The translations under genes were made by a program, and so were the position numbers. From positions 1,612,001-1,676,000 of the forward strand of contig NZ_FOZD01000001.1 of NCBI RefSeq assembly GCF_900113185.1: a DNA stretch of 64,000 nucleotides, in the 5' to 3' direction. Positions 1-64,000 of the stretch are shown here, in pieces. Numbering within the stretch: the stretch's first letter is position 1; every line of letters starts with the position of its first letter. The notes beneath the pieces are model-generated. The model worked only from the letters and a program-made list of their open reading frames with translations, was not told the origin of the DNA and did not search any database. The DNA is from Agromyces sp. CF514 (GTDB lineage: Bacteria > Actinomycetota > Actinomycetes > Actinomycetales > Microbacteriaceae).

Positions 1-2
1 GC

Positions 3-1022
3 GTCGCCGCGCACACGGGCGTCCGCCCGGAGGTGCTCGCGTTCGTGCAGGCCACCTCGCCGTTCATCGATCCGGCGACGCTCGACCGGGCCGTCGAGCG
101 CGTTCGCGGCGGCGGCGAGGACGTCGTCTTCTCGGCCGTGCCGACCCACGTGTTCCTCTGGCGCGAGACGCGCGGCGGGGCCGGGGGCGTGAACCACGAT
201 GCATCCGTTCGCCAGCGCCGCCAGGATCGCGAACCCGAGTTCGCCGAGACGGGCGCCTTCTACGTCATGCGCGCCGACGACTTCGAGCGCTCCGGTCACC
301 GCTTCTTCGGCCGGGTCGGCATCGAACGCGTGCGCGCCGACCACGCGATCGAGATCGACGACGCCGACGACCTCGCCCGCGCCCGCCTGCTCGCCACGAC
401 GGCCGACCCGCTCGCCGGGGTCGGCGATCCGCGGCATCCGATCGTCGACGTCGACGCGGTCGTCACCGATTTCGACGGCGTGCACACCGACGACACCGCC
501 TGGGTCGACACGCTGGGCCGCGAGTCGGTGCGCGTGAGCCGCAGCGACGGGGCCGGCGTCGCCCGGTTGCGGGCGGCCGGCGTCCCGGTGCTGATCCTCA
601 GCGCCGAGGCGAACCCGGTCGTCGCCCGCCGCGCCGAGAAGCTCGGCGTCGAGTGCCTGCACGGCGTCGATGCGAAGGGCGAGGCGCTCGCCGAATGGGC
701 CGAGGCCCGCGGCGTCGACCTCGACCGCATCGCCTACGTCGGCAACGACCGCAACGACCTGCCCGCGCTCGAACTCGTCGGTTGGCCGGTCGCCGTGCGC
801 GACGCGGTGCCCGACGTGCTCGCCGCGGCCCGGCACGTGCTCGAACGCCGTGGCGGGCACGGTGCGGTGCGAGAGCTCGCCGACCTGGTCCTCGCCGCGC
901 GCGAGCAGACCCTCCGCGAACGGGCGACCCGCGACGCGGCGCGAGACGACGCGACCCGCGACGCGGCGCGAGACGACGCGACCCACGACCACCCCCACCA
1001 CGTGCGCGCCGCGGCGCGCTGA
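3..1022 (+). CDS. neuA: CMP-sialate (acylneuraminate) cytidylyltransferase fused to a KdsC-like HAD domain, 5' partial
   Basis: The gene enters from the left edge, so its N-terminal nucleotide-binding part is missing; the reading frame is open from base 3. The first ~125 visible codons are the C-terminal half of an acylneuraminate cytidylyltransferase (QATSPF, ETGAFYV, HAIEID-D), which activates a sialic-type sugar with CTP. From about base 440 a HAD domain follows: DFDGV (aspartates at 468-476), LSAE and GNDRNDLPAL. This order matches animal CMP-sialate synthetases and some bacterial NeuA proteins, where the HAD part acts as a phosphatase or oligomerisation domain. Both motif I aspartates are present, so phosphatase activity is possible. 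The tail (codons from about 905) is a charged low-complexity extension built on a 27-bp repeat. neuB follows after 16 bases. Confidence 0.85.
   Translation, partial: VAAHTGVRPEVLAFVQATSPFIDPATLDRAVERVRGGGEDVVFSAVPTHVFLWRETRGGAGGVNHDASVRQRRQDREPEFAETGAFYVMRADDFERSGHRFFGRVGIERVRADHAIEIDDADDLARARLLATTADPLAGVGDPRHPIVDVDAVVTDFDGVHTDDTAWVDTLGRESVRVSRSDGAGVARLRAAGVPVLILSAEANPVVARRAEKLGVECLHGVDAKGEALAEWAEARGVDLDRIAYVGNDRNDLPALELVGWPVAVRDAVPDVLAAARHVLERRGGHGAVRELADLVLAAREQTLRERATRDAARDDATRDAARDDATHDHPHHVRAAAR
924..984 (+). repeat. 27-bp tandem repeat in the neuA tail
   Basis: Two identical 27-bp units (924-950 and 951-977) plus the first 7 bases of a third (978-984) encode repeated Arg/Asp/Ala-rich residues at the C-terminus of the NeuA-HAD protein. 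The length is a multiple of three, so copy-number change keeps the frame. Confidence 0.9.
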
Positions 1023-1038
1023 ACGCGAGGAGCAGCTC

Positions 1039-1911
1039 ATGTCGGTGCGCATCGGACGATCCCTGATCGGCCCCGGAAACCCCGTCTACGTCATCGGCGA
1101 GATCGGCCTGAACCACAACGGAGACGTCGAGATCGCCAAGCGGCTCATCGACGTCGCCGTCGAGTCGGGTGCGCAGGCCGTGAAGTTCCAGAAGCGGACG
1201 CCCGAGATCGCCACGCCCGAGCACATGCGCGACGTGCTCCGCGAGACGCCGTGGGGCACGATGACCTACCTCGAGTACCGGCACCGCGTCGAGTTCGGCG
1301 AGGCGGAGTACCTCGAGATCGCCTCGTACGCGATGCGCGCGGGGGTCGACTGGTTCGCCTCGCCGTGGGACGTCCCCTCGGTCGCGTTCCTCGAGGGACT
1401 CGATGTCGTCGCCCACAAGGTGGCCTCGGCCTCGATCACCGACCTCGAGCTGCTCGACGCGCTCGCCGCGACGGGCAAGCCGATCATCCTCTCGACGGGC
1501 ATGTCGACCATCGAGGAGATCGACCGGGCCGTCGACCGCCTCGACCGCGACCGGCTCGTGCTCATGCACGCCACGTCGAGCTACCCGATGCCCGAGCACG
1601 AGGCGAACCTGCGCATGATCCAGACGCTGGGCTCGCGGTACCCGGGCGTGCCGATCGGGTACTCGGGCCACGAGCGCGGCCTCCAGATCTCGCTCGCCGC
1701 GGTCGCGCTCGGCGCCGTCGCCGTCGAGCGGCACATCACGCTCGACCGGGCCATGTGGGGGTCCGACCAGGCCGCCTCGCTCGAGCCGCAGGGGTTCGAT
1801 CACCTCGTGCGCGACATCCGCATCATCGGCGACGCCATGGGCGACGGCGTCAAGCGCGTGTTCCCCGGCGAGGAGGCACCGCGCGCCAAGCTCCGTCGCG
1901 TGCCCGCATGA
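1039..1911 (+). CDS. neuB: N-acetylneuraminate synthase-type enzyme NeuB without a SAF domain
   Basis: This 290-residue protein is a NeuB-type synthase, which condenses a six-carbon N-acetyl sugar with phosphoenolpyruvate to form a nine-carbon nonulosonic acid. The TIM-barrel motif IGEIGLNHNGD is at residues 19-29 (E21, H26, N27), KFQKR at 49-53, and STGM, SSYP and GYSGHE follow in family order. Typical NeuB proteins are about 340 residues with a C-terminal antifreeze-like SAF domain; this one stops right after the barrel (VFPGEE...). The SAF domain normally covers the active site of the partner subunit, so its absence is notable. The ATG has a GAGGAG-like site 7-12 bases upstream and the gene is cotranscribed with neuA. 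The exact sugar (Neu5Ac, Kdn or legionaminic type) cannot be read from sequence. Confidence 0.88.
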   Translation: MSVRIGRSLIGPGNPVYVIGEIGLNHNGDVEIAKRLIDVAVESGAQAVKFQKRTPEIATPEHMRDVLRETPWGTMTYLEYRHRVEFGEAEYLEIASYAMRAGVDWFASPWDVPSVAFLEGLDVVAHKVASASITDLELLDALAATGKPIILSTGMSTIEEIDRAVDRLDRDRLVLMHATSSYPMPEHEANLRMIQTLGSRYPGVPIGYSGHERGLQISLAAVALGAVAVERHITLDRAMWGSDQAASLEPQGFDHLVRDIRIIGDAMGDGVKRVFPGEEAPRAKLRRVPA

Positions 1912-3419
1912 TGTTCGACCGGTCGAGGTCCGCAGGTGCAACGGATGCCGCGGGCCGGCGCCTGCTGGTCATCGCCGACTCCGACTCGTACGTGAAGTGG
2001 GGTGCGACCCTCGCCTCGACGCTGCCGCCGCATTGGCGCGTGCAGCTCGTCGTGCTCGCCTCGCCCGTGCAGCCGAGCGCGACGCAGCTCGCGCACGCGC
2101 TCGCAGGCACGGCGTTCTCACCGACCCGCACCCGGATCCTGCACCTCGACGATCTCGACGGGCTGCTCGACGTGTTCGATCCGCATGCGGTGCTGCTGTC
2201 GCTCCGCGGTCCGTTCGTGCGCGTCGTCGCTCCGCTCATCGAACGTCGTCCGAATCGACCGGTGCTGGTGAGCGGGTTCCCGGGCCTCACGATCCCGGCG
2301 GTGCCGAAGGCGGTGGTCTACCGCGAGCAGACCGACCTCGTGGTGCTGCACAGCCGCCGCGAGGTGCGCGAGTTCCGGGCGAACGCCGCCGGACTCGGAC
2401 TCGGCACGACCTTCGCGCTCGCGACGCTGCCGTTCCTCGCGGGCGCGGGCGCGGGCGCGGGCGGAGGCGCGCGTGCGACGGCCGACGGCCCCGATCAGGG
2501 AACGACGGATGCCGCGGCCGCGCCCCGGAGAGACGGTGCGGACCGGCCGGGGGCCCGCCCGGAGGCATCCGCCCGCACCGACATCGTGTTCGCGACCCAG
2601 GCCAAGGTGCCCGCGGAACGCGAGGACCGCGTCCACCTGCTCGGCGCGCTCGCCGAGCTGGCACGCCGGCGACCCGACCGGCGCGTCGTCGTCAAGGTGC
2701 GTGCCCGGCGCGGCGAGGCCCAGACGCACGACGAGTCGTTCGACTACGCCGACCTCATGTCCGAGGTCGACCCGCCCGCGAACCTGGTGATCGAGGACGG
2801 CCCGATGGCCGAGAAGCTCGCGCGGGCGTCCGCGCTCGTCACCGTCAGCTCGACCGCCGTGCTCGAGGCCGTGGCGCTCGAGCTCCCTGCGCTCGTGATC
2901 CAGGACTACGGCGTCTCGGCGGCGATGATCAACCTCGTCTTCGAGGATTCGGGGCTCATCGGCTCGACGGCCGACCTCGTCGAGGGTCGCTTCAGGTCGG
3001 CGGATGCCTCGTGGCTGGCCGACAACTACTTCCACGACCGGGAGGCGGCCGACTGGGTGCGTCGGCTCGACGCCTTCATCGAGGCGCGCGAGATCGTGCC
3101 GCTCGCGCGCCTGGAGCGTCGGCGCGACCTGTCGGGCGGCGTGCTGCGGGCGGCGTTCGAGCGGCGGCGCATGCTCGGCTCGCACGATCGCAGCGTGCTC
3201 GGCACGCTCGCGTGGGGCGTCGGGGTTCCGGCCCGCGGCGTCGTGCGCCGAGTGCGGCGCCTGCGTTCGCGTTGGGAGCGCCGCGGCGTGCCCACGGCGG
3301 TGCGGGAGCGGGTGGCCGGATGGACGCCCGAGTCCGTTCGTGCGTCTGAAGCCGGGTCGGTGACCTCGGAACGCTCAGCCGACGGCGGACGCGTGCCGCT
3401 CGGCATGGCCGAGGTATGA
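1908..3419 (+). CDS. DUF6716-type putative glycosyltransferase of the nonulosonate locus
   Basis: The 503-residue product begins in an ATGATG pair; the first ATG overlaps the neuB stop (ATGA), implying translational coupling. It resembles the DUF6716 family of putative glycosyltransferases that accompany nonulosonic acid genes in actinobacteria (family recognised from memory, not searched). An N-terminal alpha/beta region (VIADSDSYVKWG, residues 21-32) is followed by a C-terminal region with EDGPMAEKLARAS and VSSTAVLEA, like the donor-binding half of GT-B enzymes. Residues ~179-223 are a Gly/Ala then Arg/Asp/Ala-rich linker. No signal peptide or clear membrane segment is seen. Inferred role: transfer of the activated sugar to a surface glycan. 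The last 45 bases overlap the convergent gene tail-to-tail. Confidence 0.7.
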   Translation: MMFDRSRSAGATDAAGRRLLVIADSDSYVKWGATLASTLPPHWRVQLVVLASPVQPSATQLAHALAGTAFSPTRTRILHLDDLDGLLDVFDPHAVLLSLRGPFVRVVAPLIERRPNRPVLVSGFPGLTIPAVPKAVVYREQTDLVVLHSRREVREFRANAAGLGLGTTFALATLPFLAGAGAGAGGGARATADGPDQGTTDAAAAPRRDGADRPGARPEASARTDIVFATQAKVPAEREDRVHLLGALAELARRRPDRRVVVKVRARRGEAQTHDESFDYADLMSEVDPPANLVIEDGPMAEKLARASALVTVSSTAVLEAVALELPALVIQDYGVSAAMINLVFEDSGLIGSTADLVEGRFRSADASWLADNYFHDREAADWVRRLDAFIEAREIVPLARLERRRDLSGGVLRAAFERRRMLGSHDRSVLGTLAWGVGVPARGVVRRVRRLRSRWERRGVPTAVRERVAGWTPESVRASEAGSVTSERSADGGRVPLGMAEV

Positions 3420-3911
3420 CTCGGCGTTCCGGCGGATGCCCGCCTGTTCGTCTTCGGTGAGCTCGCGCCGCACTTTCGCGGGCACCCCGGCGACGAGCGA
3501 ACCCGGCGGCACGACGGTGCCCTCGAGCACGACGGCGCCGGCGGCGACGAGCGAACCGGCGCCGATGACCGCGCCGTTCAGCACCGTGGCATTCATGCCG
3601 ATGAGGCAGTCGTCTTCGACCGTGCAGCCGTGCAGCACGGCGCCGTGCCCCACCGAGACGCCCGAGCCCAGCACCAGCGGGAACCCGCGGTCCACATGGC
3701 ACGCGACGGTGTCCTGCAGGTTCGAACGCTCGCCGATCGAGATCGGTTCGGCCTCGGCGCGGAGCACCGCGTTGTACCAGACGCTCGCCTGCGCGGCCAG
3801 GCGCACATCGCCGACGAGCACCGCGCCGGGCGCGACGAATGCCGTCGCGTCGAGGACCGGGGCCGGCACTCCGGCGAGGGCGAGGATGCGGGCCGACGGT
3901 TCTGCGCTCAT
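3375..3911 (-). CDS. gamma-carbonic anhydrase-like hexapeptide-repeat protein
   Basis: The 178-residue protein is a left-handed beta-helix of the gamma-carbonic anhydrase/PaaY family. Hexapeptide repeats run from about residue 25 to 160, and the metal-ligand histidines appear as CHVD and the two histidines of GHGAVLHGC. Whether it hydrates CO2 or binds another ligand cannot be said; many homologues have no proven activity. The start is set by ATG at 3911, preceded by a TAGGCT -10 six bases away with no Shine-Dalgarno. It lies 9 bases downstream of the APC permease gene on the same strand, and its 3' end overlaps the DUF6716 gene by 45 bases. Confidence 0.85.
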   Translation of the reverse strand: MSAEPSARILALAGVPAPVLDATAFVAPGAVLVGDVRLAAQASVWYNAVLRAEAEPISIGERSNLQDTVACHVDRGFPLVLGSGVSVGHGAVLHGCTVEDDCLIGMNATVLNGAVIGAGSLVAAGAVVLEGTVVPPGSLVAGVPAKVRRELTEDEQAGIRRNAESYLGHAERHASAVG

Positions 3912-3917
3912 GGCGCC

Positions 3918-3923
3918 AGCCTA
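3918..3923 (-). promoter_or_regulatory. -10 box for leaderless gamma-CA mRNA
   Basis: TAGGCT on the minus strand ends six bases before the ATG at 3911, the spacing of a leaderless transcript. The hexamer contains the TAG stop codon of the upstream permease gene. Confidence 0.5.
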
Positions 3924-5201
3924 GCCGCGGTCGGCGCGCCGGCTTCGGGAGAGCGAGATGCGCACGAGCCGGTACAGCGCGCCCGCGGCGAAGACGGCGA
4001 GGCCGCCGACCACGGCCTCGACGGGCAGGGTGACGACGAGCACGAGGCATCCGATCGCCCCGGCGGCACTCAGCCACCGCGGCACCCGACGTTCGGCCCG
4101 TGGCTGGGTCAGCGCGGCGGCGTTGGCCACGAGGTAGTACGCCAGCACGCCGAACGAGCTGAACCCGATCGCGCCGCGCAGGTCGACGAGCAGCACGAGC
4201 GCCACGATCGCCGCGGCGACGACGATCTCGGCGACCCACGGCACGCGCGTGCGTGCGTGCACCGACGCGAGCGGAGCGGGCAGCTCGCGGTCGCGCGCCA
4301 TGGCGAGCGTCGTGCGCCCGATGCCCGCGATGAGCGCGAGCATCGCGCCGAACGCCGCGACGCCCGCGGTGACCTGCACCACCGGCACGAGCCAGGTCCA
4401 TCCGCTCACGACCACGAGATCGGCGAGCGGCGCATCGCCCGATGCCGCGAGCGCGGCGGGGCCGAGCACGAGCAGCAGCAGCACCGCGAGGGCCGCGTAC
4501 AGGGCCATGACGATGCCGAGCGCGATCGCGATGGCGCGCGGGATCGTGCGGGCGGGTTCGCGAACCTCCTCGCCGAGCGTTGCGATGCGCGCGTAGCCGG
4601 CGAACGCGAAGAAGAGCAGTCCGGCCGACTGCAGCACGCCGTACCAGCCGAGTGCGGGTGCGTCGATGCCCTGCTGCTCGGGCACGCCGTCCGTGAGCAG
4701 CTGCCCGGCGCCGGCGACGAGCACGAGCCCGAGCACGGCGAGCACGGCGGTCACGATCACGGTCGCCGCCTTGGCGGTGCGCGTCACGCCGAGCAGGTTG
4801 ACGCCTGCGAGCACGAGCACCGCGAGCACGGCGACCGGCTTCTCCCAGGCCGTCGGCACCAGGTAGTCGGCCGCGATCAGCGCCATCGCGGCGCAGCTCG
4901 CGGTCTTGCCGACCACGAAGCCCCACCCGGCGAGGAACCCGGGCCATTCGCCGAGGCGCTCGCGCCCGTAGCGGTAGGCGCCGCCCGACTCGGGGTACCG
5001 GGCGGCGAGCTGGCCGGTCGAGCTCGCATTCGCGAACGCCACGAAGGCGGCGATCGCGAGGCCGGCGACGAGCCACGCCCCGGCCGCCTGGGCCGCCGGT
5101 ACCCACACCGCGAACACGCCGGCCCCGATCATCGACGCCAGTCCGATCGCGACGGCGTCGCGCAGGCCGAGGTGTCGGGCGAGGGCAGGGCGGTCGGTCA
5201 C
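3921..5201 (-). CDS. APC-family amino acid/polyamine permease
   Basis: The 426-residue integral membrane protein is an APC superfamily transporter. It opens with a short cytoplasmic stretch and the hallmark SMIGAGVFAVW in TM1 (residues ~21-33), followed by about 12 hydrophobic segments, YRYGRERLGEWPGFLAGW between TM2 and TM3, and GEEVREPARTIPRAI in the loop after TM6. The substrate is probably an amino acid or amine but is not identifiable. It starts at GTG 5201, supported by a TAGGGT -10 six bases upstream. It diverges from the ybaK-type gene; the two -10 boxes face each other across about 50 bases. Confidence 0.88.
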   Translation of the reverse strand: MTDRPALARHLGLRDAVAIGLASMIGAGVFAVWVPAAQAAGAWLVAGLAIAAFVAFANASSTGQLAARYPESGGAYRYGRERLGEWPGFLAGWGFVVGKTASCAAMALIAADYLVPTAWEKPVAVLAVLVLAGVNLLGVTRTAKAATVIVTAVLAVLGLVLVAGAGQLLTDGVPEQQGIDAPALGWYGVLQSAGLLFFAFAGYARIATLGEEVREPARTIPRAIAIALGIVMALYAALAVLLLLVLGPAALAASGDAPLADLVVVSGWTWLVPVVQVTAGVAAFGAMLALIAGIGRTTLAMARDRELPAPLASVHARTRVPWVAEIVVAAAIVALVLLVDLRGAIGFSSFGVLAYYLVANAAALTQPRAERRVPRWLSAAGAIGCLVLVVTLPVEAVVGGLAVFAAGALYRLVRISLSRSRRADRG

Positions 5202-5207
5202 GGTCGC

Positions 5208-5213
5208 ACCCTA
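5208..5213 (-). promoter_or_regulatory. -10 box for APC permease gene
   Basis: TAGGGT on the minus strand lies exactly six bases before GTG 5201; no Shine-Dalgarno intervenes, so the transcript is probably leaderless. Confidence 0.5.
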
Positions 5214-5261
5214 CGGCATGCGGATGTCGCGGCGGTGGCCGGCGGCATCCGCCCGACTTCG

Positions 5262-5267
5262 TAGGAT
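5262..5267 (+). promoter_or_regulatory. -10 box for ybaK-type gene
   Basis: TAGGAT lies six bases before ATG 5274, the leaderless spacing seen repeatedly in this window. Confidence 0.5.
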
Positions 5268-5273
5268 CGACCC

Positions 5274-5765
5274 ATGCCCACCACGCCCAGCCACCCCGCC
5301 GTCGACCGCGTCGCCGAAGCCCTCGCGGGCCACGGCCTCTCGCCCGAGATCGTCTGGTTCGACGACGCCGTGACGACCGCCCCGCTCGCCGCCGACGCAC
5401 TCGGCGTCGAGGTCGGGCAGATCGCGAACTCGCTCGTGTTCACGCTCGACGGCGAGCCGATCCTCGTGCTCACGTCGGGCGCGCACCGCGTCGACACCGA
5501 CTGGCTCGGCGCGCAGCTCGGCGGAAGCATCGGCCGTGCCACGAAGGAGACGGTGAAGGACGCCACGGGGCAGGTGATCGGCGGCGTCGCCCCGGTCGGC
5601 CATCCGTCGCCCGTTCGCACGATCGTCGACGTCGACCTCGCAGGCTACGACCGGGTGTGGGCAGCCGCGGGGCACGCGAAGACGGTCTTCCCGACGAGCT
5701 TCGACGAGCTCGTGCGCATCACGGGCGGCACGCCGCACGCGGTCGAGCCGGGAGCGATCGCATGA
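5274..5765 (+). CDS. YbaK/EbsC-family aminoacyl-tRNA editing-type protein
   Basis: The 163-residue protein belongs to the YbaK/ProX editing family, whose members remove wrongly attached amino acids such as Cys or Ala from tRNA(Pro) and related tRNAs. Supporting motifs: VGQIANSLVF (residues ~46-55), RVDTDWLGAQLG, RATKETVKDATGQVIGGVAPVGH (the conserved lysine and GxxPxG loop) and the C-terminal HAKTVFPTSFDELVRITGG. Length is normal for a stand-alone YbaK domain. The actual substrate is not predictable. It overlaps the next gene by ATGA, so the GNAT gene is probably cotranslated. Confidence 0.88.
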   Translation: MPTTPSHPAVDRVAEALAGHGLSPEIVWFDDAVTTAPLAADALGVEVGQIANSLVFTLDGEPILVLTSGAHRVDTDWLGAQLGGSIGRATKETVKDATGQVIGGVAPVGHPSPVRTIVDVDLAGYDRVWAAAGHAKTVFPTSFDELVRITGGTPHAVEPGAIA

Positions 5766-6337
5766 CCTCGACGTCGGTCTCCTGGCCGCGCCGGGCGGGC
5801 GAGCTCGAGCTGCGGCCGCCGACCCGTGCCGACCTCGATGGCGTGCTCGCCTGGCGCAACGATCCCGCGGTGAAGCGCTGGCTGCTGCGCACGACGGTCG
5901 AGCCCGAGGCGTTCACGACGGCGTGGCTCGACAGCGTCGCGGACCCCGACCAGCACGCCGTCGTCGCCGTGCTCGACGGGCGCGTCGTCGCCACCGGATC
6001 GCTCGACGTGCACGACGGCATGGGGCAGTTCGACGGCGACGACTGGCGCAGGGCCGAGGGCCTGCTCGGCTACCTCGTCGACCCGGCGCACGCCGGCCGC
6101 GGCTTCGCGACCGACATCGCCCGCACGCTCCTCGACCTCGCCTTCTCGGAACTCGGACTTCACCGCGTCACGGCCGGCTGCTTCGCCGACAACCGCGCGT
6201 CGTGGCGGGTCATGGAGAAGCTCGGCATGCGCCGCGAGCAGCACGGCGTGCGCGACTCGTGGCACGCCGAACTCGGGTGGGTCGACGGCTACACGTACGC
6301 GATCCTCGCGGAAGAGTGGTCCTCGCCCGGAGCCTGA
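5762..6337 (+). CDS. GNAT-family N-acetyltransferase (RimJ/RimL-like)
   Basis: The 191-residue protein has the GNAT fold of RimJ/RimL and spermidine-type acetyltransferases. LELRPPTRADLDGVLAWRNDPAVKRWL opens the domain (residues ~15-41), the acetyl-CoA loop is GYLVDPAHAGRGFATDIARTLL (~102-123) and FADNRASWRVMEKLGMRREQ is the C-terminal motif. The acceptor is unknown. The start ATG 5762 overlaps the upstream stop codon. Behind the stop lie three extra copies of a 19-bp unit derived from the convergent galK gene. Confidence 0.85.
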   Translation: MTSTSVSWPRRAGELELRPPTRADLDGVLAWRNDPAVKRWLLRTTVEPEAFTTAWLDSVADPDQHAVVAVLDGRVVATGSLDVHDGMGQFDGDDWRRAEGLLGYLVDPAHAGRGFATDIARTLLDLAFSELGLHRVTAGCFADNRASWRVMEKLGMRREQHGVRDSWHAELGWVDGYTYAILAEEWSSPGA

Positions 6338-6376
6338 GCCCCGGCTTCGACGTCGGCGCGGGCGCAGGGTCGGACC

Positions 6377-6433
6377 TCACGCGTCGCGACCGATGTCACG
6401 CGTCGCGTCCGACGTCACGCGTCGCGACCGACC

Positions 6434-6448
<15 letters not shown>
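6377..6448. repeat. Four 19-bp tandem units; the last is the galK 3' end
   Basis: Units start at 6377, 6396, 6415 and 6434 and begin with tcacgcgtcgcg, which on the minus strand reads Arg-Asp-Ala-stop. The unit at 6434 is the true C-terminus and stop of galK; the other three lie downstream of it as tandem copies that alternate between two variants after the common core. Confidence 0.9.
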
Positions 6449-7593
<1,145 letters not shown>

Positions 7594-7597
<4 letters not shown>

Positions 7598-8796
7598 GCG
7601 GGGGTTCCTTCGGTCTCGGATGCCGCGGCATCCGTCGTCGCGTTCGTCTGGGTGTCGTCGTCCGCCGCCGCGGCGATCGCCCTGCGGAGCGCGTCGGCGG
7701 CGGCCTCGGGTGCGACGTCGCCGATCCAGGCGCCCTTGGCGGCCTCGGACCCGGCGAGGAACTTGAGCTTGTCGGCCGCACGGCGAGGGCTCGTGATCTG
7801 GAGCATCAGCCGCACGTCGTCGCGGTGCTCGTGCACGGGCGCCTGGTGCCAGGCCGCGATGTAGGGCGTGGGGGAGTCGTAGAGCCGGTCGATGCCGCGC
7901 AGCAGCTGGAGGTAGAGCCCGGCGAGCTCGTCGCGTTCTGCGAGCGTCGTGGCGGCGAAGTCGGGCACGTGGCGGTGGGGCAGCAGGTGCACCTCGATGG
8001 GCCAGCGCGCGGCGAACGGCACGAACGCGGTCCAGTGCTCGCCCGAGAGCAGCACGCGGGGGCCGTTGCGCTCGCGCTCGAGGATGTCGCCCATGAGCGT
8101 GGGGCCGTAGTCGTCGATCGCGGCGAGCAGCCGCTCGGTGCGCGGCGTGATGTAGGGGTAGGAGTAGATCTGGCCGTGCGGGTGCGGCAGGGTGACGCCG
8201 ATCTCGCGGCCGCGGTTCTCGAACGGGAACACCTCCTGCACGCCGGGCAGGGCCGAAAGCGCGGCGGTGCGGTGCGCCCACGCCTCGATCACCGTGCGCG
8301 CGCGCGAGCGCGAGAGCGAGCCGAACGAGCCCTCGTGCTCGGGGCTGAAGCACACGACCTCGCACCGGCCGATCGAGGTCTTCGTCCGCTCGAGGCCGAC
8401 GCGACGGAGGTCGGCGAGCGCCTCGGCGTCGGAGGCGCCGGGTTCGGCGAGCGCGGGACCGAACGAGGGGGAGCGGTTCTCGAACACTGCGACGTCGTAC
8501 AGGCTCGGGATCTCGGACGGGTTCTCGGGGGTCTGCGGCGCGAGCGGGTCGAGGTGCGCCGGCGGCAGCATGACGCGGTTCTGGCGTGCTGCGGCGATCG
8601 AGACCCATTCGCCGGTGAGCGGGTCCTGACGCATGTGCGCGTTCGCCGGGCGCGGGTCGAGCACGCGGGCGTCGACCGAGCGCTCGGCCGCGAGCACGGT
8701 GTCGGCGTCGTCGAAGTAGATGAGGTCGCGACCGTCGGCGAGCTGCGCCTGGCGTACCGCGATGGCGGGGTCGAAGACCGGTTCGGTGTCATGCAC
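7594..8796 (-). CDS. galT: Galactose-1-phosphate uridylyltransferase
   Basis: The 400-residue enzyme exchanges UMP between UDP-glucose and galactose-1-phosphate. The catalytic HPHGQ is at residues 205-209 with His207 as the expected nucleophile; the metal-site and HIT-fold motifs FENRGREIG, VHLLPHRHVPDF and WHQAPVH are in order. The C-terminal ~45 residues are an Ala/Thr/Asp-rich tail beyond the conserved fold. It starts at GTG 8796, six bases after a TAGGGT -10. It is first in the galT-galK operon and divergent from deoR across an 82-bp region holding the twin operator. Confidence 0.96.
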
Positions 8797-8802
8797 GCGG
8801 CC

Positions 8803-8808
8803 ACCCTA
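8803..8808 (-). promoter_or_regulatory. -10 box for galT-galK
   Basis: TAGGGT on the minus strand lies six bases before GTG 8796, giving a leaderless start. The first DeoR-type operator half lies just upstream (from 8815), where a bound repressor would block polymerase. Confidence 0.5.
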
Positions 8809-8814
8809 CGCGTT

Positions 8815-8851
8815 TTTCGTTTTGCAAACAACCGGGTTTCGTATTGCAAAA
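8815..8851. promoter_or_regulatory. Twin operator for the DeoR-type galactose regulator
   Basis: Two 15-bp direct repeats, tttcgttttgcaaac (8815-8829) and tttcgtattgcaaaa (8837-8851), lie 22 bp apart, about two helical turns, in the galT-deoR intergenic region. This TTCGnnTTGCAAA-like form is typical of DeoR-family operators in actinobacteria. The low GC content contrasts sharply with the surroundings. Confidence 0.7.
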
Positions 8852-8878
8852 CGCCGCCGGTTGATTGAAGATACCGAC

Positions 8879-9745
8879 ATGACGGATGCCGCGCACGAGC
8901 CACTGCCCGTTCCCGCGTCGTCCGCCGCGACGCTCCCCGCCCCGGAGCGCAGGCAGCGGGCGCTCGCCCTCGTCGCCGAGCGCGGATTCGTGCGCGTGGC
9001 CGAGCTCAGCAGCGTGTTCGGCGTCACCACCGTCACCGCTCGGGCCGACCTCGACGCGCTCGAACGCGGAGGCTCCATCCGGCGCGTGCACGGCGGAGCC
9101 GTTCCGCTCACCTCGCTCATCGAGGCCGAGCGGCCCGAACGCGAGCCCAGCTTCGAAGAGGCGCTCGCGGCATCCGTCGAACCGAAGCGCCTCATCGGCC
9201 TGCACGCGGCCTCGCTCGTGCGCAGCGGTCAGAGCATCATCCTCGACGTCGGCACGACCACCCTGCAGATCGCAAGGTCGCTGCGCGCCAGGGCCGACCT
9301 CGAAGACCTCACGATCTTCACGAACGGACTCTCGATCGCCCTCGAGCTCGAACCCGAGATCCCGAGGTTCACGGTCATCGTCACCGGCGGCAGCCTCCGC
9401 CCGAAGCAGCACTCGCTCGTGCACCCGCTCGCCGGATCCATGCTCGACGAGGTGCACGTCGACCTCGCCTTCATCGGCTGCAACGGCGTCGACCCCGTGC
9501 ACGGCGTGACCAACGCCAACCTGCCAGAGGCCTCCGTGAAGACGCTCATGCTGAAGGCCGCGGCGCGCTCGATCGTCGTGGCCGACGCCACCAAGCTCGG
9601 CGAGGTGCACCTCGGGCGCATCGCCGCCGTCGACGCCTTCGACACGCTCGTCACCGATGCCGCAGCGCCCTCCGCCCTCATCGCCGAACTGGGCGAGGTC
9701 GGCCTCGCGACGGCCATCGCGCGAGACCCTAGAGTTGAGGCATGA
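8879..9745 (+). CDS. DeoR-family transcriptional regulator of the galactose genes
   Basis: The 288-residue protein has an N-terminal DeoR helix-turn-helix (RRQRALALVAERGFVRVAELSSVFGVTTVTARADLDALERGG, residues ~22-65) and a C-terminal DeoRC sugar-phosphate sensor domain (GLHAASLVRSGQSIILDVGTTTLQIA and FTNGLSIALEL). Such proteins repress sugar operons until a phosphorylated sugar binds. Position between galT-galK and galM, plus twin operators in its own upstream region, argues for local control of galactose use and autoregulation. The ATG at 8879 was chosen because residues upstream in frame belong to the operator region. Its stop overlaps the galM start (ATGA). Confidence 0.9.
   Translation: MTDAAHEPLPVPASSAATLPAPERRQRALALVAERGFVRVAELSSVFGVTTVTARADLDALERGGSIRRVHGGAVPLTSLIEAERPEREPSFEEALAASVEPKRLIGLHAASLVRSGQSIILDVGTTTLQIARSLRARADLEDLTIFTNGLSIALELEPEIPRFTVIVTGGSLRPKQHSLVHPLAGSMLDEVHVDLAFIGCNGVDPVHGVTNANLPEASVKTLMLKAAARSIVVADATKLGEVHLGRIAAVDAFDTLVTDAAAPSALIAELGEVGLATAIARDPRVEA
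9730..9735 (+). promoter_or_regulatory. Possible internal -10 box for galM
   Basis: TAGAGT inside the last codons of the deoR gene lies exactly six bases before galM ATG 9742, so galM may also have its own leaderless transcript in addition to cotranscription. Confidence 0.35.
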
Positions 9746-10677
9746 CGCTTCCCACGGGCGAGCAGTTCGTGCTCGAGACCTCGACCGCGAGCGGTGACCT
9801 CCGCGCCACGATCACGGCCGTGGCCGCCGGCATCCGCAGCCTGAGCATCAACGGCATCGACCTCGTTCCCGAGTACGCCGAAGACCTGCCGACCCCCATG
9901 GGCGCCGGCATCGTGCTCGTGCCGTGGCCCAACCGCATCCGCGACGGCGTGTGGCGCGACGACGACGACGTCGAACACCGGCTCGCGATCACCGAGCCCA
10001 AGTTCAACAACGCGATCCACGGGCTCCTGCGGTACGCCGAGTACCGCGTGGTCGACCAGCAGCGCGACTCGGTGACCCTCGCAGCGAACATCTACCCGCA
10101 GCTCGGCTATCCGTTCCTGCTCGAGACCGCGGTGCACTACGAACTCGTGTCCGACGGACTCCGCGTCACGCACCACCTCGAGAACCAGGGCGGCGAGGCC
10201 GCGCCGGTCGCCATCGGCACCCACCCGTACCTCAAGATCGGCGACGTGCCGACGGGCGACCTCGTGCTTCGACTCGACGCCGCGAGCCACATCGAGGTCG
10301 ACGACCGCCTGCTGCCGACCGGCGAGGTGCCCGTCGACGGCACCGAGTGGGACCTCCGCGAGGGCCGCCGCGTCTCCGAGCTCTCGCTCGACGACGCCTT
10401 CGGCGAGGTCACCGCGCACGACGGCGAGGTGCTCCACTCGCTCACCGCGCCAGACGGACGCAGCGTGTCGATCTGGGCGAATGACGAGTTCGCGTACGTG
10501 CAGGTCTACACGACGCACCGGTTCCCGGGCGAAGACGGCCAGGTCGCCATCGCGATCGAGCCCATGACCGCGCCGGCCGAGGCGTTCAACTCGGGTCGCG
10601 GCTTGCGCCGGCTCGACCCCGGCGAGGCCTGGGAGCTCTCGTGGGGCATCCGTTTCGAGGGCTTCAGCGCCGAGTAG
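9742..10677 (+). CDS. galM: Aldose 1-epimerase (mutarotase) family protein
   Basis: The 311-residue protein is a galactose-mutarotase-fold epimerase that interconverts alpha and beta hexoses so that galactokinase receives the alpha anomer. Motifs include VPWPNRIRDGVW, NNAIHGLLRY (first catalytic His), THPYLKIGD (second His) and YVQVYTTH near the C-terminus, with an acidic residue (IEPMTAPAEAFNSG) as expected. It belongs to the YphB/actinobacterial mutarotase type. ATGA overlap with the DeoR-type gene and the adjacent galTK operon put it in galactose metabolism. Confidence 0.88.
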   Translation: MTLPTGEQFVLETSTASGDLRATITAVAAGIRSLSINGIDLVPEYAEDLPTPMGAGIVLVPWPNRIRDGVWRDDDDVEHRLAITEPKFNNAIHGLLRYAEYRVVDQQRDSVTLAANIYPQLGYPFLLETAVHYELVSDGLRVTHHLENQGGEAAPVAIGTHPYLKIGDVPTGDLVLRLDAASHIEVDDRLLPTGEVPVDGTEWDLREGRRVSELSLDDAFGEVTAHDGEVLHSLTAPDGRSVSIWANDEFAYVQVYTTHRFPGEDGQVAIAIEPMTAPAEAFNSGRGLRRLDPGEAWELSWGIRFEGFSAE

Positions 10678-10737
10678 CCGAGCAGGCCGCGCCGGTCGGC
10701 AGATCTGCCTGCCCGAGTGTTCAGCCGGTCCGGCAGC

Positions 10738-11916
10738 TCAGCCCGTCGAGCAGGTGCCGGAGTCGACCAACTGCTCCAGCGAGGCCGCATCGCCGGCGAA
10801 CGAGGTCAGCGTCGACACCGGGATCGCGAAGCCGACGTTCTCGACGCTTTCCGACTTCGCGAAGACCACGCCGGCGACCTCGCCGTCGCCCGTGAGCACG
10901 GGTCCGCCCGAGTTTCCGTGGTCGACGTCGGCGGCCAGCGTCATGACGTCGCGCGTCGCGGTTCCGTCGCCCTCGCGGAAGGTCACCGCCCCCACCGACA
11001 TGACCTGGCCGGGCCGCAGTTCGAGCGGCCCGCCGAACGGATAGCCCGCGACCGCGACGGCGTCACCCGTTGCGGCATCCGTCACCGTCAACGACGCCGC
11101 GTCGAGCCCGTCGACCGCGATGACCGCGAGGTCGAGGTCCGCGTCGAACGCGACGATCCGACCCGAGCGCGCTTCGAGGCCGGGCGTCTCGACGACCGGC
11201 TCGTCGACCCCGGCCACGACGTGCGCGTTGGTCACGATGCGGTCGGGCGCGATCACGAATCCGCTGCCGGACATCGACACGCCGCACTCGAACGCGGTTC
11301 CGGTGATCCGGACCACGGATGCCGCGGCCTGCGCGATCTCGGGATCATCGACGCCGCCCGAGGGCAGCGTCGGGGCGTTCGGCGGCACCTCGAGCACGTC
11401 GACCAGCCACGGCAGGGCCTCGCCGACCGCCGCGGATCGCACTTCGGCGAGGAACCGCTGGGCGGGCGTCGGGGTGATGGCCTCGATCGCGCCCAGCACG
11501 CGCGATCCCGCGATCGCCGGCGACAGCACTGGCACGCCCATCGCCGAGACCCCCGAGGCGACGAGCAGCAGGACGAAGACGGTCACGAGCAGGTTGCCGA
11601 CGGCGCCGAGGATCCGGTCGACGACGCCGAGCTTCACGGCCACGGCGCCGCGGCCGAGCACGGCGCCGAGCGCGCCGCCGGCCGTTCCGCCGATCGCGAC
11701 GAGCACGAGCGCGGAGCCCAGTGCGGCGGGCGCCCGCCACTCGGGTGCCGCGACGAGGCCCATGACCCACGGCATCACGAAGGCCGCGGCGACCGCGCCC
11801 AGCAGCACGCCGATGAGGCCCGCCGCCGTGCGGAGGAGGCCGGCGCGGTACCCGTTCACCACGGCGCCGATCAGCAGGAGCACGAGCAGCACGTCGAGCA
11901 GCAGGCTCCAGTCCAT
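10738..11916 (-). CDS. MarP-like membrane serine protease (CvpA-like TM domain + trypsin-like domain)
   Basis: The 392-residue protein has four hydrophobic segments in residues 1-130 (CvpA/colicin-V-production-like) followed by an extracytoplasmic trypsin-like protease. The triad is visible: His232 in TNAHVVAG, Asp262 in DADLDLAV and Ser336 in GNSGGP. Cys211 and Cys389 could form the disulfide that ties the C-terminus to the domain in mycobacterial MarP (Rv3671c). MarP protects mycobacteria during acid stress; a role in envelope stress here is an inference from family. ATG 11916 has GGAGG three bases upstream. It is monocistronic, divergent from the LLM gene and convergent with galM. Confidence 0.88.
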   Translation of the reverse strand: MDWSLLLDVLLVLLLIGAVVNGYRAGLLRTAAGLIGVLLGAVAAAFVMPWVMGLVAAPEWRAPAALGSALVLVAIGGTAGGALGAVLGRGAVAVKLGVVDRILGAVGNLLVTVFVLLLVASGVSAMGVPVLSPAIAGSRVLGAIEAITPTPAQRFLAEVRSAAVGEALPWLVDVLEVPPNAPTLPSGGVDDPEIAQAAASVVRITGTAFECGVSMSGSGFVIAPDRIVTNAHVVAGVDEPVVETPGLEARSGRIVAFDADLDLAVIAVDGLDAASLTVTDAATGDAVAVAGYPFGGPLELRPGQVMSVGAVTFREGDGTATRDVMTLAADVDHGNSGGPVLTGDGEVAGVVFAKSESVENVGFAIPVSTLTSFAGDAASLEQLVDSGTCSTG

Positions 11917-12205
11917 GTTCCTCCAGTGCTCGATGCGGTGATCCCGGGTGACCGGTCGAGGACTCCTCGGCCGGCGCCGCGCTCGGACCGTGCAGCGCGG
12001 ACCTCAAGCCTGCGGCATCCGCCTCGGAACCTGCTGAACCGCACCGCGGCGAGGCCCGAGTTCACGGTTTCCACGACCGGACGCGCACCTGCCCCCGCGA
12101 CCTCGTGGGCGGCCCACAACCGCCCCGGCCGGCGGGGGTGCGTCGGTTAGCCTCGGAGTGGCCGCGCTGTCGGCCCAACACCACGATCACACGATGAGGA
12201 GTGAC

Positions 12206-13255
12206 ATGCGCGTCGGGATGTTCCTGAACTATGCGGGCGGGTTCCGCGAGGTGGCCGACGAGGTCGCCGAGCTCGAGCAGGCGGGCGTCGACCTCATCGC
12301 CGTGCCCGAGGCGTACTCGTTCGACGCCGTCAGCCAACTCGGCTTCCTCGCGGCGCGCACGACGAGGATCACGCTCGCCTCCGGCATCCTGCAGCTCTAC
12401 ACGCGCACGCCCACGCTCACGGCGATGACGGCCGCCGGACTCGACTACGTCTCGGGAGGCCGCTTCGAACTGGGCATCGGCGCCTCGGGGCCCCAGGTCA
12501 TCGAGGGATTCCACGGCGTGCGCTACGATGCGCCGCTCGGCCGCACGCGCGAGATCATCGATATCTGCCGCATGACCTGGCGTCGCGAGCCCGTCGTGCA
12601 CGAGGGGCGGAACTACTCGATCCCGCTGCCCGCGGGCGAGGGCACCGGACTCGGCAAGCCGCTGAAGCTCATCAACCACCCCGTGCGCGAGCGCATCCCG
12701 ATCACGGTCGCCTCGCTCGGCCAGAAGTCCGTCGAGCAGACCGCCGAGATCGCCGACGGCTGGCTGCCCATGTTCTTCCACCCCGAGAAGGCGACGGATG
12801 TCTGGGGCGACGCGCTCGCCGCAGGCACGGCGAAGCGGTCGGCCGACCTCGCCCCGCTCGACGTGTTCGCGAGCCCCGCGCTCGCGATCACCGAGGACCC
12901 CGACCTCACAGCCCTCGCCCTCGCCGCCGCCAAACCGCAGCTCGCGCTCTACGTCGGCGGCATGGGTGCGCGCGGCAAGAACTTCTACAACGACCTCGTC
13001 GCGAGCTACGGCTTCGAGGCGGATGCCGCGCGCATCCAGGACCTCTACCTCGAGGGTCGTCGTGAGGAGGCCGTGGCCGCCGTGCCCGACGACCTCGTGC
13101 GCGCGATCTCGCTCATCGGCTCCACGTCGGAGGTCGCCGAGCGCGTCGCGGCGTTCCGGCAGGCGGGCGTCACCACGCTCGCGGTCACGCCGCTCGCGCG
13201 CAACTCGGCCGAGCGCATCGCGCTGATGTCGGGACTGCGGTCGATCGTCGGTTGA
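12206..13255 (+). CDS. LLM-class (luciferase-like, F420/FMN) oxidoreductase
   Basis: The 349-residue TIM-barrel protein is a luciferase-like monooxygenase-family oxidoreductase of the group often dependent on cofactor F420 in actinobacteria. Typical sequences are the N-terminal MFLNYAGGF, VPEAYSFDAVSQLGFLAARTTRITLASGI (~40-68), GRFELGIGASGP (~89-100), the central VASLGQKSVEQTAEIADGWLPMFF and the C-terminal LIGSTSEVAERVAAFRQAGVTTL. The substrate is unknown. ATG 12206 was preferred over an in-frame ATG at 12194 because GAGGAG at 12196-12201 lies four bases before it. It is single, divergent from the protease gene, and followed by a 358-base gap. Confidence 0.87.
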   Translation: MRVGMFLNYAGGFREVADEVAELEQAGVDLIAVPEAYSFDAVSQLGFLAARTTRITLASGILQLYTRTPTLTAMTAAGLDYVSGGRFELGIGASGPQVIEGFHGVRYDAPLGRTREIIDICRMTWRREPVVHEGRNYSIPLPAGEGTGLGKPLKLINHPVRERIPITVASLGQKSVEQTAEIADGWLPMFFHPEKATDVWGDALAAGTAKRSADLAPLDVFASPALAITEDPDLTALALAAAKPQLALYVGGMGARGKNFYNDLVASYGFEADAARIQDLYLEGRREEAVAAVPDDLVRAISLIGSTSEVAERVAAFRQAGVTTLAVTPLARNSAERIALMSGLRSIVG

Positions 13256-13613
13256 ATCCTGCGTGGATCGACGCGTATTCCGGCTCTGATCTGCTTCCGG
13301 GGCGGCGTTCGCGCGTGTGCGAGTCGTGGTCGCGCTCTCACGTGAACCGTTTCACGACGGGCGCCGCGACTTTTGCCGAACCGGCTCGAAAAGTCCCTGA
13401 AAAACACTGGTGTTCGCGCGTCCAGAAGCGTACGGTGAATCCCAATTCGCACGGAGTCGTGCGGACCAAGGGGACACTTGGGGAGGGGCCGTCGGGGCGG
13501 GAGCGCCACCTTCGAACGAGGGCGAACTCCCGCCAGACGGTGTCCCGGTTCATCCGATCGAGTCTGATCACGATCGATCGCCGAGATCGGCAGTCTGCGC
13601 CGTCGGATCGCGG
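13256..13613. other. 358-base gap without a gene; structured, possible RNA or relic leader
   Basis: No convincing coding frame is seen between the LLM gene and the convergent tRNA-Lys. It contains a short operator-like inverted repeat cgtgaaccgtttcacg (13341-13356), aacac/gtgtt (13403-13414), a plus-strand hairpin gcacg-gagt-cgtgc near 13448, ccaag/cttgg near 13470-13485, and a later gggag/ctccc pairing. The order of G-rich hairpins followed by cgaactcccgccag loosely recalls the c-di-AMP (ydaO) riboswitch, but no gene follows on the plus strand. I treat that resemblance as weak. Confidence 0.35.
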
Positions 13614-13686
13614 TGGGCCCCGTGGGGCTCGAACCCACGACCCGCGGATTAAAAGTCCGCTGCTCTGCCAACTGAGCTAGAGGCCC
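13614..13686 (-). tRNA. tRNA-Lys(TTT)
   Basis: The minus strand folds as a 73-nt cloverleaf: acceptor GGGCCTC/GGGGCCC with one T-G pair and discriminator A, D arm GCTC-AGTTGGCA-GAGC, anticodon stem GCGGA/TCCGC with loop CTTTTAA (anticodon TTT), and T arm GTGGG-TTCGAGC-CCCAC. CCA is not encoded. Confidence 0.97.
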
Positions 13687-13825
13687 GCGTCACCACATTA
13701 CCCGGTGCGAAGGGCCGGTTCGTGCCCAGATCGCACGCGGCGAAGCACGGTGCCGGCCGCCGGCGCGACGCCTCCAAGCGGCGCACATCGTGCAGCCGAC
13801 GAGGCGAGCACGGCATCGACGCGGG

Positions 13826-13831
13826 TACCCT
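13826..13831 (+). promoter_or_regulatory. Possible -10 box for the 214-aa conserved gene
   Basis: TACCCT lies eight bases before ATG 13840, slightly longer than the six- to seven-base leaderless spacing seen elsewhere here; no Shine-Dalgarno intervenes. Confidence 0.35.
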
Positions 13832-13839
13832 TGACGGCA

Positions 13840-14484
13840 ATGGCTTCCGACGACTCCTTCCACCGTCCGACCAAGTTCCCGCCGCACGTGTTCGACTCGT
13901 ACCTCGGCGGCGAAGACCCTGCGCGGCTCAGCCGAATGGCCCACGACACGGCCGCGGCCCTGCTCGCGCGTGTTCGCGAGGACCCCGATCCCGAGGTGAT
14001 CGCGCGCCTCGTCTCGTACACCGACGAGCACGGCATCGACGCGATCGCCGAACTCTGGTCGCAGGCGTCGGCGAAGAGCCTCCCGGGTGCTCTCTGGCGG
14101 GTCTACCTGCTGCGCACGCTCATCCGGCAGGATCCAGAGGGAGTCAGCCTCGGCTACCAGCGGGGTGCCGAGATGTCGCACACGATCGATCAGGTCGTCG
14201 CGGGCGCTCCTGCTCCGGCGGGGCCCGACGAGGTGCGCGAGCTCGCCGACCGCATCCTGCACGGGCTCTTCGTGGGCGACTTCGCGGTCGCGCTCGACCG
14301 GGCTGCCGCGTTCTGCCGACTCGTGTCGGCCGGGTACACGAGCCTGGCCGACGACGCCGACGCGGTCGACCACGTGCACCCCGAGCGCTCCCGCAGCCTC
14401 ACGCAGCGTGCGCTCCGGCTCACGCAGCTCGCCGACGAGCTCGTCGCCTGCGCGCGGCTCTGGCGTCGCGACGCACTCGACTGA
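13840..14484 (+). CDS. Conserved actinobacterial protein of unknown function
   Basis: The 214-residue soluble protein is predicted to be mostly alpha-helical. It starts with SDDSFHRPTKFPPHVFDSYLGGEDPARLSRMAHDTA and contains AELWSQASAKSLPGALWRVYLLRTLIRQDPEGVSLGYQRG and IDQVVAGAPAPAGPDEVRELADRILHGLFVGDFAVALDRAAAFCRL. Homologues I recall in Microbacteriaceae are often labelled DNA-directed RNA polymerase subunit beta; the sequence has no polymerase motif and that label is not supported. No signal peptide or membrane segment is present. ATG 13840 fits the preceding TACCCT box. It stands alone next to tRNA-Lys. Confidence 0.75.
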   Translation: MASDDSFHRPTKFPPHVFDSYLGGEDPARLSRMAHDTAAALLARVREDPDPEVIARLVSYTDEHGIDAIAELWSQASAKSLPGALWRVYLLRTLIRQDPEGVSLGYQRGAEMSHTIDQVVAGAPAPAGPDEVRELADRILHGLFVGDFAVALDRAAAFCRLVSAGYTSLADDADAVDHVHPERSRSLTQRALRLTQLADELVACARLWRRDALD

Positions 14485-14527
14485 GCCGAACGCTCGCCGA
14501 TGCCGCGAGCCGGGTCCGTGCGAACGG

Positions 14528-14547
14528 GCGGATGCCGCGGCATCCGC
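14528..14547. repeat. Perfect 20-bp palindrome of the lineage octamer
   Basis: gcggatgccgcggcatccgc is a perfect palindrome made of the CGGATGCC and GGCATCCG octamers that recur throughout the window, here in non-coding DNA between two convergent genes. It has no T-tract and could be an octamer target site or a small terminator. Confidence 0.6.
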
Positions 14548-14730
14548 TCGCCGTCGCCTCACGCCGGATCGGGCATCGCGGAATACCGCACCCCCTCGCC
14601 TCGTTTACACTTGACGTGGCCGGCCGCAGTAACCCCGGGCTCCAATATTCGCCGCTCCGAGCGGCCTCGCGCCGAGAGGCGTTCCTGCGGCCGGCCTCAT
14701 CATGCCGGCGCCACGTCGTGGCCTGCGGGT

Positions 14731-15756
14731 TCAGCCCGCCGCCTCGACGGTGAGGACCTCCGCGACCGACTCGCCCCACACCGTCGTGCGGAGTGCGAGG
14801 TCGGTGCGGCCCCCGCGCCCGGCGGGGGAGTGCGTCTCCACGTACCGGCCGGGCCGCACCCGGGCGTCGTGCGCCCAGAGCTCGTCGAGCTCGATCTCGG
14901 CGGCCGCATCGCCGGCGTCGGCGGCGACGGTGAGGCGGGCGACCAGGTCGGTGAGCTCGACCTGCTCGGCGGTGAGTTCGTCGCCGGGGAAGGCCATCGC
15001 ACCCCAGCCGTCCCACAGCAGCACCTCGCAGCACTGCCGGTGCGCGAGGTCGGCGATCACGTAGCGGTGCACGAACGACGGCCCGTGGAACGGCGTCCCG
15101 GGTCCGACGCCGTGGTCGGCGAGATCGGTGCGTCCGGAGCGGTACTCCAGCCAGGCCTCCGCGGCCGTGCGGAACCCCGCGTGCCCGCCGCGCGGCAGGT
15201 CGTCGACCGCGAACGCGTACCCCGCCTGCTCGAGCTCGGGGTCGAACCGGCGCCAGCGCTCGGCTGCCGCATCCCACCGTTCGGCGACGACGTGGTCGTG
15301 CCGGTACCCGGCCGAGAAGTACCCCGCGAAGCCGAGCCGGGTGCGCGCCGGGATGCCGTGCTCGCGCAGGATCGCGACCGCGAGCAGCGAATGGTCGCGG
15401 CAGCATCCGCCGAGCCGGCACGCCGGCGGACGCGGGGCATCGAGCGCACCCGCCTGCCGAGCGGTGAGCGCGTCGAGCTGCGACGAGACCCATCGTCGAT
15501 CGATGTCGTCGACCTGCTCGGGTCCGACGCCGCCGGGCGTCGCGCGGTAGTGATCGACGAGACCCTCGACCGTGCGGTGCAGCGCGGCGAAGTCGGTGCC
15601 GACGCCGCGCAGCAGGTCGGCGTGCGATCCCGGATCGGTGAAGGGCGAGTGCGTGCGATACCGCGCGAGCAGTGCCTCGGCGATCGACGAGGAGGGCGCC
15701 GCGCCGACCTCTGTGGCGGCTGAGGCGGCTGAGTCGGTGACGTGCTGATCGGTCAT
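14731..15756 (-). CDS. Transglutaminase-like cysteine peptidase-fold protein
   Basis: The 341-residue cytoplasmic-looking protein has a transglutaminase-like core: CRLGGCCRDHSLLAVAILREHGIPARTRLGFAGYF (residues ~148-182) contains the Cys nucleophile region, HDHVVAERWD supplies the His and RRFDPELEQ an Asp, giving a plausible Cys-His-Asp triad. Such bacterial proteins can be peptidases or structural relatives; the substrate is unknown. Further unusual segments are FVHRYVIADLAHRQCCEVLLWDGWG. It starts at ATG 15756 with a TACGCT -10 seven bases upstream. It is downstream of, and probably transcribed separately from, the MerR gene on the same strand. Confidence 0.75.
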   Translation of the reverse strand: MTDQHVTDSAASAATEVGAAPSSSIAEALLARYRTHSPFTDPGSHADLLRGVGTDFAALHRTVEGLVDHYRATPGGVGPEQVDDIDRRWVSSQLDALTARQAGALDAPRPPACRLGGCCRDHSLLAVAILREHGIPARTRLGFAGYFSAGYRHDHVVAERWDAAAERWRRFDPELEQAGYAFAVDDLPRGGHAGFRTAAEAWLEYRSGRTDLADHGVGPGTPFHGPSFVHRYVIADLAHRQCCEVLLWDGWGAMAFPGDELTAEQVELTDLVARLTVAADAGDAAAEIELDELWAHDARVRPGRYVETHSPAGRGGRTDLALRTTVWGESVAEVLTVEAAG

Positions 15757-15763
15757 GCGCCCG

Positions 15764-15769
15764 AGCGTA
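15764..15769 (-). promoter_or_regulatory. -10 box for transglutaminase-like gene
   Basis: TACGCT on the minus strand ends seven bases before ATG 15756, consistent with leaderless transcription. Confidence 0.45.
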
Positions 15770-15850
15770 CGGTCGGCCCCAGGGGCGGGGTCAAGCGCGC
15801 GCACCGGATGCCGCGGGCGGGCCTCGTCGTCGACCGGCGGCCGACCGAGG

Positions 15851-16681
15851 TCACGGACCCGCGATCGGCAGTGCGATCGTCGCGACGACCTCGCAGGGCG
15901 ACGTGCTCCACGGGCGTTCGTACAGCTCGCGTGGAGCGCCGGTCGCGCCGCCGCGCCGTTCGGCCGCTCGCGTGACGGCGTCGTAGAAGCGCAGCAACGA
16001 CGGGTACACGAGCTCGGCGGCGGTGACGTCGACCGCGACGTACGCGGTGGCGGGGTGCACGCGCAGCACGATCTCGTCAGCCGGATCGCACGTGTCCGAG
16101 TACGGGACGACGACCTCGACCCGACCCGGCAGCCCGTGGCCGACTGGATCGTGGAAGACGAACCAGTGCGCGTCGGCCGGCCGGGCCCCCTGCTCCGCGA
16201 GGTGCCGGCGCAGCGTGATGACGCCGGCGATCGAGGTGGGCACGAGCTCGGCCTGCTCGACCACGTGCGTGATCGACGCGACCTTGAGGGCCGGCCGCTG
16301 GGTCGCGTGCACCCGCGCGTCGACGGCGCTCGCCGAGGCGGGATCGAGGTGGGCGAGGGACGCGGCATCCGTCACGAGGTCGACGACCTGGCTGCGTTCG
16401 GCGAACACGGCCCGCTCGTTCGACCACCAGTCGGTGAGCGCGCCGCGCAGTGCGTCGGGCGGTGCGTCGAGCAACGCGTGCACCCTGGCCAGCGGCACGC
16501 CGATGCGCCGCAGCGCCTGGATCGACCTGGCCCGCGCGAGTTCGGCCTCGCCGTAGCGGCGGTAGCCGGTGACCTCGTCGACCGCGGCGGGCACGAGCAG
16601 GCCCCTCGCCTCGTACACGCGCAGCGCCTTCAACGACAGCCCGGACGCACGACTCATCTCGCCCGTGCCGAGTTCGTGCAT
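15851..16681 (-). CDS. MerR-family regulator with GyrI-like effector domain
   Basis: The 276-residue protein opens with a MerR winged helix-turn-helix (MSRASGLSLKALRVYEARGLLVPAAVDEVTGYRRYGEAELARARSIQALRRIGVPLARVHALL, residues ~9-72). A helical linker is followed by a GyrI/BmrR-like effector domain from about residue 125 (VASITHVVEQAELVPTSIAGVITLRRHL to the end). These regulators sense hydrophobic ligands and activate efflux or detoxification genes by remodelling promoters with long spacers. The target here is unknown; neighbours are the transglutaminase-like gene and the divergent class IV aminotransferase gene. ATG 16681 is preceded by TACGGT six bases upstream. Confidence 0.88.
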   Translation of the reverse strand: MHELGTGEMSRASGLSLKALRVYEARGLLVPAAVDEVTGYRRYGEAELARARSIQALRRIGVPLARVHALLDAPPDALRGALTDWWSNERAVFAERSQVVDLVTDAASLAHLDPASASAVDARVHATQRPALKVASITHVVEQAELVPTSIAGVITLRRHLAEQGARPADAHWFVFHDPVGHGLPGRVEVVVPYSDTCDPADEIVLRVHPATAYVAVDVTAAELVYPSLLRFYDAVTRAAERRGGATGAPRELYERPWSTSPCEVVATIALPIAGP

Positions 16682-16687
16682 GGCTCG

Positions 16688-16693
16688 ACCGTA
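16688..16693 (-). promoter_or_regulatory. -10 box for merR gene
   Basis: TACGGT on the minus strand is six bases upstream of ATG 16681; leaderless spacing. Confidence 0.45.
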
Positions 16694-16764
16694 GCGCTCC
16701 CGGACGACCCCGGCGAGCCCTCGGGCGGCGGTGCGACGCGCGCGGCCGGGCGGCGGCATCCGCG

Positions 16765-16770
16765 TAGCAT
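16765..16770 (+). promoter_or_regulatory. -10 box for pabC-like gene
   Basis: TAGCAT is six bases upstream of ATG 16777, consistent with a leaderless transcript divergent from merR. Confidence 0.5.
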
Positions 16771-16776
16771 CGAGGC

Positions 16777-17658
16777 ATGACCGTCACCCTGCTGCTCGAG
16801 CCGCTGCCCGCCGACGCCCGCCTCGACGACCTCGCGTCGACGTTCCGCGAGGTGCCGGCGGATGCCCCCGCGCTGCGCGTCGGCGAACTCTCGACGCAGC
16901 GCGGCGACGGGGTGTTCGAGACCATCCAGGTCGTGAACGGCCACGCGCAGGAGGTCGGGCCGCACCTCGAGCGGCTGCGCAACTCGGCGGTCATCTGCGA
17001 GCTGCCCGCACCGAACCTGCCGCAGTGGCGCGCGGCCATCGCCGAGGCGGTCGCGCTGCTGCCCGACACCGGCGAGTTCGCGCTCAAGCTCGTGCTGAGC
17101 CGAGGCGTCGAGCACGGGCCGGCGCCGACCGCGTGGCTGCACGCCGCGCCCGCGGCCGATTTCAGCCGGCCGCGCGAGCAGGGCATCAGCGTCGTCACCC
17201 TCGACCGCGGGTACGCGCACGACGCGGCCGCGAACGCGCCCTGGCTGCTGCTCGGTGCGAAGACCCTGAGCTACGCCACGAACATGGCGGCGCTCCGCGA
17301 GGCGCACCGCCGCGGTGCCGACGACACGATCTTCGTCTCGTCCGACGGGTTCGTCATGGAGGGCCCGACATCGAGCGTGATCCTGCGCCACGGCGACGTC
17401 TACTCGACCCCCGCGCCATCTGGCGCGATCCTGCACGGCACGACGCAGATGAGCCTGTTCGACCACCTCGCCGAGACCGGCCGCCAGACCGAGTACCGCG
17501 ACATCCGCGCCGACGAGCTCGGCACGGCCGATGCGCTCTGGCTCGTGTCGAGCGTGCGCCTCGCCGCGGGGATCACCGAACTCGACGGTGCCGCGTTCCC
17601 CTACGACGCCGAGACGACGCGGGCGTTCAACGCCTACCTGCTCGAGCCGCGCGACTGA
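16777..17658 (+). CDS. pabC: Class IV PLP aminotransferase, aminodeoxychorismate lyase-like
   Basis: The 293-residue enzyme is a fold-type IV PLP protein. The Schiff-base lysine is Lys162 in LLLGAKTLSYATNM; RGDGVFETIQVVNGH (residues ~42-56) and SSDGFVMEGPTSSVIL are conserved substrate- and cofactor-loop motifs. Aminodeoxychorismate lyase releases pyruvate from aminodeoxychorismate to give p-aminobenzoate for folate; related branched-chain and D-amino acid aminotransferases share the fold. The sequence resembles the actinobacterial PabC-like group (Rv0812 type). Function is probable but not proven by motifs alone. ATG 16777 is supported by its adjacent -10 box. Confidence 0.82.
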   Translation: MTVTLLLEPLPADARLDDLASTFREVPADAPALRVGELSTQRGDGVFETIQVVNGHAQEVGPHLERLRNSAVICELPAPNLPQWRAAIAEAVALLPDTGEFALKLVLSRGVEHGPAPTAWLHAAPAADFSRPREQGISVVTLDRGYAHDAAANAPWLLLGAKTLSYATNMAALREAHRRGADDTIFVSSDGFVMEGPTSSVILRHGDVYSTPAPSGAILHGTTQMSLFDHLAETGRQTEYRDIRADELGTADALWLVSSVRLAAGITELDGAAFPYDAETTRAFNAYLLEPRD

Positions 17659-17721
17659 GCCCACCGCCCGAGGCCGACCCTTCGCGCGAGCCGGCGGGGG
17701 CTCGTTCGCGTCCCCTGAACG

Positions 17722-17746
17722 GGGAATTGCGATCGGGTGAATTCCC
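17722..17746. repeat. Inverted repeat gggaatt-N11-aattccc
   Basis: Seven-base arms (17722-17728 and 17740-17746) lie upstream of the luxR-type gene promoter and downstream of the pabC stop. It may be a weak hairpin or an operator. Confidence 0.4.
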
Positions 17747-17748
17747 TC

Positions 17749-17778
17749 TCGACTCTTGTTTGTAAACGTTGCTAACAT
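17749..17778 (+). promoter_or_regulatory. Promoter with LacI-type operator for the luxR-type gene
   Basis: A plausible sigma-70 promoter is TCGACT (17749-17754), 18-bp spacer, TAACAT (17773-17778). Overlapping spacer and -10 is a 21-bp partly symmetric site, 17757-17777, built round a central AACGTT (tgtttgtaaacgttgctaac...), matching the general form of LacI-family operators. A LacI repressor bound here would occlude the -10 box. Confidence 0.5.
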
Positions 17779-17811
17779 AACCGCACGCGATCAGTGAAGT
17801 GAGCGGAGGCG

Positions 17812-20343
17812 ATGCAACGCATGGACGAGATCCGCACCGGGCCACGACACCGATCGAGCGTCGAGGCGTTCGAGAACTCCAACACCATCGTCGAGTTGCT
17901 CGCCAGGCACCGGCTCGTCGTCGCCCCGCACGTCGCCTCGCGACTGGGGCTCGCGCTCGGCGGCGACGCCGACGCCATTATCGAGGTCACGACGCTGCTG
18001 CGCACCTCGCAGCGGCTCGGCCTGTCGGTGCTGCCCGACCCGTTGCCGCTCGTGCCTGCGATCGCCGCGGCGGTCGGGCCGCAGGGCGACATCCTCGCCG
18101 ACTGGGAGCGTCAGGCGCTCGTGATCGCCGCGGTCTGCACCGACGACCGCAGCGACGTGCTGCTCGCAGCGACCGGCCGGAGCATGTCCGAGCTCGTCGA
18201 CGGCCGGCTCAGCCGCCACCTGCTGCTCGTCGCGGGCCACTTCGCGTTCGCCGACCCCCGCATGCGCATCTGGGTGCACGCCGAGGCCTCCCTCGCCGAC
18301 CGCACCGCCGCCCACGAGCGGCTCGCCGGCGCCTATGTGGGGCTCGGCAACGACGAGCAGGCCGTGTGGCATCGTTCCCTCGCGACGCTCGAGGGTTCAC
18401 CCGACCTGGTCGCGCCCCTGCTCGAGATCGCGAGGCGAGCGGATGCCGCGGGCGAGGCCGAGCGCGCACACGCCGTCGCGCGGGAGGCCGAGAGCCACGC
18501 ATCGGGGGAGCAGGCGGCACTCGCGCGGCGCGTCGCCGGTCGGGCCGCCCTGCACGGCGGGTTCGTCGAGGATGCGGAATGCTGGCTCGGCGAGGTCCTG
18601 GCCCAGGGCGACGATCGCGGTCGGGCGAGCGTGCTCGGCGAGTCCCTCGTGGCCACGGCGCTGCTCCACGGCGACGTGGCCGAGGCCGAGCTCGATGCGC
18701 AGCTCGAGCAGTTCGAGCAGGCGGCAGGCACTCGCGGCGCGTCGCAGGCCTCGAGACATGCTCGTGCGCTCGTGCGCGCGATCGCCATCGCCGCCGGGCT
18801 GCTCGCCGAGCGAGGGGCGATGCAGCGGGCGGCGCGTCGCCTCGACCAGGCGGCGGCGCTCATCGACCGCCACGGACTCCCCGTCGACGATTGGGCGGTC
18901 GGGCACGCGTGGTACCGATTGTTCGCCGGCGGCGGACCCGACGCCGAGCCGTCCGGCGCCCCGGCTGTGCCCGCGGCTGCGGCCGCGGCCGGTCCAGGCC
19001 ACGCGACCTCGACCGGCGAGGAGTTGCCCGACGGTGCTCCGGTCGGCGGGCTTCGGGCCATCGCCATCGCCCTCGAACGCGGGCTCGGCGGCGATCCGTC
19101 CGGCGCCGTGCGGTGGCTCGGCGCACGCCGCACGGCGACTCCGATCGACGAGTGCGCCGCGGTCACGGGATTCGAGCGCTCCCCGCTCGTGCGTGCGGAG
19201 CGCGCGGTCGCGATCGCCCTGCTCGACCTCTGGGCCGGCGAGGTGAGTCGCGCCGCGAACGGATTGCGCCAGGCCGCCTGCGACCTGCCGATCGCCTTCG
19301 CGTTCGCCGGGCTCGGCGCGGCGCTCGCGCGCAGGCTCGAGCTCGTCGCGACCGGTGAGATCGGGCCGTGGGCGCGAGCGGTCGAGGCGACGCTCCCGCC
19401 GACGGCCACCTGCGTGCGACGCGAGGACCTCGTCGACCGGGCCGTCGAGGCGCACCTGCACGGTCGACGCTCCGAGGCCGAGACGCTCGTGGCGCTCGCC
19501 GACGAACGGGCGAGGAGCGGCTTCGGAGCCGGGTTGCACATCCCCGGACTCGATGCGGCCACCGAACACGCGGCGCACGACCATGGCGCGACCGAGCGCT
19601 CGGCACGGCCGTCGCCGGCGTCCGACGCCGATCGTCGCGGCATCGCGAGGCGATCGCCCGACGCGCGGCTCGCGAGCTGGCTGCGCCACCGCATGCGCGG
19701 CATCGGACGTGCCTGCTTCGATGCGGAGTACGCGGCGATCGCCGAACAGGCCCGCTCGATCCGGTCGCCGTACGAACGGGCACGAACCGAGCTCATGCTC
19801 GCGCGCGTGTGCGCGGCGTCCGGCGCCGTCGACGCAGCCGCACGCCACCTCGTCGCCGCTGAGCACCTCTTCGCCGACTGCGGCGCCACCGGATGGCTGC
19901 GCGCGGTGGCGGCCGAGCGGGTGGCGCAGATCGCCGCCCGGCGGGGCGCGGCGGCATCGGTCACCCTGGCCGGCGAGGCGCGTACGGCCACCGCCGAGGC
20001 GACGCGTCCGCAGGCCCCGTCGGTCGCCGGGGCGACCGGGCCGAGCGATGCCGGGGCGGTCGGGCGCGGGCCCGCGGCATCCGAAGACCATGCTCCGGGC
20101 GACATGCTCGACGAGTGCCGAGCCGCGTGGGCCGAGGTGCTCACCGAGCGCGAACTCGAGGTCGCGATGCTCGTCGTCGAGGGCTGCTCGAATCGCGAGG
20201 CGGCGTCGAGGCTGTACGTGTCGGTGCGCACGGTCGAGGTGCACGTCGGCCGCGTGTTCACGAAGCTCTCGGTGCACTCGCGGGTCGAGCTTGCGGTGCT
20301 CGCGCACCGGATGCACGGGCGCCTGTCGTCATCGCGTACGTAG
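17812..20343 (+). CDS. Large LuxR-family transcriptional regulator, probable chitinase regulator
   Basis: The 843-residue protein ends in a LuxR/NarL helix-turn-helix (residues ~778-835: TERELEVAMLVVEGCSNREAASRLYVSVRTVEVHVGRVFTKL). The long N-terminal part is alpha-helical and Ala/Arg-rich, like the TPR-type region of LAL regulators, but I find no Walker A P-loop. Residues ~380-405 are a low-complexity Ala/Pro/Gly linker. Two starts are possible: ATG 17812 has GGAGG only two bases upstream, ATG 17821 has it eleven bases upstream. It directly precedes two chitinase genes, each with a shared palindrome upstream, so control of chitin use is inferred. Its stop codon lies inside the first palindrome. 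Confidence 0.82.
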   Translation: MQRMDEIRTGPRHRSSVEAFENSNTIVELLARHRLVVAPHVASRLGLALGGDADAIIEVTTLLRTSQRLGLSVLPDPLPLVPAIAAAVGPQGDILADWERQALVIAAVCTDDRSDVLLAATGRSMSELVDGRLSRHLLLVAGHFAFADPRMRIWVHAEASLADRTAAHERLAGAYVGLGNDEQAVWHRSLATLEGSPDLVAPLLEIARRADAAGEAERAHAVAREAESHASGEQAALARRVAGRAALHGGFVEDAECWLGEVLAQGDDRGRASVLGESLVATALLHGDVAEAELDAQLEQFEQAAGTRGASQASRHARALVRAIAIAAGLLAERGAMQRAARRLDQAAALIDRHGLPVDDWAVGHAWYRLFAGGGPDAEPSGAPAVPAAAAAAGPGHATSTGEELPDGAPVGGLRAIAIALERGLGGDPSGAVRWLGARRTATPIDECAAVTGFERSPLVRAERAVAIALLDLWAGEVSRAANGLRQAACDLPIAFAFAGLGAALARRLELVATGEIGPWARAVEATLPPTATCVRREDLVDRAVEAHLHGRRSEAETLVALADERARSGFGAGLHIPGLDAATEHAAHDHGATERSARPSPASDADRRGIARRSPDARLASWLRHRMRGIGRACFDAEYAAIAEQARSIRSPYERARTELMLARVCAASGAVDAAARHLVAAEHLFADCGATGWLRAVAAERVAQIAARRGAAASVTLAGEARTATAEATRPQAPSVAGATGPSDAGAVGRGPAASEDHAPGDMLDECRAAWAEVLTERELEVAMLVVEGCSNREAASRLYVSVRTVEVHVGRVFTKLSVHSRVELAVLAHRMHGRLSSSRT

Positions 20344-20352
20344 TCCTGCGTA
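20336..20352. promoter_or_regulatory. Putative operator of chitinase gene 1 (shared palindrome, copy 1)
   Basis: gtacgtagtcctgcgta matches 16 of 17 bases of a site upstream of the second chitinase and sits in an imperfect palindrome (cgcgtacgtag-tc-ctgcgtatgcg). It overlaps the stop codon of the LuxR-type gene and ends 95 bases before the chitinase start. LuxR/NarL proteins bind such dyads as dimers, so the neighbouring regulator is the natural candidate. Confidence 0.6.
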
Positions 20353-20447
20353 TGCGTGGATCCGCTGATTCGCGAGACGCTGCGTCGCCGTAGCGTCGGG
20401 CTGCCCGCGTCCGTGCGGGAACACATCTCGATTCAGACAGGAACGAC

Positions 20448-22991
20448 ATGCGAACTCCCACACTCACGCGCGCGCGGCTCGTCGCCGCCGTCGCCGGGGT
20501 CGGGCTGCTGCTTGCGGCGTTGATCCCCGCGACGATCGCCAATGCCGCCGAGCCCTGCGCCCCGGCGTGGAACGCGGCGACCGCGTACTCCGGCGGCGCC
20601 AAGGCCTCGTACCAGGGCATCAACTACACCTCCAAGTGGTGGACCCAGAACAACGTGCCCGGCACCGAGCAGTGGGGCCCGTGGGCGAGCAACGGCGTGT
20701 GCGGCACGACCCCCGAGCCGACGCCGACCCCGACGCCGACCCCGACGCCCACGCCCGACCCCGGAACGGGCACGCCCTGGACCACGAACCCCGATGAGAA
20801 GTGCCGCCCCGACGGCCTCTACCAGACCCCCGGCGTCGACGTGCCGTACTGCTCGGTCTACGACGAGCAGGGTCGCGAGAAACTGCCGAACGGCCTGAAG
20901 AACCGCGTGATCGGCTACTTCACGAGTTGGCGCACCGGCGTGAACGGCGCACCCAGCTACCTCGCGAGCGACATCCCGTGGAAGAAGCTCAGCCACATCA
21001 ACTACGCGTTCGCGCACATCGACGCGCAGGGCAAGGTGTCGGTGAACCAGGCCGTCGCCGGCAACGCCGCGACCGACCTCACCTGGCCGGGCGTCGCGGG
21101 TGCCGAGATGGACCCGACGCTTCCCTACAAGGGGCACTTCAACCTGCTGACGAAGTACAAGAAGGCCAACCCGGGCGTGAAGGCGCTCGTCTCGGTCGGC
21201 GGCTGGGCCGAGACCGGCGGCTACTTCGACGCCGAGGGCGACCGCGTCGCCGACGGCGGCTTCTACACGATGACCGACTCGCAGGCCAAGATCGACGCCT
21301 TCGCCGACTCGGCGGTGCAGTTCATCCGCACCTACGGCTTCGAGGGCGTCGACATCGACTACGAGTACGCGAACTCGAACGGCAAGGCCGGCAGCCCCGA
21401 CGACTTCACGTTCTCCGAGCCGCGCCGGGCGAAGCTCTGGGCCGGGTACGAGTCGCTCATGAAGACCCTCCGCGAGAAGCTCGATCGCGCGGGCGCGGCC
21501 GACGGCGAGCACTACCTGCTCACCGTCGCGGCACCGGCATCCGGCTGGCTGCTGCGCGGAGCCGAGGTCTACCAGGTGACCCCGTACCTCGACTACGTCA
21601 ACATCATGAGCTACGACCTGCACGGTTCGTGGAACGACTACGTCGGCGGCAACGGCCCGCTCTTCGACGACGGCAACGACCCCGAGCTCGCCGCGGGCGG
21701 CGTCTACGGGGCCTACAACAACATCGGCTACCTCAACACCGACTGGGCGTACCACTACTTCCGCGGCGCGATGCCGGCCGGCCGCATCAACGTGGGCCTG
21801 CCGTTCTACACGCGAGGATGGGACGGCGTGCAGGGCGGCACCAACGGCCTCTCCGGCAAGGCGCCGCTCGCCGACCAGACGAAGTGCCCGCCCGGCACGG
21901 GACCGACGATCGGCGGCACGTCCAAGTGCGGCAACGGCGCGGTCGGCATCAACAACCTCTGGCACGACCTCGACAAGACCGGGGCGGAGGTCGGCGCCGG
22001 GGCGAATCCGATCTGGCACGCGCTCAACCTGCAGAAGGGCGTCGTGGGCGACTACGCGGCCTCGTACGGGGCGCCGACGTCGATCACGGGCACCTACACC
22101 CACCACTTCGACCAGACCACGAAGACCGAGTGGTGGTGGAACGCCACCACGAAGACCTTCCTCTCGGGCGACTCCGACCAGGCGGTCAGCGCGAAGGCCG
22201 ACTACATCGCCGACAACGGCATCGGCGGCGCGATGATCTGGGAGCTCGCGGGCGACTACGAGTACAACGCCCAGAAGGGCCAGTACGAGATGGGTTCGAC
22301 CCTCGTGTCGCTCCTGCACGACCGGTTCGCGGCCTCGCAGCCGTACGACGCGACGAAGGCCAACGTCGAGATGCCGACCAAGGCGATCGACCTGCAGGTG
22401 TCGTTCGGGGACTTCGCGCTCGGCGACAGCAACTACCCGATCAACCCGAAGGTCACGTTCACCAACAGGTCGAGGACCGCGATCCCCGCGGGTTCGACGA
22501 TCACGTTCGACACCGCCACGAGCGACACGGGCGCAATGGGCGAGCAGAACGGCTGGGGCATCACGAAGGTGTCGAGCGACCACACCGGGTCGAACGTCGG
22601 AGGCCTGAAGGGCGACTTCCACACGTACACGATCAAGGTGCCCTCGGGAGGGATTCCGGCGGGCGGCAGCGTCTTCACGAAGCTCTCGTGGCGACTGCCG
22701 ATGGCGCAGATCTCCAACCTCCGGGTGAAGGTCGGCACCGAGACGTTCGCCACGCTCTACGACCTGCCGAGGGGCGTCACGGTCGTCGAGCCCGTCGCGG
22801 GCGGTGGCGCCGGCGGCGGCACCGGCGGAGGCGGCACGGGCACGTGCGACGCGCCCGCGTGGAGCGCCACGGCGATCTACACCGGCGGTCAGCAGGTGTC
22901 GTACAACGGCTCCGAGTACACCGCGAAGTGGTGGACCCAGGGCAACACGCCGGGCACGAACGACGTGTGGGGCACCGCGACCGCCTGCTAG
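20448..22991 (+). CDS. Secreted GH18 chitinase with N- and C-terminal CBM5/12 modules
   Basis: This 847-residue exported enzyme hydrolyses chitin. Order: signal peptide (1 to ~33, ending ANA|AEP), CBM5/12 (37-85; AWNAATAYSGG, KWWTQ, QWGPW), a (Pro-Thr)n linker (~88-106), the GH18 barrel (~152-620) with SVGGW at 249-253 and catalytic FEGVDIDYEY at 298-307 (Glu306 as acid), then an immunoglobulin-like C-terminal chitinase domain (~645-780), a Gly-rich linker and a second CBM5/12 (AWSATAIYTGG, KWWTQ). The DxxDxDxE motif is slightly altered: Glu replaces the first Asp, and Tyr replaces the common Trp. It would act outside the cell. A palindrome shared with the next chitinase lies 95 bases upstream. 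Confidence 0.95.
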   Translation: MRTPTLTRARLVAAVAGVGLLLAALIPATIANAAEPCAPAWNAATAYSGGAKASYQGINYTSKWWTQNNVPGTEQWGPWASNGVCGTTPEPTPTPTPTPTPTPDPGTGTPWTTNPDEKCRPDGLYQTPGVDVPYCSVYDEQGREKLPNGLKNRVIGYFTSWRTGVNGAPSYLASDIPWKKLSHINYAFAHIDAQGKVSVNQAVAGNAATDLTWPGVAGAEMDPTLPYKGHFNLLTKYKKANPGVKALVSVGGWAETGGYFDAEGDRVADGGFYTMTDSQAKIDAFADSAVQFIRTYGFEGVDIDYEYANSNGKAGSPDDFTFSEPRRAKLWAGYESLMKTLREKLDRAGAADGEHYLLTVAAPASGWLLRGAEVYQVTPYLDYVNIMSYDLHGSWNDYVGGNGPLFDDGNDPELAAGGVYGAYNNIGYLNTDWAYHYFRGAMPAGRINVGLPFYTRGWDGVQGGTNGLSGKAPLADQTKCPPGTGPTIGGTSKCGNGAVGINNLWHDLDKTGAEVGAGANPIWHALNLQKGVVGDYAASYGAPTSITGTYTHHFDQTTKTEWWWNATTKTFLSGDSDQAVSAKADYIADNGIGGAMIWELAGDYEYNAQKGQYEMGSTLVSLLHDRFAASQPYDATKANVEMPTKAIDLQVSFGDFALGDSNYPINPKVTFTNRSRTAIPAGSTITFDTATSDTGAMGEQNGWGITKVSSDHTGSNVGGLKGDFHTYTIKVPSGGIPAGGSVFTKLSWRLPMAQISNLRVKVGTETFATLYDLPRGVTVVEPVAGGGAGGGTGGGGTGTCDAPAWSATAIYTGGQQVSYNGSEYTAKWWTQGNTPGTNDVWGTATAC

Positions 22992-23016
22992 CCGTCGCGA
23001 CCGCATCGCCGCAGTC

Positions 23017-23050
23017 GAGGCCGGGTACGTAGTCCTACGTACCCGGCCTC
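23017..23050. promoter_or_regulatory. Putative operator of chitinase gene 2 (perfect 16-bp-arm palindrome, copy 2)
   Basis: gaggccgggtacgtag (23017-23032) and ctacgtacccggcctc (23035-23050) are perfect inverted repeats separated by TC. The core gtacgtagtcctacgta (23025-23041) matches copy 1 upstream of chitinase 1 at 16 of 17 positions and ends 120 bases before the second chitinase start. No T-tract follows. It could double as a terminator for chitinase 1, but conservation of the core at both sites favours an operator. Confidence 0.65.
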
Positions 23051-23161
23051 TCGCATGCCCGGCCGAACATGTGGATCGTGCGGACGCCGCCACGCGGCAT
23101 CCGCTCGTAGCTTGACGACGAGGGGCGCGACCGCGCCCGTTCCTCCTCGACGAAGGACACC

Positions 23162-25030
23162 ATGCAGAGACAGAGAAGCACGCGATGGGGCCTGCGCACG
23201 GCGCTCGCCACCGTCGCCACCGGCGCACTCGTCGCCGGACTCGCCGCGGTCGGTTCGGCCCTGCCGGCCGCCGCCGCCCCCGAGCAGGCGCCCAGCGCCG
23301 TGAACGGCTACCGCAACGTCGGCTACTTCGCCCAGTGGGGCGTCTACGGGCGGGCCTTCCAGGCCAAGCAGCTCGAGACCTCCGGAACGGCCGCCGACCT
23401 CACGCACATCAACTACTCGTTCGGCAACATCAACTACCAGACGCTCGAGTGCTTCATCGCGAACAAGGCGCAGGGCACCGGGCCGAACGGCTCCGACGGC
23501 GCCGGCGACGCGTGGGCCGACTTCGGCATGGGCTACACCGCGGCCAACTCGGTCGCCGGCACCGCCGACACCTGGGACCAGCCGCTCGCCGGCTCGTTCA
23601 ACCAGCTCAAGCAGCTGAAGGCCAAGCACCCGAACCTCAAGGTCATGATCTCGCTCGGCGGGTGGACCTGGTCGAAGAACTTCTCGAAGGCCGCGGCGAC
23701 GGATGCCTCGCGCAAGAAGTTCGTGAAGAGCTGCGTCGACCTCTACCTCCGAGGCAACCTGCCGGTCATCGACGGGCGTGGCGGCACGGGCGCGGCAGCG
23801 GGCGTGTTCGACGGCATCGACATCGACTGGGAGTGGCCCGGATCGCAGAACGGCGAGGTGGGCAACTTCGTCGACGAGGTCAACGACAAGGCGAACTTCA
23901 CGGCACTGCTGAAGGAGTTCCGCACCCAGATCGACGCTCTGACCGCCGAGAACGGCCACCCGTACCAGCTGTCGGCGTTCCTGCCCGCGAACCCCGCGGA
24001 CATCGCCTCCGGCGGCTGGAACGACCCCGAGAAGTTCCGCTACCTCGACTACGGCAACATCCAGGGCTACGACCTGCACGGTGCGTGGAACCCGACGCTC
24101 GTCGGCCACCAGGCGAACCTCTTCGACGACCCGGCCGACAGCCGGGCGCCCGCGCAGCGGTTCAGCGTCGACAAGGCGGTCAAGGAGTACCTGAAGACCG
24201 GCATCGATCCCAAGCAGCTCGGCATCGGCCTCGCCGCATACGGTCGCGGCTGGCAGGGTGCGAAGTCCTCCAACGCCTGGACCTCGGCGACGGATGCCGC
24301 GCCCGGCACGTGGGAGAAGGGCAACGAGGACTACGACAAGCTGAAGACCCTCGGCACCGAGTACTACGACGCCGCCCTCGGCGCGGCCTGGCGCTTCGAC
24401 GGCAACCAGTGGTGGAGCTACGACAGCGTCAAGTCGACGACCCGCAAGTCGCAGTACATCGTCGACAACGGCCTCGGCGGCGGCATGTGGTGGGAGCTCG
24501 ACGGCGACCGCAACGGCGAGCTCGTCGGCACCCTCGCCGACAAGCTCCGCGCGGCGAAGAAGGGCCCTGCGACCGACCCCGTCGGAGGCACGACGCCCAC
24601 GACCCCGCCGACGACGCCCCCGACCACGCCGCCCACGACGCCGCCCACCGGCGGCTGCACGGCGGCGGCCTGGACCGCCTCGGGCATCTACACCGGTGGC
24701 CAGAAGGTGTCGTACAACGGCTCGGAGTACTCGGCCAAGTGGTGGACGCAGGGCGAGACGCCCGGCTCCGCCGCGGTCTGGGCGCTCGTCGGGGCGTGCA
24801 CCACGACGCCGCCGACCACCCCGCCCACCACGCCGCCGACCACGCCGCCCACGACCCCGCCGACTGATCCCGGCAGCTGCACGGCCGCGGCCTGGGCTGC
24901 GGCGACCGCCTACAGCGGCGGCGCGGTCGTGAGCTACCAGGGCTCGACCTACAAGGCCAAGTGGTGGACGCAGAACAACGTCCCCGGCGCCGAGCAGTGG
25001 GGCCCGTGGGAGAAGCAGGGCGCCTGCTGA
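23162..25030 (+). CDS. Secreted GH18 chitinase with two C-terminal CBM5/12 modules
   Basis: The 622-residue exported enzyme has a signal peptide (to about residue 39, LPAAAA), a GH18 barrel (~50-465) with SLGGWTW (164-170) and the complete catalytic motif FDGIDIDWEW (216-225, Glu224), a Thr/Pro repeat linker, CBM5/12 number one (TAAAWTASGIYTGG...KWWTQGETPG), another Thr/Pro linker and CBM5/12 number two (AAAWAAATAYSGG...QWGPW). It lacks the extra C-terminal domain of chitinase 1 and its barrel is a different GH18 subgroup, so the two enzymes probably cut chitin in different ways. It ends in a shared bidirectional terminator with pstB. Confidence 0.95.
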   Translation: MQRQRSTRWGLRTALATVATGALVAGLAAVGSALPAAAAPEQAPSAVNGYRNVGYFAQWGVYGRAFQAKQLETSGTAADLTHINYSFGNINYQTLECFIANKAQGTGPNGSDGAGDAWADFGMGYTAANSVAGTADTWDQPLAGSFNQLKQLKAKHPNLKVMISLGGWTWSKNFSKAAATDASRKKFVKSCVDLYLRGNLPVIDGRGGTGAAAGVFDGIDIDWEWPGSQNGEVGNFVDEVNDKANFTALLKEFRTQIDALTAENGHPYQLSAFLPANPADIASGGWNDPEKFRYLDYGNIQGYDLHGAWNPTLVGHQANLFDDPADSRAPAQRFSVDKAVKEYLKTGIDPKQLGIGLAAYGRGWQGAKSSNAWTSATDAAPGTWEKGNEDYDKLKTLGTEYYDAALGAAWRFDGNQWWSYDSVKSTTRKSQYIVDNGLGGGMWWELDGDRNGELVGTLADKLRAAKKGPATDPVGGTTPTTPPTTPPTTPPTTPPTGGCTAAAWTASGIYTGGQKVSYNGSEYSAKWWTQGETPGSAAVWALVGACTTTPPTTPPTTPPTTPPTTPPTDPGSCTAAAWAAATAYSGGAVVSYQGSTYKAKWWTQNNVPGAEQWGPWEKQGAC

Positions 25031-25088
25031 ACCGCGGGTGACGACGGTCGGGAGGCGCGAATGCCTCCCGGCCGACGACCGGAACGGC

Positions 25089-25123
25089 GGATGCCCCGGA
25101 GCGAAGTTCGCTCCGGGGCATCC
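25089..25123. terminator. Bidirectional terminator between chitinase 2 and pstB
   Basis: Perfect 16-bp stem (25089-25104 with 25108-25123) with a 3-base loop, in the convergent space between the two genes. A second weaker hairpin gggaggc/gcctccc lies at 25050-25069. There is no long T-run, as is usual in this genome. Confidence 0.8.
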
Positions 25124-25159
25124 GTCGTTCGTGCGAGCCGCGTCAGCCGCGGCATCCGA

Positions 25160-25939
25160 TCATCCGAAGCGGCCGGAGACGTAGTCCTCGGTGGCCTTCA
25201 CCGACGGGTTCGAGAACATCGTGGTGGTGTCGTCGTACTCGATGAGCTTGCCGGGCTTGCCGGTGCCGGCGATGTTGAAGAACGCCGTCTTGTCGCTCAC
25301 GCGCGAGGCCTGCTGCATGTTGTGGGTCACGATCACGATCGTGTACTCGGTCTTGAGCTCTTCGATCAGGTCTTCGATGGCGAGCGTCGAGATCGGGTCG
25401 AGGGCCGAGCACGGCTCGTCCATGAGGATGACCTCCGGCGATACGGCGATGGTGCGTGCGATGCAGAGTCGCTGCTGCTGCCCGCCCGAGAGGCCGGAGC
25501 CCGGTCGGTCGAGGCGGTCCTTCACCTCGTTCCAGAGGTTCGCGCCGAGCAGCGACTTCTCGACGAGGTCGTCGGCGTCGGTCTTCGACATGCGCTTGTT
25601 GTTCAGGCGCACCCCCGCGAGCACGTTCTCCTTGATGGACATGGTCGGGAACGGGTTCGGCCGCTGAAACACCATGCCGACCTGGCGGCGCACGAGCACC
25701 GGGTCGACCGAGGAGTCGTAGAGGTTGTTGCCGTCGATGAGCACCTCGCCCTGCACGCGTGCACCGGGGATGACCTCGTGCATGCGGTTGAGCGTGCGGA
25801 GGAACGTCGACTTGCCGCAGCCCGACGGCCCGATGAAGGCCGTCACGGTGCGGGGCTCGATCTCGAGCGAGACGCCCTCGACCGCGAGGAAACTGCTGTA
25901 GTAGACGTTCAGGTCGTTGACTTCGATGCGCTTGGACAC
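25160..25939 (-). CDS. pstB: Phosphate ABC transporter ATP-binding protein PstB
   Basis: The 259-residue ATPase powers high-affinity phosphate uptake by PstSCAB. Walker [10 protein letters not shown] is at residues 37-45, the signature [12 protein letters not shown] and Walker [14 protein letters not shown] follow, and [16 protein letters not shown] and the C-terminal [16 protein letters not shown] are specific to PstB. It starts with GTG 25939 and is the last gene of pstSCAB on the minus strand, with 58 bases between it and pstA. Regulation is probably through the PHO box upstream of pstS. Confidence 0.97.
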
Positions 25940-25997
25940 GGGAGCTTCGCTTCTCTCTGGGCTCGGGCTGGGTTCAGGTCTGGGTGGGCCGACGCGG

Positions 25998-27098
25998 TCA
26001 GCGTCCGGTCTTCGGCGAGAAGACCTTGGCGACGAGGCGGGCGATGACGTTGAGCAGGGCGACGATGAGGATCAGCGTCAGGGCTCCGGCCCACGCACGG
26101 TCGATGTAGGCCTGGGTGTCGGCGCCCTGGTTCGCGTACTGGGTGTACACGAACACCGGGAGCGTCATCATCCGCTCGGAGAACAGGTTGTAGTTCATGC
26201 TCGTCGTGAAGCCCGCGATGATGAGCAGCGGCGCCGTCTCGCCGATGACACGGGCGATCGAGATCATGATGCCCGTGATGATGCCGGCGATCGAGGTGGG
26301 CAGCACGACCTTGAGGATCGTGAGCCACTTCGGCACGCCGAGGGCGTAGGCCGCCTCGCGCAGCTCGTTCGGCACGAGCTTCAGCATCTCCTCGCTCGAA
26401 CGCACGACGACCGGGATCATCAGCACCGAGAGGGCGACCGAGCCGCCGAAGCCGAAGCGGATGCCCGGATCGTCGAACAGGAGCGCGAACAGGGCGAAGG
26501 CGAAGAGGCCGGCGACGATCGACGGGATGCCCGTCATGACGTCGACGAAGAACGTGATCGCGTGCTTGAGGCGGCCGCGGCCGTACTCCACGAGGTAGAT
26601 CGCCGCGAGCAGGCCGACGGGCACCGAGATGAGCGTGGCCATGCCCGTGATGAGCAGCGTGCCGACGATCGCGTGCAGCGCGCCGCCGCCCGGGCCGACA
26701 ACGTTGCGCATCGACTCGCTGAAGAACTGGATGTCGAAGCGGGGCAGGCCGTTGACGATCGTCGTCCAGGCCACCGAGATGAGCGGCAGCAGCGCGATCG
26801 TGAAGGCCGTCGCGACGAGTGCGGTCACGAAGCGGTCGGCGGCCTTGCGGGATCCCTCGACCGCACGGGAGAGCACCCAGATGACGACGACGTAGGCGAC
26901 GACGCCGAGGAACACGGCGGCGACGATGTTGAACTCGGTGCCGCCCGCCACCGCGATCATCGCGAAGACGAGGGACATGACGGCGATGCATCCGATGAGG
27001 ACCCAGACAGCCGTGTACCGGGGGAGCTTGCCCGCGGTGAGCGAGTTCGAGACGGGCGTGCCGACCGGCGACTTCGGGGGCGAGGTGAGGACGCTCAT
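25998..27098 (-). CDS. pstA: Phosphate ABC transporter permease PstA
   Basis: The 366-residue permease has a cytoplasmic N-terminus (residues 1-28), two to three extra hydrophobic segments, and then the PstA/binding-protein-dependent permease core. The EAA loop is [32 protein letters not shown] (~258-289), which contacts Pst[21 protein letters not shown] is a typical PstA segment. Its ATG 27098 shares one base with the pstC stop (TGATG), implying coupled translation with pstC. At 366 residues it is longer than E. coli PstA because of its N-terminal membrane extension. Confidence 0.96.
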
Positions 27099-28042
27099 CA
27101 GTTCGCTCCCGAGAATTCCTTGCGCCGGTCGACGATGTACCGGGCGATCATGTTGACGGCGAGGGTGATCACGAACAGGATCAGGCCCGTCGCGATGAGG
27201 ATGTTGACCCCGACGTCGTGCGCCTCGGGGAAGTTCAGGGCGATGTTCGCCGCGATCGTGGTGGGGTTCTGCGACTGCAGGAGCGCGAACGAGATGATCG
27301 AGGCCGGCGAGAGCACCATGGCCACGACCATGGTCTCGCCGAGTGCGCGGCCGAGGCCGAGCATCGAGGCCGAGATGATGCCGGGGCGGCCGAACGGGAT
27401 GACCGCGAGCTTGATCATCTCCCAGCGGGTCGCGCCGAGCGCGAGGGCCGCCTCCTCGTGCAGCACGGGGGTCTGCAGGAAGACCTCGCGGCAGAGGGCG
27501 GTGATGATCGGCAGGACCATGACCGCGAGCACGACGGCGACGGTGAGGATCGTGCGGCCGGTGCCCGAGACGGGGCCGGCGAAGAGCGGGAACCAGCCGA
27601 ACCACTCGGTGAGGCTGGTGTAGAGCGGCTGCACGGCCGGCGCGAGCACCGAGATGCCCCAGAGGCCGAAGACCACCGAGGGCACCGCGGCGAGCAGGTC
27701 GACCACGTAGCCGAGACCCTGCGCGAGCTTGCGCGGGGCGAAGTGCGAGATGAACAGCGCGATGCCGAGGGCGACCGGGATCGCCATGATCAGCGCGAGC
27801 GCGGCGGCCCACAGGGTGCCGAACACGAGGGGTCCGACGTACTGCCAGAAGTTCTCGGCATCGCCCTTGAAGTCGTCGGGTTCGGCGGTGAACGCCGGAA
27901 GGGCCTGCGCGACCAGGAAGATCGCGACGGCCGCGAGCGTGACGAGGATCAGGGATCCGGCCACCACCGTGGCCGTGGAGAACACCCGATCACCGGGTCG
28001 TGGTTTCGCTGTGATCGCGGATGCCGGTGGGGCTGACGTCAT
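27098..28042 (-). CDS. pstC: Phosphate ABC transporter permease PstC
   Basis: The 314-residue permease has six predicted membrane segments. Recognisable PstC elements are VDLLAAVPSVVFGLWGISVL, the EAA loop LHEEAALALGATRWEMIKLAVIPFGRPGI and GLGRALGETMVVAMVLSP. The ATG at 28042 was chosen because AGGAAG lies just upstream and the residues before it are polar and unconserved. It lies 123 bases downstream of pstS and overlaps pstA by one base. Confidence 0.96.
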   Translation of the reverse strand: MTSAPPASAITAKPRPGDRVFSTATVVAGSLILVTLAAVAIFLVAQALPAFTAEPDDFKGDAENFWQYVGPLVFGTLWAAALALIMAIPVALGIALFISHFAPRKLAQGLGYVVDLLAAVPSVVFGLWGISVLAPAVQPLYTSLTEWFGWFPLFAGPVSGTGRTILTVAVVLAVMVLPIITALCREVFLQTPVLHEEAALALGATRWEMIKLAVIPFGRPGIISASMLGLGRALGETMVVAMVLSPASIISFALLQSQNPTTIAANIALNFPEAHDVGVNILIATGLILFVITLAVNMIARYIVDRRKEFSGAN

Positions 28043-28165
28043 GGCCGGGTCTTCCTGCGTGGGGCGGTCGGAACGGGTGCGGCGCACTGGCGGATGCCGG
28101 TGCGCCAAGCCTGCCCGACCCGATCGCCGCGCGCAATGACGGGCGATCGGGCCGGGCAGCCGGTG

Positions 28166-29257
28166 TTACTTGACGGTCTCGAGCGCGGCCGCGACCTTGT
28201 CCGACAGGTCGGACGAGAGCGGGGCCGAGCCGGCCTGCTCGGCGGCGACGGACTGGCCGTCGGCGCCTGCGATGTAGCTCACGTACGACTTCACGAGTTC
28301 GCCCTGAGCAGCGTCGGCGTACTCCTGGCAGACGATCGCGTAGCTCACGAGCACGAGCGGGTAGTGCGAGGGGTCGGTCGTGGTGCGGTCGAGCGCGATC
28401 GCGAGGTCGTTCGCATCGCGGCCCTCGACGAGCGGCGACTCGGCGACGACGGCGGCAGCAGCCTCGGCCGTGTAGCCGACGAACTCGTCGCCGACCTTGA
28501 TGTTCGCGACACCGAGGTCGCCGGCGCGCGAAGCGTCGGCGTAGCCGATGGTGTTCACGCCGTTGGTGACGGCGTCGACGACGCCCGAGGTGCCCTGGGC
28601 GCCCTCACCGGTCTGGTAGGGGAACGGGTCGGCCGGCTCCGCGTCCCACACGTCGGGTGCGGTCTGGAAGAGGTAGTCCGCGAAGTTCTTCGTGGTGCCC
28701 GAGTCGTCGGAGCGGTGCACGGCGGTGATGTTCGCCGCGGGCAGGGTCGCGTCGGGGTTGAGCGCGACGATCGCCGGGTCGTTCCAGGTGGTGATCTCGC
28801 CCTTGAAGATCTTCGCGATCGTGGCGGAGTCGAGGTTGAGCTCGTCGACGCCCTCGATGTTGAAGATGAGGGCGATCGGCGAGATGTAGACCGGCAGGTC
28901 GATCGCCTTCGTGTCGGGTGCGCACGAGCCGAACTCGCCCGCGAGCTCCTCGTCCTTCAGGTACGAGTCGGAGCCGGCGAAGTCCACGCCGCCCGCGATG
29001 AACGACTCACGGCCGGCGCCGGAGCCCGACGGGTCGTAGTTGATCGTGACGCCGGTGTTGGCGGTCTGGAACGCTGCGATCCAGGCCTCCTGGGCGGAGC
29101 CCTGCGACGAGGCGCCGGCTGCGTTGATGGTGCCCGAGAGCGTCGAGGCCGACTCGGAGGGAGCGTCGGATCCGCCTTCGTTCGAGGCGCAGGAGCTGAG
29201 GGCGAGCGCGGCCGTGATGGCGACGACGGCAGGCACGCCGAAACGCTTGAGGTTCAC
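28166..29257 (-). CDS. pstS: Phosphate-binding lipoprotein PstS
   Basis: The 363-residue lipoprotein captures phosphate outside the membrane for PstCAB. A signal peptide ends in a lipobox (ALALSSCAS, lipidated Cys near residue 21). Phosphate-binding motifs are GTINAAGASSQGSAQ, DPSGSGAGRESFIAG, VDFAGSDSYL and HRSDDSGTTKNF. The start is GTG 29257 because GGAAGGG lies nine bases upstream and the lipobox distance is then normal. A PHO box about 95 bases upstream points to induction by phosphate starvation through SenX3-RegX3. Confidence 0.96.
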   Translation of the reverse strand: MNLKRFGVPAVVAITAALALSSCASNEGGSDAPSESASTLSGTINAAGASSQGSAQEAWIAAFQTANTGVTINYDPSGSGAGRESFIAGGVDFAGSDSYLKDEELAGEFGSCAPDTKAIDLPVYISPIALIFNIEGVDELNLDSATIAKIFKGEITTWNDPAIVALNPDATLPAANITAVHRSDDSGTTKNFADYLFQTAPDVWDAEPADPFPYQTGEGAQGTSGVVDAVTNGVNTIGYADASRAGDLGVANIKVGDEFVGYTAEAAAAVVAESPLVEGRDANDLAIALDRTTTDPSHYPLVLVSYAIVCQEYADAAQGELVKSYVSYIAGADGQSVAAEQAGSAPLSSDLSDKVAAALETVK

Positions 29258-29350
29258 GTGAGGATTCCCTTCCGGGGAGATGTGTGCAGGTTCGGGTCGG
29301 GTGCCGACCCGCATGCGACGCTATGCATCCCGCCTTACGAGCTTGCGCCG

Positions 29351-29372
29351 CGGCGGTGAACGGAAGGTGAAC
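29351..29372 (-). promoter_or_regulatory. PHO box upstream of pstS
   Basis: On the minus strand two adjacent 11-bp units, GTTCACCTTCC and GTTCACCGCCG, form the direct repeat bound by PhoP/RegX3-type regulators in actinobacteria. A possible -10 (GCATAG or CATAGC) lies 20-25 bases downstream. Confidence 0.8.
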
Positions 29373-29389
29373 GACCGCTGTCCGGCGCG

Positions 29390-29417
29390 GAAGTCCCGCG
29401 GAATCCCGCGGGACTTC
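29390..29417 (-). terminator. Terminator after mutT1
   Basis: Perfect 12-bp stem (29390-29401 with 29406-29417), 4-base loop, 40 bases past the stop of the ppk-mutT1 operon and just upstream of the pstS PHO box. Confidence 0.75.
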
Positions 29418-29457
29418 ACAGCATTCGGACAGGGTTCGGGAGTCGAACGAGCCGAGC

Positions 29458-30399
29458 TCAGACTCTCGGTGCGTGCGTCTCGATCGCGATCACGCCCGAG
29501 CCCGAGTTCGTCTTCGACACGTGCACGACGCTGAACCCGCCCGGCTCGAGCTCGGCGGCATCCGTCACGTAGGAGCCGAGCGGGGTCGCGGTGGCGAGGG
29601 AGATCTCCCGGATGATCTCGGGAAGCACCGGCCCGTGGCTGCAGATCACGGCCGACCGGCCGGAGCGGATCCGCTTGCCGATGACGCGGCGGATGTCGCC
29701 GTCGCCGGCCGCCCAGGCATCCTCGCTGATGGCCGGCTTCAGCTTGACCTTGACCGAGGTGGCCGCCGAGAGCGGGCGAACGGTCGTGACGCACCGGATC
29801 GCGGGGCTCGATACGATGCGCTCGGGGCGCCAGGCGGAGAGCGTGTCGACGAGCGCGGCCGCCTGGGCGACCCCGCGTGCGACGAGCGGGCGCGCGGTGT
29901 CCTCGCCCTTCCAACTGCTGCGGGCGAGCGCCTTGCCGTGGCGCACGAGCAGGAGCGCGAACGTGCTCGTCACGCCCTGGTCGACGAGCGCGGCGAAGTT
30001 GTCGAGGATCTCGACGTCGGGCGCATAGGTGAGGTAGCCCCTCGCCCGCTTGATGGTGACCCACTCGAGTGCCGCAACCTCGCCGTTGGGCTTGAAGGTC
30101 GAGTTCTGCAGTGCGTGGTCGCTGACCTCGCCCGCCCAGTAGTGCACGACCTTCTCGCGTCCGCTGGGCATGGCGTAGCGCGAGATCCCGAGGGGTACGC
30201 CGAGTGCGATCTCGAGCCCGGTCTCCTCGCGGATCTCGCGGACCGCGGTCTGCGGCAGCGTCTCGCCCGGGTCGACCTTGCCCTTCGGGATGGTCACGTC
30301 GCCGTGCACGGTGCGGTGGATGAGCAGCACGTGCATGCGGCCGTCGATGATGCGCCAGCACACCGCGCCGGCCGCGTAGACGGCGGTCTCGACGCTCAT
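29458..30399 (-). CDS. mutT1: MutT1-like NUDIX hydrolase fused to a histidine phosphatase domain
   Basis: The 313-residue protein has an N-terminal NUDIX domain with the box [24 protein letters not shown] (residues ~37-60) and a C-terminal phosphoglycerate-mutase-like histidine phosphatase domain beginning LLVRHGKAL (~175), with [11 protein letters not shown] and SSPAIRC. This is the architecture of mycobacterial MutT1 (Rv2985), which hydrolyses 8-oxo-(d)GTP and diadenosine polyphosphates. As in mycobacteria it is paired with ppk1; its ATG overlaps the ppk stop (ATGA). The second histidine is in [10 protein letters not shown]. Confidence 0.93.
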
Positions 30400-32576
30400 C
30401 GGCGCTGACCCGTTCGACTGCTGCGCTGGGCGAACTCGAGCATGAGCGACGACTGCAGGTCCTCGAGCGGATGTCCCGACTCGTCGAAGGCGTTCCTGTT
30501 CCACGTGCCGTCGCCGTCGAGGTGCCACGAGCTGGTCCGGTCGTCCATGGCGCGATCGAAGTTGGCGTTCACCTCGAGGATGTGTCCGGGATCGGTGAGC
30601 CGCACGAGCGCCTCGACCCGTCGGTCCAGGTTCCGGTGCATCATGTCGGCGGAGCCGATGTAGGTCTGCGGGTCGCCGTCGTTGACGACCGAGAAGATCC
30701 GGGAGTGCTCGAGGTAGCGGCCGAGGATCGATCGCACGGTGATGTTCTCGCTGAGCCCTTCGATGCCGGGGCGCAGGCTGCAGATGCCGCGCACCCAGAC
30801 CTCGACCTCGACGCCGGCGTTCGAGGCCCGGTAGAGCGCGTCGATGATGGCCTCGTCGACCATCGAGTTCACCTTGATGCGGATGCCCGCCGGCTTGCCG
30901 GCCTTCGCATTGGCGACCTCGCCCGCGATCAGCTTCAGCAGGCCCTTCCGCAGGTGCAGCGGAGCCACGAGCAGTCGCTTGAACTTCTTCTCGATGGCGT
31001 ATCCGGAGAGCTCGTTGAACAGGCGCGTCAGGTCCTTGCCGACCTGGTCGTCGGCGGTGAGCAGCCCGAAGTCCTCGTAGATGCGACTCGTCTTCGGGTT
31101 GTAGTTGCCCGTGCCGATGTGCGAGTAGTGGCGCAGCGTGCCCTTCTCCTGACGGATCACGAGCGCGAGCTTGCAGTGGGTCTTGAGCCCGACGAGCCCG
31201 TAGACGACGTGCACGCCGGCCTTCTCGAGCTTGCGCGCCCAGGTGATGTTGGCCTGCTCGTCGAAGCGGGCCTTGATCTCGACGAGCGCCAGCACCTGCT
31301 TTCCGGATTCGGCGGCATCGATGAGCGCCTCGACGATGGGGCTGTCACCCGAGGTGCGGTACAGGGTCTGCTTGATGGCGAGCACGTCGGGGTCTGCGGC
31401 GGCCTGCTCGAGGAAGGCCTGCACGCTGGTCGCGAACGACTCGTAGGGGTGGTGCAGCAGCACGTCGCGCCGCGACACGGCCTTGAAGATGTCGGCACGC
31501 AGGTTCGAGTCCGAGGGCTGCAGCTGCGCCGCGGTCACCGGGACGTGGGTCGGGTAGTGCAGCTCGGGGCGGTCGAGCCGCGAGAGGTCGAACAGGCCGC
31601 CGAGGTCGAGCGGCGCCGGCAGCCGGTACACCTCCTGCTCGGTCACGTCGAGCTCGCGCACGAGGAGGCCGAGGGTCACCTCGTCCATGTCATCGGTGAC
31701 CTCGAGGCGGATGGGCGGGCCGAAGCGGCGTCGCAGCAGTTCCTTCTCGAGCGCCTTGATGAGGTTCTCGGTCTCGTCCTCCTCGATCTCGACGTCTTCG
31801 TTGCGGGTGACCCTGAAGACGTGGTGCTCGAGGATCTCCATGCCGGGGAAGAGGTCTCCGAGGTGGTTGGCGATGAGGTCCTCGAGCGTGACGTACCTCG
31901 CGTCCTCGATCGACTCGCTCGGTTCGACGCGCACGAATCGGGGCAGCATCTGCGGCACCTTGACGCGGGCGAACTCCTGTCGCCCGGTGCGCGAGTTGCG
32001 CACGCGCACTGAGAGGTTGAGCGAGAGCCCCGAGATGTACGGGAACGGATGCGCCGGGTCGACCGCGAGCGGCATGAGCACCGGGAAGATCTGGCTCGAG
32101 AAGTAGTCGCGCAGGTGGTCGCGCGCCTCGGTGCCGAGGCCCTCCCAGGTGACGACGCGGATTCCGGCCTCGGCCAGGGCGGGCATGACGAGATCCTGGT
32201 AGACCGCGGCGTGCCGGATCTGCAGTTCGTGCGCCTGCTTCGAGATATCGCTCAGCACGTCGACCGGCGAGCGGCCCACGTTTGAGGGCACCGCGAGCCC
32301 GGTGATGATGCGGCGCTTGAGGCCCGCCACGCGCACCATGAAGAACTCGTCGAGGTTTGAGGCGAAGATCGCCAGGAAGTTCGCACGCTCGAGCACCGGG
32401 ATCGTCGAGTCCTCTGCGAGCTCGAGCACCCGCTTGTTGAACGCGAGCCAGCTGAGCTCGCGGTCGAGGTAGCGCTCGGCCGGCAGCTCCGGGGCGCCTT
32501 CGGTGTCGAAGGGTTCGAAGTCGTCGTCGAAGTCGCTCGCCGTACGGTCGGCGTCGAGGGCGCTGTCGGTGGTCAT
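30396..32576 (-). CDS. ppk1: Polyphosphate kinase 1
   Basis: The 726-residue enzyme polymerises the gamma-phosphate of ATP into polyphosphate. The N-terminal domain has [15 protein letters not shown] (~40-54) and [19 protein letters not shown]; the catalytic phospholipase-D-like histidines are His467 (GLKTHCKL) and His486 ([10 protein letters not shown]). The C-terminal end has [17 protein letters not shown] 32576 is preceded by CATTAT six bases upstream (leaderless) and by a PHO-box-like repeat, so polyphosphate synthesis is probably linked to phosphate status. It is cotranscribed with mutT1. Confidence 0.96.
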
Positions 32577-32582
32577 CCCTTC

Positions 32583-32626
32583 ATAATGCCATTCGGCACG
32601 TTTCGGGCGATGAACAGCGCGTCAAC
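32583..32626 (-). promoter_or_regulatory. PHO-box-like promoter of ppk1-mutT1
   Basis: On the minus strand GTTGACGCGCT and GTTCATCGCCC (32605-32626) are adjacent 11-bp units, followed after 16 bases by CATTAT (32583-32588), six bases before ATG 32576. The repeat would sit at about -29 to -50, the usual place for an activator replacing a -35 box. It overlaps the 3' end of the glnR-like gene. Confidence 0.6.
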
Positions 32627-33308
32627 GCGTCGTGACCGGGGCGCCCTCGTCGTCTTCGTGCACGTTGAAGCGGTAGCCGACGTTGCGGACCGTGCCGATG
32701 AGGCTGTCGAGGTCGCCGAGCTTGGCGCGGAGACGCCGCACGTGCACGTCGACCGTGCGCGTGCCGCCGAAGTAGTCGTAGCCCCAGACCTCGCTGAGCA
32801 GCTGCTCGCGGGTGAAGACGCGTGACGGGTGGGCCGCGAGGAACCGGAGGAGTTCGAACTCCTTGTACGTCAGGTCGAGCGTGCGCCCGTGGACCTTCGC
32901 CGAGTAGCTGGCCTCGTCGATCACCACGCCGGAGGTCTGGATGCGCTCCGAGGGCTGTGTCGCCGCCGCTCGCCCGAGGGCGAGACGGATACGTGCGTCG
33001 ACCTCGGCCGGGCCGGCCTGTTCGAGGACCACGTCGTCGACGCCCCAGTCGGGGGTGACCGCCGTGAGCCCGCCCTCGGTGACGATCAGCAGGAGCGGCG
33101 AGGAGAGCCCGGTGGTCCGCAGGATCTGCGCCAGTGCCTTGGCTGCGGCGAGGTTCGTGCGCGCATCGAGGAACACGAGGTCCGATTCGGGCGCTCTGAC
33201 CAGCTGCTCAGGCGAAGCGGGGATGATCCGCGTTCGGTGAGTCAGAAGTGAAAGCGCCGGAAGAACTTCTTCGTTAGCCGCCGGCGACAGGATCAGCAAC
33301 TGCGCCAC
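32622..33308 (-). CDS. glnR: GlnR-like OmpR-family response regulator
   Basis: The 228-residue protein has an atypical receiver domain ([72 protein letters not shown]) and an OmpR-type winged helix ([51 protein letters not shown]). The receiver wording matches actinobacterial GlnR (Rv0818), which controls nitrogen assimilation without a partner kinase. The acidic pair near the N-terminus normal in receivers is missing, consistent with phosphorylation-independent action. GTG 33308 is preferred over GTG 33314 because GGAG lies seven bases upstream. It precedes ppk1 on the same strand. Confidence 0.87.
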
Positions 33309-33382
33309 GCACACACTCCAGGAGTAAGGTTCGTCAATACTACGGGACGCCAAGCTCCCGGGACGGACACGAAGAGGACGAC

Positions 33383-33697
33383 ATGCAGGCGGAGCGCGAA
33401 TCGAGGGCCGGATGGCTCGCCATCGGCGTCGTCTGGGCCGTCGCCGTGGTGGGTTCCGCGGTCGTGGTCTCGCTCGCCTACGCCGGCACGGCCGCCTGGT
33501 TCGGCGATTCGGGCCCGCTCGGCGTCTACGACGCGCTCGGCGTCGTCCTCGCGACGAGCGTGGTGGGTGCGCTCGCGGCCCAGCTGGCGACACGGCGTCC
33601 GCCGGGATTCGTCGTGCGGGCCAGCGCGAGCGTCGGCGGTGCGGCCGCCGTGGTCGCCGTCGCCGCGCTCGCCGTGACGCCCACGCTGTCGGCGTAG
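33383..33697 (+). CDS. Small three-TM membrane protein of unknown function
   Basis: The 104-residue protein has a short polar N-terminus and three hydrophobic segments (~9-33, ~45-66, ~76-101), with RRPPGF between the second and third. No family was recognised. The ATG has GAAGAGG upstream. It is divergent from glnR and lies just before the 38-aa membrane microprotein gene. Confidence 0.7.
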
Positions 33698-33761
33698 GCG
33701 GCATCGCCGTCGTCGCGGCACCGGGCGGGTCCGGAGCGCCGCCGCGGTCGTGCGGAGCGGA

Positions 33762-33767
33762 TAGACT
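33762..33767 (+). promoter_or_regulatory. -10 box for the 38-aa gene operon
   Basis: TAGACT is six bases upstream of ATG 33774; leaderless spacing. Confidence 0.55.
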
Positions 33768-33773
33768 CTGAGC

Positions 33774-33890
33774 ATGTCGCAGCTGCTCGCACTCGAACTC
33801 CTCTTCATCGGCCTGCTCGGTCTCGCGAGCCTCTCGATCGCGTGGATCAGCGGCGTCGTGGTCTACAAGCTCTTCAAGGGCCAGCGCTAG
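33774..33890 (+). CDS. 38-aa single-pass membrane microprotein
   Basis: The frame encodes 38 residues: a polar Ser-Gln start, one hydrophobic helix ([31 protein letters not shown]) and a basic end (KGQR), a typical single-span small protein with its positive end inside. Coding is supported by a TAGACT -10 exactly six bases before the ATG, G/C-rich third positions and a stop 20 bases before the next gene. It heads an operon with the nitrobindin-like and YgfZ genes. No function can be assigned. Confidence 0.65.
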
Positions 33891-33910
33891 GCGCCGGTGA
33901 AGGCGCGGCA

Positions 33911-34519
33911 ATGATCGATCTGCCTGTCGACCTCCCGGCCGAACTCGTTCCGCTCTCGTGGCTCCTCGGCGTCTGGGAGGGTTCCGGCGTCATCGACTAC
34001 AAGGTCGGTGAAGAGAAGGTCACGCACGAGTTCGGCCAGCGCATCAGCTTCAGCCACGACGGCCTGCCGCACCTGAACTACACGTCGTACACGTGGCTCT
34101 TCGCCGACGAGCCCGACGGCGACCCTCGCCCGCTCGCGACGGAGACCGGCTACTGGCGCATCGCGCGCGAGCTCGGCGACGGCGACCCCGGTCCCGCGCT
34201 GCTGCCCGGCGTGGGCGAGTCGCGGTTCCGCTCGGCTGAAGACGTCGAGGCGCTGCGCAACGCCGACGGCGGGTTCGACCTCGAGGTCTCCCTCGTGCAT
34301 CCGGGCGGCGTCTCGGAGCTCTATCTCGGACAGGTCAAGGGTCCGCGCATCGACCTCGCGACCGATGCGGTCATGCGCGGCTCCGGCGCGAAGGACTACG
34401 TCGCGGCGACGCGCCTCTACGGGCTCGTCGAGGGTCACCTGCTGTGGGCGTGGGACATCGCGGCGCTCGGCCAGGACCTGCGCACGCACGCCTCCGCACG
34501 ACTCGCCAAGGTCGACTGA
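33911..34519 (+). CDS. Nitrobindin/FABP-like beta-barrel protein
   Basis: The 202-residue protein is of the DUF1794/nitrobindin family, a ten-stranded barrel related to fatty-acid-binding proteins (Rv0813c type). The defining GxWxGxG motif is GVWEGSG at residues 20-26, and a C-terminal His (LRTHASARL) could be the heme-iron ligand used by nitrobindins. These proteins bind ferric heme and isomerise peroxynitrite in studied cases. Its TGA shares two bases with the ATG of the YgfZ gene, indicating coupling with an iron-sulfur-related protein. Confidence 0.85.
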
Positions 34520-35682
34520 TGGCCGTCTCGCCCTTCCTCTCGCTTCCGGGAGCCGTGCCCGCCGAAGACGTCGACGATGCCGTCGCCGGTCCGGGGCACT
34601 ACGGCAACCCGATCGTCGAGCAGCGCCACCTCGAGCGCGGCACTGCGATCGTCGACCTCTCCGACCGCGGCGTGGTCACCGTCACCGGCCCCGATCGCCT
34701 CTCGTGGCTGCACTCGATGGCCAGCCAGTCGTTCACGGGGCTGCGTCCCGGCGAGGGCGCAGAGGCGCTCTTCCTCGACGCATCCGGCCGCATCGAGCAC
34801 GTCGTGCACGCGGTCGACGACGGCGAGACGACGTGGCTCGTCGTCGAGGGCGCGGATGCCGCGCCGCTCGCGGCCTTCCTCGATCGCATGCGGTTCATGC
34901 TCCGCGTCGAGGTGGCCGACAGGTCCGCCGAGTTCTCGGTCCTCGCGGCCATGTCCGCCGACGCGCTCGACGCCGCGATCCCGGCGGCAGCGCCTGCGGG
35001 CGTGGCGCTCGACTGGGTCGACCCGTGGTCGACCCGAACCCCCGGCACGCATCGGTATGCGCGCGACGCCGGGCACCCGGCATCCGAATGGCACTGGATC
35101 GAGCGCATCGTGGCTCGCGACGCATTGCCCGAGGCGGTCGCCGCCGTGCGCGCGGGCCGCGTCGAGGTCGCCGGCTCGCTCGCGGCCGAGGCGCTGCGCA
35201 TCGCCGCGTGGCGCCCGCGCCTGGCGACCGAGGTCGACGAGAAGAGCCTGCCGCACGAGCTCGACTGGCTGCAGAGCGCGGTCGACCTCGGCAAGGGCTG
35301 CTACAAGGGCCAGGAGACGGTCGCGAAGGTCCTGAACCTCGGGCGGCCGCCGCGTCGGCTCGTGCTGCTGCACCTCGACGGCAGCGACACCGTGCTGCCC
35401 GCCCCGGGCGACGAGGTCATCGGCGAGAAGGTCCGGCCCGAACCCGCTCCGGGCGAGGCGCCCGAGCGCAAGGTCGTCGGCCACATCACGTCGAGCACGA
35501 TGCACCACGAGCTGGGCCCGGTCGCGCTCGCGGTCATCAAGCGGCAGGTGCCGGCCGACCTGCCCCTCATCGTCGAGAGCCACGGCACGGATGTCGCGGC
35601 GGCCCAGGTCGAGATCGTGCCTGCCGATGCGTCGGCCGCCGTCGAGGTCCCGCGTCTGCCGAGGCTCGGCGCGCGTCCCTGA
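34519..35682 (+). CDS. ygfZ: YgfZ/GcvT-like folate-binding protein
   Basis: The 387-residue protein is a YgfZ-type tetrahydrofolate-binding protein that helps assembly or repair of certain iron-sulfur enzymes. The family signature KGCYKGQE lies at about residues 258-265, with its functional Cys. VDLSDRGVVTVTGPDRLSWLHSMASQSF (~43-70) is the GcvT-like N-terminal part and VVGHITSSTMHHELGPVALAVIKR the C-terminal barrel. TGATG overlap with the upstream gene. In the protein's tail the final ~20 residues are Ala-rich and unconserved. Confidence 0.88.
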   Translation: MAVSPFLSLPGAVPAEDVDDAVAGPGHYGNPIVEQRHLERGTAIVDLSDRGVVTVTGPDRLSWLHSMASQSFTGLRPGEGAEALFLDASGRIEHVVHAVDDGETTWLVVEGADAAPLAAFLDRMRFMLRVEVADRSAEFSVLAAMSADALDAAIPAAAPAGVALDWVDPWSTRTPGTHRYARDAGHPASEWHWIERIVARDALPEAVAAVRAGRVEVAGSLAAEALRIAAWRPRLATEVDEKSLPHELDWLQSAVDLGKGCYKGQETVAKVLNLGRPPRRLVLLHLDGSDTVLPAPGDEVIGEKVRPEPAPGEAPERKVVGHITSSTMHHELGPVALAVIKRQVPADLPLIVESHGTDVAAAQVEIVPADASAAVEVPRLPRLGARP

Positions 35683-35691
35683 CGAGCGCCG

Positions 35692-36549
35692 TCAGTCGAG
35701 CGGAGCGACGGCCGACCACGGCAGCGTGAGCTCGCCGAGCCTGGTGCGTCGAGGGCCGCCGATGATGGGCCAGCCTTCGTGGCGGAGCGTCGAGACGGTC
35801 GCGATCCAGCGTTGCGACGGTCCGTAGACGGCCATCGCCGCGTGCGTGCGCCACGCCAGGTCGAGGTCGCCGAGGAGCGCATGGATGCGTTCGCCCGGCA
35901 CGTTGCGGTGGATCAGCGCCTTCGGCAGGCGCTCGGCGACGACCGAGGGCAGCTCGAGCCCCGAGCGTCGCAGGCTCACGGTGAACGTGCGGGGACCGTC
36001 CTCGCCGATGCCCACCCAGCTGGACACCCGTCCGAGCTCGTCGCAGGTGCCCTCGACGAGCATCCCGCCCGGCGCGAGCCGCGAGCGCATGAGGGTCCAC
36101 GCAGCCGCGACCTCGGACTCGTCGTACTGCCGCAGCACGTTGAACGCGCGGATCACGGCCGGGCGGGCGCCGCCAGGGCCCGGCACCTCGAACCCGCCGA
36201 CCGCGAAGTCGACGTCGAGCCCGGCGGCGAACGTCGCCTCGCCCGCCCGCACCCTCGCGAGCTGGTCGCGCGCGACGCGCACCCGCTCGGGTTCGATCTC
36301 GAGGCCGAGCACGCGGACGTCGGGTCTCACGTGCGCCAGGCGGGAGGCGAGCTCGAGCGTCGTGACACCGCTGGCCCCGTAGCCGAGATCGACGACGAAG
36401 GGATCCGTGGCGTGCAGCAGCGCGGGGTGCGCCGCGATCCAGCGGTCGACCCGACGCAGGCGGTTCGTGTTCGTGGTGCCGCGCGTGACGGTGCCGACGC
36501 GCTGCCCGGGTCGGAGCCGCCGAGGGTGGGGCGAGGCATCCGCGGGCAT
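35692..36549 (-). CDS. SAM-dependent methyltransferase-like protein
   Basis: The 285-residue protein has a class I methyltransferase core: FVVDLGYGASGVTTLELASRL (SAM-binding glycine loop, residues ~48-68), VLGLEIEPERVRVAR (acidic loop), FNVLRQYDESEVAAAW and LAPGGMLVEGTCDELGR. The glycine loop is DLGYGASG in place of DxGxGxG, so SAM binding is likely. No substrate is identifiable; the N-terminal RGTTNTNRLRRVDRWI is characteristic of its actinobacterial orthologues. ATG 36549 is preceded by CAGACT six bases upstream. It converges with ygfZ, with nine bases between their stops. Confidence 0.78.
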   Translation of the reverse strand: MPADASPHPRRLRPGQRVGTVTRGTTNTNRLRRVDRWIAAHPALLHATDPFVVDLGYGASGVTTLELASRLAHVRPDVRVLGLEIEPERVRVARDQLARVRAGEATFAAGLDVDFAVGGFEVPGPGGARPAVIRAFNVLRQYDESEVAAAWTLMRSRLAPGGMLVEGTCDELGRVSSWVGIGEDGPRTFTVSLRRSGLELPSVVAERLPKALIHRNVPGERIHALLGDLDLAWRTHAAMAVYGPSQRWIATVSTLRHEGWPIIGGPRRTRLGELTLPWSAVAPLD

Positions 36550-36684
36550 GCCCCAAGTCTGCCAGCACGGGCCGCGCGCGGCATCCGCGCGCCGGTCGCG
36601 GTCGCGGAAGGCGACGAGCGCCGTGCACGTCGCGTCGACGTGACTCCCGAGGACTCCGCGCGCGGACGGAGGATGCCTCGCGGC

Positions 36685-36690
36685 TAGGCT
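36685..36690 (+). promoter_or_regulatory. -10 box for gpmA
   Basis: TAGGCT lies six bases before ATG 36697; leaderless spacing. Confidence 0.5.
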
Positions 36691-36696
36691 GGTCGC

Positions 36697-37443
36697 ATGC
36701 CTCACACCCTCGTGCTGCTTCGCCACGGCAACAGCGAATGGAACCAGAAGAACCTGTTCACCGGTTGGGTCGACGTGCGACTCAGCGAACTCGGCCGCAC
36801 CGAGGCCGCCCGTGCGGGCGAGCTCCTCGCGGAGTCGGGCCTGCTGCCCGACGTGCTGCACACCTCGGTGCTCACCCGCGCCATCCAGACCGCGAACATC
36901 GCGCTCGACGTCGCCGACCGCGCGTGGATCGACGTGCGCCGCACCTGGCGCCTCAACGAGCGCCACTACGGCGCGCTGCAGGGCCTCGACAAGGCCGAGA
37001 CGCTCGAGAAGTACGGCCCCGAGCAGTTCCAGCTCTGGCGCCGCTCGTTCGACGTGCCCCCGCCCGTGCTCGAGGACGACGCCGAGTACTCGCAGGTCGG
37101 CGATCCCCGCTACGCGGACCTCGCCGACGACGAGCTGCCGCGTACCGAGTGCCTGAAGGACGTCATCGCACGCATGCTGCCGTACTGGGAGGAGGGCATC
37201 GTGCCCGACCTCGCCGCCGGCAAGACCGTGCTCGTCACGGCGCACGGCAACTCGCTGCGGGCGCTCGTGAAGCACCTCGACGGCATCAGCGACGACGACA
37301 TCGCCGAGCTGAACATCCCGACCGGCATCCCGCTGGTCTACGAGCTCGGTGACGACTTCACCCCGCTCTCGCCCGGGCGCTACCTCGACCCCGAGGCCGC
37401 CGCAGCCGGCGCCGCCGCGGTCGCCGCGCAGGGCAAGAAGTAG
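36697..37443 (+). CDS. gpmA: 2,3-bisphosphoglycerate-dependent phosphoglycerate mutase
   Basis: The 248-residue glycolytic enzyme interconverts 3- and 2-phosphoglycerate. [10 protein letters not shown] gives the phospho-accepting His10, [12 protein letters not shown] carries the conserved Glu and active-site residues, and [16 protein letters not shown] supplies the second His. Length and motif order are those of dPGM. The linkage gpmA-phoU-senX3-regX3 parallels the gpm1-senX3-regX3 order of mycobacteria. It is followed by two strong hairpins. Confidence 0.96.
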
Positions 37444-37462
37444 GCGCAGGCGACACGCAGTC

Positions 37463-37532
37463 CGTCTTCGGGCCGTCGCCGAGCGTGCGGCCCGAAGACG
37501 AGCGAAGGGCCGGGGGAGACCCCGGCCCTTCG
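37463..37532. terminator. Double hairpin terminator between gpmA and phoU
   Basis: Two perfect 13-bp stems in series: 37463-37475 with 37488-37500, and 37503-37515 with 37520-37532 (loop GAGA). Both lie in the convergent gpmA-phoU space and can act in either direction. Confidence 0.8.
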
Positions 37533-37551
37533 TCGTCGCAGCGGATGCGGA

Positions 37552-38214
37552 CTAGAGTCCGGCGCTGATGTCGGGGTCCCAGTCGCCGGTCACGAGGTAC
37601 TGGACCTTCTTGGCGATCGACACCGCATGGTCCGCGAAGCGCTCGTGGTAGCGGCTCGCGAGGGTCGCGTCGACGGTGTCGGCCGCCTCGCCCTTCCACT
37701 TCTCGCCGAGCACGGTGTCGAAGACCGAGAGGTGCAGGTCGTCGACCTTGTCGTCCTCGTTGCGGATCTCCTCGGCGAGCTTGACGTCTTCGGTGCGCAG
37801 CAGCTCGGTGAGCTTCTGCGCGATCTCGACGTCGAGCGCGCCCATGTCGAAGAACGTGCTGCGAAGCCGCTTCGGCACGACCTTGTCGGGGAACCGGTAG
37901 CGGGCCAGCTGCGCGATGTGCGTGGACATGTCGCCCATGCGCTCGAGCGAAGCGCTGATGCGCAGTGCGCTGACGACCGTGCGCAGGTCGCGCGCCACCG
38001 GCGACTGGCGGGCGAGGATCGTGATCGCGAGCTCGTCGAGCTCGACCGCGGCCTGGTCGATGCGGTGGTCGTCGGCGATCACCTCCTCGGCAAGGCTCAC
38101 GTCGGACTCGTTGAAGGCACGGGTCGCCTTCTCGATCGACGTCGCGACGAGCTCGGAGATCTCGACGAGTCGGTCTTGGACTTCTCGAAGTTCCTGCTGG
38201 AACACCTCACGCAT
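37552..38214 (-). CDS. phoU: PhoU-family phosphate signalling protein
   Basis: The 220-residue helical-bundle protein has two PhoU repeats: FQQELREVQDRLVEISELVATSIEKATRAF..DHRIDQAAVELDE (1-65) and the second from about residue 115 with RNEDDKVDDLHLSVFD and ADHAVSIAKKVQYLVTGD. PhoU restrains the PhoR/SenX3 kinase when phosphate is plentiful, via PstSCAB. It is divergent from senX3-regX3 and separated from it by a PHO-box-like triple repeat. Confidence 0.95.
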   Translation of the reverse strand: MREVFQQELREVQDRLVEISELVATSIEKATRAFNESDVSLAEEVIADDHRIDQAAVELDELAITILARQSPVARDLRTVVSALRISASLERMGDMSTHIAQLARYRFPDKVVPKRLRSTFFDMGALDVEIAQKLTELLRTEDVKLAEEIRNEDDKVDDLHLSVFDTVLGEKWKGEAADTVDATLASRYHERFADHAVSIAKKVQYLVTGDWDPDISAGL

Positions 38215-38300
38215 ATACGAAACATCCTCTTTCGGGTGCGCGCGCGGCGCGCACGCGGGATCGGTCCGGAGGTCGCACCGGACCTGCACATCGTCGCCCG

Positions 38301-38333
38301 AGAAAGTGAACTCCGGGTGCCGTAGACCTGAAC
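38301..38333 (-). promoter_or_regulatory. PHO-box-like triple repeat between phoU and senX3
   Basis: Read on the minus strand, three consecutive 11-bp units begin GTTCAGG, CGGCACC and GTTCACT (38333 down to 38301). The outer two fit the PHO unit well, the middle one poorly. It lies in the divergent region between phoU and senX3-regX3, suggesting autoregulation. Confidence 0.55.
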
Positions 38334-38393
38334 ACTCGTTAACCTACCGTCGGTGCACGCCCGTTTTCGCGATCCGGGGCGATGGGGTGTGGT

Positions 38394-38399
38394 TACGCT
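38394..38399 (+). promoter_or_regulatory. -10 box for senX3
   Basis: TACGCT ends seven bases before ATG 38407; leaderless spacing. Confidence 0.5.
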
Positions 38400-38406
38400 A
38401 CTGAAC

Positions 38407-39624
38407 ATGGACTCCATCTGGCTGGTCCTCGGCGCGCTCGCCCTCGGCGCGTTCCTCGGGGCCGGCTTCCTCCTCCTGCTCTACATGGCCGAGCGTCGCG
38501 GCGCGCGGGCCGCGCAGGTCATCGCGCCCACGATCCCCGACGGGGTCGAGCAGGTGCTCGACGTGCTCGAGTCGGCGGGCATCGTGATCGACCCGTCGAA
38601 CAACGTCCTGAAGGCCTCGCCGGGTGCGCTCGCGCTGGGCCTCGTGCGCGGCAGCTCGCTGGTGCATCCCGAGCTCGTCGAGCTCGCGGCATCCGTCCGA
38701 CGGTCGGGCGAGACGATCGCCGACGAGTTCACGCTCGCACGCGGCCCGTACGGCGACTCGACGATGCGGCTGCAGGTGCTCGTGGCACGCCTCGGCACGC
38801 GGTTCGTGCTGCTGCTCGCCGAGGACCGCACCGAGTCGTACCGCCTCGACGAGGTGCGCCGCGACTTCGTGGCGAACATCTCGCACGAGCTGAAGACACC
38901 GATCGCGTCGGTCAGCCTGCTGGCCGAGGCGCTCGACATGGCGGCCGACGAGCCCGACCAGGTACGGAGGTTCGCGGGCAGGCTCTCGACCGAGGCCGCC
39001 CGCCTGGCGCACATCACGAGCGAGGTCATCGAGCTCTCGCGACTGCAGGCTCGCGACGCGCTCCGCCCCGACGTGCTCGTCTCGATCGACGAGGTGGTCG
39101 CCGAAGCGGTGGATCAGAACCGCATCGTCGCGACGGCCAAGCACGTCGAGATCGGCGTTCGCGCCTCCAGCAAGGCGCAGGTCTACGGCGACCGGGCGCT
39201 GCTCGTCGTGGCCGTGCACAACCTGCTCTCCAACGCGATCGCCTACTCGCCCGAGGCCAGCCGGGTCGGCATCGGCGTCAAGGTCGACGGCGACACGGTC
39301 TCGATCGCCGTCACCGACCAGGGCATCGGCATCCAGCGCGAAGACCTCGATCGCGTGTTCGAGCGCTTCTTCCGGGTCGACCAGGCCCGATCGCGCAACA
39401 CGGGCGGCTCAGGGCTCGGCCTCAGCATCGTCAAGCACACGGTGCAGAACCACGGCGGAGACGTGCGGGTATGGTCGACGCCCGATCGCGGGTCGACCTT
39501 CACGATCCGCCTCCCGCTCGCCGAGCCGCCGGCGGCGAGTGTTCCGGATGCCGCAGGCGAGCCCTCGGCGTCCAAGCCGACGTCCGAGCCCCGGCAGGCT
39601 CGCGCAGCCCACCCCGTCCGATGA
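38407..39624 (+). CDS. senX3: SenX3/PhoR-type sensor histidine kinase
   Basis: The 405-residue membrane kinase has one clear N-terminal membrane hairpin (residues ~5-27), a PAS-like linker (~45-140), the phosphoacceptor His160 in FVANISHELKTPIASVS, and an HATPase domain with NLLSNAIAYSP (N box), VTDQGIGIQREDLDRVFERFFR and TGGSGLGLSIV. Lack of an extracellular sensor domain fits phosphate sensing through PstSCAB/PhoU. The last ~35 residues are an Ala/Pro/Ser tail. It is followed by regX3 in the same operon. Confidence 0.94.
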   Translation: MDSIWLVLGALALGAFLGAGFLLLLYMAERRGARAAQVIAPTIPDGVEQVLDVLESAGIVIDPSNNVLKASPGALALGLVRGSSLVHPELVELAASVRRSGETIADEFTLARGPYGDSTMRLQVLVARLGTRFVLLLAEDRTESYRLDEVRRDFVANISHELKTPIASVSLLAEALDMAADEPDQVRRFAGRLSTEAARLAHITSEVIELSRLQARDALRPDVLVSIDEVVAEAVDQNRIVATAKHVEIGVRASSKAQVYGDRALLVVAVHNLLSNAIAYSPEASRVGIGVKVDGDTVSIAVTDQGIGIQREDLDRVFERFFRVDQARSRNTGGSGLGLSIVKHTVQNHGGDVRVWSTPDRGSTFTIRLPLAEPPAASVPDAAGEPSASKPTSEPRQARAAHPVR

Positions 39625-39679
39625 ACGAAACCAGCACCGGGGCGGCGACGGTCGTCGCCCGTGATCGAGGAGACACCCT

Positions 39680-40360
39680 GTGACCCGCATCCTGCTCGTC
39701 GAAGACGAGATCGCCCTGAGCGACCCGCTGAGCTTCCTGCTCGAACGCGAGGGGTACGAGATCGAGGTCGCGGCGGACGGCCCGTCGGCCCTCGTGGCCT
39801 TCGACCGGAGCGGCGCCGACCTGCTGCTGCTCGACCTCATGCTGCCGGGGCTGCCCGGCACCGAGGTGTGCCGTGAGATCCGCGCACGCTCGAACGTGCC
39901 GATCATCATGCTCACCGCGAAGGACTCCGAGATCGACATCGTCGTGGGCCTCGAGCTCGGCGCCGACGACTACGTGACGAAGCCGTACTCGACGCGCGAG
40001 CTGCTCGCCCGCATCCGGGCGGTGCTCCGGCGCCGTATCGACGCCGACGACTTCGACGAGTCGCTCATCGAGGGCGGGCGCGTGCGCATGGACGTCGACC
40101 GCCACACGGTGGAGATCGACGGCGAGCCGGTGCCCATGCCGTTGAAGGAATTCGAGCTGCTCGAGCTGCTCATGCGCAATCCCGGTCGTGTGCTGACGCG
40201 AGGCCAGCTGATCGACCGGGTCTGGGGTTCCGACTACTTCGGCGACACGAAGACCCTCGACGTGCACATCAAGCGCATCCGGTCGAAGATCGAGAAGCAG
40301 CCCTCCGAGCCCGTGCAGCTCGTGACCGTTCGCGGACTGGGCTACCGCTTCGAGGCCTGA
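39680..40360 (+). CDS. regX3: RegX3/PhoP-type response regulator
   Basis: The 226-residue OmpR-family regulator has a complete receiver (acidic VEDE at 7-10, phosphorylation site Asp52 in LLLLDLMLPG, TAKD, and Lys in VTKPYS) and a winged helix with KEFELLELLMRNPGRVLTRGQLIDRVWGSDYFGDTKTLDVHIKRIR. It is the expected activator of the PHO boxes at pstS and ppk1. GTG 39680 has GAGGAGA upstream. It lies 55 bases behind senX3. Confidence 0.95.
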   Translation: MTRILLVEDEIALSDPLSFLLEREGYEIEVAADGPSALVAFDRSGADLLLLDLMLPGLPGTEVCREIRARSNVPIIMLTAKDSEIDIVVGLELGADDYVTKPYSTRELLARIRAVLRRRIDADDFDESLIEGGRVRMDVDRHTVEIDGEPVPMPLKEFELLELLMRNPGRVLTRGQLIDRVWGSDYFGDTKTLDVHIKRIRSKIEKQPSEPVQLVTVRGLGYRFEA

Positions 40361-40395
40361 GCGCGCGGCTCGCTGCGCCGAGAGGCGGAATGCGA

Positions 40396-40423
40396 AACGG
40401 CTCCCATCGAGGCGGGAGCCGTT
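40396..40423. terminator. Terminator between regX3 and the LpqE-like gene
   Basis: Perfect 10-bp stem aacggctccc/gggagccgtt with an 8-base loop in the convergent space. Confidence 0.75.
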
Positions 40424-40446
40424 CGCGTTCGCGTGGTCGCGGGTGC

Positions 40447-40896
40447 TTACGGGGCGAGGCCCGGGTAGAGCCGGTCGTCGAGCACGGGGATCTGCTTCTC
40501 GATGCCCTCTTCGCTCGCGTACTGGAAGAAGATGGGCGTCAGGCCGCCGACCTCTGCATCGATGCCCTCGAGCAGCAGCGGCTCGGTGTCTTCGGAGCCG
40601 AGCGCGACCGTGCTGTGCGCATCGACGTCGAGCTCCTGCGTCGCGGAACCGGCCTCGATCTTCAGCGTCTGGTCGCGGTCGCCGGTGTTGACGACGGTCA
40701 TGACGAGGTTGCCGTCTTCGCCGTCTTCGCTCACGACGAGGATGTTGCGAAGGTCGAGGTCGCCGACGGTGACCGAGACGCCGTCGCTCGCGTCGTAGTG
40801 CTCGGTCGTCGCCTGGTAGGTGACCATCGAGCAGCCGGTCGCGCCGATGGCGAGACCCAGGGCCAGAACAGCGGATGCCGCGAGACGCGCCTTCAC
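40447..40896 (-). CDS. LpqE-like small lipoprotein
   Basis: The 149-residue protein has a lipoprotein signal peptide with lipobox AIGATGCSMV (Cys about residue 22) and a beta-rich extracytoplasmic domain (VSVTVGDLDLRNILVVSEDGEDGNLVMTVVNTGDRDQTLKIE). Location next to carD matches mycobacterial LpqE (Rv3584), whose function is unclear. The start is GTG 40896: GGAGG lies four bases upstream and the lipobox distance is right. It is divergent from carD. Confidence 0.82.
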   Translation of the reverse strand: MKARLAASAVLALGLAIGATGCSMVTYQATTEHYDASDGVSVTVGDLDLRNILVVSEDGEDGNLVMTVVNTGDRDQTLKIEAGSATQELDVDAHSTVALGSEDTEPLLLEGIDAEVGGLTPIFFQYASEEGIEKQIPVLDDRLYPGLAP

Positions 40897-41023
40897 AGAA
40901 CCTCCAAGTACGGGCGTGCGTGAACGTTGCGAAGCACGCACGGGAATCGAATCCGAGTGTAGCGCAACGCGATGACGCGGCCTGCGAGCGAGCGGCGGAA
41001 CCTTAGCACGAACGCGAATGTGA

Positions 41024-41029
41024 TATCCT
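41024..41029 (+). promoter_or_regulatory. Possible -10 box for carD
   Basis: TATCCT about 26 bases before ATG 41056, preceded by TGTGA. The -35 is unclear (TTAGCA with only a 15-bp spacer). Confidence 0.35.
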
Positions 41030-41055
41030 GAAAGTTGCCGGAAGGACATATATTC

Positions 41056-41538
41056 ATGCTTTTTGAGGTTGGCGAAACCGTCGTATACCCGCATCACGGC
41101 GCCGCAACGATCACCGAGGTGAAGAAGCGCATCATCAAGGGTGAGGAGAAGCTCTACCTCAAGCTGAACGTCACGCAGGGTGACCTCGTCATCGAGGTGC
41201 CTGCTGAGAACGTCGACCTGGTCGGCGTGCGAGACGTCATCGGCAAGGAGGGCCTCGACAAGGTCTTCGAGGTGCTGCGTGCACCGTTCACCGAGGAGCC
41301 CACGAACTGGTCCCGTCGCTACAAGGCGAACCTCGAGAAACTCGCCTCCGGCGATGTGATCAAGGTCTCCGAAGTGGTGCGCGACCTGTGGCGCCGAGAC
41401 CAGGACCGCGGCCTGTCCGCGGGTGAGAAGCGAATGCTCGCCAAGGCGCGCCAGATTCTCATCTCCGAACTCGCGCTGGCTGAGAAGACCGACGAAGAGG
41501 CCGCCTCGACGGTGCTCGACGAGGTCCTCGCCTCCTAG
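41056..41538 (+). CDS. carD: CarD-family RNA polymerase-binding regulator
   Basis: The 160-residue protein binds the RNA polymerase beta subunit and stabilises open complexes, notably at rRNA promoters. The N-terminal Tudor-like RNAP-interaction domain is [25 protein letters not shown] (1-25), and the helical DNA-binding domain follows with [12 protein letters not shown] and the conserved Trp in [22 protein letters not shown]. Length matches CarD. The ATG has GAAGGA nine bases upstream in an unusually AU-rich leader. A strong hairpin separates it from ispDF. Confidence 0.96.
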
Positions 41539-41545
41539 TGCTCCT

Positions 41546-41577
41546 CGACGTCGCGCCCGATCCCGGGCGCGACGTCG
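41546..41577 (+). terminator. Terminator after carD
   Basis: Perfect 14-bp stem (41546-41559 with 41564-41577), 4-base loop, eight bases past the carD stop. Confidence 0.75.
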
Positions 41578-41630
41578 TCGTGTCGGCCGTGCCGTCGTGC
41601 TCGGTCGACACGGGCGCGCCCTCGGCTGGC

Positions 41631-41636
41631 TAGGCT
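41631..41636 (+). promoter_or_regulatory. -10 box for ispDF
   Basis: TAGGCT lies six bases before ATG 41643; leaderless spacing. Confidence 0.5.
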
Positions 41637-41642
41637 CGAACC

Positions 41643-42881
41643 ATGAGTTCGTCGACGGTCGCCGTCATCCTGGTCGCCGCGGGCAGCGGAACGCGGCTCG
41701 GTCGCGCAGAACCCAAGGCCTTCGTGCCGTTGGGCGATTCGACGATCCTCGGCGTCGCCCTCGATGCCGTGCTCGGCATGCGGGAGGCACCGCACATCGT
41801 GGTCGTCGCACCGGCCGACCGGGTCGCCGAGGTCCGCGCACGATTCGCGGACGTCGCGGCCGCGGCATCCGCCCCGTTCGACGTCGTGCCGGGCGGCGCG
41901 TCGCGTCACGAGTCGGTCGCGGCGGGCCTCGAGGTGCTGCCCCACGTCGTCGACACCGTGCTCGTGCACGACGCGGCCCGGCCGCTCACCCCCTCGCTCG
42001 TCTTCGACGAGGTCGCCGCAGCCGTCCGCGCCCGCGGTCACGGCGTCGTTCCCGGCCTGCCCGTCGTCGACACCATCAAGCGCGTCGAAGGCCGGCGCAT
42101 CGTCGAGACGGTCGACCGATCGCGGCTCTCCGCCGTGCAGACGCCGCAGGGATTCCCGCGCGAAGACCTCGACGACGCGTTCCAGGCCGCCGACCCGTCG
42201 GTCGAGTTCACCGATGACGCCGCGATCGCGGCGGCGGCCGGAATCGAGATCGACCTCGTGCCCGGAGACGCTCGCGCCTTCAAGATCACGGTGCCCGAGG
42301 ACCTGCGTCGGGCCGAACGGCTGGTCGGCGACGCGAAGGGCGGGATGACGCATCCCGATGCGGCGGCTTCGGCCGCGCCGACCGGGCCGGGGGAGTCGGC
42401 CGTACCCGACCTGCGCATCGGAACCGGGGTCGACGTGCACGCGTTCGACGACGATCCGGCGACGCCGCTCTGGCTTGCAGGCCTCGAATGGCCGGGGGAG
42501 GGTGGGCTCTCGGGGCACTCCGACGGCGACGCGGCCGCGCACGCGATCTGCGATGCCCTCCTGGCCGCAGCCGGGCTGGGCGACGTCGGCGCGATCTTCG
42601 GCACGGCCGATCCCCGGTTCGCGGCAGCGCACGGGGAGGTGTTCCTCGCCGAGACCCGGCGACTCGTCGAGGCATCCGGGTTCCGCATCGTCAACGTCAC
42701 CGTGCAGGTCGTGGGCAACCGGCCGAAGCTCGCCCCTCGCCGGGCGGAGGCCGAGGGGCTGCTCTCGGGCGTGCTCGGCGCGCCCGTGTCCGTCGCGGCG
42801 ACGACGACCGACGCGCTCGGCTTCACGGGGCGCGGCGAAGGTGTCTCGGCGATCGCGACCGCGATGCTCGCGCGCACCTGA
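41643..42881 (+). CDS. ispDF: Bifunctional IspDF (MEP cytidylyltransferase / MEcPP synthase)
   Basis: The 412-residue fusion performs two steps of the non-mevalonate isoprenoid pathway. IspD (1 to ~228): [60 protein letters not shown] Pro/Ala-rich linker (~235-255) leads to IspF (~257-410): [32 protein letters not shown] with metal-binding residues, FGTADPRF and [19 protein letters not shown]. Mycobacteria have separate adjacent ispD and ispF; here they are fused. It is followed by cysS. Confidence 0.97.
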
Positions 42882-42994
42882 TCGACGGCCCCGACCCGGA
42901 TCCCGCACCGGCAGCCGCTTCGATCGCCGACCCGACGCAGGCGCACGCCGAGAGAGGGGTCGGAGCGCCGATCGGGCGCTCAGCCGCACGCCGG

Positions 42995-43000
42995 TAGGCT
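42995..43000 (+). promoter_or_regulatory. -10 box for cysS
   Basis: TAGGCT lies six bases before GTG 43007; leaderless spacing supports the GTG start. Confidence 0.5.
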
Positions 43001-43006
43001 TGCCGG

Positions 43007-44416
43007 GTGACCGTGCGACTCTACGACTCGAAGGCCCAGGCCCTGCGTGACTTCGTGCCCTTGATCGAAGGGCACGTCGGCATGTACGTCTGCGGCCCGA
43101 CCGTGCAGTCGAGCCCGCACATCGGGCACCTGCGCAGCGCGCTCGTCTACGACATCCTGCGACGTTGGTTCTCGTACCGTGGCCTCGACGTCGCCTTCGT
43201 GCGCAACGTCACCGACATCGACGACAAGATCCTCGACGCCGCGACCGGCGAGCAGTGGTGGGCGCTCGCCTACCGCGTCGAACTCGAGTTCACGGCCGCC
43301 TACGCCTCGCTCGGCATCCTCCCCCCGACCTACGAACCGCGGGCGACCGCGAGCGTCCAGCACATGCAGCAGCTCATCGCCGGGCTGATCGAGCGCGGGC
43401 ACGCCTACGCGGCACCGGATGCCTCGGGCGACGTGTACTTCGACACCGCGAGCTGGCCGGCGTACGGCGAACTCACGCGCCAACAGCGCGACAAGATGGA
43501 GGCCGCAGCCGACGCCGACCCGCGCGGCAAGCGCGACCCTCGCGACTTCGCGCTCTGGAAGGGCCGCAAGGCCGACGAGCCGGAATCGGCGTCCTGGGCG
43601 TCGCCGTGGGGAGACGGCCGCCCCGGCTGGCACATCGAGTGCTCGGCCATGGCCACCCGGTACCTCGGCCGCGAGTTCGACATCCACGGCGGTGGGCTCG
43701 ACCTGCGGTTCCCGCATCACGAGAACGAACTCGCCCAGTCCACCGCGGCGGGCGACGCGTACGCCAGGTACTGGGTGCACAACGGGCTGGTCAACGTCGG
43801 CGGCCAGAAGATGTCGAAGTCGCTGGGCAACTCGGTCTTCGCGGCCGAGCTGCTCGAACTCGCCTCGCCGCTCGCCGTGCGATACCTGCTCGGCGCCGCC
43901 CACTACCGATCGACGCTCGACTACACGCCGACCTCGCTCGTCGAGGCCGAGGCCGCCGTCGACCGCATCCGCACCTTCCTCGACCGCGTCGAGCGCCGTC
44001 TCGCAGGCACCCGGTTCGCGGGCATCGGGGCTCCCGTGATCCCCGACGCGTTCGGCGCGGCCATGGACGACGACCTCGGAGTGCCGCAGGCCCTCGCGGT
44101 CCTGCACGACACCGTCCGTGCCGGCAACCAGGCGCTCGACGGCGACGAACTCGATCAGGCCGCGGTGCTCCACGGGCAGGTCTCGGCGATGGTCGGGGTG
44201 CTCGGCATCGACCCGCGAGACCCGCACTGGGCGCCCGACGCCGGGCCAGCGGCATCCGCCCTCGACACACTCGTGACTCGACTCATCGAAGACCGCCAGA
44301 CGGCACGCGCGGCGAAGGACTTCGCTGCCGCAGACCGTATCCGCGCCGAACTCTCGGCCGCGGGCATCACCATCGAAGACAGCCAGAACGGCACGCATTG
44401 GAGCTTGGAATCATGA
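43007..44416 (+). CDS. cysS: Cysteinyl-tRNA synthetase
   Basis: The 469-residue class I synthetase charges tRNA(Cys). Class motifs: [13 protein letters not shown] (HIGH at 38-41) and KMSKSLGN; zinc ligands include Cys29 in MYVCGPTVQ, Cys in WHIECSAMA, and HHENE. The full-length C-terminal anticodon-binding helices (to 469) separate it from the shorter mycothiol ligase MshC. ATGA overlap with the rRNA methyltransferase gene matches the conserved actinobacterial order cysS-rlmB. Confidence 0.97.
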
Positions 44417-45441
44417 AGGGCAGCGGAAAGCCTCGCGCCGGCGCAGTGCGCAAGGCGAAGAACAAGCAGGTCGGATCAGGCGGCCAAGGCCGCCAGGCGC
44501 TCGAGGGCAAAGGGCCGACCCCGAAGGCCGAAGACCGCGCCTGGCACCCCGCCGGCAAGCGCAAGGCCGCCGAGGAGCGGTATGCGGCCTCAGGCGGAAA
44601 GGGCCGTCCAGGCGCGAAGGTCGCCGGGCAGGGCGCACGATCGGGTGCACCCCGCGGGGCGTCCGGTGCATCACGACGCTCGAAGTCGGGCGACGAGTCC
44701 GAGATCGTGACGGGCCGCAACTCCGTCGTCGAGGCGCTGCGCACGCGCATCCCCGCCACGACGCTCTACGTGGCCGCGCGCGTCGAGATGGACGACCGCG
44801 TGCGCGAGGCGATGAAGATCGCCACCAACCGCGGCATCCCCATCCTCGAGGTCATGCGGCCCGAGCTCGACCGGCTCGCCGGCGAGGGCGGCGTGCACCA
44901 GGGCCTCGCCCTGAAGGTGCCTCCCTACGAGTACGCCCACCCGATCGAACTGCTCGATGAGGTCATCGCCCGCGACGAGACGCCGCTCTTCGTCGCGCTC
45001 GACGGCATCACCGACGCCCGCAACCTCGGAGCGATCATCCGCTCCACCGCGGCGTTCGGCGGCCACGGCATCATCGTGCCCCAGCGTCGATCGGTCGGCG
45101 TGAACGCGGGCGCATGGAAGACCTCCGCGGGCGCCGCGGCGCGCATCCCCGTCGCCATGGCTCCGAACCTCACCCAGACGCTCAAGGCGCTCAAGGAACG
45201 AGGCGTGTTCGTGCTCGGGCTCGACGGCGACGGCGACGTGTCGCTGCCCGGCCTGTCGTGGGCGGAGCGCCCGATCGTCATCGTCGTCGGCAGCGAGGGC
45301 AAGGGGCTCTCGCGTCTGGTCGCCGAGACGTGCGACGCGATCGTGTCCATCCCGATCAGCGCGGCGACCGAGTCGCTGAACGCCGGCATCGCGGCATCCG
45401 TCACCCTCTACGAGATCTCGAAGCTCCGCGCCGAGGGCTGA
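44413..45441 (+). CDS. rlmB: 23S rRNA (guanosine-2'-O-)-methyltransferase RlmB (TrmH family)
   Basis: The 342-residue SPOUT methyltransferase has a ~95-residue basic Gly/Lys/Arg-rich N-terminal extension, a substrate-binding domain ([25 protein letters not shown]), and the knotted catalytic domain with [49 protein letters not shown] and [22 protein letters not shown]. RlmB methylates G2251 (E. coli numbering) in 23S rRNA; closely related paralogues could differ. It is translationally coupled to cysS and followed by a strong terminator. Confidence 0.93.
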
Positions 45442-45458
45442 GGCCGGCTGCACCGTCG

Positions 45459-45493
45459 AACGCCCCGCTGCACCACGTGCGCAGCGGGGCGTT
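45459..45493. terminator. Terminator after rlmB
   Basis: Perfect 13-bp stem aacgccccgctgc/gcagcggggcgtt with a 9-base loop; bidirectional between rlmB and the DUF4032 gene. Confidence 0.8.
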
Positions 45494-45525
45494 CGCGTCG
45501 CTGCACCTCGGGAGCGCCCGCGGAC

Positions 45526-46845
45526 TCAGACCTTCAGCCGCCAGTCGTCTTCGTCGTCGGGGTCGACGACGGCCACGGCAGACGTGTCGAGCGGCACCAC
45601 GTCGATCGACGTCGTGATCGCGCCCGTCTGCGGGTCGATGACGGTCGCCTCGTCGCGCCGATGGCGCAGCACCGTGTTGATGTACGAGGCCACGGCCTCG
45701 GCCAGTGGGATGTCGTGACCGGCTTGCTGCGCGAGGTACCAGCGGTGCTCGAGCAGCTGGTGGAAGACCTCGGCGGGCTCGAGCTTGCCGCGCAGATCGG
45801 TCGGGATGGCACGCACGACCGGCTCGAAGACGCGCACGAGCCATTCGTGGGCGACCATCTCCTCGTCGAGCTCGCCCTTGCCGTAGGTCACCCGGTACGA
45901 GTCGAGGTCGTTGAGCAGTCGGCGCGCCTGGTTCTCGCCCGCGTCGAGCCCGGTGAGGCGGAGCAGGCGGCGCTGGTGGTGTCCGGCGTCGACGACCTTC
46001 GGCTGGATGCGCACGGTCGTGCCGGCGCCGTCGGTGCGGATCGAGAGCTCCTCGATGTCGAAGCCGAGCTTGTTCAGACGGCTCACGCGCTCGTTGATGC
46101 GCCAACGTTCGGCCGACGAGAAGGATTCGGAGCCCGTGAGCTCGCTCCAGAGGCTGCGGTACGCGTCGACGATGCCGTTCGAGATGCGCACCGGGTCGAG
46201 TTCGTCGGCCACGCGACCGCCGGCCTCGAGGTCGAGCAGTTCGCCGGCGATGTTCACGCGGGCGATCTCGAGGTCGTTCTCGCGCTGGCCGTTCGAGAGG
46301 CCGCCCTCGTAGAGCTTGCCGGTCTCGGCGTCGACGAGGTAGGCGGCGAAGGCGCCCGCGTCGCGACGGAACAGCGTGTTCGAGAGCGACACGTCGCCCC
46401 AGAAGAACCCGATGATGTGCAGGCGCACGAGCAGCAGGGCGAGCGCGTCGACGAGACGCGTCGCCGTGTCGGGGCGCAGCGTCTGCGAGAACAGGGCCCG
46501 GTAGGGGAGCGAGAAGCGCAGGTGACGGGTGACGAGCACCGGCTTCAGGGGGTCGCCTTCGTCATCGGAGCGGTTCGTGATGACCGCGACGGGCTCGACG
46601 CACGGCACCTCGAGACGCTGCAGCGTGCGCAGCATCTCGTACTCGCCGCGCGCCATCTCGGCGGTGGTCTCCTTGATCGCGACCACGTGGCCGGCGAGGT
46701 GCGCGAAACGCACGAGGTGGCGCGAGATTCCCTTGGGCAGCGCCGCGATGTTCTCGTTCGGCCAGGCCTCGAGCGGCAGGTGCCACGGGAGGTCGAGCAG
46801 GGCCGGGTCGGTCGTGGCCGACGTGATCGATAGTGAGCCGCTCAT
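45526..46845 (-). CDS. DUF4032 kinase-like domain protein
   Basis: The 439-residue protein belongs to a conserved actinobacterial family (DUF4032) with a lipopolysaccharide-kinase-like N-terminal half: HVVAIKETTAEMARGEYEMLRTLQRL resembles the ATP-binding Lys/Glu region, and GFFWGDVSLSNTLF (about residues 146-159) a catalytic loop with Asp and Asn. YLVDAETG may stand for the metal-binding DFG. The C-terminal domain (from ~270) is family-specific. A substrate is unknown. A TACGCT box lies eight bases upstream of the ATG. It is upstream of no other gene but adjacent to the sugar ABC ATPase gene. Confidence 0.8.
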   Translation of the reverse strand: MSGSLSITSATTDPALLDLPWHLPLEAWPNENIAALPKGISRHLVRFAHLAGHVVAIKETTAEMARGEYEMLRTLQRLEVPCVEPVAVITNRSDDEGDPLKPVLVTRHLRFSLPYRALFSQTLRPDTATRLVDALALLLVRLHIIGFFWGDVSLSNTLFRRDAGAFAAYLVDAETGKLYEGGLSNGQRENDLEIARVNIAGELLDLEAGGRVADELDPVRISNGIVDAYRSLWSELTGSESFSSAERWRINERVSRLNKLGFDIEELSIRTDGAGTTVRIQPKVVDAGHHQRRLLRLTGLDAGENQARRLLNDLDSYRVTYGKGELDEEMVAHEWLVRVFEPVVRAIPTDLRGKLEPAEVFHQLLEHRWYLAQQAGHDIPLAEAVASYINTVLRHRRDEATVIDPQTGAITTSIDVVPLDTSAVAVVDPDDEDDWRLKV

Positions 46846-46870
46846 CGTGGTTCAGCGTAGCCCGAAACGC

Positions 46871-46905
46871 CGATGCCGGCCGGGCCCATGGCCCGACCGG
46901 CATCG
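46871..46905 (-). terminator. Terminator after the sugar ABC ATPase gene
   Basis: A 16-bp stem with one mismatch (46871-46886 with 46890-46905), 3-base loop, just past the stop of the minus-strand msmK-type gene. Confidence 0.7.
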
Positions 46906-46925
46906 ATCGTTCGTGAGAGGCGAGG

Positions 46926-48026
<1,101 letters not shown>

Positions 48027-48326
48027 GGTTCTGCTTCTCCTTCACCGGCAGGTACGTGCCGGACGATCCGTAGTGAATGGACTGCGTCGACGTCGACGCT
48101 CCCTCAGTATTGCACGGGAGGAGGCGACGGCCGATTCGGCGCCGGCCCGCGGAGTCCGCGGGCGGGGCTCGCCTGCACGGCAGCCTCGAAGCGGCTGGGA
48201 GCCCGCCGGGCGGCCGCCGAACGCCAACCATGGCCTTCGTGTGGCTGATTCCCAGCCATCCTTCCTACTATCGTGGGTGCGTTCGCAGTACGCGCGCGCC
48301 CACACAGCGACCCGGAGTGACCATCG
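48027..48326. other. 300-base divergent region between msmK and the DsbA-like gene
   Basis: No coding frame stands out. It should hold both promoters. Visible elements are the palindrome gtcgacgtcgac near 48087, a hairpin cccgcgga-g-tccgcggg (48146-48162) and a TA-richer stretch ctactatcgtgg near 48268 that may belong to the plus-strand promoter. Confidence 0.4.
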
Positions 48327-49256
48327 ATGACCAACGGCGGATCCCAAGAGCCACGTGCCACCCGTAACGAGAAGCGGGAAGCGGCCCGAGAGAAGGCGCG
48401 AGTCCTTCGCGAGGAGCAGAAGAAGCGCGACAAGCGCAACAAGGTCCTGATCCAGGGCGGCGTCATCGTCGCCGTGCTGCTCGTCGCGGCTCTCGTCGGT
48501 TGGCTGATCTTCAACAGCATCAAGCCCGCCGGCCCCGGTCCTGCGAACATGGCGAGCGACGGCATCGTGCTCGTCGCGGGCGAAGACGGTGCGATCACCG
48601 CGGTCGAGACCCCCGCCATCAAGGCGGGCGGTGAGCCCACCGCCACGGTTCCCGACGACAGCGGCACGGTCGCGAACATCGTGACCTACATCGACTACCT
48701 CTGCCCCTACTGCGGCCAGTTCGAGACGACCAACTCCGAGGCGATGCGCACGATGGTCGAGTCCGGTGCGGCGACGCTCGAGATCCACCCCATCGCGATC
48801 CTCACGAACAAGTCGGCCGGCACGCAGTACTCGCTGCGCGCGGCCAATGCCGCCGCGTGCGTGGCAGACCTGTCGCCCGACGCCTTCTTCGACTACAACG
48901 AGGCGCTCTTCCAGAACCAGCCCGAAGAGGGTTCGGTGGGTCTGGCGAACGCCGACCTGAAGAAGCTCGCGACAGATGCCGGCGCAGCCTCCTCGGTCGC
49001 CTCGTGCATCGACGACATGCGCTTCAAGACGTGGGTGCAGGATGCCACGACGCGGGCGCTGACCGGCCCCATCCCGAACTCCGACCTCACCTCGGTGACC
49101 GGCACGCCCACCGTGCTCGTGAACGGCCAGCAGTACAGCGGCTCGCTCACCGACGCGCAGGAGTTCCAGTCGTTCGTGGTGCAGGCCACGAGCGCGACGT
49201 TCAACGAGTCCGAGTCGACCCCGACTCCGACGCCCACGCCGACTCCGGCCCAGTGA
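48327..49256 (+). CDS. Membrane-anchored DsbA-family thioredoxin-like protein
   Basis: The 309-residue protein starts with a highly charged cytoplasmic stretch (1-39), a single membrane helix (40-62) and an extracytoplasmic DsbA-like domain. The active site is CPYC (126-129) and the cis-proline loop TGTPTVLV (about 273-280). An additional Cys pair (AAACVAD and ASCIDD) is present. A Thr/Pro repeat tail closes the protein. It probably oxidises or isomerises disulfides in exported proteins, such as MarP. Followed by a 17-bp stem terminator. Confidence 0.88.
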   Translation: MTNGGSQEPRATRNEKREAAREKARVLREEQKKRDKRNKVLIQGGVIVAVLLVAALVGWLIFNSIKPAGPGPANMASDGIVLVAGEDGAITAVETPAIKAGGEPTATVPDDSGTVANIVTYIDYLCPYCGQFETTNSEAMRTMVESGAATLEIHPIAILTNKSAGTQYSLRAANAAACVADLSPDAFFDYNEALFQNQPEEGSVGLANADLKKLATDAGAASSVASCIDDMRFKTWVQDATTRALTGPIPNSDLTSVTGTPTVLVNGQQYSGSLTDAQEFQSFVVQATSATFNESESTPTPTPTPTPAQ

Positions 49257-49262
49257 GCCGGT

Positions 49263-49301
49263 CCGCGCGGCGGAGTCCCTCCACGGGACTCCGCCGCGCG
49301 G
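49263..49301 (+). terminator. Terminator after DsbA-like gene
   Basis: Perfect 17-bp stem (49263-49279 with 49285-49301), loop TCCAC, located between the gene and tRNA-Thr. Confidence 0.85.
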
Positions 49302-49340
49302 TCGGTAGGATGTCCTGGGTTCCCCTCGCGGGGCGCCCTC

Positions 49341-49413
49341 GCCGGCTTGGCGCAATTGGTAGCGCACCGCTCTTGTAAAGCGGGGGTTGCGGGTTCGAGT
49401 CCCGCAGCCGGCT
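49341..49413 (+). tRNA. tRNA-Thr(TGT)
   Basis: 73-nt cloverleaf: acceptor GCCGGCT/AGCCGGC with discriminator T, D arm around ggcgcaattggtagcgc, anticodon stem CCGCT/AGCGG with loop CTTGTAA (anticodon TGT), and T arm TGCGG-GTTCGAGT-CCCGCA. CCA is not encoded. Confidence 0.97.
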
Positions 49414-49414
49414 C

Positions 49415-50476
49415 TTGACTGAAGACGAACCCGTTCCCCATGCCGCGCAGGCGGCGCACGCGAACGAGGCGCACCGGCACGCCCACGTCGAAGCGCCCGG
49501 CATGCCCGCGTGGATCGCGATCGCCATGGCCGTGGTCGGCGGTGCGCTGACCGCGGTGCAGTCGCGCGTCAACGGGCAGCTCTCGGCGGCGATCGGCGAC
49601 CCCTACACGGCCGCGGCGATCTCGTTCGGAAGCGGCCTGGCGATCCTGCTCGTCGCGCTCGTGTTCTGGAAGCCGGGGCGGGCCGGGTTCGGCAACGTCG
49701 CACGCGAGCTGCGGGCCGGCAGGATCAGCTGGTGGATGCTGTTCGGCGGCGTCGCGGGCGCCTGGTTCGTCGCGACGCAGGGACTGTCGGCGGGCGTCAT
49801 CGGCGTCGCGCTCTTCACGGTCTCGATCGTGGCGGGCCAGACCGTCGGCGGGGTCGTGTTCGACCTCGTGGGGCTCGGGCCGGCCGGTCGACGCCCGCTC
49901 ACCGCGCCCCGGGTCTTCGGTGCGCTGCTCGCACTCGCAGCCGTGATCTGGACCCTGTCGTCCGAGATCGGCGGGGCAGTGCCCGTGCTCCTCGTGATCC
50001 TGCCCTTCACCGCGGGCTTCGGGTCGGCGTGGCAGCAGGCGGTCAACGGCCGGATCCGCGTCGCCGCCTCCAGCGCGCTCACGTCGACGCTCGTGAACTT
50101 CATCGTCGGCACGACGGTGCTCGTCGTCGTGATGATCGTGCACTCCTCGCTCGTCGGATGGCCGACCGCACTGCCCGGCGAGGCCTGGCTCTACGCCGGC
50201 GGGCTCATCGGGTGCCTCTTCATCGCCGTGCAGGCGATCGTCGTCCGCGTGATCGGCGTGCTCGTGCTCGCGCTCGCAGGCGTCGCGGGCCAGCTCACGG
50301 CCGCGCTCGCGCTCGATCTGTTCGTGCCCGTCGGCGATCAGACGGTGGAGCTCGCCACGATCGGCGGTGCCGCGCTCGCGCTCGTCGCAGTCGTCATCGC
50401 GAGCACGAGGTGGTCGCGCAGCAGGCACGTCGTCGCACCCGTGGAGCCGGCGGCGCCGGCCGACCGAACGCCCTGA
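49415..50476 (+). CDS. YdcZ/DUF606-type DMT-family transporter
   Basis: This membrane protein has about ten hydrophobic segments arranged as two DUF606 repeats, each opening with a helix and a polar QSxxNGxL-like motif: GGALTAVQSRVNGQLSAAIGDP and GFGSAWQQAVNGRIRVAASS. It belongs to the drug/metabolite transporter superfamily; the substrate is unknown. The start is uncertain. TTG 49415, two bases behind tRNA-Thr, gives 353 residues with a His-rich leader; the first ATG, 49502, gives 324 residues starting just before TM1. Third-position G/C bias begins between the two. Confidence 0.8.
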   Translation: MTEDEPVPHAAQAAHANEAHRHAHVEAPGMPAWIAIAMAVVGGALTAVQSRVNGQLSAAIGDPYTAAAISFGSGLAILLVALVFWKPGRAGFGNVARELRAGRISWWMLFGGVAGAWFVATQGLSAGVIGVALFTVSIVAGQTVGGVVFDLVGLGPAGRRPLTAPRVFGALLALAAVIWTLSSEIGGAVPVLLVILPFTAGFGSAWQQAVNGRIRVAASSALTSTLVNFIVGTTVLVVVMIVHSSLVGWPTALPGEAWLYAGGLIGCLFIAVQAIVVRVIGVLVLALAGVAGQLTAALALDLFVPVGDQTVELATIGGAALALVAVVIASTRWSRSRHVVAPVEPAAPADRTP

Positions 50477-50518
50477 GCGCAGCATCCGTCGCAGTGCCCG
50501 CAGCGGCGGGCGACCCGG

Positions 50519-51082
50519 TCACTCGAGCGTCGTGAACCGATCCGACGCGTCGCGGGGCACTCGTCGCTCGTCGCGCCGGCCCGCCGGCCTCCCGCCGACG
50601 TAGAGCCAGCCGAGCAGCGCCTCGTGCTCGCCCAGCCCGTGCATCGCCGCGACGGCCGGATGCCGCGTGTGCGGGCCGGTACGCCACATCACGCCCCAGC
50701 CCGCCTCGTCGAGCAGCAGGCTCAGCAGGTGCGCGACGCCAGCGGCGGTGGCGTCCTGCTCCCACTCGGGCACCTTGTGGTGGTCGGGCGTGCGCACCGC
50801 GACGACGGCGAGCAGCAGGGGAGCGCGCAGCGGCTTGGCCGCCAGCTTGGCGGCGCTCCGCTCGTCGGACGCACCCAGGCCCGAGGCCTCGGCCAGGGCC
50901 GCGCCGAGACGCTCGCGTGCATCGCCCCTCAGCGCGATCACGCGCCACGGGTGAAGCGCCGCGTGATCGGCGACCCGGCCGGCTGCCCCGAGCAGCTCGA
51001 GGAGCTCCGCATCGTCGGGTGCGACATCCGTCACCTTCGACACCGAACGGCGCGCGCGTGCCGCCTCGAGCACCGGGCGCAC
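50519..51082 (-). CDS. Nitroreductase-family protein
   Basis: The ~187-residue FMN-binding protein has an N-terminal RARRSVSKV (FMN phosphate contact), ALHPWRVIALRGDARERLG, and a C-terminal half with GVAHLLSLLLDEAGWGVMWRTG and LGWLYVGG as in small nitroreductases. The electron acceptor is unknown. Start GTG 51082 lies two bases past the msrB stop; GTG 51073 is an alternative. It is cotranscribed with msrB, suggesting a redox-stress role. Confidence 0.82.
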   Translation of the reverse strand: MRPVLEAARARRSVSKVTDVAPDDAELLELLGAAGRVADHAALHPWRVIALRGDARERLGAALAEASGLGASDERSAAKLAAKPLRAPLLLAVVAVRTPDHHKVPEWEQDATAAGVAHLLSLLLDEAGWGVMWRTGPHTRHPAVAAMHGLGEHEALLGWLYVGGRPAGRRDERRVPRDASDRFTTLE

Positions 51083-51084
51083 GC

Positions 51085-51486
51085 TCAGGGCTCGGGCGTG
51101 AAGTCGAGCGCGATCGAGTTCATGCAGTAGCGGTCGCCCGTCGGAGTGCCGAACCCGTCGGGGAAGACGTGGCCCAGGTGCGACCCGCAGTTCGCGCAGC
51201 GCACCTCGGTGCGGACCATGCCGAGCGAGGTGTCCTCGATGAGCTCGACGGCTTCGGGCCGAACGGACTCGTAGAAGCTCGGCCAGCCGCATCCGGAGTC
51301 GAACTTGGTGCCGCTCTTGAAGAGCTCCGCACCGCACGCCGCGCATGCGTAGACGCCGGCGCGCTCCTCGTCGAGCAGCTCTCCCGTCCACGGGCGTTCG
51401 GTCGCCGCCTCGCGCAGGACCTCGAACTGCTCGTCGCCGAGCTGTTCGCGCCACTCGTCGTCGGACTTCTCGACCTGATACGCCAT
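51085..51486 (-). CDS. msrB: Peptide-methionine (R)-S-oxide reductase MsrB
   Basis: The 133-residue enzyme repairs R-methionine sulfoxide. Zinc ligands are Cys48, Cys51 (CAAC) and Cys97, Cys100 (CANC); the catalytic Cys121 lies in RYCMNS, and GCGWPSF (65-71) carries the second Cys. SHLGHVFPDG is the family signature. ATG 51486 has GAAGGGA upstream. It heads an operon with the nitroreductase gene. Confidence 0.97.
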   Translation of the reverse strand: MAYQVEKSDDEWREQLGDEQFEVLREAATERPWTGELLDEERAGVYACAACGAELFKSGTKFDSGCGWPSFYESVRPEAVELIEDTSLGMVRTEVRCANCGSHLGHVFPDGFGTPTGDRYCMNSIALDFTPEP

Positions 51487-51633
51487 GGGGTTCCCTTCAG
51501 AACTGCGGATGTCTCCATCGTCGCAGGTCGCCGAGGCTCGCGCACACACACGCCGTGGACGCTCGGCAGCCTCACGGCAACGCATCCCTAGGATGTGACG
51601 CGAAGGCGACGCCGTCGCCGCGGGAGGTGCACG

Positions 51634-51927
51634 GTGACGCTCGAACGGCCCTCGCACGACCCCGAGGCGCAACTCGACCCGCTCGCGCTCCGCGTGCTCG
51701 CCTTCGAGGCCCATGCCTGGCAGCAGCCGGGCGTGAAGGCGGAGGGCATCCGCGACGAGTTCGGCATGTCCGCCGCCCGCTACTATCGGATCCTCGGAGA
51801 GCTCCTCGACTCGCCTGCGGCGCTCCGGCACGACCCCATGCTGGTGAAACGCCTGCTGCGGCTCCGCGAGGCGCGCGCGGCGACGCGGGCACGGCGCTCA
51901 CTCTCGAACGGCCGCACGCTCGACTGA
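51634..51927 (+). CDS. DUF3263 small helical protein
   Basis: The 97-residue protein matches the actinobacterial DUF3263 family (Rv0430 type): LDPLALRVLAFEAHAWQQPGVKAEGIRDEFGMSAARYYRILGELLDSPAALRHDPMLVKRLLRLREAR. The centre resembles a helix-turn-helix with Tyr-Tyr-Arg, so DNA binding is possible. GTG 51634 follows GGGAGG by seven bases. The VirR-like gene lies 28 bases downstream, as in mycobacteria (Rv0430-Rv0431). Confidence 0.85.
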   Translation: MTLERPSHDPEAQLDPLALRVLAFEAHAWQQPGVKAEGIRDEFGMSAARYYRILGELLDSPAALRHDPMLVKRLLRLREARAATRARRSLSNGRTLD

Positions 51928-51955
51928 GCAGGCCCCGACCCCGACGACTGGACCC

Positions 51956-52498
51956 ATGGCGCAGAACTCCCCTCGAGATCGTTTCGACACGATTCCCCAC
52001 GGCATCGAGCGCGTGGGCGCTCACCGTGCGCCGCAGCGTCGTGGCGCCCGATGGATCGCCTTCGGCTGGGCCGCCCTCGCGACCGTCGTGCTCACGGGCC
52101 TCGGCATCGCATGGGTCGTGGTCGCCAACGACCGGCTCGACTTCTCGGAGGCGTCGCCGACCGCGACGGAGACGCCGGTCGTCACGGCCGAGCCGACCAT
52201 CGCGCCCGACGTACCCGTGACGGTGCTCAACGGCACGGACACGAGCGGACTGGCCGCGACGGCGGCCGACGCCCTGACCGCGGCCGGGGTCCCGGTCGGC
52301 GCCACCGCGAATGCGAGCGAGACCGACCTCAAGGAGTCGGTCGTCTACTACGCCACCGCCGATCTCGAAGGGGCGGCCAGAGGCGTGGCCCAGGCGATCC
52401 CGGGCGCCGACGTGCGCCTCGATGCGAAGTTCGGCGAGATCGGCACCCCGCTCGTGCTGGTCGTCGGCTCGGACTACGCCGCGAGCGTCGCGGGCTGA
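51956..52498 (+). CDS. VirR-like membrane protein with LytR_C domain
   Basis: The 180-residue protein has a cytoplasmic N-terminus (1-32), one membrane helix (~33-57), a Thr/Pro-rich spacer (~65-82) and a LytR_C domain (PVTVLNGTDTSGLAATAADALTAAGVPVG to the end). Mycobacterial VirR (Rv0431) has the same arrangement and influences envelope vesicle release and cell-wall integrity; the position next to DUF3263 and upstream of groEL also matches. Function here is inferred. Confidence 0.83.
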   Translation: MAQNSPRDRFDTIPHGIERVGAHRAPQRRGARWIAFGWAALATVVLTGLGIAWVVVANDRLDFSEASPTATETPVVTAEPTIAPDVPVTVLNGTDTSGLAATAADALTAAGVPVGATANASETDLKESVVYYATADLEGAARGVAQAIPGADVRLDAKFGEIGTPLVLVVGSDYAASVAG

Positions 52499-52714
52499 CC
52501 TCGCGGGCCCACCTCGCAGAATCGTTGCAATTCCGCGACATTCGGGTGCGTCCCGCCCCTTCTCCTGGCCGTGCCCGCGTCATTAGTATCTGGAATTGGT
52601 CGCTCGAACCCGTGTAACGCCAGGTACCACCCGTGGTCCCGTCAGCACGACGGGCAGGCCCGGTACAGGCAACGCGCACGTGCTGATCGACACACGGCAA
52701 TTTGGGAGCAACGC
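52499..52714 (+). promoter_or_regulatory. Promoter region and long leader of the cold-shock gene
   Basis: The 216-base region holds TAGTAT near 52584 as a possible -10, which would leave a leader of about 120 bases, and hairpins such as accac-cc-gtggt and cccgtc/gacggg. Long structured leaders are usual for cold-shock mRNAs. GGGAG lies seven to eight bases before the ATG. Confidence 0.45.
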
Positions 52715-52915
52715 ATGGCGAACGGAACCGTCAAGTGGTTCAACGCTGAAAAGGGCTACGGATTCATCACCGTCGACGGAGGCCAGGACGTCTTCGTCCA
52801 CTACTCCGCGATCGACATGGCCGGATACAAGGTCCTCGAAGAGGGCCAGGCGGTCGTGTTCGAGGTCGGCACCGGTTCCAAGGGTCCGCAGGCTGAGGGC
52901 GTCCGCCCCGCCTGA
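52715..52915 (+). CDS. cspA: Cold-shock protein (CspA family)
   Basis: The 66-residue single-domain RNA/ssDNA-binding protein has RNP1 KGYGFITV (residues ~15-22) and RNP2 DVFVHYSAI (~28-36), preceded by GTVKWFNAE. It acts as an RNA chaperone. It lies between the VirR-like and DUF3048 genes and has its own long leader. Confidence 0.97.
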
Positions 52916-53055
52916 TCGAAGCGTGAACGATGCGCCGCCAGAAGCCTCGTGCCGGCGGCGCATCGTCGTCTCCGGGCCGGCGGGCACCGGGCGACCGGGG
53001 CGCCGGTCCGGCGCGTCGCCCGCGTTCGTGCGGGTCGCGGTGGTTGGCTGTGCGC

Positions 53056-54114
53056 ATGGCGCGGCGGAACGCATCTGCCATCAGGTGGCGGTCTTCTGCC
53101 GTGCTGCTCGCCGTCGCCGCGGTGCTGCTCGCGGCGTGCAGCGCTCCCGAGACCGAACGAGTCGTCGCCACGCCGACGCCGACCCCCGACGCGCGACCCG
53201 TCGGTGCTTCCGCAGCCCCGGTCGCGGTCGCGTTCGCCCCGCTGCGCGGCACCCGTGCCGAGTGGGCGGCCATGCAGCATCCGTCGATCGCGGCGAAGAT
53301 CGACAACCACGAGGAGGCGCGACCGCAGCTCGCGCTGAATCGCACCGACCTCGTCTTCGAGGAACTGGTCGAGGGCGGCCTCACGCGATACCTCGCGGTA
53401 TGGCACTCCGACATCCCGGACGAACTCGGGCCCGTGCGCTCCATCCGACCCATGGACCCCGATATCGCGACGCCCTTCGGCGGCATCATCGCGTACTCGG
53501 GCGGCCAGGAGCAGTTCGTCGAGATGATGCAGGCGACGCCGCTGGTGAACCTGGTCTTCGACTTCGACGACACCGGGCTCTTCGCTCGCGCCGATGAACG
53601 GCCGGGCCCCCACGACGTGATCCTCGACGCGGCCGAGGCGCTCCGGCGCAACGCCGCCCTCGCTCCGCCCGCGGTGCAGTTCGTGTACGGCAGCGCCGAT
53701 CCGCTGGCCGACCCCGCCCTCGGGGCGTCCTCGACCACGGGCATCGCGCACGTCTTCTCCGAGGAGCGGTTCCCGTCGTGGACCTGGGATGCGGCGGCAT
53801 CCGTCTGGCTGAGGTCGCAGGAGGGCTCGCCCGACCTCGACGACGCGGGCGTTCAGGTGCACGCGGTCAACGTGGTGACCATGCGCGTCGGCATCGACTG
53901 GAGCTACGGCGAGGTCCCTCGCACGGTGATGGTCGGCACGGGCGAGGCCTGGGTGTCGACCGCCGGCCGGACCGCCCATGGCACCTGGTCGAAGGATGCT
54001 GCGGGGACGCCCATCGTGCTGACGGCGGACGACGGACGGCCGTTGCCGCTCGCTCCGGGCAACACCTGGATCGAACTCGTGCCGAACGAGGGATCGGTGT
54101 CGTTCGCGCCCTGA
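53056..54114 (+). CDS. DUF3048 (YerB-like) lipoprotein
   Basis: The 352-residue protein has a lipoprotein signal peptide (lipobox LLAACSAP, Cys near residue 29), a Thr/Pro spacer, and the two-part DUF3048 domain: HPSIAAKIDNHEEARPQLALNRTDLVFEELVEGGLTRYLAVWHSDIPDELGPVRSIRPMD, then YSGGQEQFVEMMQ and VMVGTGEAWVSTAGRTAHGTWSKDAAGTPI. B. subtilis YerB belongs here; function is not established. ATG 53056 is chosen because the lipobox distance is then normal. Confidence 0.85.
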   Translation: MARRNASAIRWRSSAVLLAVAAVLLAACSAPETERVVATPTPTPDARPVGASAAPVAVAFAPLRGTRAEWAAMQHPSIAAKIDNHEEARPQLALNRTDLVFEELVEGGLTRYLAVWHSDIPDELGPVRSIRPMDPDIATPFGGIIAYSGGQEQFVEMMQATPLVNLVFDFDDTGLFARADERPGPHDVILDAAEALRRNAALAPPAVQFVYGSADPLADPALGASSTTGIAHVFSEERFPSWTWDAAASVWLRSQEGSPDLDDAGVQVHAVNVVTMRVGIDWSYGEVPRTVMVGTGEAWVSTAGRTAHGTWSKDAAGTPIVLTADDGRPLPLAPGNTWIELVPNEGSVSFAP

Positions 54115-55866
<1,752 letters not shown>

Positions 55867-55903
55867 TCCGAACCGATCCACGGCCGTCACAGCCTGATCA
55901 GCG

Positions 55904-55936
55904 CGAAGGGCGCCTCCGATCCGGAGGCGCCCTTCG
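55904..55936 (+). terminator. Terminator after groEL
   Basis: Perfect 15-bp stem (55904-55918 with 55922-55936), 3-base loop, 38 bases past the stop codon. Confidence 0.85.
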
Positions 55937-56083
55937 TCGTTCGTGCCGGGTCTCGCTCGTTCGTCGTCGCTCACGCGGGTTCCGGAGCGGGACTCACCCC
56001 GCCGCCTACGGCATCCATGGCGCTCTTCGGAAGCCGTTATCTGATGGATATCCGACCGGGCCGACAGCCCCTAACGGTGCGGA

Positions 56084-56089
56084 TACGCT
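56084..56089 (+). promoter_or_regulatory. -10 box for a leaderless transcript
   Basis: TACGCT lies six bases before ATG 56096, which opens a five-codon frame rather than the lipoprotein gene itself. Confidence 0.5.
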
Positions 56090-56095
56090 CGGACC

Positions 56096-56113
56096 ATGGA
56101 TGACGCCGAATGA
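56096..56113 (+). CDS. Five-codon leaderless mini-ORF (MDDAE)
   Basis: ATG GAT GAC GCC GAA TGA follows a TACGCT -10 with leaderless spacing. Its TGA overlaps the ATG at 56110 of the lipoprotein gene (ATGA), so ribosomes finishing here could restart on the main gene. It may serve only as a translational feeder. Confidence 0.4.
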   Translation: MDDAE

Positions 56114-57234
56114 GTCGTGGAACTGGTCTCGCAGGTCGCTCGACGAAGATCCGGCCGGTCGCGACCACAGCCGTGACTGCGGCCTGCGTGATCGCGCTGC
56201 TGGCCGGATGCGCGACGGCATCAGGGGGTGCGGCGCCCGCTCCCGTTCCGGAGACGCCCGCTCCTGCACGACCTCTCCAGATCATCGATTCGTCGTGCGA
56301 TCGGATCGTGGCCATCGAGTCCCTCGAGGCCGTGGTGGGCTCCGGACTCGTCTCAGGTGCGTATGCGCAGGCCGACCCGATCGCAACGGTGCAGATGCCC
56401 GCCGCGGTGGGGTCCGCCGGCGGATTCTCGTGCTCGTGGTCCGACGCGGCGACGGGGGCCGTGCGCGTCTCGCTCACGGTCGTTCCCGATGCGGTCGACG
56501 CCGACGAGCGCATCATCGCGGAGTTCGCCGCGCGGGAGGGGACGACTCCGGTGCCGTACGAGCGAACCCTGCACACCGGGTGCATCTCCGACCACTGCGA
56601 GGTCGAGGGGTTCATCGGTACGACCGCCGTGAACCTCTACATCTCCGACATGCCGTGGGCCGACTCCGGAAGCGTCGCGCAGCCGCAGTTGGTCGCGCTT
56701 CGCGACGAGATCTCGGACCACCTCGGCGCCGTTCCGCCGCTGGAACCGCTGCCCCCGCTTTCGGCGGAATGGGGGAACGGGCCCACAAGCTGCGACGAGA
56801 TGCTCGCGCCTGAAGCGCTCGCTGCGGCGCTCTCCGGCGACGCTGCCGCGTACGACGTCGGGTACGCCTTCGAGGACTCGAACGGGTGGGATGTCGCGCT
56901 GCTGACGGCCGGTGGCTTCAGCTGTCGGTATCGCGGCGAAGGCGGGTTCGGCGGTCGCATCACCGTGCTCCCGGACACCGCGGCTGCGCTCGCCACGATC
57001 CCCTCGAGCGCAGAGCTGACGACGATCGACGTGTCGGGTGCCGATGGCGCCGGACTCGTGAGCTGCTGGAGCAACGGCGAACCGTTCGAGGCCGGTACCG
57101 GCCTGTGCACGGTCCACGTGCCGATCCGCGGCGCCTGGGTGACCGTGCTCTCGTCGGCGACGGGCACGGCCGCGGAGCCCATCCGGGCAGAAGCCTCTGG
57201 CGTCGCCGCGGCGATCGTCACCGCACTCGGCTGA
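56110..57234 (+). CDS. Lipoprotein with internally duplicated domain, unknown function
   Basis: The 374-residue protein has a lipoprotein signal (lipobox ALLAGCAT, Cys34), a Pro/Ala spacer (~40-55) and two related domains, 62-205 and 227-374. Each begins with a Cys-Asp pair (SSCDRI; TSCDEM), has a GGFSC core (105 and 269) and a second Cys pair. The duplication suggests two similar ligand or protein surfaces outside the cell. No known family was recognised with confidence. The start codon overlaps the mini-ORF stop. It converges with the WXG100 gene. Confidence 0.75.
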   Translation: MSRGTGLAGRSTKIRPVATTAVTAACVIALLAGCATASGGAAPAPVPETPAPARPLQIIDSSCDRIVAIESLEAVVGSGLVSGAYAQADPIATVQMPAAVGSAGGFSCSWSDAATGAVRVSLTVVPDAVDADERIIAEFAAREGTTPVPYERTLHTGCISDHCEVEGFIGTTAVNLYISDMPWADSGSVAQPQLVALRDEISDHLGAVPPLEPLPPLSAEWGNGPTSCDEMLAPEALAAALSGDAAAYDVGYAFEDSNGWDVALLTAGGFSCRYRGEGGFGGRITVLPDTAAALATIPSSAELTTIDVSGADGAGLVSCWSNGEPFEAGTGLCTVHVPIRGAWVTVLSSATGTAAEPIRAEASGVAAAIVTALG

Positions 57235-57250
57235 ACCGCGAGCTCGCGGG

Positions 57251-57278
57251 CCGGTGGTCGGGTCGGTCCGACCACCGG
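57251..57278. terminator. Bidirectional terminator
   Basis: Perfect 11-bp stem ccggtggtcgg/ccgaccaccgg with a 6-base loop between the convergent lipoprotein and WXG100 genes. Confidence 0.75.
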
Positions 57279-57286
57279 TCGGGTGC

Positions 57287-57577
57287 TCAGCGCAGGAACA
57301 GGCGCGCGTTGGCCTGCTCGGCCTCGGCGTACTGTGTCGCGGCGATGCCGAGCGCCTGATTGAGGCCGTCGAGGCTCTGCTCGACCTGCAGCTGCGTGGC
57401 CCGCCAGTCGGACACGGCACCCTGGAACGCCGTGGCGGCCTGACCCGACCACGAGGACTGCAGGCCCGTGAGCTGGCCGAGCAACGACGCGACCTCGGAC
57501 TGGATTCGGCCGATGGTGCCCTGCACGGTCTGGGTCGCTGCGGACACTTGGGCGGCGTCGACGTGGTAGCTCGACAT
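57287..57577 (-). CDS. WXG100-family (ESAT-6-like) protein
   Basis: The 96-residue helical-hairpin protein has the WxG turn at residues 43-45 (SWSG) and flanking amphipathic helices, the form of type VII secretion substrates. No EccC-like ATPase, partner WXG100 gene or secretion motif YxxxD/E is adjacent; the C-terminus contains ATQYAEAEQANARLF, where Tyr-Ala-Glu-Ala-Glu fits YxxxE. The ATG has GAAGGGA upstream. It stands alone between a lipoprotein and a two-component operon. Confidence 0.88.
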   Translation of the reverse strand: MSSYHVDAAQVSAATQTVQGTIGRIQSEVASLLGQLTGLQSSWSGQAATAFQGAVSDWRATQLQVEQSLDGLNQALGIAATQYAEAEQANARLFLR

Positions 57578-57740
57578 TGGGGTCCCTTCGTTCAGTTGAT
57601 GCCGCCAAGGTACGGCGCCGCCGGTCGAAGCGGACCGGATCGAGAGCGGTTCGCTGCAGTGCCCAGGGCAGACCCGGTGGGGGAGGACGGGTGCTCGAGG
57701 CGATCCCCGGCGGCGGACTGATCGTCACGACGCGAAGGGA

Positions 57741-59528
57741 TCAGTCGGAGGACACCGGCTGAGGCGCGGCAGCGCTGCCGGCGAGCGGCAGGAGCACCCG
57801 GAAGGTCGCACCGCCGCCGGGCGTCTCGACCACGTCGACCGCACCGTTGTGGGCTGCCACGATCGACGACACGATCGCGAGGCCGAGGCCGGAGCCGCCG
57901 GTCTCGCGCGTGCGCGACGTGTCGGCGCGCCAGAAGCGCTGGAAGATCTTCTCGCGGATCTGGGGAGGGATGCCCTCGCCGTGATCGATGATCTCGATCA
58001 TCGCCCGCTCGGTCGCGGGATCCGCGCTGATCCGGATGTCGATGGGGCTCTCCTCTGCGGTGAACCGCATCGCGTTGCCCATGAGGTTCGTGATGACCTG
58101 CCTGATCTTGTTCTCCTCGGCGAGCACGACGGCCTGCGGTGCGCCGCTCGCCGTCTTCGTCGCCGTGGGGCGCGTCGCTCCTCGGGTCGCGGTCGCAGGG
58201 CGTTCGGTCGACTTCGTCGGGTCGACCTGCGCGGAGTTCGCACGACGATTCGAGGCCGGAGTGTCGGTCGTGCGCGGCCGCCGGTTGCGCAGTCGCGCGA
58301 GCGTCGCGCCTGCGAACGAGATGGCCCCGGTCGAGGGGCGGCCGCCGGGCGTTGCGTCGGCCAGCGTCGAATCGCCGTCGACCGGTGCGGGCGCGGCATC
58401 CGATGCGGTGAGGTCGTCGGGCGTCGTGACGGTGATGGTGCGGTTCGGGTGCGCGGCCATGGCGTCGAGCGCCGCATCGCGGGCGAGGGGCACGAGATCG
58501 ACCTCGGCCAGCTCGAGCGGCTTCGCCTCGTCGAGCCGGGCGAGCGCGAGGAGGTCCTCGACGAGGCCGCCCATGCGGATGGCCTCCTTCTCGATGCGCT
58601 CCATGGCCTGTGCGACGTCATCGGAGGTCTGCAGCGCGCCCATGCGGTACAGCTCGGCGTATCCGCGCACCGACACGAGCGGGGTGCGCAGCTCGTGCGA
58701 GGCGTCGCCCACGAAGCGACGCATCTGGTCGATCGTGCGCGCGCGGTCGCGGAACGCGCGATCGATGCGGTTGAGCATGGTGTTCAGCGAGCGGTTCAGG
58801 CGACCGACCTCGGTGTTCGGGGTCGCGCCGCCGAGCCGCTGGCTGAAGTCGCCGTCGGCGATCGCGGCGGCCGTGGCCTCGACCTCGCGGAGCGGCGTGA
58901 ACGTGGTCGTCACCAGCATGCGCGTGAGCAGGGCGCCGACGAGCACCACGCCGATGCCGAAGCCGAGGAAGATCGTGAGGTACACCGCGATGAGCGATTC
59001 CGTGTCCTTCGACGAGATCGCGATGATGATCGGCGCGTAGACGCCGTGCTGATCGGCGACCATCAGCGCCGTGACGGCCCGGAAGGTCTTGTTCCCGTCG
59101 GCGTCCTTCAGCTGGACCACCGTGTAGCTGCCGGAGCCCTGGGCGTTCATCGCGCTCACCTCGGCCTGGGTGAGCTTCTCGGGGATGCGCGGAAGGTCCT
59201 CGATCGGCCGGTCGTCCCAGTTGGTGCCGTCGAGCGTTCCCGTCGTCGCGTCGTAGACGGCGACGAAGACCTGGTCGTTCTCGGAGAACCGCGATTGCTT
59301 GTCGTCGGAACCGCTCGAGTCGGTGTCGTCGAGGAAGTACTTGTCGAGGCTGCCGCCCGCGATGCCGCCGAGCTTGGCCGACATCTGGTCTTCGACGTAC
59401 GAGCGCAGCATGGCCGCAGTGCCGATGCCGGAGACGAGGAGGCCGAGGGTCAGCATCAGCACCGTCACACCGGTGATCTTGGTGCGCAGCGAGATGCGGT
59501 TCCACCGCTCGGAGATCGTCTGATGCAT
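57741..59528 (-). CDS. HAMP sensor histidine kinase with an insertion in the ATPase domain
   Basis: The 595-residue membrane kinase (TrcS/TcrY-like) has TM1 (~18-41), an extracytoplasmic sensor (~42-175), TM2 (~178-201), HAMP (~202-255), phosphoacceptor His278 in VGDASHELRTPLVSVRGY, and an HATPase domain with NLMGNAMRFT, IIDHGEGIPPQIREKIFQRFWR and TGGSGLGLAIV. Residues ~374-466 are a Ser/Thr/Pro/Arg-rich stretch inserted between NRTITVTTPDDL and VVLAEENKIRQVITN, where relatives have only a short turn. It follows its response regulator gene by 31 bases. Confidence 0.92.
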   Translation of the reverse strand: MHQTISERWNRISLRTKITGVTVLMLTLGLLVSGIGTAAMLRSYVEDQMSAKLGGIAGGSLDKYFLDDTDSSGSDDKQSRFSENDQVFVAVYDATTGTLDGTNWDDRPIEDLPRIPEKLTQAEVSAMNAQGSGSYTVVQLKDADGNKTFRAVTALMVADQHGVYAPIIIAISSKDTESLIAVYLTIFLGFGIGVVLVGALLTRMLVTTTFTPLREVEATAAAIADGDFSQRLGGATPNTEVGRLNRSLNTMLNRIDRAFRDRARTIDQMRRFVGDASHELRTPLVSVRGYAELYRMGALQTSDDVAQAMERIEKEAIRMGGLVEDLLALARLDEAKPLELAEVDLVPLARDAALDAMAAHPNRTITVTTPDDLTASDAAPAPVDGDSTLADATPGGRPSTGAISFAGATLARLRNRRPRTTDTPASNRRANSAQVDPTKSTERPATATRGATRPTATKTASGAPQAVVLAEENKIRQVITNLMGNAMRFTAEESPIDIRISADPATERAMIEIIDHGEGIPPQIREKIFQRFWRADTSRTRETGGSGLGLAIVSSIVAAHNGAVDVVETPGGGATFRVLLPLAGSAAAPQPVSSD

Positions 59529-59559
59529 AGCGGGGCGAGTCTAGGCGGCCGACCCTGAG

Positions 59560-60258
59560 TCAGGGCTTGGAGACGGAGGACTTCAGCATGTACCCGAACC
59601 CGCGCTTCGTCTGGATCAGCGGCTCCGTGGAGTGCTGGTCGAGCTTCCTGCGCAGGTAGGAGATGTAGCTCTCGACGATGCCGGCGTCGCCGTTGAAGTC
59701 GTACTCCCACACGTGGTCGAGGATCTGCGCCTTCGAGAGCACCCGGTTGGGGTTCAGCATGAGGTAGCGCAACAGCTTGAACTCGGTGGGGGAGAGCTCG
59801 ACCGGAACGTCGCCGACGAGCACCTCGTGGGTGTCCTGGTCCATCACGAGTTCGCCCGTGCGGATCACGGCGTCTTCCTCGGCGTGCATGGTCCGGCGCA
59901 GGATCGCCTTGATGCGCGCGACGATCTCGTCGAGGCTGAAGGGCTTCGTGACGTAGTCGTCGCCGCCGACCGTGAGGCCGGTGATCTTGTCTTCGGTGTC
60001 GTCCTTGGCCGTGAGGAACAGGATCGGCGCCGTGTACCCGGCCGAACGGAGGCGCTTGGTGACGCCGAAGCCGTTCATGTCGGGCAGCATGACGTCGAGG
60101 ATGATCAGGTCGGGTTCCTCTTCGAGAACCGCCGAGATGGTCTGGGCGCCGTTGCCGACGGCGCGAACGGCGAATCCGGCGAAGCGCAGGCTCGTGGTGA
60201 GCAGGTCGCGGATGTTGGGCTCGTCATCGACGATGAGAATGCGTGGTCCATCGCTCAT
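59560..60258 (-). CDS. OmpR-family response regulator (TrcR/TcrA-like)
   Basis: The 232-residue regulator has a full receiver (VDDE, phosphorylation site Asp55 in IILDVMLPD, TAKD, VTKPFS) and a winged helix with SPTEFKLLRYLMLNPNRVLSKAQILDHVWEYDFNGDAGIVESYISYLRRKLD and RGFGYMLK. It partners the downstream kinase. ATG 60258 was chosen; in-frame ATGs at 60267-60273 add up to five residues. Its target genes are unknown. It is divergent from the FAD oxidoreductase gene. Confidence 0.93.
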   Translation of the reverse strand: MSDGPRILIVDDEPNIRDLLTTSLRFAGFAVRAVGNGAQTISAVLEEEPDLIILDVMLPDMNGFGVTKRLRSAGYTAPILFLTAKDDTEDKITGLTVGGDDYVTKPFSLDEIVARIKAILRRTMHAEEDAVIRTGELVMDQDTHEVLVGDVPVELSPTEFKLLRYLMLNPNRVLSKAQILDHVWEYDFNGDAGIVESYISYLRRKLDQHSTEPLIQTKRGFGYMLKSSVSKP

Positions 60259-60346
60259 GTTGACCATCATCTGCGCATGGGCTGGAACTTTCCTGAACAT
60301 TCTTCGAGGGTCGTGAAATCGGTTCGACGGATGGAACACTTGGCCT

Positions 60347-61633
60347 ATGGCGTCACATGAGCGGGTGGTCGTGGTCGGAGGCGGCCTGGCCGCGGCGAGC
60401 GCCGTGCAATCGGCGCGCGAGAGCGGGTTCGAGGGCGAGGTCGTCGTGATCGCTGAGGAGCCCCGCGTCCCCTACGAGCGCCCGCCGCTCTCGAAGGGCT
60501 ATCTGATCGGCACGGATGCCGCGAGCAGCCTCTCTCCGCACGACCTCCGCTGGTACCGGCGGCACGACGTCGACGTTCGGCGGGGCAGCCGCACGGTCGC
60601 CCTCGACCCTGCGGGGCACACGCTCGAAGTCGAGTCGCCCGAAGCGGGCCGTGCCACGCTCGAATTCGACCGGCTGCTGCTCGCGACCGGTGCGCGTGCC
60701 CGACGGTTCTCCGGCCCGGGCGCCGGCCTGCGCGGCGTGCACGCCCTGCGCACGCTTGCCGACTCCACTCGACTGCGCACCGCGCTGCGCGTCGGCGGTC
60801 GGCGGGTCGTGGTGGTCGGCGGCGGCTGGATCGGGCTCGAGGCCGCCGCGGCGGCGCGAGGCTACGGCAACGACGTCACGGTGCTGGTCCGCGGCGGCGA
60901 GCCCCTCGAGGCGGCGATCGGCATCGGTCTGGGCGCCATGTTCCGCGGGTTGCACGAGCAGCACGGGGTCGAGGTGCGGCGAGGCGTGTCCGTCACGGCG
61001 CTGCGGGGCCACCGCGGCCGCGTCGCGGCGGCCGTGCTCGGCACGGGCGAGGAGGTGCCTGCCGACGTCGTGCTGTTCGGCATCGGCGCCGTGCCGAACG
61101 TCGAGCTTGCGACATCCGCCGGACTCCGGGTCGACGACGGCATCACGACGGATGCATCGCTTCGCACCAGTGCCGAAGACGTGTTCGCCGCGGGCGACGT
61201 CGCATCGGTGTGGAACCCGCGGCTCGAGCGGCACCTGCGGGTCGAGCACTGGGCGAACGCCGGTGCGAGCGGAGCCGCCGCCGGGCGGGCGCTGGCCGGC
61301 GCCCCGGCCGCCTTCGACGAGGTGCCCTACTTCTTCACCGACCAGTACGACCTCGGCATGGAGTACTCGGGCTATGGCGGGCCGGCGGCCGACGCCGAGC
61401 TCGTCGTTCGCGGCGACGTTCCGCTCACCGCCGAATCGGCGCCGGACGCGAAGCGCGAGGGCATCGTCTTCTGGCTCGCCGCCGACGGGCGGGTAGTCGC
61501 CGGCATGAACGTGAACGTGTGGGACGTGAACCCGGTGATCCAACGCCTCATCCGCTCGGGCCGGGTCGTCTCCCGCGAGGAGCTCGCCGATCCCGCGGTG
61601 CCGCTCGATGCGCTCGCCGGAGACACGGCATGA
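60347..61633 (+). CDS. FAD-dependent NAD(P)H oxidoreductase, ferredoxin/rubredoxin-reductase type
   Basis: The 428-residue flavoprotein has an N-terminal FAD loop VVVVGGGLAAASAVQSARESG (7-27), the NAD(P)H loop VVVVGGGWIGLEAAAAARGYG (~147-167), the second FAD motif TSAEDVFAAGDVA (~275-287) and a C-terminal reductase domain (YFFTDQYDLGMEYSGYG). Electron partner unknown; no ferredoxin gene is adjacent. ATGA overlap with the folP2-like gene makes an operon of oxidoreductase, DHPS-like and RibD-like proteins. Confidence 0.9.
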   Translation: MASHERVVVVGGGLAAASAVQSARESGFEGEVVVIAEEPRVPYERPPLSKGYLIGTDAASSLSPHDLRWYRRHDVDVRRGSRTVALDPAGHTLEVESPEAGRATLEFDRLLLATGARARRFSGPGAGLRGVHALRTLADSTRLRTALRVGGRRVVVVGGGWIGLEAAAAARGYGNDVTVLVRGGEPLEAAIGIGLGAMFRGLHEQHGVEVRRGVSVTALRGHRGRVAAAVLGTGEEVPADVVLFGIGAVPNVELATSAGLRVDDGITTDASLRTSAEDVFAAGDVASVWNPRLERHLRVEHWANAGASGAAAGRALAGAPAAFDEVPYFFTDQYDLGMEYSGYGGPAADAELVVRGDVPLTAESAPDAKREGIVFWLAADGRVVAGMNVNVWDVNPVIQRLIRSGRVVSREELADPAVPLDALAGDTA

Positions 61634-62514
61634 GCGCGGCGACGCCGGCCGTCGGCGGCACGGTGCGCACGATCGGCCCGCGCACCTTCGACTTCGCGCG
61701 CCAGGTCGCGGTCATGGCGATCGTGAACCGCACGCCCGACTCGTTCTACGACCGGGGCCGGACCGATGCGCTCGACGCGGCCGTCGAGGCCGGGCTCCGG
61801 GCGATCGACGAGGGCGCCGACTGGATCGACATCGGAGGGGCGAAGTTCGCGCCGGGACCGGCGGTGCCCGTGGCCGAGGAGGTCGACCGCGTGGTGCCCG
61901 TCGTCGCCGCGCTCGCCGATGCGGGCGCAGTGATCTCGGTCGACACGTTCCACGCAGAGGTCGCCCGCGAGGCGATCGCGGCCGGCGCGCACGTGATCAA
62001 CGACACCACGGGGCTCAGCGATCCGAGCATGGCCTCGGTGCTCGTCGACACGGGCGCGTCGATCGTCATCACGCACAGCCTGGCGGCGCCGCGCACGCCG
62101 CTTCCGTCGCCGCGGTACGCCGACGTGGTCGCCGACGTGGTCGACTTCCTCAGGTCGCGGGTCGCCCGAGCCGAGGCGGGCGGCGTGGCATCCGATCGCA
62201 TCATCGTCGACCCCGGTCACGACCTGAACAAGCACACGCTCGACTCGCTCGAGCTCACGCGCAGGCTCGACGAGGTCGTCGCGCTCGGATACCCGACGCT
62301 CGTCGCGCTCTCGAACAAGGACTTCGTCGGCGAGAGCCTCGGCCGTCCGCGCTCCGAACGCGTCGAGGGGTCGATCGCGGCCGCCGTCTACAGCGTGATG
62401 CGCGGCGCTCGGATCGTGCGTGTGCACAACGTGCGAGAGACCGTCGATGCGATGCGCATGATCGAAGCCATCGAGGGATGGCGCGAACCCGTGTTCCTGG
62501 AGCACAACCAGTGA
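61630..62514 (+). CDS. folP2: Dihydropteroate synthase-like protein (FolP2 type)
   Basis: The 294-residue TIM-barrel protein resembles dihydropteroate synthase: VMAIVNRTPDSFYDRG (29-44), DWIDIGGAKFAPGP, VISVDTFHAEVAREAI, HVINDTTGLSD, and IIVDPGHDLNKHTLDSLELTRRL. The first motif reads NRTPDSF where active FolP1 has NVTPDSF; this matches mycobacterial FolP2 (Rv1207), which lacks normal synthase activity. Its role may therefore not be in folate synthesis. Start and stop overlap both neighbours (ATGA and GTGA). Confidence 0.85.
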   Translation: MSAATPAVGGTVRTIGPRTFDFARQVAVMAIVNRTPDSFYDRGRTDALDAAVEAGLRAIDEGADWIDIGGAKFAPGPAVPVAEEVDRVVPVVAALADAGAVISVDTFHAEVAREAIAAGAHVINDTTGLSDPSMASVLVDTGASIVITHSLAAPRTPLPSPRYADVVADVVDFLRSRVARAEAGGVASDRIIVDPGHDLNKHTLDSLELTRRLDEVVALGYPTLVALSNKDFVGESLGRPRSERVEGSIAAAVYSVMRGARIVRVHNVRETVDAMRMIEAIEGWREPVFLEHNQ

Positions 62515-63230
62515 ACGGCGGCCCGGCGATCGATCGTGAGACGCTGCTCACCGCATACGGGCTGCGCGATCGCGGGGTGCCGCGCATCCGCATGAACTTC
62601 GTCGCGAGCATCGACGGCGCCGTCACGCTCGACGGTCGCAGCGGCGGCCTCGGCGACGCGAGCGACCGACTCGCCATGCAGGCCATGCGCACGGTCGCCG
62701 ACCTCGTACTGGTGGGGGCCGGCACGGTGCGCGCCGAGGGGTACGGCGGACTCGCGGTCGACGAGGCGGATGCCGCGTGGCGGCGTGCGCGGGGCCTCGA
62801 CGGCCAGCCCCGCATCGCCGTGGTCTCGTCGCGGCTCGACCTCGACCCGCGGCATCCGTTCTTCTCGAAGGCGGTGCGACGACCGATCGTGGTGACGACC
62901 GCGACGTCGCCCGAGCATCGGCGTTCGGCGCTCGCCGAGATAGCCGACGTGCTCGTGTGCGGTGAAGACGAGGTCGACCTCGCGCTGGCGCAGGCCTCGC
63001 TCGCCGCGGCGGGCCTGACGCAGGTGCTCTGCGAGGGCGGTCCCCACCTGTTCGGCGCACTGCTCGACGCGGAACTCGTCGACGAGGTGTGCCTCTCGCT
63101 CAGCCCGACCCTGGTCGGCGGCGCGGCCGGGCGGATCGCACAGGGCGCCGGCGAGCGGGCGCGACCGATGCGGCTCGCGCACGCCCTGCCGGCGGGCGAC
63201 CTGCTGCTGCTGCGCTACTCGCGCGACTGA
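62511..63230 (+). CDS. RibD C-terminal-like pyrimidine/dihydrofolate reductase-family protein
   Basis: The 239-residue protein is a RibD_C/DHFR-fold reductase: RIRMNFVASIDGAVTLDGRSGGLG (~23-46), DLVLVGAGTVRAEGYGG (~66-82), RIAVVSSRLDLDP, and the NADPH-binding CEGGPHLFGALLDAELVDEVCLSLSPTLVGG (~171-201). Actinobacterial members include proteins able to reduce flavin or folate precursors. GTG 62511 overlaps the folP2-like stop. Coupling with a DHPS-like protein and a flavoprotein suggests a shared pterin or flavin pathway. Confidence 0.85.
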   Translation: MNGGPAIDRETLLTAYGLRDRGVPRIRMNFVASIDGAVTLDGRSGGLGDASDRLAMQAMRTVADLVLVGAGTVRAEGYGGLAVDEADAAWRRARGLDGQPRIAVVSSRLDLDPRHPFFSKAVRRPIVVTTATSPEHRRSALAEIADVLVCGEDEVDLALAQASLAAAGLTQVLCEGGPHLFGALLDAELVDEVCLSLSPTLVGGAAGRIAQGAGERARPMRLAHALPAGDLLLLRYSRD

Positions 63231-63259
63231 GGCGGAGCCCCGGGCGGGGTTGCGCCGGG

Positions 63260-64000
63260 TCAGGCCGCTTCGAGCGCGTGGGCGTCGAGGATGGTGTAGC
63301 TGTACCCCTGCTCGGCGAGGAACCGCTGACGGTTCTGCGCGAAGTCCTGGTCGACGGTGTCGCGCGCGACGAGCGTGTAGAAGTTGGCGGTGAGGCCGGA
63401 CTCCTTCGGGCGCAGGAGGCGGCCGAGGCGCTGCGCCTCCTCCTGACGCGAGCCGTACGAGCCGGAGACCTGGATCGCCACGGTCGCCTCGGGCAGGTCG
63501 ACCGAGAAGTTCGCGACCTTCGACACGACGAGCACGGGCGTGCGGCCGTCGCGGAACTCCTGGAAGAGGCGTTCGCGCTCGTCGACCGGCGTGGCGCCCG
63601 TGAGCTGGGGGGCGCCGAGCGTCTCGGCGAGCTCGTCGATCTGGTCGAGGTACTGGCCGATCACGAGGATGCGCTCGCCGCGGTGCTTGGCGACGAGTTC
63701 CTTCACGACGTCGAGCTTCGCCGGCGCGGTCGCGGCGAGGCGGTAGCGTTCGTCGTCGGCTGATGCCGCGTAGGCGAGCCGCTCGGACTGCGGCAGGTCG
63801 ATGCGCACCTCGTAGCAGGCGGCGGGGGAGATGAAGCCCTGGGCCTCGATCTCCTTCCAGGGGGCGTCGAACCGCTTGGGGCCGATGAGGCTGAAAACGT
63901 CGCCTTCCCGGCCGTCTTCGCGCACGAGCGTCGCGGTGAGGCCGAGGCGGCGGCGGGCCTGCAGCTCGGCGGTGAGCTTGAACACGGGCGCGGGCAGCAG
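63260..64000 (-). CDS. DNA repair helicase XPB-like, C-terminal part (5' end beyond window)
   Basis: The visible 246 codons are the second half of an actinobacterial XPB/ERCC3 helicase (superfamily 2). LLPAPVFKLTAELQARRRLGLTATLVREDGREGDVFSLIGPKR includes motif III (LGLTATLVREDG); ILVIGQYLDQIDELAE is motif IV; VLVVSKVANFSVDLPEA motif V, and GSYGSRQEEAQRLGRLLRP motif VI. The DEAH box and N-terminus lie outside. It converges with the RibD-like gene, 29 bases apart. Confidence 0.95.
   Translation of the reverse strand: MLPAPVFKLTAELQARRRLGLTATLVREDGREGDVFSLIGPKRFDAPWKEIEAQGFISPAACYEVRIDLPQSERLAYAASADDERYRLAATAPAKLDVVKELVAKHRGERILVIGQYLDQIDELAETLGAPQLTGATPVDERERLFQEFRDGRTPVLVVSKVANFSVDLPEATVAIQVSGSYGSRQEEAQRLGRLLRPKESGLTANFYTLVARDTVDQDFAQNRQRFLAEQGYSYTILDAHALEAA

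Follow-up and report, generated by a model that had tools for sequence, protein, structure and literature searches.

The palindrome that precedes two chitinase genes of Agromyces sp. CF514 is probably a NarL/FixJ-like 7-2-7 operator of the LuxR-type regulator encoded next to it, through which, together with a second sequence box, the neighbouring chitinases would be activated. The sites, their conservation, their place, their spacing and their restriction to one locus were established by computation. In the mechanism that we propose, the palindrome is a 16-bp, two-fold symmetric predicted protein-binding site within a cassette of luxR and chitinase genes. A signal from chitin breakdown would reach the LuxR protein, two molecules of this adjacent regulator would bind the palindrome through their C-terminal HTH domains, and the bound protein, together with the second box near -35, would recruit RNA polymerase and activate the chitinase promoter. 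The regulon would be the cassette itself. Agromyces carries an extra copy of the palindrome before chitinase 2, at the apex of the terminator-like hairpin behind chitinase 1. It is the DNA side of this mechanism alone that the computation supports; that the neighbouring regulator is the binding protein, that it binds as a dimer, that it activates rather than represses and that it responds to a chitin-derived signal is what we infer.

Two copies of a palindrome beside a luxR-type gene

In the window (the whole stretch of 64,000 nucleotides that was analysed), a luxR-type regulator gene (P0001, 17812–20343, 843 aa), chitinase 1 (P0002, 20448–22991; GH18, ChiC domain and CBM5/12) and chitinase 2 (P0003, 23162–25030; GH18 and CBM5/12 modules) are all read in the same direction, on the + strand. 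The palindromes, to which no strand is assigned, are TACGTAGTCCTGCGTA at 20337–20352 (site 1) and TACGTAGTCCTACGTA at 23026–23041 (site 2). A previous sequence-only reading had described palindromes before both chitinase genes, and these were found where it placed them: the 17-mers GTACGTAGTCCTGCGTA (20336–20352) and GTACGTAGTCCTACGTA (23025–23041) are identical at 16 of 17 positions and end 95 bases before the ATG of chitinase 1 (20448) and 120 bases before that of chitinase 2 (23162). The luxR stop codon, TAG at 20341–20343, lies inside site 1, and the 16 perfect pairs reported for the second site are present in the dyad 23017–23050, both as had been claimed. Site 2 reads TACGTAG-TC-CTACGTA, i.e., two inverted 7-bp half-sites separated by 2 bp, and the dyad of site 1 has one mismatched pair. 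The palindrome therefore shows a 7-2-7 layout with half-site ends TAC... and ...GTA and, here as in relatives, it is linked to a regulator with a GerE domain. A search of the whole window with TACGTAGTCCTRCGTA at up to 3 mismatches returned sites 1 and 2 alone (4 strand-matches, compared to a mean of 0.14 in shuffles, 0/100 of which reached 4). Likewise, sites 1 and 2 were the only occurrences of the core at up to 2 mismatches in the 4.3-Mb genome (two forward matches and one reverse match, which is site 2 read on the other strand; reversed-pattern control, 2), so that the core was not found at random intergenic sites of the source genome.

The C-terminal GerE HTH of P0001 (residues 776–831) is its sole domain above the Pfam cut-off, and no receiver domain was found (Pfam, E up to 0.001). 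Because of this domain content, P0001 is classified as a LuxR-type protein and not as a NarL-type response regulator; of the LuxR/NarL-type label given by the sequence-only reading, the first half holds and the second does not. The HTH resembles the DNA-binding domains of NarL, LiaR/VraR-like regulators and FixJ in solved structures; outside the HTH, no match to NCBIfam or to solved structures was obtained, and a pattern search did not detect the Walker A pattern GxxxxGK[ST]. A weak local match to the middle of the LuxR protein of Actinoplanes aureus (L060; 27% over 106 aa, pairwise E 0.008) allows at most a guess at kinship with the LAL family.

Conservation of the cassette in Agromyces and across the order

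At up to 1 mismatch, the core is present in 19 of 60 Agromyces genomes (28 matches; reversed control, 3), with exact copies in Agromyces lapidis, A. allii, A. terreus and A. salentinus. Twenty-four of the 28 matches, in 15 genomes, sit at the luxR-chitinase locus, and these genomes are exactly the 15 of the 60 that possess a chitinase 2 ortholog (at least 68% identity). Within the first 25 Agromyces genomes, a luxR ortholog (E < 1e-60) was found only in G000, G012, G014, G018 and G021, the five that carry the core at the locus. The core is thus kept before orthologous chitinases and goes with the luxR locus. As luxR, the palindrome and the chitinases occur together in a single block, co-occurrence alone does not reveal the binding protein. 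The arrangement is not invariable: site 2 is degenerate in G047, G060, G068 and G021, and the region of G073 has one core between luxR and chitinase 2, with no chitinase 1 in the stretch examined. We also considered a regulon wider than the locus. In the 14 core-bearing genomes that encode a chitinase paralog (43–50% identical), the 600 bp before its aligned start contain neither the core (best, 6–8 mismatches) nor the second box (best, 5–7 mismatches), and this possibility was rejected. The regulon had been called local; with no further genomic site at the sensitivity used and a third chitinase devoid of an upstream site, this wording is appropriate.

To look beyond the genus, the first 323 residues of LuxR were used as query against 396 genomes of the order. 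Homologues were found in 31 genomes, 25 of them outside Agromyces, and the regions of all 25 were examined. In 21 of these, at least one related chitinase gene comes after luxR; no chitinase was found near luxR in the regions examined of the other four (G179, G804, G328 and G680). The frame TACGN8CGTA is present behind luxR in 15/15 Agromyces loci and in 15/21 luxR-chitinase loci of other families, and in none of the four regions with chitinase-less homologues. The inner bases of the outside palindromes vary, e.g., TACGGGATCACCCGTA, TACGTATTTCCACGTA and TACGTGAAGTCACGTA. G701 has a near copy only, with the stop codon inside (TACGTAGTCCCACCTA), and the exact frame is absent in G663, G703, G790, G517 and G032. 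Over 40 regions, 43 of the 46 TACGN8CGTA 16-mers fall within the 4.3% of bases located behind luxR or between chitinases (the corresponding binomial figure, 1e-55, takes no account of relatedness and is not to be read at face value). Thirty-three of 36 loci encode the recognition helix SVRTVEVH (TIEVH in G021, VEVY in G643 and G543), and this uniformity is in line with the constant TACG/CGTA ends. The clearest counter-case is G032: its cassette is the same, its recognition helix (SVRTVEVH) almost identical, and it has the box and a -10-like TACTTT at 36 nt, but no palindrome.

These comparisons also bear on the idea that the likeness of the palindromes reflects shared descent or recent duplication without function. 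The 15 Agromyces copies are indeed related, and a copy between the chitinases is confined to this genus (13/14 Agromyces loci versus 0/18 outside loci with at least two chitinases); however, the core has been kept between flanks that diverged, and the frame survives across families whose chitinases are mostly 56–65% identical, which makes this explanation hardly credible. The sequence-only reading had taken the differing flanks as a sign that the core looks selected. The divergence of the flanks is borne out, but it is not complete: a box further downstream and a -10-like hexamer are common to the two sites.

A blind scan of the 396 genomes with the composite pattern TACGN8CGTA-N(24–33)-TGTGG-N(4–6)-CKGA, which excludes weaker sites and the spacing of site 1, yielded 14 matches in 14 genomes, one in each (reversed control, 4). 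Twelve of the 14, assigned by position or tblastn, are at luxR-chitinase loci (G473, G489, G766, G713, G556, G570, G505, G518, G042, G060, G000 and G073). As for the remaining two, the 3-kb locus of G030 has no match to P0001–P0003, and in G587 a LuxR-type ORF lies near, in the opposite reading direction. This result fits a local regulon and, with the retention of the core at luxR-chitinase loci, supports the proposal of a local chitin regulon made from the sequence alone.

The second box, the hairpin and competing readings

Downstream of the palindrome lies a second box, TGTGGn(4–6)C[G/T]GA, absent from the sequence-only reading and followed by a -10-like TANNNT. At site 1 the box is GTGGATCCGCTGATTCG (20356–20372, + strand) and the predicted -10 hexamer, TAGCGT (20391–20396, +), starts 35 nt from the box start, at a position conserved in relatives; at site 2 the box is GTGGATCGTGCGGACG (23071–23086, +) and the predicted hexamer, TAGCTT (23108–23113, +), starts 37 nt from it. 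Downstream of the cores the box takes two forms, GTGGATCGTGCGGACG being that of site 2 and a shorter relative, such as GTGGATGTGCTGATTCG, that of site 1. Box and TANNNT were recovered by strict pattern in 27 of 36 loci. In Agromyces, the gap between core and box is 1–3 nt at site 1 (13 sites), 25–31 nt at site 2 (10 sites) and 29 nt in G073. Outside Agromyces, 28–31 bp separate the end of the palindrome from the box in all eight loci with both strict patterns. This matches the spacing of Agromyces site 2, and it is the short gap at site 1 that appears to be derived. The difference in gap between sites 1 and 2 does not suit one rigid geometry. The box alone was rejected as a genome-wide marker (44 matches at up to 2 mismatches, one of them exact, versus 9 in the control).

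The second box is an equally good candidate for contact by the activator. It might then be the site of the adjacent LuxR protein, the palindrome being bound by another LuxR-type protein or an auxiliary one. Three loci that lack the palindrome (G032, G790 and G517) retain the box; it is located close to -35 and keeps a constant distance of 35–37 nt from the start of the TANNNT hexamer in 24/24 Agromyces sites, and at G000 site 1 it agrees by eye at 8 of 10 specified positions with TnnAAnnGCGGAnTC, the direct repeat proposed for TpdR in the passages of PMC6099782. We nevertheless regard this assignment as unlikely: it is the palindrome that keeps its place behind luxR in the outside loci and is absent beside chitinase-less luxR homologues, and palindromes of 7-2-7 layout are typical for GerE-type HTH domains in the passages of PMC4549865.

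If the LuxR protein does bind the palindrome, it could also act there by repression, or adjust the transcription of its own gene. In 9 of 15 Agromyces loci the 3' end of luxR runs into the palindrome, and sequence alone does not tell activation from repression. Activation of the chitinases is much the better reading and repression or self-tuning quite improbable, as the palindromes lie upstream of the box and the -10-like hexamer rather than covering them, and the regions examined have no TACGN8CGTA 16-mer upstream of luxR.

Directly behind chitinase 1, site 2 forms the tip of a hairpin of 16 pairs (23017–23050, + strand; folding z -7.1), which is probably a terminator, although no T run follows it and a terminator scan of 17500–25200 does not list it. 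It thus does not fit the intrinsic type, a GC-rich hairpin with a T run behind it, but may be a terminator of another type. Comparison of 10 species showed that the outer arms differ and mostly still pair, whereas the inner 16 bp hardly change. Covariation of the arms involves 17 cells changed on both sides, a number reached in 0/500 shuffles; these cells fall in 6 pairs, and 72/500 shuffles also reach 6. Both the outer structure and the inner sequence thus seem to be kept at site 2. The core is retained in G018, whose arms are for the most part unpaired. Behind luxR, strong hairpins occur in G643, G543 and G489 too, but folding ranges from z -7.6 to +0.3 (mononucleotide shuffles; G701 left out of this comparison) with the TACG and CGTA ends kept throughout, and it falls to about 0 in seven genomes (G505, G518, G042, G043, G047, G053 and G021) in which these ends are intact. 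That the palindrome is merely a terminator or an mRNA 3' hairpin of the preceding gene, an outcome on which the operator proposal would have failed, is therefore very improbable, and the hairpin was rejected as the whole story.

Relation to known systems and recurrence behind other luxR genes

The closest published layouts are those of NarL and FixJ. According to passages of PMC4549865, NarL sites (consensus TACCCCTAAAGGGGTA) also consist of inverted heptamers 2 bp apart with TAC.../...GTA ends, bound by a dimer of GerE-type HTH domains; their inner bases differ, however, and NarL is a phosphorylated response regulator, whereas P0001 has no receiver domain (Pfam) and its binding is predicted. 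The half-site TACGTAG, in combination with a GerE-type HTH, appears in FixJ sites, as GTACGTAG in the R. palustris fixK promoter (passages of PMC13327599) and in an oligonucleotide with TTACGTAG used for phospho-FixJ (passages of PMC11164954). FixJ belongs to proteobacterial two-component oxygen regulation, with no chitinases involved, and the 16-bp palindrome does not occur in these passages. The operator had been called previously unnamed; with the half-site already reported for FixJ, its sequence type is not wholly new.

TpdR of Rhodococcus jostii, as presented in passages of PMC6099782, is a 788-aa LAL-type LuxR activator of pyrazine degradation whose binding site is proposed only. It is likewise a large actinobacterial LuxR-type protein, with a proposed box near -35 and inverted repeats nearby, but has the Walker A and B motifs, of which P0001 lacks the Walker A pattern. 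Streptomyces chitinolysis is controlled, according to the parts of a review consulted (PMC6097792), via DasR, ChiS/ChiR, CsnR and others. With ChiS/ChiR of Streptomyces coelicolor, as proposed here, a GerE/NarL-type regulator controls an actinobacterial chitinase gene, but ChiS/ChiR is a two-component system (passages of PMC6097792 and PMC9739842); according to the same parts of the review, it was not possible to demonstrate that ChiS/ChiR-like regulators bind the chitinase repeats. The DasR dre, A(G/C)TGGTCTAGACCA(G/C)T, and the CsnR box, AGGAAANTTTCCT, are also palindromic operators of actinobacterial chitin/chitosan genes, but with another consensus and for regulators of other families (passages of PMC6097792); compared by eye, our palindrome does not fit either. 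A string search of the literature collection gave no match to three core forms or to the site 2 box, and nothing resembling the module was found in the titles and abstract starts of the literature on LuxR-family operators of chitinase genes and on chitinase regulation in Agromyces, Microbacteriaceae and Cellulosimicrobium. We file it as a palindromic operator of the GerE type that belongs to a conserved chitinase module, a further case of a kind already known. Regulator, operator and enzymes form a unit of their own with clear limits, and its predicted contact bases occur in four families of the order (f1, f6 with a near copy, f9 and f10).

The core is not confined to this cassette: it is met again where unrelated luxR-type genes end, covering or adjoining their stop codons, in other genera and phyla as well, and this speaks for the proposed operator role. 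Four of the 28 Agromyces matches are off the luxR-chitinase locus. In G041, G019 and G007, and in G110 from another genus, the core holds the stop codon of a different luxR-type gene; that of G019 encodes 751 aa with an ATPase-like stretch below the Pfam cut-off and is followed by an alpha/beta hydrolase gene. Chance occurrence within ORFs was accordingly rejected for three of the off-locus Agromyces matches, which are luxR stop codons; the fourth (L096) is not beside a luxR. In G082 a 975-aa ATPase-LuxR gene has its stop codon within the core and precedes a PPDK/PEP-utilizer-like gene. A scan of 388 genomes outside Agromyces gave 3 core matches versus 8 in the reversed control, so that bare presence outside the genus is at chance level; two of the three are on luxR stop codons. 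The core is not a feature of any luxR gene either, as only 1 of 25 luxR-type genes of relatives carries it at the 3' end (L032, the G007 case).

The exact 16-mer TACGTAGTCCTACGTA was found in 48 stretches of an 84,980-species collection. Among the 44 non-Agromyces stretches, five have a LuxR-type stop codon within 60 bp of the core (L037, L040, L054, L060 and L064), and 16 have a GerE domain within 2.3 kb, 28 having none so near; as five of the 16 are related Massilia records, the independent cases are fewer. GerE domains number 18 in the 210 kb within 3 kb of the core (one domain of L065 being counted twice) versus 0 in the 123 kb beyond. One may tentatively go further and imagine an order-wide, one-component chitin switch, in which a large, ATPase-less LuxR protein would sense a chitin product and bind a palindrome at the 3' end of its own gene, regulator and target promoter travelling together, and in which unrelated luxR-type genes of several phyla would time and again have acquired the same TACGTAG palindrome at their 3' ends, frequently across the stop codon; we hold this broader scheme to be possible rather than probable. 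Such recurrence would provide a rule for finding the operators of large LuxR proteins. In Actinoplanes aureus (L060) the luxR stop codon is inside the core, and the next gene, judged by its sequence, encodes a putative alpha/beta hydrolase.

Core-ended luxR-type genes followed by a hydrolase gene

The 16-bp palindromic core, a candidate operator, spans the stop codon of a large luxR-type gene in loci L178 (genome G019), L181 (genome G110) and L060 (Actinoplanes aureus). As the next gene after the core-ended luxR-type gene, L178 and L060 carry an alpha/beta hydrolase gene. These three loci make up a second module, laid out as the luxR-chitinase locus and present in at least two families. At locus L182 (genome G082; 1787-7381), the stop codon of a 975-aa LuxR gene is covered by the exact core of site 1 (window 20337-20352), and the gene that follows encodes an 882-aa PPDK/PEP-utilizer-like protein.

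Exact cores in Massilia

Five Massilia stretches (L035, L038, L047, L049 and L057) bear exact cores in a common flanking context, with a GerE-domain gene ~2 kb from the core. The ORFs of these GerE-domain genes are mostly about 211 aa long. Gene and core together may represent a NarL-type system that shares this operator.

Other dyads around luxR and chitinase genes

The generalised frame TACGN8CGTA was not found upstream of luxR in the fetched regions; by eye, TGTTTGTAAACGTTGCTAACA (window 17740-17790, 5' of luxR) resembles an imperfect operator-type dyad. In L219 (genome G703), a TACGN8CGTA 16-mer, TACGGGTTTCCCCGTA, lies at 8477-8492; it follows the chitinase 1-type gene at a distance of 87 bp and does not stand behind luxR.

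The promoter of the third, paralogous Agromyces chitinase gene contains a different dyad-like element around TAAGGACTCCTT (L163, i.e., G000:C1:1956000-1960500; L164, L172 and L174). A similar element, AAG..TCCTTACTTTT, is located at the predicted -10 of luxR-linked chitinase promoters in genomes of family f9 (L185, L226 and L234-L236). This dyad-like element of chitinase promoters is perhaps another chitin-related site.
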